Shown: one piece after another, positions 1 to 64,000 of the stretch
Layout: every line of letters starts with the position of its first letter
Position numbering within the stretch: position 1 is the first letter of the stretch
Assembly: GCF_018320785.1 (NCBI RefSeq)
Contig: NC_054873.1
Span: 28,486,196-28,550,195 of the forward strand
DNA length: 64,000 bases
Source: Cheilinus undulatus
Lineage: Eukaryota; Chordata; Actinopteri; Labriformes; Labridae
Reading direction: 5' to 3'
Translations under genes and position numbers: made by a program
Notes under the pieces: model-generated
Seen by the model: only the letters and a program-made list of their open reading frames with translations
Databases searched by the model: none
Told to the model about the DNA's origin: nothing

Positions 1-159
1 CCTATATGATTTAATCACCTGACTATATAAAATGGTTTACTCTTCATTAACCTAGAGTAAGCCTTTCATTCATACAAAGGAACGGTCCCCTCCTCAGACT
101 CACCCGTCTTGCATTTTGCATCTTTCATGTGTCTTGCAATGCATCTTGCAAGAGTGTGA

Positions 160-350
160 CTGTTAGATGTCATTTAGGTCACATTAACACCAGAGCTGTT
201 TGGTTTGTTTTAAACAACCTCTGGTCTGTAGTCCAGTTTGTTTGGAGTGGTGTGAAAGCTCAACAAGGGTCTCAAAAGAACCCTGGTGTGGTTCGTTTGG
301 GGTGTGAAAGCAAAGCAGACCAAGGCAGGAAGAGGCAGAAAGCATAATGA
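160..350. repeat. MITE-like repeat, left part
   Basis: Contains TTTGGAGTGGTGTGAAAGC, GGTTCGTTTGGGGTGTGAAA and AGCAGACC, a style of short interspersed repeat common in teleosts. Similar wording (GGTTTGGTTGAAAG, AATGTGAAAGCAAGCC, GGTGTGAAACCGAC) returns at 1078-1195, so the two parts may belong to one element split by other DNA. The class is not determined. Confidence 0.35.
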
Positions 351-363
351 TTTACACATATGT

Positions 364-786
364 TAACTAGGGGTGGGAATCACTAATGGCCCTACAATAC
401 AATATTATCACGATACTTGGGCCACAATTCAATATTTTTGTGATTTAAAACATTTTGCAATACAGTGAGTATTGCCATAAGTAATATTGTGATATATTGC
501 TATCTATACAATTTTTCTCGTGTTTAGCTGCTTTAGCATTAGTCTTGTCCTCATGTTTGTCATATCTCCGAAGTATTTTATTTTCATGTAGCACTTCTTG
601 CAAACTGTATGTGCCATGTTCATCTCATTCGTGCCCTGCTTGCATTCCTAATGTCCTTTCCCTGGTGCTGCCATGTTTGTTGTACTAACTTTCTTCTGCT
701 ACTTGGTGGACGAGATGATACGATATATTACCAGACAAAATATCACAATACTGTGCTGTATTGACCCCCCCCCCCCCCACACACAA
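364..786. repeat. Degenerate GATATATT-type interspersed repeat
   Basis: Starts GGGGTGGGAATCAC and contains CACGATACTTGGGCCAC, ATTGTGATATATTGC and GATACGATATATTACC before a poly-C run. This pattern is very frequent in fish introns. The class is uncertain. Confidence 0.4.
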
Positions 787-1077
787 TAATTATGTAATTT
801 AATACACCATGTCAGTACCTCCCTCGGCATCTGTGTAACCATGACAACACGTGGTCGTGTCTTGCTGTCAGCTCATTTTGGCTTGCCTTCTTCAGCACTG
901 ATCATTCGTCTCATGTAAAGAGCAGCATGCTGGACAGCTCACTGCCTCACTGTCTGCAAAAGCAGAAATCCCAAGACAGCATAAATTTGGTGTTGTTTCA
1001 TCGTTTATGTGGTAAAAAAATATTGGTAGAAGGAGATGGATTTTCAGTTTGTCATATAACTGCTTGACTTAATCCAG

Positions 1078-1195
1078 ACGGTTTGGTTGAAAGTGAAATG
1101 TGAAAGCAAGCCAAACCACAGCAAAGTACAACAATGTTGCAATCAAAGCCCTGACCTGAACCGAGACACCGGGGAAATCCGGTGTGAAACCGACT
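1078..1195. repeat. MITE-like repeat, right part
   Basis: Carries GTGAAATGTGAAAGCAAGCC and ends near GGTGTGAAACCGAC, resembling the repeat at 160-350. The association is inferred from similar wording only. Confidence 0.3.
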
Positions 1196-1319
1196 TTATA
1201 TTCCCAATTTTACACATTGTAACTTTAAAAGCAACATACCCACAGATTGTGTCTTGTTGTTGATATTTAGTCTTGATTTGTTTGAGTCCTCTAAGTTATG
1301 TTTAAAAGTTATGAACAGA

Positions 1320-1530
1320 ATAATAATAATAATAAAAGCTTGGACTTAGATAGCGCCTTTCATGAGACCCAAGAGAGGAGTGGAAAATAAGGCACAACAC
1401 AAAAGACAAACACTAGGTTCAGTGTATGTAGGGGGAGGTTTAGAAGACACTGTAAGCTGAAGTTAACAGGTGGTGCTCAAGGAGTTTTTTTAAATGTGTC
1501 CAAGGATGGAGCATTGCGGATGTTATCAGG
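1320..1530. repeat. Fish interspersed repeat (LINE 3'-like)
   Basis: An (AAT)n run is followed by GCTTGGACTTAGATAGCGCC and CAAGGATGGAGCATTGCGGA, wording found in dispersed non-LTR-type repeats of teleosts. It is degenerate, and the class is from memory. Confidence 0.35.
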
Positions 1531-3202
1531 AAAGCATTTACATTTAATACCATTTAAGATCAGTCATATGGAATAAATCTGTATGTGCAGTCTTTTTTAC
1601 CACATGTCTGTGGTATAAAATTTCTGCTGAGTCAGTGATATAGACCTGGAGTTCAAGAGGAGTCCACCCGTTTACCCCTGTATGAAAAAAAATTCACATC
1701 AAGCGTCCTACAGTGACATATCTCAAGGTGTGTATGTGCTTGTGTGTGTGAAGTGTTTATTTGTTGGCAGCAGAGTGATGGCCACTATCTGTACTTTTCA
1801 TCAGAAGTCAGTGGAGTGTGTTATACCATCCTTCTCTCTCTCTCCCTCTCCCTCGCTCTCTCTCTCTGGAGGATGGATTTATATCAAATCATAATAGATG
1901 GCAACGCTTTTTGAACAATGAATCAAAGCTGAAGCAGGTCTCACAGTGTAGCAGAGACATATCACATTTGACAGGGGCCGCATCAGATGACAACAGGTCA
2001 CCTGCACACTTACAAACGCACACACATACATAAACAAGCTTATACACACAAGGATGGATAACTGCATTTCTCTTGGAGAGTCAGCTCTCTCTTACCATGC
2101 AGTAGCTACACATACACATCATATTCACCTGTACAGGTCGTTTATGTAAGAAGGCTGAATTTGCTGTTTGCAGTAAGGCTTTCACTACCATGACTTGGAA
2201 AGTGCTTTGCTTTCTGTGTGGTTATGCATCCACAAATGTGTCAACACGCAAACACACACAGTAACATATCTTGCTGAGCTGTAAAGCCTCACTCACACTG
2301 GTCATGACTAATCAAACACCTACCTCTCCATGAGGGCATTCCTGCTTCTCTCTCAGCCTGTTTTACTCTCGCTCTTCCTCTCAGAGTGTGATTCCTGTAC
2401 TCTTCTATAAAAAGTTGTAAAAAGGAAATTGTAAATATTTGTAAAACTTACAGTTTCTCAAGCCAGGATGTCTTTACATGAACGGGAGAATAGACAAGAG
2501 GAATTTCACTTCTTTTCCCCACCAAGGCAGACCCCCTTTTACTTGACTATGCAATTAGAAATGCAGTTCAACCATACTGACTTTATGCAGCCAGCAATTA
2601 AATTTTCAAATATCAAAAATCCACTAATAATAAAGCAACCTGTCATGTTATGTTTATCCAGTGTTTAGAGAAAAAGTCACTCCAAAAAGTTCACTTATTC
2701 CTTTATTAACTTTTATGGGTGGAGGGTTTCTGATGTTCTTTTATCATATTTAGACAGTGTAAACAGCAGAGGTTACAGGAGGTGAATGGAACAAGGTGAG
2801 GCCTGGTTTAAACCCCTAGAATTAAATACTGCCCACTTTTACTGTCTTTAGTTCAAATTTTTAAACATGAAGTAACCAAATAATAGCTCTGAGTTTGTGA
2901 TGCCATCTCTAGTCGCTGATGGGGGGCATACAGATGCATGATTCAGTACGCTCATCTCAGCGTCAGGAGTCAGGATTAGAGATACATTTGTTAATCATTT
3001 AATACTTCTGCTCCCCCCTTTCTTTCCTTGATTGTGTGTTTCATGTCTGTGCTTGTCGTGCTGTATCTCCATCTTGACCTTGACTCAAAGGTGTGCAGTG
3101 ATGAGCTGTCACACTGTTTGAAGAGCTCGTACAGTAATCGCTTCTTCTTGTTGTCTGAATTTGACTGAATTATTCAAGGCATGCACTTTGACAGAGTAGA
3201 GG

Positions 3203-3210
3203 TATTTATA
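3203..3210 (+). promoter_or_regulatory. Possible TATA box of an internal shank3 promoter
   Basis: TATTTATA is followed about 25-30 bases later by CCTCCGACACT, a plausible initiator region, and then by an AG-rich leader running to the ATG at 3620. It is supported only by its position ahead of the candidate first exon. Confidence 0.3.
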
Positions 3211-3527
3211 GCAGCTGGTCTCTGCCTCCGACACTATCACGGTAACAACAAGCTCTCTGAAGGCTCTTCAACAAACTAAACTATTCTGACGGAGAGGAGG
3301 AGGAGAAAGAAACACTGCAGAGAACCAGAAATGGGAAATAAAAGCTTGAGGCTCAAACAGAATGAGATGCACAGTTGTCAATGCTTCTAAGCCAAGAAGT
3401 CCTATTTTTCTCACAAAACAAGGAAGACTTGGACTTTTGTTGATTTTTTTGCTTTTTGGGAATTTAAACTGCGGGAAATGAAAGGAGCTCTTCAAACCAT
3501 CCGGAGGTAAAGTAAGGAGGAAAAGAC

Positions 3528-3602
3528 ATGGCTCTTTTTGGCAATTCATCGATGGGACAGAGGGAAGACCCACTTGATGAAGACTTAAGACGAATATTGT
3601 GA
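3528..3602 (+). other. Short upstream ORF in the candidate shank3 leader
   Basis: This 24-codon ORF (MALFGNSSMG..., stop TGA at 3600-3602) ends 17 bases before the candidate shank3 ATG at 3620. If the leader is transcribed it could act as an upstream ORF that dampens translation. Its reality depends on the promoter being real. Confidence 0.25.
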
Positions 3603-3619
3603 AGGTAGTGCTCAATAAA

Positions 3620-3737
3620 ATGGACTGTTGTCCAGTCATGGTGTCAGATCTGCCTGTGATGTGTAGCAGGATAGATGGGGTGGTTACGGTGGTGAAGGCA
3701 GAGCAACCAAACTCCACATGTCATCGACTGTACTGGG
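3620..3737 (+). CDS. shank3: Candidate alternative first coding exon of shank3
   Basis: An ATG at 3620 sits in a strong Kozak context (A at -3, G at +4) and opens 39 codons starting MDCCPVMVSDLP. The ORF runs to a donor GGGTAAGC. The leftover base (G at 3737) is exactly the phase needed by the exon at 16909, making Glu and continuing TREDRTKRLFRHY. A TATTTATA box lies at 3203-3210, with a purine-rich leader between it and the ATG. The product would be a SHANK3 without ankyrin repeats or SH3 that keeps PDZ, proline-rich region and SAM. I do not recognise the 39 residues from any database entry I recall, so this is an inference from phase, splice site and start context. Confidence 0.45.
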
Positions 3738-4732
3738 GTAAGCTATCAGCTCTCTGCACTGTGCTCTCATGTCAGCACACCGACTGCTTCTGAAGCAAAC
3801 ATATGGCTCATACTACATGACAGGTTAAAATGGTTTCTTTTTGAAGAAACTATAAATAGCTCCTCTCTGTAAATATGAGAAGCATAATATGACTCAGCGT
3901 TAGAGGAGGTAGAGTAAAGATGGAGGAGGGAGCAGGTGTGTGTATACAAACTTTTCCATTTTTAGAATAGATGAGTGAGCACTACTACAAATAACTGACT
4001 GATTCAGTGCAACATGATATTTTTAGTATTAAATTAGTAGTTATGATATTATTAGTTTTAAACTGGATTATATAATTTGCCAGAGTATTTCATGTTCTTG
4101 TTATCTTTGGCCTCCTCTCCATTTAGCCCCTTTTCTGGCCCATAAAGGGAAAGCTTTTTTGTTTTATTGATGAAGATTTTTCTGTTTGTAATGGAGTGGT
4201 GGTGACATTGTATGACTCCATGACATAATACTGTTTAAAAGTGACTGTTTGGCTGGTAGAATCTCTTTAAAGCATCCACATTTGATAGCTTTCATGAACT
4301 CTCTGTTCAAGTGTTTGACCCACTAGATCTCACCTCATTGCACAATGTCATTGTCTGAGTCAGAACTTCTGATCAAGGTTTGCACTTTAACATTGATCCC
4401 TGAAATATCCACCCTCCTTTACCCATGCTTAATTGCTCTTGTGCGCTACTACACAGATAGAAAGTAAGTCTAAGTATATCACAGTCTCTGTGTGCATAAG
4501 CCTCATTAATGAAAAACTTAAATCAGCTTGTACATAAAGCCAAACATATCAGTTTATGTTTACATCACGTAAGTGAATACTGCTGTCCTCCAAAACCAGA
4601 ATCTGATATTAAGGTTTTCCCATCCTTCAAATGTGGAAAGTCAACAAACATTTCTTCCTTCCACAAATTTCTTTGTGTGCCACAGCTGTAATATGAAACA
4701 GTGAGAAACTATAAACAATGAGGATGATTAAA

Positions 4733-4733
4733 A

Positions 4734-4771
<38 letters not shown>
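4733..4771. repeat. (TA)n(GA)n microsatellite
   Basis: About eight TA units run directly into about twelve GA units. Confidence 0.9.
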
Positions 4772-4988
4772 TCTTTATTTAATCTAAATGTAGTATATTG
4801 TCTTGGTTTTCATTGATACAAGAAAATCCTATCTACCATGGCAGCAGGTGACCTGATGTTTTAACCTACCCAAGCAAATATTAACCTTTTTTTGACAGGG
4901 TGTATATTCTAGTTGCATATCCATCGTTGACTAGAATAGTGTGACATAAAAATCCTGTTTCATCTAAATACAGGCTTTTAACGCATTT

Positions 4989-5711
4989 ACAGTCATGGAC
5001 AAGAAAATACAGAAAATACACTGTTTCTCCCAGAAATTGTTGCAATTACAAATGTTTCTGGTATACACATGTTTATTTCCTTTATGTGCATTGGAACAAC
5101 ACAAAAAAGCAGAAAAAAAAGTCAAAATTGACATAATTTTATGCTGGACAGAATTGTTGGCACCCTCAACTTAATATTTGGTTGCACACCCTTGGGAAAA
5201 AATAACTGAAACCAATGGCTTCCTATAACCATCAGCAAGCGTCTTACACCTCTCAACTGGAATTTTGGACCACTCTTCTTTTGCAAACTTTTCGAGGTCT
5301 CTCAGATTTGAAGGGTGCCTTCTTGCAACAGCAGTTTTGAGTTCGCTCCATAGGTGTTCAATGGGATTTAGATCCGGACTTATTGCTGGCCACTTCAGAA
5401 CTCTTAAGCGCTTTGTCTCCAGCCATTTTTTGGTGCTTTTTGAGGTATGCTTGGGGTCATTGTCCTGTTGGAATACCCATGACCTCTGACGCAGACCCAG
5501 CTTTCTGACACTAGGCCCTACATTGCGGCCGAAAAGCTTTTGACAGCCTCAAGATTTCATGATTTTTTTCTGCTTTTTTTTGTGTTGTTCCAATGCACAT
5601 GAATGAAATAAACATTAAAAACAAAAACATTTGTATTGCAACAATTTCTGGGAGAAATGGTGCATTTTCTGGAAAAACTCCAGGGGAGCCAATACATTTG
5701 TCCATGACTGT
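4989..5711 (-). mobile_element. Internally deleted Tc1-like transposon with long inverted repeats
   Basis: The ends ACAGTCATGGACAA (4989-5002) and TTGTCCATGACTGT (5698-5711) are inverted, and homology continues inward for over 100 bases (CAGAAATTGTTGCAA versus TTGCAACAATTTCTG; AACAACACAAAAAA versus TTTTTTTGTGTTGTTCC). Only the 3' part of the transposase remains between them. The left end abuts TA; the right TA is not preserved. Confidence 0.85.
5171..5500 (-). pseudogene. Tc1-type transposase remnant (C-terminal part)
   Basis: On the minus strand reads QQDNDPKHTSKSTKKW, WPAISPDLNPIEHLWSELK and FAKEEWSKIPVERC, ending ATKY and stop (TAA at 5173-5171). It holds the second Asp and the final Glu of the DDE triad. 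The N-terminal DNA-binding half is deleted, so it cannot transpose itself. Confidence 0.85.
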
Positions 5712-7259
5712 GCAGAGACTCCACAGTGCTTTGTATTTTAATTCACATCAATTATAAACAGCAGAGCTGTAGATGAATATTATGACTGATGAATAGAAAA
5801 CGTTTTAGAATAGGACAAATTATTTGGGTCTAAATGTACCTGCTCCTTTATCTCACTCATGCAGAAGAATGGTTAAAGGCTTCTGATTTAGTCATAGACT
5901 ACATGTTTATACAAATAAAAATCTGATAACAGGGGGTTAGCTGAGATACATGCTAATGCCAGGTGTACACAGACATACTAAAAGCTATTCACTGTTCACT
6001 CAGGGTTCCTGTTCATGCAGGGTCACAGCACAGATAACTTTCAATCAGACAATTGCTGTAAAGTTTCATGGAAGTGCAGTTTGTTGCCTTTTAATCTTTT
6101 TATACCGTCTCACTGTGGCTGCTGCCTGTTGTTCCGTAACCCTCTCTAACACTTAATCTGCTAAAGTCAAGAAATTTCAACAATTATCTTTTGGGTTTTG
6201 TTTGAACATGCATAATTCAGGAGATCATATTGAGTGCAAACCACTTCCTTTTGCTATGTTAAAATGAAATTCACTGATATAAATCATTCAGTCCAAAGCA
6301 GCATCACTGGACATTTGCAAAGGCCTTGATGTTGCTATTGAAAAGATGAAGCTCATCATATGTTTTTTTTTGTCAAGTTAAAAGTGACTCTACCTGTTAA
6401 GAATACTCTTACTAATAATACAGTTATCGTTTTAAGCAGCTCATAGTAGGCATTTTGAAACAGTCATCCAGGGTAGGTGATCTCATGAATTCAGTAGTAC
6501 ACAACAGAGGGCATGCATGTACATAACATTCTTAATAGGTAGGAGTCACTGCAGTTTCAGCCACTAAATGGTAGAAAGGGGCTTTAATTCAGCTGAATTG
6601 TTTTGACTTTTCAGTAATTATTTGCAGATAATGCTAAACAGGTAAAATAAATTCTCAGTTGTTATATATCTGTTAAAACGTATGCATCCTTAATGTTATG
6701 TTGATACAGCCACAGGACAAAACAATGGAGATGCAGTTGCTAGCACACACTGAAAGCATCATATAGCCTAAGTGCATTAAGTTAGCAATTACTTTAATAA
6801 AAAGTCTCCTCCATTCTCCCTACTTTTGTTGGTTCCTGTTTGCATCAAGGAAATCAAGACCTTAAACTGTAGCATATGAATCATAATGTAAAGGTATGAT
6901 GATATATTATGTATTTTGTCATGCGAACATCCAAAAGAAAGTAAAGTCTGATCAACATGTCTGGTTTACAGTGAAATATTTAAAAAACAATGTTTAGTCC
7001 ATAGATAATTATTACAGTTTAAATAAAAACATAGATTAACTTGACTTCCATTTTGCCAAATGCTGATATAATTTCCAAATATTTTTCATGATGTGAAAGT
7101 ATGAGACCTAATGGCAGTTTCTGTTTACCAAAATCATATTAAAGTTTTAGAGTTACACTCTCAAACTCTTGTGTTTAGATTTGAACTTGCTGCCACTAAA
7201 TGAAACCTTGGGTACATGAACTCTGCAAACTCCTATGGTGGAATTTGCCAATTAAACAG

Positions 7260-7400
7260 ACTAGAGCCCTGTGTAGGATGCTTGTCTTAATCCCACTCCC
7301 GCAGGATTTCTGACCATTACTGCCCACTCCCACAGCACCTGCCATCCACTCCTGACCAAGTCTGTCCAATCCAGCCCTTATCCTGTAGGGGTTCTGACAA
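7260..7400. repeat. Possible dispersed repeat with CCCACTCCC wording
   Basis: AGAGCCCTGTGTAGGATGC, ATCCCACTCCCGCAGGATT and CTGCCCACTCCCACAGCACC resemble a repeat I have seen in fish genomes. The edges and class are unknown. Confidence 0.25.
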
Positions 7401-10400
7401 TCCCTGTTTACATCTATTTTACATAATGTTTATTTTAAAGTCATACAAAGGATGAATTGTTTCCTGATTTTTGGAAAGTTCTCACGTCTTAAGAACTGTA
7501 GTGTACTTCCATCAGCTCTCACAGACAGTAGGCTAATCTTTATTCTATTTGTCTCGCTGTTACCAACCTCGTCATTAGATATCTAGTGCAATAAGACCAA
7601 TTTGCATGGAAAGGGGTGTTTCTTTCACAAATAACAGCATAATGGCTCAGCATCTCCACGCACTAGTGCTTGTTTGTGATAATTGGCCTACAACATATGA
7701 AGAGGAGCATCAAAACTGTGCCGTTTTGACTGACTTCTAACACCAGCATGTGACATCTCCTGTATTGTCTTGTTTGATATGAGCACCTAGAAGTGCGTTA
7801 AAGAAAGTTTACTTCAATCAGGGATCATGGAGCAGGTGCATCACCACATTGAGGGATACCAAATCCCTTTCCTTCTGGGTGTGTTTCAACAATGTCCAGT
7901 TGTTTTCCACCTCTTTCACTTTCTCTCAGTTATAAAGGCTTTGCTTCTTTGGCTTTGAAATCAGGTACATATAAATGTCAGAAAACTTGATTTTAGCCAC
8001 ATGTCATTGTCCATGCACCACTGGATCTCCAGATAATACCGTGGCTCCCTTTCAAGTCCCACTGTCCCCTTTGTGTTTCAGCATGTTTGACATTCAGTCT
8101 GCTTGAGGGCGTGGTCTAGTGGAAAAGTAAAGTCAGGGCATACCCTCACTAAAAATGACAAATCGTTCAGAGGAAGTTTTAAAGTCATCTTGTGACCGAG
8201 TTATGAACTTGTTAAGATATTTTTTACTGAGTCTGATGTCATCTACTACCCTCCCCCTTCTTCATGCATTTCATGTTTCTTTAATCTGTCTTTCCTGTCT
8301 CGCTATCAGTGCCCAGAGGGGACAAAAAAGGCGAACAAAATGAACTATATTCTTGATGGAGAAGTTAAAGGCTTTAGTGTTTGTATTGAGGGGAGGCTTC
8401 AGTTTCTACGCCCAACACTTAGTATTCTTTTCACCTTGTTTAAGAGGTTAATGTGCACAACATGAAGGAAGAGAAAGAGAGAGAGAAGAAGAGGAAAGGA
8501 GGGATGTGTGCAAGGGTAGAATTAAAAAGTCAATGAGGCTCACTGCTAAGTGTGTGTTTGTGTGTTAAAGTGTTTGTGCATGTTTGTGTGTGGCTCTTAT
8601 CAGTGGTAAACAGCGTAGGTTAATTCTCAATCAGCAGGGCTCAGAGACTGAGTTTGTGAGTCTGTGTTGGTTTATGTTTCTGTGCATCAGTGTGGGAGAG
8701 TGGTGTGGGTCTTGTGTCCTTCAGACAAGGACAGTGAAAATGTTACAATCTTCCTTGATTGGAAAACAACTGTGGGCTACGATAGATTTGTTACAGCCGA
8801 GCTCAGAGATGAGGCAGGGTTAAACAGAGTGGAAGGAAAAGCAGCAGTGGTAATGCATGACATAGAGCTTGATGTGCTAAATTGCTTTTATCTCAAATAT
8901 TATTCACTGTGTTCACAGCTATCAGCAGCGAGGATAAACAAACAGCTTTTCTTCACTTTTATCGATGAGTTGTCACCTTGTTGTCACCATGTCACACAGA
9001 GAAATCAAAACCCAGTCAGTCTGTCGATAATCTGTGAAAAAATTTAGTTTATGCATTTCGATAACAAAGAGTCATAAATTAAAGTGGCGATGAGAAGAAA
9101 AGTGTAACCTTTTCTAACCTTTTTACTTTAATGTTAAAATCTATCCAACTGTGTAAACATGGAAAACAGACTTATGTCAATACACCAAACAAGATGCAGT
9201 CTTACTTAGGGATTAAATTAAATGCATATTCAGCATGATAGCTAAATAAGATTTTTTTTTTCTTTTTAGTTTTTTGTTTGAGTGTGTCTGCTTTTGGCAT
9301 TCCACTTTTTTTTCCTTTCTGCATGTTTATGTGTGTTAGCAGATCTTCTTTTGAGTGTTTGTTTTGTTGTTGTTTATGATTATTTATTGGTGGTGGTGGT
9401 ATACATTCCAAGGTTTCTACATTTAAGGTTTTACTGTGCCTTTGCAGTGCTGAAAGCCCTGACAGGAGGCATGAGAGACAGAATTCAACTCAAGACTGAA
9501 CTGGGTTTTTGGAGGTCAAGGTCTTTGGGCCTTAAGAACACCCACTGATATAATAAATCTACAAATCCCACTATCACAGACACTACCCAGGCCTTTCTTC
9601 TTGACCTGCACTGTACTTTCACTGTCTGACAGTTGTACTGGAGGACTAGAATAACTGCAGGTGGTAGTTCAGGTTGTTAACTATGGAAAAGGCCTCTGTA
9701 AGTTGTCTAAAATTAACAACTTTAGCAAAAGCAACTTACTACAACTGCAACTTACTGTGTTCTTTCAGAGCAGCTCCCATGAATCACTTATTACAAACTT
9801 TTCTAATACATGATTGATGCAGATCTGCTGAGAAATTTTTAATGTGAAACAGAAACACCTAATAAATCCAAGACTAGTTTTACAATAACACACCCAAGTT
9901 AAAGCAAAGAGGTCTTGTTATTTTTCATAGATATCCAAATGTTTTAAAACTAGATGTATTATATTACCAGCAACTAATTGCAAAGACAAAACTCTGCTGT
10001 TGTGAACATTAAGGTTATTTTTTTATTATTTTACACCTCTGCTCATATTATGACCTCTCTTGATATGACAGGATATGGTGTTTCTCGATATTCATGCATT
10101 TTCTATGCTGAAGACTTTAGGAATGGACTTTTCAGACCAAGTACAAGCGCTCTTTTGGTTATTTAATGATACTGAGTACCGATTTGAATATTTGAGAATA
10201 CAATTTCATTTCTTTAAGGACTTTGATAGCATGTTTTATTTTTATCGGATATCCCTCACTTTCTAAATGTAAGAAATCAATTGGACACCATGATGCCACT
10301 GTTTGCTGCTGACATTTTAACAGTCAATATTAGGTTTTTAAACAAACATGGCAGTGCTTCACAATTCACTGTAATGTGAGCTGAAACCTGTTCAATGCAT

Positions 10401-13082
10401 TTAAAGATCACACAATGCATGAATTAAAACACATGAACACATGTTGTCATATGTTATTGCATTGAGGAGCTTTGTTTAAATGAGCTATTATTGCACTTCT
10501 TCTTGACCATTGAGAGCCATAGTTGCAGTCTGCTCTTTTTTTTGTCATCCACTTTTATTTTGGCACATTTATTAGCATGTGTCCTTCTCTGCCTTAATAT
10601 GGATTATTAGCCATCTTAACTGTCTGATCCTTTTTGTAGAATTACAAGCCGGTTGAACTATTTCTTATTATTTTTCATCAGTTATCAGCCGCCGCTACTA
10701 GTAGCCCCTGTGCCTGTGCTCAAGAAGTACCAGCATGTTGCGACAATGCTTTTTGATCTGTCAAACAACAACAACTACAACAGTGAACTGATCACATCTA
10801 CAAAAAGTATGGTTTATCATGATTTTGATCTAGAAAATAGGGATAAAGTTGTCCAGAGGCTGTGCCAGGCTTTGTTCACATGTAACTGAAGCACTGAATG
10901 ATGACATTCAGCCAGAAAAGTGGATGATAACCTGCAAAGAGAATTGGTGGCCAGCTGCTAATGTTAGCCACATTTCGTGAACTAGCTTTGCACTGTAACA
11001 GTATGAAGTTGGTTTACAAATTGTGTTTTCTTGACTTAAGACTGATAGGTTACACCCAATTATGATTTGCACTTATTGCACTGTGAATTGATTTGCCTCA
11101 AACATCACTACTGCTTACCTTCTCAAACAATAAACATCATGGTGTGGGTGCCTTTGTCTCACTGATGCTTTACTAGTTCCTAGGCCTGGTGATAGTATCA
11201 TTGCATCCTAGAACAGGTATTAAACGAAAAAGAAACTTGCTCATAATCAAACACCACTTGATAAGTTTCATGAGCTGTAGCAACAAAGTCAATTATGCTT
11301 GCAAGAAGAAGAAAGTTTCACATGGTTGGTGTTAGTAAAAGAAGGTGGTTAGTTTTGTTGCTAATCTGTTTGTTGTCATCCTAATAATGCGGCATGGATA
11401 AGTAAAATGCATACAACATTTCAGACCATGTGAGGATATTCTGGTGTAAATTGCATGTGCTACATATTTTTCTGCAACAACCCCACTACCACCATCTGTG
11501 TTTCTGTAACCAGATGCAGCATCACCAGTCTAAAGAAAACGCTTTTCTCACCAGCTTCTGAGGCGGCGTCCTTATGTGCACTCACAGGCAATCGTCCCTC
11601 AATATGTTCCCAGAAATTAGCTTCCTCCCTTCCTCTTTTCCATCTCCATCTGTTAATATTGTGCTCCTTCTTTTAACCATTTTTAAATAAAATATTTCTG
11701 AACAATTTTTTTAGCTCTCTTTTTTGTTGTACAAAAAATTAGGGTGAAACATCCAGCTGTCTGTTCTCCTGAATCTCATTGTGATTATCCTCCTTCCTTT
11801 TTAGCTCAGTTGATGTAGCTTTTGTGTGGCTAGAAAGTTTCCTGTTTTTGTTTGAGTTCCATCTGGTGCTAGACTCCAGCTTCCTGTACTATATGATAAA
11901 CACTTATAATGTACATTTACCTAAGAAACACCCTCTACTTATGTGTGTGTGTGAGTGTGTGATTGATGGAAGTGGAGTTTAGGTTATCTGGGCTATCAGA
12001 GCCCTGCCTTTAGATGCTCCTGGGCTGTACAAAATAGATGACAGCTGTGATGAATGAGCTGCATTTCACACTCTTAGACCGTATCTGATATCACATGGTG
12101 TGCACACACCCACACACACGTACTGTACATACACATAAAACTCAGGCACACAAAATTCATTCAGCATGCACAATCATGTTCATCAGCTCCTGAAATTATG
12201 CAGCGTTTTGCTGATTTTCTTTTTCTTTTGTCCTGTTTTTGAAGTGCAGGTCTTTGATGATTTGTGAGGCTGAATGAGCGCTTGTTTGCTGACTCATCTA
12301 CAACTTTCTCCTGGAATATCACCTCCTCCTTCATCACTACTTACCTTTTGACAACCAGTGCTGACAAAATGACACATCTCTTTCATTAAGATCAGGCAAA
12401 AAATAACCCTGTAACCTATGCAAAATACTACCAGAAGTACTTCACTTCCTCTATTCTTTGATTACACATCTCAGTCACAGTCTGATTGAAGGAGAGAGAT
12501 GTAACAACACTTACTTTCTGCCTCCAATTAAATCTTTACCTTAGCAGTTTTCCAACACACCTATAAAACCAGTCAAGGGCAGCTATTTTGTAAAAAAAGG
12601 AAGATGCTTCTGTGTAGGTGTTTTTAACAATATCCCCATCCACTTTAAGGTAGAAATTATCTCTACAGGGATTTCCTCAGAAATAATTACAATTCAGGTG
12701 GACAACATAAGGATTATTTCCACTTATGAAGTTCAGTGGTTTTCTTAGAATTGCTTTTGTTCCCCCTTCAGAGAGACTGCACAAATAACACCACCTGCAC
12801 ATCATTGCTGTGGGTGGAGGGAGCAGTAATTGATAGAAAAGAATGAACGAGAAACAGAGACCTGCGAGAGTACACAATATAACATTCCTTGAATACAGGT
12901 GCTGCTTCTTGAGGAACTAATACCTCTTTTGCTTTTGAAGCTAAACTTCCTGTTATAGTATTGAACACTCATCACAATTATGATTCTAAAAAAAATCCCA
13001 CTCTTGCTTCTCCTTATTAGGTCAACCCACAGCCTAATGTTAGATGTTCAAACAGATGTCCAACGCTCGTGAGCATGCTGCA

Positions 13083-13210
13083 AGTTCAAGTTCAAAATAT
13101 GCTTTAATGGCAAGAATGGTTGACACATTTGTTGCCAAAGTAGAGTACATCAAAAACAAAAAATAATAATAACAATCACAATAATAATACTGATGATAAT
13201 AAAATACTAA
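13083..13210. repeat. Fish interspersed repeat with (AAT)n tail
   Basis: CAAGTTCAAGTTCAAAATAT and TTTAATGGCAAGAATGG are followed by AAATAATAATAACAATC-type microsatellite. This is the wording of a short dispersed repeat frequent in teleosts. Class uncertain. Confidence 0.35.
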
Positions 13211-13607
13211 AGAACACAAAGTTATTGACTATTATGAAACTTATTGATATCTCTAATGTGGTGACATTCAGAAACAAAACATGCAGCTAGGTGTATATGC
13301 TGAGATTCTTCTGCTAGACATAGTCTCATTAGTTCCTCCTGTGATTCTGCTGCTGTAACTTGGCTCAAAAAGTTATTTTTTACAGCTTCACGCTGTGGGC
13401 AGATGAGAAGAAAAATAGCTGCAAATATCAGGACATTACAAGCTTATTTTAGCGGTTAATATATGACAATATCAGGAATTTAATATTAAACAGGAGGAGA
13501 GACCATAAGTTTCTTTTGAACAAGTAAGGGAGGGCTTTCCTTACTTTTAGTTTTATCAACCCCAAGGGCAAGTTCCATTTTTCACTCTGTTATTGAAATA
13601 TACTTAA

Positions 13608-14546
13608 CCCTTTACCTCCTGACCCAGCGCTGGCGCTATGTTTTATATGTCTGGAGTATTATTACCTTAACTCTGTCAAAGTTTGTCTGATCAGAAAAAT
13701 TCCAACGGCATTGGAAAGCTGAGAATTGTGGGCATGTGCACATATATGGTTCATTATGGTAGTCACAACCATATGACGTGGGCATTCATAGCAAAACACC
13801 ATAGCAAAACACCAGAAGTATCGCGAGACCGCTACACGGATTCTCAACACTGTAACTCCTCCAAAGTTTGCCCAATATAAAAAATTCCAACGCTGACAGA
13901 GAGCTGACAATCTGTGCTTTCCGGCAATATATGATGTGTGGTATATATATCACGGTAATGTCGAACAGCGCCGCGAAAACCGCAGCTTTGGCAGAAGACA
14001 AGTGAGAAAAGGAGAGTGAAGGAAGAGAGTAAAAGGAGAGTGAGCGAGAGTGTTTTGTTTCCAAAAAATAGTGTTAGATAGTGACATTTGTGCATGTTTG
14101 TCATGTGCAATAACAATATGTTACTTGAGAATGTTGAGAATGCATTTTTCGACCTTTATTTGCTCTGATTTTCACCATGTATATAGTTATCTTTTGCACT
14201 GTGTTTTGCACACCTAGAGTCCTAGACTCAAAAAATGACTGGTGATTGTTCTAAACATGTATAGGTTCACATTTCAAATGTCAAATCAAAACTTTATGAG
14301 CAATAACAAAATTTCTTCGCATAAAAGCCATGAAAAACAAATCCATTTTTGTGTTTTTCTTCTTTTAAACTGCTGACAATTCCACATAATGTGCAATAAT
14401 CATTAACCAGATGTTGAAAAGTCAAGTTCCAGTACTCCTGGGAAAAGGGACCAAAGCTCTCAGACTTGGGGCATTTCCTGACTATTTTAAAGCCATAATA
14501 ACAAAATATGTCCAAATCGCCGTTTTTAGACTCAGTAGGTAAAGGG
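13608..14546. mobile_element. piggyBac-like non-autonomous element flanked by TTAA
   Basis: TTAA (13604-13607) precedes CCCTTTACCT, and the other end AGGTAAAGGG is followed by TTAA (14547-14550). This gives inverted ends and the TTAA target duplication of piggyBac-type elements, 939 bp in all. No transposase ORF is present. An internal near-duplication (AAAATTCCAACG at about 13697 and again at about 13882, with similar flanks) is seen. Confidence 0.75.
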
Positions 14547-15795
14547 TTAACACAAGGAGGCATGAAGTACACACACACATATAGAATATAATGGACATGG
14601 GAGATTTAAGATAGAGGGGGCTACACAGGGATGAGAGCTGGGGGTTCATTGTTGCTTGATGACATATTTCCTGGGAGTACATTGGCATCTCTCCTGGGTC
14701 AGTTCCCTCCCTAAGTCCCTACTGATCGAGCTTCTGCTACCCCAGTACCAGTGTTAATTTTGTCTACTAAAACTATGTCTAATAATATTATTTTTTTATT
14801 TATTAGGGGCAAAACAATTGGAAGTAAGGGGAGAGGAAACCTTGCAGGCTGCTTGAACAAATGCATAAGTAAGAATCAAGGAGATTGAGATTCATGTAGC
14901 AGTGCTTTTAGTGAATAAGGAGCCCAAACACACCCATTTAGAATAGTAAGAAAGACAACACTAGATGGTAGGTGAGAGTGAGCAGAGGATTGAGGCTGAG
15001 AATTAAGAATAACATATAAGTTATCCATTGAGCTGCATGATCATCTTCAATTTCTCTGTGACTCTTTTGTGTCACCAGTTGTTTGTGGATGCAGATATCA
15101 GAGCTTCAAGTAGTTTTCAGTCGACAGGCTGTCAGTCACACAGACAGTTAGATGGACAGCCTGAAGTGGATCAGAGGATTTCAGCCCCTTCAAGTCTGCT
15201 TGCTGAATTTGATCTCTTTGAGTTCATTCACTCTCTTTCTACACACATTTACAGGATTTCTCAAATGTTGATGTATATCCTTATTAGACTGCAGTCAGTA
15301 AGAAGTGACAGGAAGACATGTACGTGGTATCATGATGTGTTTCACATCCAGGACATCCCTCACTCTCACAGCTTTGCCCAATTAGTGTGTTTGTGTGTCC
15401 TTAAAGGCATTGGGGGTGTGTAGTCAGCAGATTTCTCTTCAGTGGAGGTGCAGTGTATTATGGGATAGGGAGAGAGCATCGATCTCAATCAGCACTCCCA
15501 TAGGATAAACCCACCCACATGCCCACGAGAACAACACACACATACTTTAACCCAATCTAGTGTGTTTGTCCTTTAATAGAAGACAAATGTAAAGGGAAAC
15601 ATTTTGTCACAATTTTTCTTTTTCAAACTATGAAACAATTACAACATCAGAGGAGGACAAAAAGGGTCCAGTTGAGTATCTTTTTATTTGGTTTGTTGAA
15701 GATGTAAGTAAAAAAACAGAGTTAGATTTAGCTCCTAATAGTAATTGTAATTAATATTTATTTTTGAATAGAATCATATCAACAGTTAGACCAAA

Positions 15796-16000
15796 GTGAA
15801 CGTTGTTGACACTGCAGCACAAAACCCTGACCTGTATCCCACTGAGAATCTGTGGGGGGAACTGAAGGCCAAGGTCCATGCCAGAAGACCATTAAATCTG
15901 GAGAATGTTGAAAGATTCACCAAAGAAGAATGGGCCGGGGACAGGGGGAGACTCGAGACACAACTGGCTATAAGAATCATGGAGGCTAATCATTTAATCA
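15796..16000 (+). pseudogene. Tc1-like transposase C-terminal fragment
   Basis: Reads AAQNPDLYPTENLWGELKAK, ARRPLNLENVERFTKEEWAG, the region around the catalytic Glu of Tc1 transposases. Upstream catalytic residues are missing. The family differs from the copies at 5.2 and 49.5 kb (ENLWGELK with HARRP). Confidence 0.8.
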
Positions 16001-16908
16001 TCATAATAGATTTTGGTTGTTGTGTAATAACTTTGTTTGTTTCCAAAGTGAAATAATGTAAGCATCCAAAACAAAACGAGGATGATTGGAAAAGTTGTGT
16101 TAAAAATTCCTTGCTCTGTTTAACAGCACTTGAAAAATACTTTAATGTTACTTATCATTGTTGATGCTAATAATAAAATGAGCAAAATCCAATATTAACT
16201 ACTTGTTTATTGAGGCTTGTATCTGCTAATTGTATCACTTTTTGCAGTATTTATATATTAACATACTAAAGATTAAAAATGGAAATGGCTTTGATACGTT
16301 TGAATCACTGTGGAGGTGTAGACTCATAGTTCTGAATCTAATACAGCAAATAAACTGTGTCCTTCCAGAGTCATTTTTAGCAGTGCATTTCAGTAAAGTT
16401 CCTAGACACAGCTCATTTACTCTATTCTTTGCAGAAGGCTGCTAGAATTCTGCACAAGCGAGTGTGGATGACCTTGCGTCTAAGAAACTCTCCTGCACTC
16501 GAAAAATAAGCCTTGGATTATGTGTGGGCAGAAGCAGGAGTGGCTCTCACGTGAAATCTGAAAAGCTATTTTTGTTAGAAGTGATTGTGATACTTCTTCT
16601 TATGATATCACTTTGTTTCAGATAAACCAGAACTAATGCTTATATTTTTGTTGTTCATTTATCATGTCCTCTCTGCTCTGACATAAAAAAAGGTTTGCTT
16701 GACAACTAAATAAAAATGACAGAAATTTCCAAAAGAGTGGTTGACTTAAAAACCAAAAGCTTAAAATTAATCCATTCTTTTTGCCTTTTAAGATTTCTCT
16801 CCCTTTGTATCCATTCAAAACTATAACAGTTGATTATGTATACAAACCTTGGAGCCTTTGGTCATCTAATGTTCTGCTTACATAAAAAACATGTGTTGTG
16901 TTTTACAG

Positions 16909-16984
16909 AGACTCGAGAGGACCGCACCAAGAGATTGTTCAGACACTACACTGTGGGATCCTATGACAACTTCACCTCATACAG
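16909..16984 (+). CDS. shank3: shank3 exon: SH3-PDZ linker
   Basis: The acceptor TTTTACAG precedes the exon and the donor GTACAG follows it. It reads (E)TREDRTKRLFRHYTVGSYD..., the conserved linker between SH3 and PDZ in SHANK proteins. It starts and ends in split codons (starts with the last two bases of Glu, ends with the first two of Ser). This is the first certain shank3 exon in the window. Confidence 0.93.
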
Positions 16985-19900
16985 GTACAGCCTCTTTCTT
17001 TAAGTAGAGATGTTTGTGTAAACCATGCGCCTTATATTTAAGAGCATACAGTAATGCAGACACGATATCAGTGATATCATTGCTTTCTTTACCTAAACAG
17101 GGGTAAATGAGTCCATGTGGAGTAAAGTTTTATGCATTTGCTGCCACCTAATGGCATTAGGCTGCAGGTGCATTAAGTCAATGATAGAATGCATGTGAAA
17201 TTGTGTTATGTAACTTTTCAAGCATCTGTGAACATGTGTATGTCTGTCGGTGTGTCTGTGTGTGTGAGGATGAGCAGTACAGTGTGGATATATACAGTGC
17301 TTAACAAATTTATTAGACCACCTGTCACATTTGTCTCAGAGACCATCCAGCATCATGAAGTGCTTTAATGTGGACTCTTTCATTTTCAGTGAGCTCTCCA
17401 CGTTTTACCCTTTTGAACAGGAATGAGGAATTTCAAACTGAATTCACCTTTTTATACCCATTGTTGAGCCGGCTCACTGGGCTTCTCTAAGATGTCAGAA
17501 ATAAATCAAATATAACATTCAACCACTAAAACTCATTTTTCTGTTCAGGAATGCAAGTAAATAACTATAATTTGACATATTAATCAAGGAATATTAATGT
17601 GCTTTACAATTTTTTCAGTTTTTTGTAAATCAGTAAATTTGAAAATTCATGGATAACAATAATAATTATATTTTAGCATTAAAAATATCATTTGGGTTAA
17701 AGAGCTTCTACATATTGGTGCATTAACCATTGCAGAAACATAGAAAATGATTTTGGTAATTACCAATACTGTTAATTTAGGGCAGCTGTGGCATAAACCT
17801 TACTTTGGGTGGTGGTCTAATAAATTTGTTAAGCACTGTATTTTCTACATCTTAGGTTATGGGGATGTGCTGTTTGTGGTGTTGTGCTTTGTATTTCCAT
17901 TATTATCTTATCCCTGCTGCTGTGTGATGTTTCACTTTTCAGACCTTAGTCCATGTTTTTATATATGACATTTTGACATTGATTAGGTTTTTGACATGGA
18001 CTAGGGTTGATATTTAAAGTGTGAGAGTGTCACTGCTTCATCTCTTTATAGTCAGATGTGTTAGCAGAGAGATGCATAGCAGGGTGTGTTTTTTTAAGAC
18101 TGCAAATTCACACCTTAGAGTAAAGTCTAGACTGTGTCTTGTTTCCACTCACTTCCTCAGCGTTGTTTAAAATGTCAGGTTACTGCAAGTTGGAGTAAAT
18201 GTCACCTGTGTTATCACAGTGAGCATCAACTACAGTACCCTCTGAAAAACATAAAGGTGTTACCTTTTTGACTTTACAATAAACACAAGATACTTGTGCC
18301 ATAATGAAAGGATCAGCAGTAGGCTAAAAACAGCACTGTCCCCTGCAAAAGATCCACACTGCATTTCTCATACTAATACTACATACCAATTATCAAGTGG
18401 AAACATTTCTACTCTGGCCCCTGTTAGTCTGGGGTTGCAAGGCAGTGAGCTCCAGTGTCACATAGCCAACGCTGCACATAAAAGGGCAGCAAAGAAAACA
18501 CAAAAAAGAGCATTTATAAAGACAGAGACAAATCTTAAAAGGAAGACAGGGAAGTAGAGCAGGGTGAGGTCTAAAACTTGGCTTAAATCAGGTACACTTT
18601 TGCCTTCCAGAGGCATCCCAGTACAAATTAACAGAACTGTGTATGTACACATTACATACACAGATATAAGACTTGGTTCTTAGGGGCTGATGCATCATAT
18701 GGATGTCAGTGAAATTCCTCATATCAGCACAAATGTATCTAGTTAAAGTGATAATTATTAGATATCAAAACTATTGTGTAGTGAAATATTAGAAAAACTA
18801 TTGTTAAAAGTGTTTTTTTAAGTAAACATGTTTGAGTTGTATTTTACATGAAAGATCATTTCTGACTGTTCGCAGATAGAGATTTTAAATGAGGGTAGTC
18901 AGCATATTGTATTACTGCAGCATTTTTTTGGCATAGAGCAGAGATGAAAGCATAATGGATGAAAGGGTTCAGGCTTTAACAGAACGTCTCAGTTACTCTT
19001 AAACAGCTCTCTTTTGTTTTTATGCATAATAACAACAAGAAGTGAATAGATAGCTCTTTATAAAAGCAAACCTTTGACCTCCCTCCTGCAGAAAGGTTTG
19101 TTTTGGGTCTCCTGGCTCCAGCAGCAGGAGCTCTGTGTTTGCTTGGTAAGTCTGAGATATAGTGGAGTGTAACAAAGCTAATGGAGAGTGCAGCCACCAA
19201 CAGCCTGAACACTAACCCTCAGCCTCAGCTATGAGGTGGAATGATAATGCTGAAAAACACAAACTACTGCCAAAATGTAGTCAAGATGTTCAGGCTGTAA
19301 ACTGGTAGCAGTCTCCAGTGTCAAAGTGTGGTGTGAAAATACAAGAACATGGCTCCTGGTTTGCCTTTTGCATCATAGTCTACACTCAAGAAGCCACCTT
19401 TATAATATTTATTTGACAGTGTTAATGTTTTTTTACTGTTGTGCTTTAAAAATGATAAAGAAGCTTTAAGTTAGACATACCATACTCATACCTGAACACA
19501 TACAGCCATTGTGTTCTATTTGCTTTGCTGCAAAGACTGCCTAACTAATTAGTTTTTACTTACAGGTTTTGGACATGAGGGTGTGGCTTGAAAATAAATG
19601 TGTGAGTGTGCACAGTAACACAGTTTAACTAAATCTAACAGCCTCCACCTAACAACACCTGGAAAACAGGTCTGTGATGCACTTCAGCTTTTATCTCTTA
19701 TACCCTCTTTTTATAAGTAAGGGATTGTATTGAGTCTGAGCCATCCCTGTTAGTTTTATAAGAGAGGCCTTCATTCCCACCCCAGCTGGAGTCTCATCAG
19801 AAGGATCAGGCAGAAAATTGATTCACTCTTAGGTTTTATCCCCATGATACTTCAATCACAAGGACTCTCTTTCTCTCTCTTTCCCTCTTGCTCTCAGTCT

Positions 19901-22900
19901 TCTTCTCTGTCTCTCTTTCTCTGTTTGTCTCTCACAAAACACAAGAAAAGCCCCTGGAAATCCTGAGCTGTGGTTTCTTGCTTGGCTTTGAACTTGATTT
20001 GTTAATAGGGCAGGATTATCATAGCCTACAGGTTTGTGTGCCAGAGTGTGCGCCTCCTTCTTCGCCTTACCCTCCTCTGACCCTCAGGCTCGACCCTCTC
20101 TCCTTTCCAGAGGATGGTGTTGGGTTCATACCTGCTCTTCCTCTGCTCTCTCTCTGACAGTGACTATATCATAGAGGAGAAGAATGCAGTTTTACAGAAG
20201 AAGGAAAGCGAGGGGTTTGGCTTTGTCCTGCGTGGAGCCAAAGGTGAGAAACAAACACGCTACCATTCACAGTCACTACCTACGTTTTTTCATCGTGTGA
20301 GAATTTTGATGTGAGAAGCGGTTTGTTGATCTGAGTCAGAGTACGTCTCAGTCTGTATTGTTACTGTGTGAGTCAACAACTCGACCAGCTTTGGTCAACA
20401 TTCAGCTTGTATGCTCAGATGCACTCAGGCTCCTGTGCCTGTGTCTGTGCATGTAAGTGTGTGCGTGTGAACGCACGCAGCCCCTTTGGTGGCGTCATCC
20501 TTGGCTGAGCTGTCGGCTAGCTGTCCCATCTGTTCTCCACACATGGCGTTCAGCTTCAGTCGAGACACACTACTCTCTCCCCTCCTCTCGTATTTCTCTC
20601 ATCTTTTCTCTACCTCGCCTTTTTTGGGGTTTTTTTCTTTCCTCTCTGCACCTCCTCCACCTCCCTCACATCCTCCACCTCCATTAATCCCTCCCCATAT
20701 TTATACCCAATCACTTTTATACCTTCATATTTCCAACAAAAATCGCCTCCCTCCTCAACTCCATCACCACAAATTCATTTTACTCCTGCACGTGCCAGCT
20801 CCCTGCTCAGGCTGGTTACCATGGTTACCCTTCTCAGGCACCTTGCCGGGAGTCTGAATGTGCTTTACTGCCTCATCACTCACTACCATGGATCTTGGCT
20901 CAGCCCGCTCCCTTTTACTCACTCTGTCTTTTACTCCCCAGTACCTTTACACACACACACACACACACACACTCCTGCAGACTCGCACATTGCAGCACAC
21001 TTACTGGTCTGCTGAGATATCTCATGTGTCAGTGATTTAGTTGGATTTGAGCCAAGATTAAATGGAGTTTGTGGTCCTGCACTCACTTAGCAAAGTGTGC
21101 CTGCTTAATTTGTGTGTGTTTGTTATGTAGAAGCATGCATGTATTTAACCTATTAAAACATGAATGACCACATATGTATTTTATGATAAAGTCTGAACAC
21201 TATGAGACAAATTTGCAATGAGCAATAGTGTTTTCCAATTTTAGATACCAATATGAAGTTTGATAATGTATGCCATATTACATAATACTCAAGAGTGAAT
21301 TTTTGCAGTAACCCACAGGTTTTTTTAATATGGCTATCCTCCTTTCTTCTTGGTTTACCCTATACTTATGTGCAACATGTCTCTCCTGATTCTCAAGTAT
21401 AACCCCTACTTCTAAATGGAAATGTGACATAAGCTGCAGTGACATGAGCATTTTTTTACAATTCAATTTAATTTATTCTGATTGGAGATGCATTATACAC
21501 CTGATCCGTGTAAATCTGCTCTCAGTATCATCCCAAAAATTTTTGCTATAGAAGAAGAAATTCTTCTTTCACGGCGCCTTTGTGGTCAACAAACTGCCAT
21601 TGCTATACACCTTCAACTCCTTTTAGTTCCTTTTTCTTTTCATCTCGAAGGACTCAACGGCCATTATTATTGAAAGCAATTGCAAAGTGGACTTTTTAGA
21701 CCCCTGCACACTTTTCCATGTTAGGCGGGTCTCTCCTTAGTGAGTTCAGGTCCAGAGAAGTCAGCGGCACTTTTGGATGTTGTTGATGATGGAAGTGGCA
21801 CTCACTTTGCAGTCTCAACTTAGATGGTGCAACAAACTGTGTTAACTGGCAAAAGTTTCTGAGGTTTTCACAAGCCAATATTTTAATATTCATTACAGAA
21901 AGATACTAGATGTTAATGCAGTGCCTCCTAAGGGGTTGAAGGTCACAGGCGCTCATTATTTGTTTTCAAACTTGCCTGTTACATACAGAGATTTCCCCAG
22001 ATTCTTTGAATCTTTTGATGTTATTACAGACTGTACATGGTAAACTTTCTAAATTCTTTGCAGTTGCACGGTAAGAAATGTTTTCCATAAACTGTTGGAC
22101 TATTTCTTTCAGTATGGTGAAAACCTCGTGCCTTGCAGGAGTGCTCCTTTCTACCCAATCTTGTGTTATTACCACTTAACCTACTTACCTGTGGAATGTC
22201 ACAGGTGTTTTTTAGGCATTCTAAAACTTCCCAGTCTTTTGAATATATGTTAAAAAATATTTGCAAACCACTTTAAGTTTTTTTCACATTTAACATAATG
22301 CCCTATTTTTTAATAATTTACCACTTAATGACACTTATTAATCAAAAGTTTGCCGTTAGCTAGCTTGAGCTTCACCTGACTACATTAAAATAATGTGAAA
22401 GCATGGTCATTATACTCAGCTACCCTTCATTCAACCAGTCAATATTTCTGACTTTTGTAACGTGTTTTTGCAGATGTGGTGAACTGCACAGCTCTATTGA
22501 AAAAAGTATAGTTTTGGCACTGACCTCCATCCATCCATCCATTTTCTATACCATATCCCAGCTGTCATTGGGTGAGAGGTGGGGTACACCCTAGACTGGT
22601 TTCCAGTCAATCACAGGGCTGAAATATAGAGACAGACAACCATGCACACTTGCACTCACACCTACGGTCAATTTAGAGTCATCAGTATCCTAATGAGCAT
22701 GGTTTTTGTGGTGGGAGGAAGACAGAGTGCCCACACATGCACGGAGAACATGCAAACTCCACACAGAAAGGCCCTGACTGGGAAGCAAACCAGGGACTTT
22801 CTTGATGTGGGGCAACAGTGCTAACCCTTGCGCCACCATGCAGCCCTTGGAACTGACCTACTTAAATAAATAAACTTCATAAATTTAACTCATTTCTAAA

Positions 22901-25900
22901 TTAAATAATTTGTAAATGTTAAGATTTAATTCTAAGAAAAAAACTGGCATTGCCTCTCAGGGAATGAAATAGATCATATGTAAACCATTAGCCAACAATT
23001 TCCACCCATTCAACACAAAATGTCCTGATTTTTTTTTGTTTCTGATGTCAAGCTAAAATAGGATAAAGTGTAAAAAGGAAAGCATTTAAAGTTTAACTTG
23101 ATTGTTCTGTTGTCTCTGTTTTTCTTTTCAGCTGAGACGCCCATCGAAGAGTTCACCCCCACCCCAGCATTCCCCGCCCTGCAATACCTGGAGTCTGTGG
23201 ATGTGGAAGGAGTGGCCTGGAGGGCTGGTCTGAGGACAGGAGACTTTCTCATTGAGGTGATTAAAGGACAGCACTCAGCTGCTTGTGTCATCAGTACCTC
23301 ATAAGACAGCAGTGATGGCTACAAACTTATAAGCAGGGAATAAAAGTTCTAGCTGCTGGATTTTGCACTGTTCTTTGCTGCAGTAGTGGATATGATATAT
23401 ATTCACAGCTCTTCCTGTACTGGTGAAAACAAACTTGTTTATATTTGTTGCTAAGGTTGTCTGTTCTTGTCAATCAATTAGATACAGCTCATGTCAATCC
23501 TAATGAAAATATATGCGTCCGATAACAGATGTTTATTGCTGAATAATTCCAGGGACGTCAGCAGTAAACATTGAACAACTTTCAGCCAAGACTTCCTTTT
23601 CTTCACTTCATTTACTCTCCAATGTAAATGCCACCATTTCTTGGTCCATAACATCCCTGAACAGCAGTCCCTAATCTGGTTTTCTTGAGTCTCAGTTCAG
23701 GAGCAAAATACGGGTTACACATTGGCTTTACACTGGCTCACTTCAGTGATATGAGCCTGTAAAAGAAACCAGATTTCTTGTTGTTTACCTGAATTTGATG
23801 GAAATTAAGGTGGCGAAATAATAATATTTTCATGCAAATTTGCTAAATATAAACATGCAGGCTTTGTGAGGTCTGTCATCAAGAAAGAAACAAAGCAACT
23901 CTTGAAATGTTTGTTGAACAGAAGTAAGAATTATCACTTCTGATGTGTTTAGGGAATTTATTGAAACTAAACCCTAATTAAGCAGATCTGTGGCTCAAGT
24001 TGAAATGTTTGATTATATTGAATGGATTGTAAGCTTCAATTTTATCCCATCAGTCCCTCGATGATAACCTATATACATAATCGATCAGTTTTTGTTTGTT
24101 TTACTATCAATTCATTACCAAAATAATCTCACACTTCTTAAAGAGGGCAGGTCTAGACCGTACTCTTCGCTGTGTCATTATAAAGTCACCATCAGCTTAG
24201 CACTAGCAGTATTTAGCCTCATTAGGGTATCGAGGAAAACCTCCCCTTTAACGGGCAGGAACCTCAAGCAGAGCCAGACTCATGTTGACATCCATTTGCT
24301 GAAGCCGTGCTGGGGTTGGAAAGGGGTGGGACATAACATTTATACCCCCATGCTTTTCTCTGTCACTTCCTTTCATATATTTTTATCTATTCTATTTGTT
24401 ATTTTAACAGGCTTTATTAGCATGTAAATCCGTTTACATTGCCCAAGCAGTAAAGCAGTGTACAAATTTATAACAAAAATGATAACGGGAAAAAACATTA
24501 AAATTGTATCAAAAATCTAGGTTTAACATAAAAATGATGGTTTTCTGTCTGTGTCTGCTTTCTCTTAGGTTAATGGCGTGAATGTAGTGAAGGTGGGCCA
24601 TAAGCAGGTGGTGTCCTTGATTAGACAAGGAGGTAACAGGCTGCTGATGAAGGTGGTGTCCGTGTCACGGAAACCTGAGACGGAGGAAGTCGTTCGCAAG
24701 AAAGGTAAAGTTTCTCTCTCCCTTCTTTTTATACTAAATAGTTAAAACATACTGCCAATTGAAATCACCTCAAGTGCCGATTTTAGTGTGGGCCATTTCT
24801 GAGTACAGACTGAACTATTTAACTTAGACATTAATGGCTAAATAAACCATACAGTTTTTTTTACATAACACATAACTCATTTCTAAGACAAATCTATAAT
24901 GAACTGTATACAGCACTGCAGTGCAGACAAGGGAGGGGTTTGCAAAAATATGTGTTTCTGTTGTCTAGGCGATTTCTACCACGTTTTCCCTGCTGTAAAT
25001 TTGTGTAGTTTCCATGTCAACCACAGCTCACCATTACTCAGCTCCCACACAGTCCTGGCACCATGACCTCAGGACCGTGTACACTTCACTTGTGTGTTTC
25101 TATGTGTGTTTGGTGGAGTGGTGTGCACCTCCCCAGTGATTATTGAGATACAAGGACAGTGATAAATGGCTTTGACCCATTTTCATTGAGACAGCCCTCT
25201 GTTGACTAAATCCTGATACTCAGGGCCTTATGGTCTCTTACTCTCTCTCCCCTGTTGTCGTAGAGCACTTTTTCTAATTTCTCACCTTTAACTTTGAGTC
25301 TCAAAACATTTACATTTATTTATATAAATTTTGATTTGAATGTGATAGTGCCTTTTTCTTTTAGTCCTGCATTCTGTATGTTTTAAATTTGGTCTATAAT
25401 AACTTTAATCTCTAGTTACTTGATTCTATAAATTGTGACTACTGTACTCTATACTCTATTCTACATGCCACATTCAAGTTGTCAGGTTAAGTATAATTGA
25501 AGTCCCTGTAAACTAAAATCCAAAATCTGTGTGTTGGAATAAGGTTGCTGTAAATATGTTAAAAGACTGGGATCTATGTGTGACTGAATTTTGGATTTAG
25601 ATCATTAGAAAGTTTTTCACCTCTTCCCTGGCTTGGTTTTATTTGGGCAGGGCAAATATAGCACCCTATGGAGAATGACCCCTTCCCCCTAACACTACAA
25701 CAATATAAAATCGCAGCAATAAAAGAGATATTAGATCACATTTTAATACAGCCTGTTGTTAGCTGATGTCACTACCTTTATTGAAAGTTAACAGCAAGCT
25801 ACATGCTGTGTTTTTATTCATTTTGAGATAAATGTCCCAAATCTATCAGCCGCAGTGGCTTACATCAGAAGTATCACAACAGAGAGATTTGTGCCAGAAA

Positions 25901-27311
25901 ACAGAAAATTCAATTCCCGACTTCTTTCTTTCTGCTCTGTTGCAGAGCCATCTTACCAGCTGAAGGTGTGTTTTAATCCATATTTTACTTGCCTTTAGTA
26001 CTGGATGGCTAAAAGAGGGAGGTTGTTACTCTCTCTGTCCAACAGTTCAATCTCCCATGTCTTTAGTGTCGTCATGCTAAAGTTTAGGAAAGTATCTGAG
26101 GACTGACACGTTCTATTCCTGCAAAGTCTGTCACAACTAAAGCTCCACTGCTAATCATTGTTGAAGACTTTGATTATGAAGTCCAACATCAGGAAACAGA
26201 GTGTGTTCAGCAGCAACTTAACAACAACGATGCCTTGAAAACATGAGAGAGAGAAACTAAACTACACATCAGTTGGAAAATGAGATATAAGGAATACCTG
26301 AAGAGTTAGATACAGACTGAGAAAATAAAATTGAGACTTTTAGTTATAAATTGTCTTTCATTACATAAATGTGATTGTTGTTTCTTTGATGGATTATAAG
26401 AGTGAGTTGTAGCATAGCAGCATAGCAAAAAGATTATTCCTTCAGTCAGGCTGTAGCATTTTATTTTATTTGAGAGGATCTTGTTTTTCTTGTGTGGGTG
26501 TGGCTTCAGTTGAATCAACCCCCGCATACCCACATCGTCCTAGAGAAGATATTACTGCCTCATTTTTCATGATTTTGAAGCTAGTTTTATAAACTTAAAT
26601 TTGTTTTTTTATGTCTGAAATTTGGCCTGGTGGTTCATAAAACAGTAGGTTGACTTACAACTAACCTAAATACAGATTTTTCATCACTTTAAAGGGACTT
26701 TAAGTATAGATGCAGAAAAGCAAGAGGATCATATGGTGGCTAGGTGTGGTATTTTCATTAGAATTATATCATAATCTGTGACCATTCAGTGGCATCTGTT
26801 CTGCTGAAAATAGAAACCCCAAGCATGCTCCCAGTATAGAATATCTTCTAAAGAATTGTAGTTTTTGATATTAATGTTTTGAATTGTGTTACTATAATGT
26901 TAGCCTGATCCCACTGGTCTGTGCTTTCTATAAGAACATTTTACATCACCTGGCAGAGATGTGCTATGCAGGCAGCTTTGGAAAAGATGGAGAATGTTAG
27001 TGTTTAAACCATTTTAGAGAGCAGGTTTTAACACTTCTGTAAGAAAAAAAAATATATATTTTCTTACATCTCTCATCATGTTGAACAACATCCCCACCTC
27101 CCATCCCCAAAACCCCTCTTTTACTCCAGTGGGATATACCATGCAGATTTTGAACAAAGACACATGCGCTGCTCTCACACTCAGAGACGAGTAAGCAAAC
27201 ACACATCCAAAACACTCATCCACTGCACCATGCAGGGCCTCACTACTGCCTCCGTTGCCATGGTGACTACACTGCATGTTTGAATTAAGCATTACATTAC
27301 AGCAAAAGCAA

Positions 27312-27398
<87 letters not shown>

Positions 27399-30300
27399 CC
27401 TTGTCCTCCTCCATCTCCTCTGTTACTGTACAAGAATTTGCAGGCTGGTGAGAAAATGAAGATGTTTGATATGGACTGTACCCAAAGCCGCGTGTGAACA
27501 CTGATCTGAAGCCGCTGGTGACAGCAGGATGGTTAGGCTCTAGTAAGGCACAGAGACATGTGCGGGATTTAGAGATCTATCGCTTTAGTGTGGTGCATTG
27601 ACAGATAGTCTGTCTCAGACAGAGCGATTTGATGGAGTTATTTTTGTGGGGTTGGTTTTTAACAAGAGGGTTGGAATGCTGTTGGTGAAGATTTACGATC
27701 TGTGTTTGCAGTGCATGCCATTTCAGATCCTAAATTTTGTGATTTAAATACTTATTGATTCCTTATTAATTAATGCTTTTTGTTGAAGCTCTAATTTCTT
27801 AAATGTGTTTCATCTCTTTTTGTGGGTCGATAACAGTATGGTTTCCTCATGTAGATGGCAGTGTTGTGAGGATGGGTATAGAATTTGCAGTGCCTCTTTT
27901 TTAAGCTGTTAAATTTACTGTTGAATCTCTTCATCTGTTAGAACTGGTGTCATTATGTCCATACATGCATATGGATATGCTTGAATGTAAGCTGGTCTGT
28001 CTGGGTTTTCTGTCTGTCTACTGCATTCCTTGTAAATTCCATAAAGACGGCATATTAAAAGTAAGATGGACGACTTTCTCCCTCTCCTCTTACCCTTCTT
28101 TGTACTCATTCTGCCTGTTTTGGCTTCTAAAATCTGTTCGGTGTGTAACGGGAGGATTCAGAAATCCAGGGATGCAACAAAAAGGACTGCACTGTTCATT
28201 TTCTGCCTGTGGGCTCCTCAACCAAGAGGAATTCTGTCAACACAAAGATTAAAAAACTGAGAGTCTTGAAGACAGATCTCCAAGTGCTTGATAAGCAGTT
28301 GGTCTGACAGAGATCAAAACATGAAGAAGTTGGGCTCCAACCGCAGCCTGAATAGGGTCCTGAGTAAATGTGAGAAGTCCAGTCCGCATGAACTCAACCA
28401 GATCAAAGCAGCCAAGACAGGATGGGCTGGTCGGCTGAGTGATGCCAAGAGGGCTTTAAGCCGCAAAGACAAAGGATCTTCATCACCCACAGTAATATCC
28501 TCCTCAACACCGTGCCTTGTCTTCACAGCTCCCCCACCACCCAAGAGGGCTCCAAGTACTACCCTGACACTGCGCTCTAAGTCCATGACCGCTGAGCTGG
28601 AAGAACTGGGTGAGTGCCAGAGAACTGGCGATCTGATGACTCTAAACTCTCTTCCCCCTTTTCTCACATTTCTGACTTCCCTTTATCTTTGAAACTTGGT
28701 GTGTCTCTGACTTTTAGAGTAGTCACTTCTGTTGGCTTTTTCTTGTCATTTTCCCTCCACTGCTGACTCAATCTTTTTCCCACCAAGCTTCTGCTCGGAG
28801 GAGAAGAGGAGGTGAGTCTGAGGCAAGAGCTTGACACCTCTTTAAACATCATAAAGATGATTTATCACTGCTCTGCCAATTTAAGCAGTTGATTTAGAGC
28901 ACTTGAAAAACATGCATGTCTCTCTTTGTCCACTTTTTTTTCTTTTTCTCTCTGTCTCTGTCACCTCTTAGTGCTCACTACCTAGTGGTTCATCAAGGAA
29001 ACACAGTGAAACTGTATTAAGATAGTGCAGTGATTTTGCACAGTACCATAGAGCATGACTTCACATTGTAGTGTATAGCACCATATTAGATACGCCTTTT
29101 TAATCACGTTTTGTATTCTCTATCGTGTTAGCATTGTCAGAAATTGTGACACAAATCCCTGGTATAATACCTTTGCATTTAGTGCTTCCTCTTTTCTCTC
29201 CCAACAGAGAGGCTTGATGAGATGTTGGCATCCCAAGAGTCTATGTTGCGTTCTCAGCCCTTGGAGGCAGATTACAGAGCAGCCACTGTCAAACAAAGAC
29301 CTACCAGCAGGAGAATAACACCAGCAGAGATCAGCGTAAGTGCACCTACAAAAAAAATGCAGGCATCAAACACTGCTACACTGGCATACTGTCAAAGTCT
29401 TTCAGAGACTCAAAAGCATCTGAGCAACAGTGCACAACCCAGTACTCTATATACCAGAGCAGTGTTACTTGGTCATCAACTTTTGTAACAGATTTTTTCT
29501 GTTACAAAAGTGTAGCTCAATACATACAATATCAAATTGTATAGATTTGAAAGACATTGCAATAACATTTTTTTCCTTTTTTGCTGCAGTCACTGTTTGA
29601 GAGACAAGGGATGACTCTACATGGAGCTCTTCACCCAGGCATTGAGAGAGGTCACATACCAGTACCAAAGGGGATGTCTAGGACCAAGTCTTTTGGTAAA
29701 ACAATCACCCATCCTGTAAATATTCAAATCAGGTGAATGATAGTGTATCTTATACACAGTATGCTTAAAGGTAGTACATTGGCATGTAAAGGATGTGTTA
29801 AAAGGAAGCTTCATTCTTTTTTCTTTAATTTAAATGGCATCATCCATGAAGAACAACATCTCGTGAGCAGTATGCATGTAAATAACACTGAAGTCAAGAA
29901 AAACGTTTAAATATGTTTACAATAAACGATTTGCAAAGCAGATGTTCAAGTCCAATGTCTGTTTGAAAAGTAGATGCACACATATGCTATTCATGCTCCC
30001 GTATAATTAAATTATCAAATGAAAGATTCACAGGGAAATAAGTGAATAAAAGTTACATCTATGTTTTCCTAGATTACAGTGTATCTAGGTTTGAGACACC
30101 TGATTGTGTATTGACAGAGTAAGTTAATAGAGTCACAGTCTGTTGTACATGAAGCAGCTGTAGGCGGTTGTTCTACCTGAGTTTTGCTCCTGTCACCAAA
30201 TTACCTGTGCTCTCCTCTCCCTCACCAGGCGCCACTGAGGAGGACCGGTTATCTGCCCTTGCAGCCGAGCACAGGTTCCCCCGCAGTTCCTCCATGACGG

Positions 30301-33300
30301 ACAGCTTCAGAGACCACTCACAGCCCCATCCCATTCCTCCACCTCCACAAATGGCACCTCCACCTCCTCCATATTACCTAGACACCGGTCCTCCACCAGC
30401 CTTCTGCCCCCCTCCTCCCCCATCCAGGACTCAGAGTCAGGGCCATGAGCCTGGGGGACGCTCCAGCTTCAAGCCCTCGTCCTTGGACCTGCCTTATGAA
30501 GCTGCTCAGCGGCAGGCCACACACATCGAGAGACAGAAGAAGGCTCGCTCTATGATCATCCTCCAGGACTCTTCGCATTTACCTGTAGAACCTACAGAAA
30601 TTCCGCGTCCTTCTGTAGCTACTCCACCTGAACGAGTCAAAAGGAAGGGTCGGGTTATTGACAACCCTTATGCTAACGTGGGTCAATTTAGCATTGGACT
30701 TTACACTCCCACCAAGCCCCAGAGGAAGAAAAGTCCCCTGGTGAAACAACTACAGGTAGGATTTCATAACTAATGCATCTTTAATTCCTTCTTTTAATTT
30801 AATGTCAGAGACTTGTCTGACATGATTGGTTTATGTTTGTTTGTGTGTTACTGCAGGTGGAAGATGCACAAGAAAAAGCTAGTTTGGCTTTAGCCGCTGT
30901 CCACTCAAGAGAGAGCTCACCCTCAGGACGACACTCACATGTTCATGGACACTCCCACACTAGCCGTGCAGACTACTATCAGCAGCAGCTGATGGCTGAG
31001 CGAGAGCGTCTGCATGCCCAGGGCGAGATGGTGTTTCAGGGTAAGGGCCCCTTTGCTGCTGCTATTGCTGGAGCGGTGAAAGACCGTGAGCGTCGCCTAG
31101 AGGAGCGGAGGAAATCCACTGTCTTCCTTTCTGTTGGGACCATGGAGGGGGCATCCACAACCAGCTCGGATTCCCCCTCTTTAACTCAGTCTCACTCCAT
31201 CGATGAACGGATGCTCACTCGAGAGCTTGGACAGCTGCCTCCCCCTGCCTTGGCCCTGAGCCCCTCACCCAGTGGGACCACCTTTATTCATCCACTTACA
31301 GGAAAGCCCCTGGACCCTAATTCTCCTCTGGCTCTTGCGCTGGCCGCAAGGGAGAGGGCCCTGACTTCCCAGAGCCAGTCACCCACTGGCAGCCCAGAGC
31401 CCAGGACTAAACAGGAGCGGGTAAGCCAGAGTGTTATGTTCATTGAGCCTCAGACCAAAGAGTCTTCACGTGGGGAGGGGGCACCCCCATCTCCCCCTTT
31501 TTCCCCTAAAACCGCCAAGGCAGTGGGGTTTGGAGTTGGACCAACCCCAGCATCAATCCTTGTTCCCCAGCCCACCAAACCACAGTGGGCCTCATCACCA
31601 TCCTCTGTATCATTCCGACAGGAGATGGAAGCGCGGGTAGAGGAGAGGAAGGAGGAGAAGAGACTAGAAGATAAAAAGAGTATGTTGATCAGTATTATGG
31701 ACACGTCGCAGCAGAAGACAGCAGGGCTGATCATGGTCCATGCTACCAGTAACGGCCAAGCTGTCGGAGTTGGTTCAGAGGTAGAAAAGACGCCTGCCCC
31801 AACATCCACAGAGCCAAGCAAATCTCCAAGTCCACGGGCTAAATCCCCAAGTCCAGCAGCCTCCCAGGCTCAGCTCCAGACCCATCCTCAAACACAGCGT
31901 CCTACCAGTCCAGCCCAAGAGAAGAGTCTGGCTCAGGGAAGCTCAGAGGAGGACGTGGACCCATACACAGTGACCTTGCCTCCTGCCATGTTGTCCTCCA
32001 GTGATGAGGAAACAAGAGAGGAGCTGCGTAAGATAGGAGTTGTCCCTCCTCCTGATGAGTTTGCTAACGGGCTGCTGGCACAGGCACAGGGAACACCAGT
32101 GTCCCCACCTAAACCTGCCTCCACTCCCACCACCCCTACAACACCGACACCCCAGACTCCCTCAACCCCATCTACTCCAACCGTGACCCCAACGCAGCCT
32201 CAGCCTCCCCAGCCTCCACCTCCACCCAGTGCAGCAGCTGTCTCAGGGAAGCCCACTGACCCTCTGGAGCCCCCACAGGTGGGTGATTCTTGCTCTGCAG
32301 CTGACTCGGGCGTGGAGGAGGCTGACACACGCAGCTCCAGTGAGAGAGAGCGAGACCACCACCTCGAGACCACCAGCACCGTCTCCACAGTTTCCAGCAT
32401 GTCCACATTGTCCTCAGAAAGCGGCGAGCCTGCCGACACACACACCACGCACACCTCTTACGCCGACGGGCAGACTTTTGTGCTCGACAAGCCGCCAGTG
32501 CCTCCTAAGCCTCGACTCAAGTCCCAGATAGGAGGCGGTAAAGGCCCCGTCACCTTCAGGGACCCTCTGCTAAAGCAGAGCTCTGACAGTGAGCTTCTAT
32601 CACAGCAACAAGCTGCTGCTCTGGCTGCAGCAGCCGGAGGAGCTGGGCTGCCCTCAGGTGGTTCAGCATCAGTGACTGGACTAGCCCCCACCAAGCCACG
32701 CTACCTCTTCCAGCGGAGGTCCAAGCTGTGGGGGGACCCAGTGGAGCCTCGTGGGCCAGGGGTGGGGCTAGGCATAGGGAGTTTGGGCAATCTTGGTGGA
32801 CTGGGACTGGGGCTGGGTGCAGACGAGGGAGCAAAACCATCAGTTATGGGGGAGCTCAGTTCTCGACTACAGCAGCTAAATAAAGACACTAGGTCACTGG
32901 GAGAAGAACCACTGGGAGCATCACTAGATCCTGGGAGGAAGTCTCCGGTGGCAGGTGCCAGGTAAGCAAGAGCCAGTGCAAAAACATTTAGATTAATGAT
33001 TTTAAGACACATTCATTTATTTTGGCTGCATGGTGGCAGAGACGTCAGAGTTAGAAAGAGAAGAGTTATACTTAAGATAAATTGCACAAGTATAAGGCAA
33101 TGAGTTCAGTTTGCCTCTAGTTTATCAGCATCTGAGCTAAATCTTTATTACATCCATTTTCATGTCTATGGTAGCAATTCTCCCAAAGTTAGATTAGATT
33201 TACAAGCCCATTGAAGGAATTTGGCAAACACTATGGCTTGTATTCAAAAGTAATCTAAATGCTGTCTTTAAACTGTTTAATTAGCAGCTTTTGACTGTTC

Positions 33301-36300
33301 ATTTTGGTCATAAGTGCCAGGTGCATTTTAAAGCTGGGGGGGTACAGTTTTATTCTCATTTTAAAATTTGCAAATGAATCCATATTTAAGCCAGTTCACT
33401 GTGATGATGAGGGATAATGGGATCAGAGGTAACCAGCAGTGCTTGCATAAAATTTTCTGATAACCTGAGTGTAACAACAGAAAGTCTGCTTTCACACAGC
33501 TACACCATGGCTATCTGAAGCATCTGATGAACAGTGCTGTTTCTGTGTAATATCTGTGGGTTTTCTTTTTGTAACTCCTTTGGTACAATAAAGTCCTTTA
33601 TTATTTCTGCAGATGTGAGGACACCGAAGACAGTAAACCTTAAGGTTATAGCTCCTAGGGTAAACTTATTCTTTTTTAACGTATTTATCCTAACAAGCCT
33701 ATCAACTAATCCCAAAAAAGCAACCTTTTTATACATTTGTTTCTTTGTTTCCTTTTATGATAATTAGTTACCTTGTTTGCACCACCTTGCTCCTACACCT
33801 GCACACTCTTCCTAATTAAGTTTTTAAACACCATAAGTTACTGCTAAAGTGCTATGCTTTAGCTCTTAGAATACAAAGAAGCTTCATGGATTTTATAGAA
33901 ATACAACAACACTGCAGCCTTCGTGGGGTCTAAATTTATAGTTTTTACAGTTACAGCTGTACAGTAAATTAGCTACTCTTTGTGTTGTTAAGCATTGACA
34001 GGAGACAGTGTGGTAGCCACTAAGCTAGTGTTAGATAGTTTGTAGGGTTTGGAGATACATCAACATTATTTATGTATCAGAGTTTTGGAAAATTGAGGTT
34101 TTAAAAATTAAAAATCCAGCTTTTCTCTCAAAATTCCCTTTAGTAGTACCAAAAGTTAAAGCTACTGTCAGAAAGTAGATGTTATTCTAGTCGACCCCTG
34201 TAAAAAAAAATGATAAGTCAGAATTACATGCTGATCATGTATAACCTTTGTTCTCCAACTAAAAGAATTACATCCTGCTGACCCTTAATAATCGATCATT
34301 TCAATCACTGTGAATCTTTTGGGCGTTTTGTTGTTTTGTTTTTGAAGAGGATTAAATTGTGAACAAATGCACTTTTGGTCAACTTACAGCAAAGTTTTCA
34401 TCCCACATTATTTCAGTTGCAGAGATGACAAGCAATTCAACACAAATACAGAAATAATCAGAATTCTTCCAACAGTCTTGTTTGCTTTTGTAGGTCACTC
34501 AGAGACTTTAGCTTCATTTTAGTTGGTTGATTAAGTAGTTTAAAACTTTCAGACCCTGACACTTTGACCTGTAAGGATAATTCATTTTACTTTTTAAAAT
34601 TTCATTAATAAAATAAAAGCATAACTCATGTTGAATTGTTTCTTTTTCATTAGGCTTTTTTATTTGAGCAGAAAAGAAAAATTAAAATTGTAAATCCAGT
34701 TTGGTGGGAAAAATTCAGAAACTCAATTTTTTGGCCATATCCATCCCTAGTCAGTTGTGCGTGGCTGCAGAGTTTTAGGCCCTATTCACATGAAGACAAA
34801 TACAGGAGTATACGCAAACGTTTTTTTTTTCCTATCAGTGTTTCATCCAAATGGAAACAGCGTTTTGGGAGGCCGTAAACGCTACTTTTTGAAACCGGGT
34901 CCCAGAGTGAAAAAATCAGTAAACGCTTACTGTTTCGTTTCTGTGTGGACAGCCAACCGCATCTTCCTTGAGACGATTACGTCATACATAGCATAGCCCA
35001 CTTGCGCTGACAAACTAAAACAACAATGGTGAATTACAGGGTTGTGTTCGTGCTGCAGAGGCTACTGAGCTTATTTTGGCTTTTATAGCAAAATCTGATG
35101 CTCCTTTACCACCACTGAGAACAGCACACACCAGATGTTCTTAAATCCTCTGCAGAGAACAACAAGAAGGGCAACTCGGAGAAAGTTTGTGGCAGTTTTC
35201 AGTAGGGGCTGTTACGAAGTTCAAACTTAGTTTTAATGGCCAGGTTTTGATAAACAATATGCTTAAAAGAAATAGAGTTATCAGGAGGGTTAAGATGCCT
35301 AGGAAGAGTAAGGCATCTAGCTTTGATGGTTAAGTTTAGGTAAAGGTCTGGGAAATGCCTGGACCTCAGAGTTCCTGGAGAACCTGTGTAGTGAGTCATT
35401 GTTGGTGCAAACAAGGTAATAGCTATGGAGGCATGCTTTCCTAAATGCCTCTCCTCATCTCTAACACACTATCACTGTTGGGTTAGCACTTAAGACCCTG
35501 CTAGTTGCCACCCCTCCAGCCTTTCCTTCAGCCTTTCCTTGAGTCCTTGTTCAAATAAAAAAAAATAATACATCCACTGCTTGTTTCAGCCATCACTGAT
35601 ATAAAGTTGATAAGAGCAGAAACAGATGTTTTTCTTCTTATCATCATCCCCCATCCTACTACATATCAGTGATAACCTCACAGTTTGAAGGATGTATTTT
35701 CACAGGTATTTGAACATGACTGAACTATAATGGTGGGTCATGTTAAAATCATACCCCATGGTCTTAGCAGTAACAGGCATGTAAATGACAACACTACTTT
35801 GTTGGAAGTTCTGAGGGGACACAGAGTTTCACAAACAGGGAACTAAAACTAATTTAGTTGAGTCATCTCATTTGATCGAGGTTTTCTACTCTGAACAATA
35901 ACATCTGTCTGTACGTGTTAGATGTGTTTTCTGGCTTCACATCAGATGTTTTAAAAACAAATTATATTTTTGATTTCCATTGTAGCTGTCAATGATTTCA
36001 ATCAATGTTTGTTTTAATATGCTGTTCAGGAGAGTCTCTAGCTTTCAAATACATCAGGAGGGAGGAAGTTGTTACTCCTTAGAAGTTTCTTCTTTTGGCA
36101 TTATTTATTTTTATGTGGATAAGAAGAGTGAAAAATAGTTCTTTTATTTTCTCTGAACTTCAGTGTTGATGAAGAGGAGCTGAAGGATTTACTTAAACAA
36201 ACAGAGTTTTAAAACTTGATAGAAGTATTGCACTCACTGTATCATCATTCAAAGCAGCTGAACAACTCCTCACAACATTAAGTGTCATATTTTTGTGTAG

Positions 36301-39300
36301 TGTTTGATAACAAAGCTAATTCTTTGTAATTATAATTGTGGCCCTCCTCATGGGAGTGATGGTTTGTGTTGACAGAAGTCTGCTGCCACTCCTTGTTGTT
36401 GCTTCTGGACATCTTGGATGCAGGATTTTCCTCCAGTACCTCCATAAATGTAGTGCTTTAAAAATGAAACAATTCTGTAAGCATAGTTTTTTCTTTATTG
36501 TAACAGCCTCATGCACATATTTTCAGCTCTTGTTACCAGTATTGTACCATATTTAAAAAGCATTGTCTGTTACCAAAATAATATAGGGTGAAAAGCACAT
36601 TCATCCTCATTATTTGGGACTTTGCCTTCCCTGTGTGATCATAAAAGAAAAAGCAAAGTCCTCATGTGGCGTTGAGCCGAATTCAGCTTTGTCCCAATCC
36701 ATTGTTGATCTGCAACATCATTAACAGCAAGATCTGAGGATGGAAAAGGTGACCATGATATCAAGTATGACATATCATGTAACACCCACTTCTGATTGGA
36801 CTCATCCTCTTTTGAGAGTATGCAATCAAAGTCTTCCTCACCACATCCATCCTGACAGTTGATTGCCCTCGGCTGTGACAAAGATGATCATGCACACCAT
36901 TATTTCTCTCTCTCTCTCTCTTTACTGCATTTGTTCCTCCTCACCCGCTGCATAGGCACCCCATCACCCTTAATTAGTTACTCCATCACTTACCCCATCC
37001 ACTGCGTGCCCCATTTAAATCCAAATATGCTGCTGTATTCTGCCTCTCTTGTACCCACCATGTTCACATGCTGTGTATTATAGCTTTGGGGTGATGTAGA
37101 CACTTGTGGTTCTCATTTTTGTGCCCTTTTATTTTCTGTTCTTCTCTGTTTATGTAATTTGCAAAGTTTTGTTTTGTTTTCAGTGATTGTGTTGAGGATG
37201 GCCATGATCCCTGACTGTTTATGCTTATTGGACACTGTAGGTTCCCAAAACATTATCAAAGCAAAAAATTGAGCAAATTGGTTTCATTATCAGAAATTCA
37301 AACACAGTTTAACCTTGAATGCAGAGCAGTACATACAAGTGTAAGATAATATCTGTTACTAGTGAAATAATGTAAAAATGTGTTTGCAAACAGCAACATA
37401 GTGATTTTATTTCACTGTGAACAACAACAAAAGCAATCAAAAGTCAAGGGACATGCTTCTGCCTTGAGTTTGTTTGTTTGTTTTTCTTTGTGCAGTGTTT
37501 GATATGTGAATAGTGTGTTCATTTCTCTCATGTAGCTCACTGGTCAGACCTTCAGCGCTGAAGCCTACTGTGCTGTCTGTTATGTAAGAGACATATACCA
37601 AAATCCTCACATGCACATACAGAAATGTAAACTAAAATCCTTCATATTCATAGTCACACACACTTACACAAATGCACTTACCCCACACACAATCACAGTG
37701 TTCACATACAAAAAGCAGAGACAGCAGAGTTGGCTAATGCTGACTCTTAAGGCTGGTCGGCAGGCTGCGTCTCATGGAGTGATGCTAACATTCTCTCCCA
37801 TTGCTCTCTCTCTGCTCACCTTGCATGCTCCGCCCTGCTGCTCTGATCTGATTGGTCTAGAACTGACTGTGCGCCCAGGAGGGCAGGACGACTGTGTAAG
37901 TGCGCATGGAGCTCATCTCATATCCGTCGGCTCCCTGTAGTCTGATCATTACTCCAGCCTGTGCGCTGCCAAGCTCCATTTTAGTCCAATTCTTACCTCT
38001 ATCTGACTTTGAAACACATGCAGAAGAGAACGAACATGAGACACACGCTAACATGCATGAGTAAATCAGACACCATTGCACAAACTCTTTCCCCATGTAG
38101 ACCTCTCCTCTCTACCTCATCAAGCCTGCACCAAGCTAGTGCGAGCCTCAGTCCTTAATCCATCCCTCTTTTCTTTCCTGGCCATCCTTACCTCCATTAG
38201 ATCTATAGATTACTGATCAGACACTTTTAACTTCTCACAAATATGTTTCATATTATTTATTCAGAGGTTCAGATGTGAATGTTAGATAAACCAGCACTTA
38301 AGAGACAGGAGTGAATGTTTCAGGATCTGAATTACTCATGTTTGGGCTAGTACTCTTTATACTGCTGATGTTTAGATTTGTTTGGTTGGTTAATGTGATT
38401 GGCTTTAAGATAGAAATTATGCAATTGCTGAAATAATTGAAGTGTTTGCTTTGCTTCCAAGCTAAAAAATAAAAAAAAAGAATAATTTTATCAGCAGGCC
38501 AAGTGTACTCTGTGTAATTACATGACCTTACATTGTAAAGTATATATAGCAGCTGAAAAATTCACCTCTTAATACATTTCTATGAAAAACCCATGTCTTA
38601 AGTAATGGGTGATACAAACTTAAAACCAAACATTAACCGTACTCATTTTAGCACTCTAAATGTTGGTTTGTGTGTATGCGAGTGAAAGTCTCTTATGTGG
38701 GGAGTGGGTGGATGCTCAGACTGTATCTGGTCAGTTTTTCTAATTCTACTGTTTCAATGTAAAACATTTAATGCTAAACCCTTTGCTTTTTACAGGTCAT
38801 TTCAGGGAGATTGTATTGTATGCATTTGCTGGAAGTAGCTTTTTGTTGAATTCATTAGAGTGAAAGACTTTTAATGGCCACACTGACCCAGTGTAGGAGG
38901 GGTTTTAGGGAAAACAATTCCATCTTATTATCAAATAAGGAGAAGAAAATACTTTAGCTTTGATGTAACTCTTGAAACATGATGCAAGTCTGGTTTCTTG
39001 AGAGAAAAACCAACAAGTGCAGCTTGCTGTTTTGCAGTTGCTGTGATGTGAGATTAGTCTGTTATTAACCTGTAGCCTTGACTAACTTAAAGTTAAGCAG
39101 AACCTTCAGTGTTGAATACATGTTGTCATTCCTCTCCACTGATAACCCTCTCTTTCTCTGTCTGTCTCCTTAAGACTTTTCAGCAGCCTAGGAGAGCTCC
39201 ACACCATTTCTCAGAGAAGTTATGGCACCACGTTCACCATCCGCCCTGGTAGCCGTTACCCAGTCACCCGACGCGCCCCCAGCCCAGGTTCAGGCTCACC

Positions 39301-39745
39301 TGACCGGGGCGATCCTCTTGGACGTTTCTCAGGCTTCGGCCTACCAACCTCACCAACTACACCCCCACAAACCATCCTCAAATCCTCCAGCCTCAGCCTC
39401 CCCCAGGAGCCTAAAGAAGTCCGCTTTGTGATGAGGAGCTCCAGCGCCCGTTCCCGCTCTCGCTCCCCATCCCCATCACCTTCCCATTCGCCTGGGCTGG
39501 GCTCACCACTTTTAGCCCTCCGACCCTTCCACCAGAAACCTCTCCACCTCTGGAATAAGTACGATGTAGGAGACTGGCTGGAGAGCATCAATTTAGGAGA
39601 GCACAGAGCAGGGTTTCAGGACCATGAGATCGAGGGCTCTCACCTCCCAGCTCTCACTAAGGATGACTTTGCAGAGCTGGGAGTGACACGCGTTGGACAC
39701 CGTATGAACATTGAACGAGCACTGAAAATGCTGCTAGAGAGCTGA
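16909..39745 (+). CDS. shank3: SHANK3 postsynaptic scaffold, C-terminal two thirds (11 exons)
   Basis: Scaffold of excitatory postsynaptic densities. Its PDZ binds GKAP/SAPAP, its proline-rich region binds Homer and cortactin, and its SAM domain self-assembles into sheets (family knowledge). Exons: 16909-16984, 20161-20243, 23132-23256, 24569-24704, 28529-28609, 28788-28811, 29208-29335, 29590-29695, 30229-30755, 30857-32961, 39175-39745. They join in phase to 3,962 nt: 1,319 full residues, beginning inside a Glu codon whose first base lies in an upstream exon. In order: linker 1-25, PDZ about 26-125 with GFGF at 43-46, proline-rich region about 140-1250, SAM 1255-1319. The ankyrin and SH3 exons lie upstream of the window. 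The PDZ segment, KQRPTSRRITPAEIS, the RSIDER-type and KKSM motifs and the SAM domain match SHANK3 better than SHANK1 or SHANK2. Teleosts often have two co-orthologs (shank3a/shank3b), and I cannot tell which this is. Confidence 0.95.
16985..20160 (+). other. shank3 intron with a TA-flanked MITE
   Basis: Contains the MITE at 17295-17838. The remaining sequence, including a CT-rich stretch just before the acceptor, shows no exon. Short ORFs here lack coding character. Confidence 0.7.
17295..17838. mobile_element. 544-bp MITE with Tc1/mariner-type ends
   Basis: The ends CAGTGCTTAACAAATTTATT and AATAAATTTGTTAAGCACTG are exact inverted repeats (at least 25 bases) and are flanked by TA on both sides (17293-17294, 17839-17840). 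There is no ORF inside. The exact ends suggest it is younger than the other relics. Confidence 0.88.
20161..20243 (+). CDS. shank3: shank3 exon: PDZ part 1
   Basis: The acceptor CTCTGACAG and donor GGTGAGAA flank 83 nt coding DYIIEEKNAVLQKK and the carboxylate-binding loop GFGF, ending GAK. This is the first PDZ strand plus the ligand-binding loop. Confidence 0.95.
20950..20971. repeat. (CA)n microsatellite
   Basis: About eleven uninterrupted AC units. Confidence 0.9.
21690..22200 (-). pseudogene. Decayed Tc1-like transposase N-terminal fragment
   Basis: On the minus strand ENISYRATAKNLESLPCTV and NIKRFKESGEISVCNRQ match the helix-turn-helix of Tc1-like transposases (SYRAIAKNL, IIKRFRESG). 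Further homology continues in broken frames with CCTTAGGAGGCACTGCATTA. Stops and frameshifts are present. Confidence 0.7.
22527..22845 (-). repeat. Teleost L2/SINE-type repeat with (ATCC)n tail
   Basis: CCATCCATCCATTTTCTATA at the plus-strand left is the tail in reverse. The element reads rightwards to leftwards with GTGTGGAGTTTGCATGTTCT and GGTGGCGCAAGGGTTAGCAC (minus strand), a very common dispersed fish repeat. Confidence 0.75.
23132..23256 (+). CDS. shank3: shank3 exon: PDZ part 2
   Basis: The acceptor TTTTCAG precedes 125 nt coding ETPIEEFTPTPAFPALQYLE and GLRTGDFLIE. This includes the long beta2-beta3 insertion typical of SHANK PDZ domains. The donor is GTGATT. Confidence 0.95.
23257..24568 (+). 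other. shank3 intron
   Basis: Holds an interspersed repeat at about 24100-24420 and otherwise plain AT-rich DNA. Confidence 0.7.
24100..24420. repeat. Dispersed fish repeat with CCTCCCCTTTAACGGGCAGG
   Basis: AGGAAAACCTCCCCTTTAAC, AGGAACCTCAAGCAGAGCC and CCATTTGCTGAAGCCGTGC resemble a high-copy teleost repeat. The class is not assigned. Confidence 0.45.
24569..24704 (+). CDS. shank3: shank3 exon: PDZ part 3
   Basis: The acceptor CTCTTAG and donor GGTAAAG flank VNGVNVVKVGHKQVVSLIRQ and the last PDZ strand MKVVSVSRKP. The exon ends in KK, one base into the Ala codon completed at 28529. Confidence 0.95.
24705..28320 (+). other. shank3 intron, CT microsatellite and possible internal promoter region
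   Basis: Contains a long CT microsatellite at 27311-27398. The last few hundred bases before 28321 would be leader and promoter if the internal start is real. No TATA box or clear GC box was seen. Confidence 0.5.
27311..27398. repeat. (CT)n microsatellite, about 88 bp
   Basis: Nearly pure CT with a few interruptions. The Arg-Glu/Ser-Leu ORFs across it are artefacts of the repeat. Confidence 0.95.
28321..28528 (+). CDS. shank3: Candidate second internal start: first exon reading through into shank3
   Basis: An ATG at 28321 (A at -3) opens 69 codons that run in frame, with no stop, straight through the acceptor at 28527-28528 into the APPPPKRAP exon. The extra peptide begins MKKLGSNRSLNRVLSK, is rich in Lys/Arg/Ser and has an ordinary coding third-position pattern. 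It ends CLVFT before APPPP. The product would lack ankyrin, SH3 and PDZ and keep the proline-rich region and SAM. Mammalian SHANK3 is known to make short transcripts from promoters inside the gene. No database match is claimed. Confidence 0.5.
28529..28609 (+). CDS. shank3: shank3 exon: APPPPKRAP segment
   Basis: The acceptor TTGTCTTCACAG and donor GGTGAGTG flank APPPPKRAPSTTLTLRSKSM and TAELEEL, nearly identical to mammalian SHANK3. It links the PDZ to the proline-rich region. Confidence 0.95.
28788..28811 (+). CDS. shank3: shank3 24-nt microexon
   Basis: The acceptor CACCAAG and donor GGTGAGTC bound 24 nt coding SARRRRG, flanked by split Ala and Glu codons. It corresponds to the ASIRRRKG stretch of the mammalian protein. 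Skipping it preserves frame, so it is a natural cassette exon that adds a basic patch. Confidence 0.85.
29208..29335 (+). CDS. shank3: shank3 exon: TVKQRPTSRRITP segment
   Basis: The acceptor CCCAACAG and donor CGTAAGT flank ERLDEMLASQ... through RAATVKQRPTSRRITPAEIS, a conserved SHANK3 block. Confidence 0.93.
29590..29695 (+). CDS. shank3: shank3 exon: SLFERQG segment
   Basis: The acceptor TTGCTGCAG and donor GGTAAAA bound 106 nt coding SLFERQGMTLHG... to SRTKSFG. SLFERQG and the RTKS serine context match SHANK3. Confidence 0.92.
30229..30755 (+). CDS. shank3: shank3 exon: first proline-rich block
   Basis: The acceptor CCTCACCAG and donor CAGGTAGG bound 175 whole codons plus a split one. 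It codes ATEEDRLSAL, FPRSSSM, several PPPPP tracts (SH3/EVH1-type ligands), ERQKKARSMIILQDS and KSPLVKQLQ, all SHANK3 landmarks. Confidence 0.94.
30857..32961 (+). CDS. shank3: shank3 large exon: proline-rich region with Homer and cortactin ligands
   Basis: A single 2,105-nt exon (701 codons plus two bases). It starts VEDAQEKASLAL after CTGCAG and ends GAR with donor GTAAGC. It includes FAAAIAGAVKDRERRLEERR, HPLTGKPLDPNSPLALALAA and KKSMLISIMDTSQQ. The Homer-binding PPDEF motif is at 32048-32062, and KPPVPPKPRLKS, the cortactin-type ligand, is near 32489-32521. SKLWGDPVE and SSRLQQLNKDTRSLGEEP follow. A Pro/Thr-rich stretch (about 32100-32240) and a Gly/Leu repeat (about 32755-32825) are longer than in the mammalian protein as I know it. 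Confidence 0.96.
34770..35040. repeat. Possible hAT-type MITE
   Basis: GGCCCTATTCACATGAAGAC, AAACCGGGTCCCAGAGTG and TGTGGACAGCCAACCGCATC match the wording of short repeats spread in fish genomes that I associate with hAT MITEs. The ends and target duplication were not located. Confidence 0.45.
37829..37855 (+). promoter_or_regulatory. Possible GC box and inverted CCAAT box
   Basis: TCCGCCC (37829-37835) and ATTGG (37851-37855) lie close together in a locally GC-richer stretch of the last intron, 1.3 kb before the SAM exon. Weak evidence of an internal promoter. Confidence 0.2.
39175..39745 (+). CDS. shank3: shank3 last exon: SAM domain and stop
   Basis: The acceptor CTCCTTAAG completes an Arg codon and reads LFSSLGELHTISQRS... 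The exon contains PKEVRFVMRS, an Arg/Ser/Pro block, and the SAM domain from LWNKYDVGDWLES to ERALKMLLES. The TGA stop is at 39743-39745. LGVTRVGHRMNIERAL is the conserved SAM helix 5 used for assembly. Confidence 0.96.
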
Positions 39746-42700
39746 CCCCTGCCCTGAGCCACACAAAGAGAAAGATGAAGATCTGCGAGTTACAGAGTCG
39801 ATTGAAGAGAAACAATGAGGACCACTCCTCCTTTACTCTGGCTGCTTTTAAGTTCTGCATCACCAGTGTTTACCTGTGGTCCTTGACCACACATTTTGTT
39901 CCTGTCTCATTAATACCCTGCACTCTGCACTGCACTGAAGAGGAGGAATCAGTCCATTCATTCCCCTCCACTCAGGCCTTAGTGTCTGGCCGCCTTCTGA
40001 CCTGAATTCAAAAAGATCAGACCTCAAAATGAGCTCTTTTTTTTTCCTCACTGAGGAGAATCCTACGAGCTCCAATTAAAACATTAAATTTGTGAAAGAT
40101 TCAGTTATTTCCTGAGTATGCCCCAAGTGTTCTCCCTCACTAGTCCCTTCACTCCTCTCTACCTCTACCCCTCCATCTCTGAGGCCCCTGGAAGCCTTTT
40201 GAAGTTCGAGTAAAGGAGGAGGAGGTGAAAGAATTTTTTCTTTCCAAACAGGAAGCTCAGTTGCCTTTCAAAATATTTCTACAGAGATCATCAGTGATGA
40301 ACACAGGACTATGAGCATATATAGCTATACCTGCTGTTGTTTTTAAACCGAAGACTTTGAGCCCAGAGGTGGAGCTCCACAAAGTAAACCATGGGAGAAA
40401 CCCCTCCGCCTTGGTATCCAGACTGTGCTATCTATTATATTTGGAGAATGTTTAACCAACACTCGTGGCTTTTTTCATAATCAATTTTTTGGTTTTCCAA
40501 AGGGAATATTATATATATAGGTATTATATAATATGATATACAATATATGTATTGAAATATAGCTTTCAGAAGAAAAGACAATGTTGCAAAGAGGAAATGT
40601 AATAAATTAATCTGCGCCTGTTTTTGGTTTTTAGTATAGAAGGCAGAGAAATCTTTAAATTTATTCCACCAATAGTTTACTCATTTCTACCGATTATATA
40701 TACATATATATAAATATATATATTTGAAATTTGAAAAAAGTATATAGATATGAAAAAGAAAGTTTTGTCATAGGTATACAGTTTCCTCATGGTCACCCTT
40801 TCTTGAACCGTAGCATGAAGAGTTGCATCATGTCTTGGACCGAGAGTGTGTTTGTTTTTATTTTCTTACGGTCTTCCTTCATATTAAAGGGCATCCCGTA
40901 ATGTGAGGCTAAGACCCCAGTCGACTCCCATCCCTACTGCTGCATCTGCAGACATGGCCTGACGTGGTTGTGACTCAGCTTTACCCACAGAAACATGTAG
41001 AAAGGACCACTGACTGAAACAGCTGCTTGGTATAAAGAGGCCCTTCATCTTTTGTCTGTGAACCACTCAGGGATGGAAGTTTGGGACACTAGCATGGAGA
41101 TATTGTTGGCTGTTATTTTGATACTATTCTTTTCAATATATGCCTTTGAGGACAATTTAACACCACAGTTTGAAAACTGTTTGAGGGCTAGTTAAAAAAA
41201 TTCCATCCCTGCAACCCCTGATGATGCCTCTCAGACTAGGCTGGCATAGAGAGAATAGGAGAGCAAAGAAGGTAAAAGTTGGATTGTTCCCCTCACTCAT
41301 AGAGAAATAATCATGAAAGAACAAGAGAGCAGACAACTGTCAGGATTAATTTTCACAGCAGATATAAACAGCTATTTAGTGTGTGAACAAAGCTGAATTA
41401 AGCTTTAACTGTTGAATTATATTGTCCTTTAAATTTACTTCAGTATAAGCATCTCGGTTTATACAAACTGAACTTAAAGCTTGTGCCCCTCTGAAATGCC
41501 ACGGCAGGAAATGTGTCAGTAGTCTATCAGGCTGTGGGGATGGGAAAGCCTCTGTGAGGTCTGTGAGGAAAATTCAGGATTTTACAACCTGGCAGTGTCT
41601 ACAACATCGCTGCTTCCTTGTATCTTTGCAGTTTACTTAGTGATTAAAATATTATCATAAACAGAAGCAGCCAGGACTGTAAAAAATAAGACCCAGGTTG
41701 TAAGAGCAAAAAAATAAAATAATACAAATACAACTGAATTTTCCTTTAACAATACAAAATCTACAATTGTACTTATGAGTAGCTTCTGCTGGCAGTGAGA
41801 AACAGTGAGTTTTATTCACGCAACAAAAGCATTTTATCCATGGCTTTTCTCTAACAGAAGGCTGCCAGGTGATCTCTATTACTACTAAAAAAACGCACAT
41901 CAGCAGATTCAGTCAGTACGCCAAGGCACTTTAACTTGGCGAAAAGCTCTGTGCATCTTTTTTCTTCTTTTTTTGCTAGCAGTTTGTAAAAGCGGGTGGA
42001 GAAAATCTTGTCGTATCTGGGTTGTAGGAATAGCACTCACTGCCTCACTGTGACCTCACTGATTTCTTTTCTTCTGACTCCAGTGTTACAGTCTGATTCA
42101 TTTGAACTCTCTGTGTTTCCTTGTTTATTTGGTTGATTTGTTACCCTCAGACACTGTGGGTAGATTTTGTAGCGTGTGGAACATGATACTTTAATCTTTC
42201 ACTCATTTGAATTTTAGAGTGACAGAAAAATATGAAGAAAAAAAACAAATATTCTGTCCATTCTAAACCTACTTACACTTGTACAAATGAACAAACTACA
42301 AATATTTGCTTTTTTAAAATCACAAGCAATGTATATATGATAGATTTCATATAAATTTTTGAAAAAAGTATATAGATCTATATATGAATGTTTGGCATAT
42401 ATGCATAGTTAACCACCTGTGGAAAGGTGAGCAGATTTTATTCTTTCTATGAACTCTTGAACTTTTGAATTCTGAACTATGAACTAGGGGATGATTTGCA
42501 CAAAACAAGGTGACAAGGTGCTAACATAAAAGCCACCCAACGTCCAAGCGCATGCGTGCATCTGGATTCCCTGAATCTCTGTGTGGTCGTTCCTTTCACC
42601 GTGTGCGTGTGAATGTGTGAGTATGCGTGAGTATGCGTGCAGATGCTTGTTTATTCCTTTTTTGTGTGTGTGTTTGTTTGAGTGAGTGTACGGTTGATTG

Positions 42701-44035
42701 TTAGGGTTTACATCTTTGGAGTTAGTCCACTATAGCCTTACTGTATTACCATCAGAGATTCCCGGCAGTGGCTGTGTCACACAAACACACACACATAACA
42801 TACACACAAACAGAAAAATGCGCACACGCACACTCATGTATAGTTTCACATCCATCATTTTTCTGCATCCTTGTTTTGCTTTTTAAAATGTGGACTGCTC
42901 TGCCATAGACAGAGAGAAAGATGAACACATAGTGTTGAATGAAACCATTGTGGCATTTTATATTGCAGAACAACCTGAACTCAACTTGTGACTGTGTAGG
43001 TGCGACTTATGCAGTGTCACTGTTTTGTACACACGTTCCCAGATAGCATTACGCGCTCCTTACCCTCCACTCTGTCTGGCAGCACTCCTTTTTCCTTTTT
43101 CAGACCTTCAGTTTCTGAGTTTTTTGAGATGCTATATGAGGTGATTAAGTGAGGAATAAACAACACAAAGGAAAATGTGCCAAAAAATAACTTTTAACTG
43201 TATATTTATCTTTGCTTTAGGACTATCTTAGTTACAGCATTCTTGAGCTGTTAGACTCAATAATATGGTGCCATCTCCTGGAAATCTTGAGAACTACGGA
43301 CATTTGTTAGATATCTCTGTATTTCCGACAGGTGGAAATGCAGTCATTGTTATTATTTTATGAAGTAGCAGGCTAGTGCATTTATACATTTATATATGTG
43401 GATATAACGGATTATATCTATATATATATATTCTATAAAGCCTGTGTATAACTACCTGTGAGCTTTGCATTAACCTTTCTCTTTACATTTTGAGACAGAG
43501 TATCACAACTGCTTGATTTTACTGTGATGAAGGATATTATCCAGCTTTGCTTACTTTTCCCATAAAAATAAACAAAACACAAACACACACACGAGGTGAA
43601 TGTGTATAGTTTGGAATCACACAGGCTGGCCTGGTTTAAACCTTAACGCTGTAGTGAATACCTGGTCAGATGGTTGTGTATGTTTACCACTAATACAGAT
43701 GCAAAATGATGCTACAGAGCAATGTGTAATTGAACTTACACACCATTAGGTCAAATAAGTTAAGTGAAGGGGTTATCTTTGTCTTATTTCTAATCAACAA
43801 AGCACAATCTACATAGCATAGGGGGAGCAGTGTAACCTTTTTAAAAACCCACTGGGGTCCAGTCATCCACTGGAACCAGTGATCTTATCATCAAAGGGGT
43901 TTTTTCTTTCATTGTTGGTTTTCTCCTTGTTTGCACTGTGAAGTTTAGAAAGGTGGAAGTATCCCTGCAATGCCTCAGCCTTGTCTCACTGTGAACATCC
44001 CCTTCTCAGCATCCAATAAACCCAGAAAATCATTT
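39746..44035 (+). other. shank3: shank3 3' UTR region (end not fixed)
   Basis: Follows the shank3 stop. It is AT-rich with TATATA runs at 40505-40750 and 43400-43430 and has no coding signal. Candidate AATAAA signals are at 40601-40606, 43567-43572 and 44015-44020. The last is followed by a T-rich stretch and is a reasonable distal site. Which signals are used cannot be read from DNA alone. Confidence 0.4.
44015..44020 (+). terminator. Candidate distal polyadenylation signal of shank3
   Basis: AATAAA lies about 4.3 kb after the stop, followed within 40 bases by TTTCTCTTAG and a T/G-rich stretch. Proximal alternatives are at 40601 and 43567. Confidence 0.3.
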
Positions 44036-46796
44036 ACAGCTTTCTCTTAGTGACTTCTGGATTCTTAAAGTGTTAAAGCCCCCTCCCTTTTAATAAATGA
44101 AGGCCCAAGTTTAATAACGGTTAACCAGAAGCTACCTAGTATTTTTCATGCAAACAGAGAAAGGGCGATACTGAAGTTTGAGACAAGATCTGAGCCGTTT
44201 TCCAGGATATCTCCACCACAGAGATATATGTTTGTTATATTATGTAATAAATTTATAATTAAAACATGAACTGAACAGAATTTTACTGTCATAAATGTTT
44301 GTACCTGTGTGAGTTACTGTTCCATACAAAACCGTCAAATCTTAATAGAACTAGGGCTGCAGCACTGAAGGGCCCTCGCATCTCGGTGCATGCTGGGGTG
44401 TGTCGCAACCAAGAGGCTTTTTTGCAGGTCTCATGATGACCCATATGAAGACCAAAAATCATACACCTAGGTTGAATGGTGTTTGGGGGGTGAAAGTTTA
44501 AAAGGAAATATCATAGAAGGAACTGTTCAGTTGGCAGAAGGGGACGATATGATAAAGCAAAGATATTGATGCATGAATTTATTCAGGATCAATGTAGGAT
44601 AGTCCTTGTGAATTTGAAGTTATCAGTAGGCTAAGTTTGGGCCATGGTCACGATCCCACCCTATGAAGTTTTAGATAACTTCAGATCTCCGTCTTGTATA
44701 GAATTAAGAAAGAATCTCAAAAAATGTGCTACCTACCTATCTGTCGGCGAAAAAAAACAAAAATTTGACCTTAGCTGTTTTTAGTGCACTTCAGTACGTT
44801 TTAGAGGATTGTTTATAAAATCTTTTTTATTCAGCTAGACCTAATACATATGTATATGTTATGTTTTGGGGCTTCCATGTGGACTGTATTTCCACCAAAA
44901 TACAAAAATTCCCATGGGTGGTGACTTTCTGGAAAGTTTGGTGAGTTTTTGAGCAATTGATCTGACATGATAATAACACCTACAGATACAAGTAAAAGGG
45001 TCTGAGGTCGGCACTGGTGCCCTAACTAACACAGTTTCTATGTACAACATAATCAGTTATGGTCGTATGTCAAACTGATCTGCATTCAGCATCCTCACTA
45101 ATTCAAATGACTGGACACACTGCCACCTTAAATCCTTTATCAAGGATGTAGCTGGCTGAGCATTTTACCAGACTTTAGTACATCTGCTGTCTGCTCATAC
45201 ATGCCAAGCAGCTGCATCTTTACAAAGTGCTGAAGGTGACTGTGCTCTCATGCCTACTGCAGGATCACAGTAAATCACAAAGACAAACATAATAACAATG
45301 TGGTTACATGGTACATTACATTTTCATTTAAAGGACAATGGAAAACAGACGCTCAATCAAAAAGTTAGTGCAACACCAGCAACCGTCAGATGAAACTTTA
45401 CAGGACACTATACAATATCAAGAACAGCAACTCACCCCTTTCTAATTGAAAGCAGTAGTAACTGTAAGAAAAAGTATCAAATGAAACAGGTAAAATAATC
45501 AATTTTTAATTTGTACCATCATCCCTGCTACTTTCATTTGACAGATAGGTTGCAGTAACAGACATGCCAAAAAAAGTACTCTAACCTTCAGTATCAAAAG
45601 TAGAAAATAGGTGGTGTAAAAGCAGATCACAGTGCAATACTGTGCAGAACTTTCAGGCATGTTTGGGCCAAATATTGAGGCTGAAATAAGGCGTAGATGT
45701 GGGGACACCATCTGGCAGGAAGGAGGATTGACACAAAAACAGTCATGCTCTGGATTTCCTTGCATATTACCATAACAAAGTCCACACCTTTAGGACCGAG
45801 TATTGGTTAGATGTTTAAAGTAAACAGCCTAGAGTATCATCCAGGCAGGAAGTAGGGTTGCCACCAGCCTCTGGTCATACAGAAACCGCCAGCAGTCTCC
45901 TGGCGTATTGCTAGGGGTGATAAGGCCTGGACATTAGTGATGCCTTTGAGCTTGACCTTGGCTGCTGAATGACATACATGTATGTTAAGCTTGACTTGGA
46001 TTCTGTTAGCTTTACGCTGTAATCATTATGATCAGAATAAAAAAAGAGTCTTGAAATATTTCTATTTGTATGACATTAATCGGTAGTATATGGAAATTAT
46101 ACTTCTTGTTTTAAATTACAGGGAAAATGAACTTTTTTTTCATGATATACTGAACATCACTTTTCATCTGGAAGTTTCATTAATCTTTAACAGCCAAAAA
46201 CACTGGGATTATTAAAATGTAGATTTTTTTCACTTAAAAACAATACTTCATATTAATTTTAAATATTTTCTGTCTTAAGGCCTGAATTGCTTATATCAGT
46301 TATAGCATTTTGATACTGGAAATTTTTTATAATCAACCTGGAATTTTAATATCTTTAAACTCAATTTTAGATATCTGTCATTGGGTTTAACACACAGTGG
46401 TGACAAGCTGTGAAGTGTCAACATGAACACGGGCAGGTAAGTGATGTCAAGTATCACCAATTGGTGAAGTGAAAACTTTAAATATATAATAATCCCAACT
46501 TGACAAAATTACATCATGATATCATTAGTCAAATTTCATATATGGCCACATCATATTTAAAAATAAAACTATGTTAAATTGTTTTGTACAGTGTTTTTGC
46601 AGTCACTTAAAGCGTCCACAGGGAATAGCTTGGCTAATTATTGAGAGTATGCTACATAATTAATAAAAATGTCAAACCCTTTGTCTAATTCAAATTTGAA
46701 TTGTAGATTCTTAGAACTTCTATGATAAATACCAACACAATAGGATCTGTAACTTTACCAATAAAATGTGATTTCTAGGTAGTTTACTTTTTGTAT
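44036..46796. other. Convergent intergenic DNA between shank3 and odf3b
   Basis: Holds the old repeat at about 44345-45035. The rest is AT-rich with no gene, RNA gene or conserved motif recognised. Confidence 0.6.
44345..45035. repeat. Old dispersed DNA-transposon-like repeat
   Basis: Begins CTAGGGCTGCAGCACTGAAG with GGGCCCTCGCATCTCGGTGC and ends near ACACCTACAGATACAAGTAA and CACTGGTGCCCTAACTAAC. The two ends look loosely inverted (AGGGC...CAGCACT against AGTGC...GCCCT). Wording is familiar from fish genomes; class unknown. Confidence 0.45.
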
Positions 46797-46802
46797 TTTA
46801 TT
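46797..46802 (-). terminator. Candidate odf3b polyadenylation signal
   Basis: TTTATT on the plus strand (AATAAA on the minus strand) lies about 27 bases after the odf3b stop, implying a very short 3' UTR. Confidence 0.35.
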
Positions 46803-46828
46803 TTGAAATGCTGAGAGAATGTGTGACA

Positions 46829-48109
<1,281 letters not shown>

Positions 48110-48483
48110 TCAAAAAACATAACTAAAAATTTCATTTTAGTAAATTAAACCAATAGGACATAAAGATTTCCAAAACTCATCACACTTATAAAACAGCACT
48201 TACATAAGCAGACACAAAAATCACTTATCAGTCTATTGTAACTGTACCTGCACTTCACAGCATTGTCACTAGGGCAGTATTTAGTGAATCTAACAATAAT
48301 ATTTCATGAATTAAGGCTAAAAGTAAATTAATATGTGGGTAAAGAGTAAGAAATGATCAACCAAAACAGTAACCTTGTGTGTCGCACACTCAGGTCTATC
48401 AGTGGAAACAGTTTTATAAATCAGTGCTGAGATCTGCTGAGGTCAGTTATTGATGTTTGGAAAACAAAAATAAATCATTTTAC

Positions 48484-48560
48484 CTGGTTAAATTAGCCTC
48501 AGATCCTTCACTTCACTCTGTGTCAGCTTTTGTGCTCTGAGCTCAAACAAAAACTGTTTA
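48484..48560 (-). other. odf3b: odf3b 5' non-coding exon
   Basis: On the minus strand TTTAACCAG|GTAAAA forms a donor at 48483-48482. The coding exon has an acceptor (ATTCTCAG) only 4 bases before its ATG, so a separate leader exon is required, and this is the best upstream candidate. The 5' limit is a guess. Confidence 0.45.
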
Positions 48561-48585
48561 GTGCATGTCAGCTTGCTATGACAAC

Positions 48586-48599
48586 GTTGCCATGGAGAT
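48586..48599. promoter_or_regulatory. X-box-like (RFX) site upstream of odf3b
   Basis: GTTGCCATGGAGAT has a perfect RFX half-site (GTTGCC) followed by AT and an imperfect second half. It lies just upstream of the inferred odf3b leader exon. RFX factors drive many motile-cilia genes, so the position makes sense; binding is inferred. Confidence 0.4.
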
Positions 48600-48766
48600 G
48601 ACTCTTTGACAGGCATTCTTAATGTGTGTGTGTGAGTGTGTGTTTGTGTGTGTACAGTGCAGGAATGTCCGAAATGTAAAAACGGAACATGCTCTCAGCA
48701 GGTTTTGTAAATGATTTATTAAGTTTCAGAGGCTGAAACAGACACTTCAGGATCTGAGCTGTTAGC

Positions 48767-48827
48767 ACTAATACTAATACCAGTACCAATATCAGTACTG
48801 GTATCGGTACTAATACTAGTATTATTA
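48767..48827. repeat. Six-base tandem array (ACTAAT/ACCAGT type)
   Basis: Units of the form AC(T/C)A(A/G)T alternate in both orientations (CTAATACTAATACCAGTACC then GTACTGGTATCGGTACT), giving a partly palindromic run. Confidence 0.6.
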
Positions 48828-49190
48828 GATGGAACAAATGTACTTTATTTATGTGTCATTTACAGAAAGTGGCCAACTCTCATGAGTTTAAAAGATGTCA
48901 GAATTACAATTGCAGTGTTGTAAAAATAAAAAATAAAAAATACAAACAATTCTAAGGTTGCATGGTTTTCCCAGCTAAACAGCCTTGCAGATAAATTGTA
49001 AAAAGTTTAAGAAATAACTTTTAATGTCCATAATGTCACAAAGTAATGTTTTTAAAAATGAATGACATATTTGCATGAAACAAATTACAACTCACTTGCC
49101 CAGGAATGACAAAGAAAAGTGTAGAATTAAAGATCTTTTTAGTGAGTCTCTGATCAGAAATCTTTACAGTCCAAACACTAACATGTAATA

Positions 49191-50060
49191 CAGGTACATC
49201 TCAAAAAATTAGAATATCATGAATAAGTTCAATATTTTTGTCACTCTTTTCTGAAAGTGAAACCCATATATTATATAGACTTGTTACACACAGAGTGATA
49301 TATTTCAAGCCTTTTTTTCTTGAAATGTTGATGATTGTGGCATACAGATATGAAAACCCAAAATTCAGTGTCTCTAAAAACTAGAATATTACATAAGATC
49401 AGTAACAAAAGGATATTTTAAACAGAAATGTCAGGCTTCTGAAAAGTATGTTCATTTCTATGCCTTTAATACTTGGTTGGGCCTCCTTTTGCATGAATTA
49501 CTGCATCAATGTGGCGTGGCATGGAGGCGATCAGCCTGTGGCACCGCTCACGGAAGCCCAGGTTGCTCTGATAGCGGCCTTCAAGTCATCTGCATTGTTG
49601 GATCCGGTGTCTCTCATCTTCCTCTTGACAATATCCCATAGATTCTCTACTGGGTTCAGGTCAGGCCAGTTTGCTGGCCAATCAAGCACAGTAACACCAT
49701 GGTCATTGAACCAGCTTTTGTTCCTTTGGCAGTGTGGGCAGGTGCCAAGTCCTGCTGGAAAATGAAATCAGCATCTCCATAAAGCTTGCCAGCAGAAGGA
49801 AGCATGAAGTGCTCTAAAATGTCCTGGTAGATGGCTGCGTTGACTGTGGACTTCAGGAAACACAGTGGACCAACACCAGCAGATGCCATGGCAGCCCAAA
49901 TCACCACTGACTGTGGAAACTTCACACTGGACTTCAAGCAATGTGCATTCTGTGCCTCTCCACTCTTCAAGGTCCCAGAGTATGGATGCCTGGATGTTGA
50001 TCTGCTATAATATGCAGACATCAATGGAGCAGCAAGGAAAGTATTGCTTGGGGACGACAC
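49191..50060 (-). mobile_element. Truncated Tc1-like transposon
   Basis: The end CAGGTACATCTCAAAAAATT abuts TA (49189-49190). Transposase pieces on the minus strand include CLKSSVKFPQSVVIWAAMAS, VGPLCFLKSTVNAAIYQDIL, GDADFIFQQDLAPAHT and, in another frame, QTGLT followed by NLW-type sequence. Frameshifts break it. The other inverted end is missing beyond about 50060. Confidence 0.85.
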
Positions 50061-50249
50061 AACTCAAGCCAAGTCCTAGAACTAGTTGTGTTGGTGGAGC
50101 TATAATCTGCTTATCACCTTGTATTGACAAATGCCTCATGTTCCTATGCAGTGATATGTAGTGTAACTACACTCTCATTCATGTATGTGAAAGAGCAGAG
50201 GGCCTCAGGTTAGGCAGCAGGAGCTTGAATGTCATAGTTCGTATAGTTT

Positions 50250-50440
50250 AGGTCAGTGCTTTCCAAAGAGTTGGCCTGAGCCTATGGGTGGGTGCCAGAG
50301 ATAGGGTTCTGCAGGTGGGCCACAAAAGAGAATTTACAATAATGATAAATCTTAGAAAAAAAAAAAACAAAACATCACATTTTAAATTACCATAAAATCC
50401 TTTATTACTTATTATCTTAAGACTCAGAAATAACAAAACA
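50250..50440. repeat. Possible hAT-related repeat fragment
   Basis: AGGTCAGTGCTTTCCAAAGA and GGTGGGCCACAAAAGAG resemble a fish dispersed repeat. Weak evidence. Confidence 0.3.
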
Positions 50441-50732
50441 CTGTGTGAAGTTTTAACTTATGTCACCTTTTATCATTTATTTTGTCAGATGTATACAACC
50501 AGTGTCATGGTTTAAAAGGAGTTTAGTGGAAAATCAAGCAGGAAGACGTTTTCTACTTATCATTAGTCACCACTCATTCATATTTCTCCCTTCTTCCCTT
50601 CTTTCTTCTCTCCCGCTCTGGTGATCAGCTGATTATGGGCATTCTGCTTCATGCTGAGCTTGTTGTAGATTCATGTGAATCATTGAAAAGAGTATGATCT
50701 AGACCTGCCCTCCTTGCAAAGTGTCTTAAAAA

Positions 50733-50738
50733 TTTATT
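50733..50738 (-). terminator. Candidate ptpdc1 polyadenylation signal
   Basis: AATAAA on the minus strand (TTTATT on plus), about 205 bases beyond the ptpdc1 stop. Other AT-rich options lie further down near 50400. Confidence 0.3.
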
Positions 50739-50942
50739 ATGAATTGGTGCCATAAGATGATTGAGACTGAATTTACTTCCAGTACTCATGGTTTTGATGA
50801 AGCAAACACCATCATCTTCTTCTTTTTTCCACAGGTAGAAAGTAGTAAGAAGAGTTGGTTTTGGCTATTTTTTCCTAAAATCAATCCCATTGGATTAAAT
50901 ATCATAAACAGGGAGAATTGCTTCTGTTTTCCATGCTGCTCT

Positions 50943-53900
50943 TCAGAGAGTGGCATCTGTGCTGCAGGTTCTGCTGTGGTGTTGGTAGTTGTGGCAGGTT
51001 TCTCTCAAACTTGACTTCAGGACTTCCATCAAAGATGCAAGGCTTTCCATCTCCTCTAGAGGGCGCTGGTTGTTCAACAAGAAAGGGACATTAAATTCAA
51101 ACCTAATCAACACCATATTAAAGGAACAAGTAAAGACTCCCAGACTTAACCATAACATGTGTCTTACCTTTGTTAGCGACCTCATCAGTCGTGACAACAG
51201 TGCTTCCTCTCTGTGAGGACAAAACCTGCTCACTGTACTCACACAGCTCAGCAGACAGTAGACAGTGTGTCTCTGGGGCTGGAATAAAGAAATATATTTC
51301 AGTCTTTTTTTTCTACAAGTCCAAGAAAACTTCAGGTGTTGTCTTACCTTCCTGAGCACACTGAGGGGCTTCTTGTTGTTTGCTCCTTGACTTAACTTGT
51401 CCACATCCTCTGCACCCAGAACTGGCTCCTGATGAAGTTAGGAGGAACCAGAGACAAGGCTGACTGGAAGTTATTGAAAAATCTTCTCTAAAAATTAATC
51501 TTTATACTGCCAATACTGCCAATATGTCCTTATTTGATACCACTGACCCTTAATTTTTCCAACCAGGTCCACAACAGACAGCTGAGAACGTGAGGATCAG
51601 ACTCAGTGACCAGCAGAGCCCAGCCACACTCACTGCTGTTCAGCTCCTCCTGTTTAAAAAATACAAATATTAACCCATTTTCTCCACAGCTCTAAATCAT
51701 ACAAATATGTTAAGATATCAAACAGGTTACTTTTGTAGGATTTTTTTTTTTTTTACCTGAAGCAGAGCTGATCTTTGCAGGATGGTTTCCCCTGCAGGAC
51801 CTGGATCTGCCATGGCTTTAGCAACAGTACGGGCAGCAGAGCTTGGGCCTGGATGTTGTGAGTTTCTGCCCAACTGTATACAATGATAAAGTTTTAGATG
51901 CATGCAAAGTTTTCAACTTTATATCGTCTTTTTAAGAATCATAGTAACCTTGGTGATGGAGATGGATTTATAAAGTTGTTTTTTAGCTGTGCATGTGCAC
52001 CTCTCAGTGCAGTCGATGCTTGTTCCTATGTGTGAAATTGGGATGTCGAGTTTATAGGATTTCTTTTTGGGGATTAAATCAGCTTTTAGATCTTGTACAC
52101 ACCAGAGTCTCAGGTTTCTGAGTGCTGGGGTGCAGTATGGACTCCTCTCCAGATTCTTATAATGAAAGAATACAAAAAGAATTCATGATCAGTTTGATTA
52201 GATGGCATCATTTTTAACCTCATAACTTGCTGACCCAATGATGTAAAATTTTCACCTCACTGTTTGTGATCTTGTTGAGATCAGAGTCACTGTAGCTGCG
52301 TCTATCCAGCAGCACCTCTCCCTCACCCTCTATGAACCCCAGTGGCTCGTCCCAGGATGATACTGAATCTGTGTCCAGCCATGAGCCCTGATGACCCTCC
52401 CTCAGTAGGGGCAGGTACTGTTTGGCTGCCAGGGTCTCCCTCACCAACCTGCCCAGGGACCTCAGTGCTGCCCTTTTATCCAGCTCAGCGTGGACATCTG
52501 GAGGAGCAGGGAGACCCAGAGCCAAGCAGGACAGACGCACACAGAGGAGGTAGATCACCTAATAAGAGGACAGCAAAGGAGGAGGTTGGAAATGAGGAGG
52601 TAAATGTGATCATTGTGGAACAACTATCAAATCCTAACCTTTGGTATGTGTCTGAGTGAGCGTGCCTCCTGTCCGTGCAGCAGCAGTGCTTGCCGGTTTA
52701 AATAGTGCTGCAGGGTGAAAGGGGCTCCGTGCCGCAGGCTGAGGTCTGGGTATTGTACCAGCTGTGTGCCAGTCAGGCGTGCAAAGTCAAAGACCTGGCT
52801 GATCTGAGCCCTGGTTTGGATAGAGCGTGGACGTTTGATCCTCACAAAGTGGACCGCCTCACTTGGGCTGATATGCAGCGTGTAGATCAAGTAACAGGCT
52901 ATTAGGACACCTGTTAGGGAGGAAGAACACAGCAGAGATTCACAGTGATAATACAATTATCATACAATCATGTTACATGTGCACAGGATAACACGTGCAG
53001 AATTTATAAAGACAGTAAACAGTGGATACTTCTACCTGTCCTGCCCAGGCCTGCATGGCAGTGTACGGCCACTTTTCCCTCCTTCACTGCAAAGGTCAAA
53101 ACTTTCACTGCATCAATAACACCAACCAGGGAGGACACACCGAAATCTGGCATCCCAAAGTTGTAGAAGTAAACTGCACACAAAAAACATACACAGAAGA
53201 AATCTTTCAGAAACAAATTGAACAGTGAGAGTCACTTATTGTGTTTACAATGCTACGTATTATAGCATAATATTGTAGGGAACACTGGTGGACTCAGAAG
53301 GGGAGAAAAAGTGCTTTCCAGGATGCTCTTGCAGTCAACAAAATGCAATAAAGTGCCCTCCAGGGTGTACATTTAGTTGCCAAAATGTGGAAAAGTGTCC
53401 TCCATTGTGTACTTCAAGTGGATAAACTGTGGTGAAGTACTCTTTCAATGAACAAAATGCAGTGAAGTGCCCTCCAGGGTTCTCTTTTAGTGGACAAAAT
53501 GTGATAAAGTGCCCTGTTGGGTGCCCTTCCAGTGGACTAAATCTGCTAAATTGCCTCTAGCATGCCTTCATGGTAGAAAAATTATGCCCTCAAGGGTGGC
53601 TTCTCAATGGAAAAAAACTGATAAAGTGCCCTTCCCTTCACTGAGTAAGCTCCTTAAGATATTACACATCACTAGTGACAGATGCTTCAGTACAGTGGTT
53701 TTTCTCCAAACTGAAGCTGACATCCTAACTTGTATATTTTTGTTACATGAATAGCTAAAAAACTCAAAATTCCTGTATTTTTTTTAAAGAAAAGTTTAAG
53801 ACGTTTAAATTCAGCCAGGATCCCTAACCCTTTCATCATTAATATATGGCAACCTCTTGTGTGCTAGTGCCCTACAATATACAGTAGGGGCCCTTTTCAT

Positions 53901-54929
53901 TTTCTTTAGACATCCTGAGTCCACCACTGGTAACACAGATCATGATTTGTATCAGTGGAAATGATATTGCACAAAGAGCAACTTTCTCTCATGATTTATT
54001 TCTAATTTCATGTTTCTCACACTTAATTAGTGACAGAAAATCAAAAAGCACAGCCTTTTAGATTTGACCATCAAATTAAGCAGAATTACTGCACTGATTG
54101 TTGTGTAATTACTGTGCTGAGATCTCACTGTCACTGTCCATGAAGATCTGTGGCGAGTATGTGAAGCCACTTTGACAATCCAGGGCTGGTCCACAGTGAG
54201 CGTGCTCTCCTGGCAGCTGCATGTTGATAATAGACTTGATGTTTAATCTGGAAAGAAGGCAGGAATAATAAGAAAACAGCTGATTCTGCGACTCAAATTA
54301 CTATTAAATCTAGTAACTAAAGTTTGCACAAGATTAAAATTGCTGCCATTGATTGGTGTAAATCCAAATGCTGTCAGCCTTATTATAACTGTTTTTTTAA
54401 ACCAAGGGTATTCTCAGTGAGATAAAGAAATCTCTTTTACAATGGAGTACAAGCCAAGACAGCAAAATTTTAAAATCACCACACTAATATGCCAACAAAG
54501 ACCCTTCCACTTATAACTATTCCTCTATCATGCATGTCCATTCACTGCAGAATCATTAATGAATATAGTTACCTTTTAAATTGATCTATTATGTTGTACT
54601 TTTCAATCAGATGGTTGGATGGTCGTGCCATGGCAATAATGTCATCTGTCACCCTGAAATAGTCAGCATGTCTTACTCATTAAACGACCATGAACTGTTT
54701 TTGATACACAAATCCAATGATGCAGTCAGGGTCTCACCAGGAGGAGAAAACCCCTCTGATGGCCTGCTGATTCAGTCTCCAGCACTCTGGTCCTTCATAG
54801 CGGCAGTCAAGACCCCCACAGGCAAGCAGACAGAGGAGTTTGGGTGGGATAGCCTTCACCAGATTCTCTCTGGCCTGGGAATAGGATGGCTGAGGTACTG
54901 GTGTGTGTGGAGCGAAGGTCGGTTTCATC
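50943..54929 (-). CDS. ptpdc1: Protein tyrosine phosphatase domain-containing protein 1-like (12 exons)
   Basis: Cysteine phosphatase of the dual-specificity type. Exons in transcript order: 54929-54738 (ATG at 54928), 54653-54573, 54247-54129, 53173-53036, 52910-52639, 52558-52256, 52155-51949, 51873-51757, 51649-51548, 51428-51348, 51278-51168, 51065-50943. The CDS is 1,845 nt, 614 residues. Landmarks: LACGGLDCRYEGPECW, VTDDIIAMARPSNHLIEKYN, SIINMQLPGEHAHCGP, YFYNFGMPDFGVSS, the active site HCHAGLGRTG (Cys and Arg present), RPRSIQTRAQI, RRSYSDSDLNK, and a C-terminal helical region with CLLWTWLEKLREPVLGAEDV. Human PTPDC1 is longer (roughly 750-800 residues); the middle is shortened here. The start at 54928 follows a CTGCAG acceptor, so a leader exon lies upstream. 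An in-frame ATG at 54979 would extend the protein only if that acceptor is unused. Teleosts may have ptpdc1a/ptpdc1b, not resolved. Confidence 0.92.
53036..53173 (-). CDS. ptpdc1: ptpdc1 catalytic exon
   Basis: Codes YFYNFGMPDFGVSS, KVLTFAVKEGKVAV and the P-loop HCHAGLGRTG, which ends exactly at the exon border. The nucleophile Cys and the phosphate-binding Arg are both present, so the enzyme should be active. Confidence 0.93.
53286..53926. mobile_element. Inverted-repeat element enclosing a minisatellite
   Basis: TGGTGGACTCAG (53286-53297) and CTGAGTCCACCA (53915-53926) are exact inverted copies, and the right end continues CTGG. A 42-bp tandem repeat fills the left half. No target duplication was confirmed. 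Confidence 0.55.
53308..53635. repeat. 42-bp minisatellite, about eight degenerate copies
   Basis: The unit begins AAAGTGCCCTCCAGGGTG and contains AGTGGACAAAATGTGAT. The first two copies are exactly 42 bp; later ones are shortened or diverged. Confidence 0.8.
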
Positions 54930-57900
54930 CTGCAGAATGACAGACACCTGGTAAGGTCAACCTGAGCTGATTCTGCCATTTATTATACCAAAAAAAGAAA
55001 GCCTCATGTTGCCTTCATTCAAGTGTATGAGGGCTTTTTAAATGCATTTTGTAAAACTGACAATTCATACAGTTTAGTAGTTTCGCCTTTTTTGATTTTT
55101 ATTGCACAAAAGTTTGAATACTCAAGTAAAAAAATTTTAAATGCATTCTTCAAATCTCCTGACCACAATTACTCAGTGTACTACTTGTTACATCTATAGC
55201 TATATACTCACATTTAAAACTTACCTTACTGATTATGTTGCAAAGTGAAACTGTATCTCTCATTTCATGTTTCTCCAGAGTTGAAAAGTGCAGGAAAGTT
55301 GAGATAAAGAGTTGCTGAAAGCAGCAGAATACAGACACACACACACGTGCTCCTCAATGCTGACCCACCTCACTGCTACACTCACACAAGAGTGAGCGCT
55401 GACCCAGCTCTGCTAAGCCTGATTATCTATCATAAATACATTAGAACAGACATGCACACATCACAAGCCAATTATATAATGCTTATACCTTCACCTATAG
55501 ACACTGTGTGTAGGTCCTAATTAGCTGTTAGTAGCTGCAGCTTCAAACTGAATTTCATTGAGCTTGTGAGCATAGTTTACATAAAGCATTGTGTACGCTG
55601 ACAGAATAAATGCATTATTGTTAACACCCTGGTGCTTTTCCTCATCAGCTACAGATCAAAATATTTTGCATGAGCAGAATAATGATCTTCAAGAGAGTTG
55701 TTTTTTTCTAAAAAGCTACTTTAAACATAAATACTTGAGTTAAATACTGTTGGTAATCTTTTGTAAGCTGTAATACCTATCATACCAGCAAACTGACACA
55801 TAGTATCACCTCAAAAGCACAACAATAAAAAGGGCTAACTGGACCCTACATGGGATTCATCACATGAACATTAGCTGCGTCTGTACTTTGGACTTTATGT
55901 ACTTATTCAAAATTGGATTCACTTTGCAGATATTTCAGTAAAACCAAAGAACCATGTTTAATAAGTGAGACACTGCAGTTAGGCCTTACATCATTTTGAC
56001 AGTAACACGTTTTATAAAGATCATTTTGCTGTTTTCTGTTGACCCAACCACAACAGTTTTAAAATAAGGCAACCAAGATGTAGAATTTCAGCATTAATTT
56101 ACAAAAATATGGCACTTGGGAGCTGTTTGACAAGAGGTATCAAAAGACATCCAGTGAAGTTTCAAAGAAAGTAAAGGAGGCCACAACTAGGCCAAAAAGT
56201 CAAATGGGGAGAGAGAAAATCAATAATTCGGTTTATTCTTAAAAAGAAAGAGTGCACTGACAACCTCAGAAATAAGCTTTCTGTGAAAACCCCATAAACT
56301 AAAACAAAAAGTCTCCACTTCAGTAACATTTTGATTATTCGAACCCACTGTGGTGGTGAATAGAAGCCTGATTTATATATTTTTTTAAATATATTTTTAA
56401 ATATCTAGTTTTACTTGCTTGCTGAACCTTCAAGGATCGGATGCTTGGTGAGGCACTCAAGTTATAAACCTAATATTTGTGTCTATTATGTAAAAATGAG
56501 AAACTATATACTCTTGATTATCTATTTGAAATTATCTTATAATTCAGGTATTATCTAATGACAGGAAGTTCTTAATTTTTAACAGTCTAGCAAAAAGGGA
56601 CACATGAAAAAAACAACAGTAATGTGTGCATGAGATAAATGTTAACCCTGTGCTCCTCCATACCTGGCTGGCACACCACCATTTCTCATGTTTTTAGTGT
56701 TTAAATAAACATTGATCTGCCATTCCTAAAGGTGTGCCATCAAGACAATCTTATCTTTCTTTATACAAGTTTTCTACACTTGCAGCTTTAATTATTGGGG
56801 CTCCTTCTTCTGCCTTGTTGTATGTAATACGGTTACATGCTCCAGCATTCCTATAAGCCATATTTATAACATACTGTTAAAATGTTATGACTTTTTACAG
56901 TCTTCTCTGTGTGTTCTCCTTTGTTTCCATAAAAACTATACGTCAGCTGTGTAACAGTGAAGAACAGGACAACATAGACTGACACATTTTCCTCTTATCA
57001 CTGCTTTCTCTTCTGTTCCAAAAACAATAGGTCAGAACAAGGGTCGACTGCAGCGTGGATCAATGATAATCAATACTTCCCCCAATGTATGCTAGTTCAA
57101 ACGCTTTTTAATGCTGTACTTTTTAGGCCTTATTTAAAACAAGCCTACCAGAAGCAGCGTTTCTTTACTTCACACAATAGAATATCTTAAAGACATAAAA
57201 AAAAAATAAAGGTTTTAAAATTTGTGCTGTGTTGAAGGGAGTAAATCAGGATAGCATCGCTTGATTTTATCCCCATGAATAAAATCATTATTAAAAAAAG
57301 ATTTAAACAACAGGTGTCTGTCTTTAGAAGGAGAGAAGTCCAAGACAAACATTTTCAAAGTTTTTAGTTGGCTTTATTTTGAGTGTTTTCTTTAAAACAT
57401 GTCAAGGAAAAAATTTTAGGAGTGGCAGCTCTAGCAACTGCAATCATAGTTTGGAATGCTTACACAAATAAACCACCAGGCTGGTATGCTTTTGTGTTTT
57501 AGAAAGGGTAAAATAATATAAACCATTATATACCATAGACAGTACTACAAAACAATGACAACAAAATAACACATGCTACCTTTGTACTGACACTGGCTCT
57601 GTGTCAGCACTGAAGAGATGCCTCCTTCTCCTTGTCAGTGAAAACAAAAGAACAGAAATGTAAATTCAACCCTTTTTGAGGAGGAAATTATAAAATGGAA
57701 GCGAGCTGAGTGCGGGAAATCCTGGTAGATATTTAAGCCAAAAAGGCCTTAAAGACTCCTGCTGGTGTTTGTTTGCTGCAGAAACGTAACAAAGCAACAA
57801 AAGAGGATGCGTCTCATTACATTGTTTTCTTTCTTTCAAAAGTCAGCAAAGCATTTCAGGGGGTTAATGACACAAAAATAGGGAATACTTAGATTTGTTT

Positions 57901-58586
57901 TCAGAGTGGACAGAAGGCACATTGCTCATTTATGGATGTATTTACAGGGAGGCAGCATGGTTTCACACCAACAAAAATCTGTATTAGAAATCAATGCAAA
58001 CCTCATGTAGCATCCATCTTTGTCATTCTGTTGGTTACAGGCCTGTTAAACAACAAATTAGCATCAAACTAAGGGCAAAGCAGTGAAGAGCAAAAGGTCA
58101 CCTCTAAGAGGGAGTCAAATATCCATGAGGGCTTGGAGAGATGAACAGCTTGTGGCAGCTGACAAATTCTCCTACACCAAAACTCAGAGGTTATATTTTC
58201 ATGTTCCCAAACTCAGGCTTGACAACATCTACGAAGTACGCAAAAAAATTTATAGAAGTGGTTGTTGTACATGTAAATGCTACGTAGACAGGAAAGGAAG
58301 ATGATAATATTTAATTCAATGTTTGCAGGATATCTCCCAAACAGGCCATTTGCTCATCATGCAAAAAACAGGGGCAGAGATAACACAGTAAGAAATTGAT
58401 TTGAAAAAGAAAAATATATAAGAAATTAAAATTTTCCCCAAAGGTAAATATATTGTCCACCAGTCTTGACTTTTCTGTGAACACTGGTGGAAGAAAGCTG
58501 TGTGTTCCTGGATCACGTCTGTCTCTTCTCATCTGTCCTGTGCCATTCAGTCTCTCTCTCTCTCTCCTTTGTCAGGTCGTTCCTCG
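54930..58586. other. Intergenic DNA between ptpdc1 and the ARF gene
   Basis: Should hold the ptpdc1 leader exon and promoter (left part) and the ARF 3' UTR (about 57360-58586). AT-rich; no gene or clear repeat recognised. Confidence 0.5.
57373..57378 (-). terminator. Candidate polyadenylation signal of the ARF gene
   Basis: AATAAA on the minus strand (TTTATT on plus) about 1.2 kb beyond the ARF stop codon. It is consistent with the kilobase-size 3' UTRs of vertebrate ARF genes but not proven. Confidence 0.3.
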
Positions 58587-63940
<5,354 letters not shown>

Positions 63941-64000
63941 TACTGGTCGCGGATGTTTGAAACCACGAAAGAAAAAAACTGATATCAGCCCCTGAAAAAG
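63941..64000 (-). other. ARF 5' UTR start
   Basis: Bases upstream of the ARF ATG to the window edge. The leader is GC-richer than the introns. The promoter may extend beyond the window. Confidence 0.35.

Follow-up and report, generated by a model that had tools for sequence, protein, structure and literature searches.

A candidate alternative first exon inside the SH3-PDZ intron of a shank3 gene in Cheilinus undulatus

The shank3 locus and its long intron

The window, as we call the whole stretch of DNA analyzed, comprises 64,000 nucleotides from the genome of Cheilinus undulatus. With a SHANK3 sequence as the tblastn probe, SHANK3-like exons for the SH3, PDZ, proline-rich and SAM segments were found in order in the C9 stretch examined, from the SH3 onward. 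Judged by these matches, the host gene is shank3. The preliminary description had named this gene and placed a hidden first exon in its pre-PDZ intron, and both the identity and the location are borne out by tblastn and by the SH3 exon found upstream.

Several exons can be placed on the plus strand of the window. A constitutive exon between SH3 and PDZ, ETREDRTKRLFRHYTVGSYDNFTSYR, occupies 16909..16984 (+) and is preceded by its acceptor (...tgttttacag) at 16895..16908 (+). The first PDZ exon, DYIIEEKNAVLQKKESEGFGFVLRGAK, lies at 20161..20243 (+), its start counted by eye, and the matched part of the second, AETPIEEFTPTPAFPALQYLES..., at 23131..23259 (+). The matched parts of the third PDZ exon (24590..24700, +), the proline-rich region exons (28528..32950, +) and the SAM-domain exon (39191..39733, +) were delimited by tblastn. 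The ATG at 20114, in frame with the PDZ exon that follows, was discarded as an artefact because its frame crosses the polypyrimidine tract of the acceptor.

The last SH3 exon ends at L009:1312 with a phase-1 donor; the host intron, from this exon to the one preceding the PDZ, is therefore 25,596 bp long. About two thirds of it, 16.9 kb, falls inside the window. The candidate lies ~12 kb inside the intron and 13 kb upstream of its proposed splice partner, the exon at 16909. In the C9 copy, the last SH3 exon is flanked by two huge introns, one of 25.6 kb (L009:1313 to window 16908) and one of ~22.8 kb (L012:8363 to L009:1198). Their counterparts in the second shank3 copy of this genome, C23, measure 137 bp and <100 bp, respectively.

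The window also holds features apart from the shank3 exons. At 5010-5711 there is a high-copy element of ~700 bp with inverted ends, of Tc1-type look by eye; 39 places on many chromosomes were scored over ~550 bp and are 87-90% identical. Downstream of shank3, open frames at 47577-48109 (-) carry GPKY/PGPG-like repeats and appear ODF3/CIMAP-like by eye; the frame at 47747-48106 (-) has no Pfam match at E 0.01. A further open frame at 49656-50063 (-), likewise without a Pfam match at E 0.01, looks by eye like a fragment of a Tc1-type transposase.

Start codon, open frame and donor of the candidate

A sequence check of 3203..3737 returned the letters of the candidate as previously described. Its ATG at 3620 stands in the context AATAAAATGG, where positions -3 and +4 are A and G, so that the strong start context claimed for it holds. 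From there an open frame of 39 codons, MDCCPVMVSDLPVMCSRIDGVVTVVKAEQPNSTCHRLYW, extends over 3620..3736 (+), with nested in-frame ATGs at 3638 and 3659. It is followed at 3737..3743 (+) by a spare base G (3737) and the candidate donor GTAAGC (3738), which together set phase 1. The fit to the exon at 16909 is exact, as had been proposed: with the spare G added, the junction reads E-TREDRTKRLFRHYTVGSYDNFTSY. Phase 1 is likewise the phase of the SH3 exon that normally lies upstream; that exon ends in ...CGGTTAG at L009:1312. An ATG, an open frame and a phase-compatible donor, the elements expected of an alternative coding first exon, are thus all present. In the protein, no Pfam match to the 39-residue peptide was found at E 0.01, and in the DNA, the window gave no Rfam match at gathering scores.

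Scored with a donor matrix, the candidate donor reaches 7.7 bits, a value attained by 14 of the 1025 GTs in 4-16900, and the donor at 3512, upstream of it, is slightly better (8.0 vs 7.7 bits). A short ORF from 3478 to a donor at 3507 was rejected since it ends in phase 2, and in the frame of that ORF a stop precedes the donor at 3512, as seen by eye and by scan.

Promoter signal

Could transcription begin just upstream of this frame? The preliminary description had relied on a TATA box at 3203. An element is indeed present at 3203..3210 (+), yet it is weaker than claimed: it reads TATTTATA on the plus strand, and on the minus strand it takes the canonical form TATAAATA. The chance expectation for either form is 0.049 occurrences per 500 bp. 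TATAWA is absent from the plus strand across 2601-3620, and no clear initiator was seen by eye at 3231-3239. Between the proposed element and the candidate start, the region 3331..3602 (+) contains eight ATGs (3331, 3362, 3367, 3381, 3478, 3528, 3552 and 3577), each stopped before 3620. Two of these, at 3331 and 3528, stand in strong context, with G at both -3 and +4, and eight ATGs within ~385 bp show no depletion. A start site nearer 3600 would avoid the upstream ATGs but would unlink the TATA box from the start.

Base composition at the candidate is raised locally. Its region has a CpG observed/expected ratio (o/e) of 0.37 and a GC content of 0.44, with flanks at 0.17 and 0.07 for CpG and at 0.38 and 0.34 for GC; the CpG and GC content of its 900 bp is only in the top ~8% of 494 host-intron windows. 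There is no CpG peak at the candidate, and two control starts of the same genome have o/e values of 0.70-0.71. The first control, the region of an upstream-open PDZ exon in a locus taken as shank2, has a GC content of 0.67 and a CpG o/e of 0.71. The second, the region upstream of the start-bearing exon in the second shank3 copy, has a CpG o/e of 0.70. Each of these two regions overlaps the highest CpG peak in the DNA fetched for its locus. The promoter part of the earlier interpretation is weak.

Coding signal

Using codon frequencies trained on 2,778 shank codons, the candidate frame scores -0.04 bits per codon. This is higher than 95% of 530 intronic open stretches and lower than all 131 exon windows, 98 from C9 and 33 from the paralogues, which overlap one another and were also part of the training set. 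A different frame of the same stretch outscores the candidate frame. Its coding potential is intermediate. Because an N-terminus of a special kind may have an odd composition, the low codon score weakens the claim and does not settle it.

Chance expectation

How readily would such an arrangement arise by chance? The strongest rival to an alternative first exon is coincidence: a search through 64 kb of DNA would have come upon an open frame within an intron whose start context is good and whose donor fits in phase, with no transcript beginning here. Across the whole host intron, we counted 16 phase-1 frames that run from an ATG to a donor scoring 7 bits or more. Of these, the candidate is the longest, which speaks against chance, as do the raised GC and CpG around it and the failure of a genome search to find a second copy of it. 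The candidate's own nested ATGs account for three of the 16, both strong-context bases occur in 6 of the 16 (the candidate included), and several others have stronger donors, up to 11.2 bits.

An equal hit was defined as a phase-1 frame of 39 codons or more that has a strong start context and a donor no worse than the candidate's. When window 1-16900 was resampled 200 times with an order-2 Markov model, 5% of the resamplings contained at least one such hit, with a mean of 0.055. Admitting any phase raised these figures to 8.5% and a mean of 0.09. The minus strands of 304 kb covering the five shank loci of this genome gave two equal hits, or 0.17 per 25.6-kb intron. The same scan of the plus strands gave five, including the candidate, so similar frames occur elsewhere. 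Two of the five, at C9 20114 and in the shank2 locus, continue into a PDZ exon, and another is a low-complexity frame of 40 codons far upstream of the second shank3 copy. The last, in the shank2 intron homologous to the host intron (G000:C1 composite 2832-3000; L029, -), is a strong-context phase-1 frame of 56 codons that ends at a good donor and bears no visible similarity to the candidate. The candidate exceeds chance somewhat, not decisively, and since the criteria were chosen after it had been seen, its true significance is lower than these figures suggest.

Paralogues in the same genome

Counted by places that match the second PDZ exon, the genome contains at least five shank loci. Within 50 kb at each of the four others, we found no convincing counterpart of the candidate, either as peptide or as DNA; the homologous intron was covered whole in C23, C20 and C21, and in C1 over its last 18 kb only. 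The best peptide match (E 0.05) lies on the minus strand with a stop inside, and the best DNA match among those listed has an E of 0.18. Long blastn matches of the host intron to other loci fall outside the candidate and were set aside by eye as repeats or as the shared exon itself. At 137 bp, the homologous intron of C23 is too short to hold the candidate exon. A first-pass search of the genome with the 641-bp DNA (3150-3790) and with the peptide found only the sequence itself, a result that does not show rarity.

One paralogue does show what an internal start may look like in this family. In the locus taken as shank2, the reading frame of the first PDZ exon stays open in the upstream direction and gives MNLHSGRASVAMLRMMGCANGRSARHLLHSDC (L026:6452-6578, -; G000:C1:11912452-11912578). 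By eye, this upstream extension resembles the start of rat CortBP1; a tblastn search of the five shank loci with the rat CortBP1 peptide gave no hit at E 0.3. The presence of a CortBP1-like extended PDZ exon makes an internal start of this kind likely in the shank family of this fish. The shank3 candidate is similar in that a CortBP1-type start of Shank2 also lies just before the PDZ and omits the ankyrin repeats and the SH3. It differs in that the shank2 start is contiguous with its PDZ exon and in or beside a strong CpG peak, whereas the shank3 candidate is 13 kb from its splice partner and has no such peak.

Internal starts known from other shank3 genes

The preliminary description had invoked internal promoters of SHANK genes, and the literature agrees: mouse Shank3 uses several intragenic promoters, and Shank3c and Shank3d are enriched in the cerebellum (PMC4113141; also PMC9773256, PMC6761322, PMC8594088). 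In a published primer pair for Shank3c, the reverse primer sits in the exon homologous to that at 16909 (LFRHYT), which implies a mouse start upstream of that exon (PMC6175061). Like Shank3c and Shank3d of mouse and human, which have an intragenic start, the fish candidate would produce a form without the N-terminal domains (PMC4113141). The published forward primers for mouse Shank3, however, match fish introns no better than shuffled primers do, a comparison of primers only rather than of first-exon sequences.

For fish, a zebrafish study describes six transcripts from shank3a and shank3b, each with some unique sequence, and reports PCR on cDNA as confirmation of the key sequences (PMC5099374). 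The pair of shank3 genes is a likeness to the present genome; in contrast to the candidate, the text consulted of that study gives no first-exon sequence in this intron, its structures and primers being in figures and supplements (PMC5099374). A reverse primer from the same study, initially taken as the end of the candidate, belongs by eye to the proline-rich region (GVLYMETQT vs VMFIEPQT). Among the matches listed, titles and openings of abstracts contain no report of the candidate exon.

A possible alternative start for a short Shank3

We assign a rough probability of 0.45 to the interpretation that this shank3 copy has an alternative first exon whose last base is 3737, served by an intragenic promoter. 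A promoter inside the 25.6-kb SH3-PDZ intron would drive the exon, and transcription would begin upstream of 3620. Splicing at the donor at 3738 would join it to the exon at 16909. Translation would begin at 3620, which yields a new start of 39 residues, or at one of the in-frame ATGs at 3638 and 3659. The product would keep the PDZ, proline-rich and SAM segments and would be devoid of SPN, ankyrin and SH3, in the manner of the short mammalian forms. If real, the candidate joins an already known class of intragenic Shank3 promoters.

The idea that an isoform starts here, as set out in the preliminary description, therefore survives in part. Gene, intron, phase, start context and donor hold, but the promoter part is weak, with a TATA element in its poorer orientation, eight upstream ATGs and no CpG peak. 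These same features, along with the low codon score and the hits in resampled and opposite-strand DNA, speak for a chance frame; on the other side, internal starts that lie upstream of this exon are used by the counterpart gene of the mouse (PMC4113141, PMC6175061). The odds between a genuine alternative first exon and a chance ORF are about even, and sequence alone cannot separate the start of a short form from a chance match. It is unlikely that the ORF and donor are incidental and that ~2900-3750 is instead a regulatory element (enhancer) of shank3, or a first exon of it that is non-coding or unspliced. GC and CpG above the flanks and the lack of a second copy of 3150-3790 in the genome search speak for this reading, as do the upstream ATGs and the low codon score, which are unfavorable to a translated leader; a rank of only ~8% from the top among 494 intron windows of 900 bp speaks against it.

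Why would an additional start in this gene be of interest? In autism and Phelan-McDermid syndrome, both the dosage of SHANK3 and the choice among its isoforms matter, and mutants of zebrafish serve as models. Were a fish shank3 to have a start downstream of its ankyrin and SH3 exons, mutations in the upstream exons would spare a short PDZ-SAM protein, and fish models would consequently have to be read differently. One of two duplicate genes would also have gained or kept an internal promoter.

The candidate peptide begins with MDCC, placing adjacent cysteines at positions 3 and 4. Of the 7533 open ATG starts in this DNA, 19 have cysteines at both positions; the motif was noticed post hoc. PSD-95 alpha is anchored through palmitoylation at Cys3 and Cys5 (PMC6365469). 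By analogy, the MDCC start might be lipid-anchored and give a membrane-tethered PDZ-Pro-SAM Shank3 free of ankyrin and SH3, special to the copy with the 25.6-kb intron; we consider this very improbable. Titles and abstract openings among the matches listed describe no palmitoylation of Shank3.

Farther upstream in the same gene, the highest CpG peak in the part of C9 that was examined lies at L012:7101-7700, ~0.5-1 kb before the first SH3 exon, and could mark another internal shank3 start.
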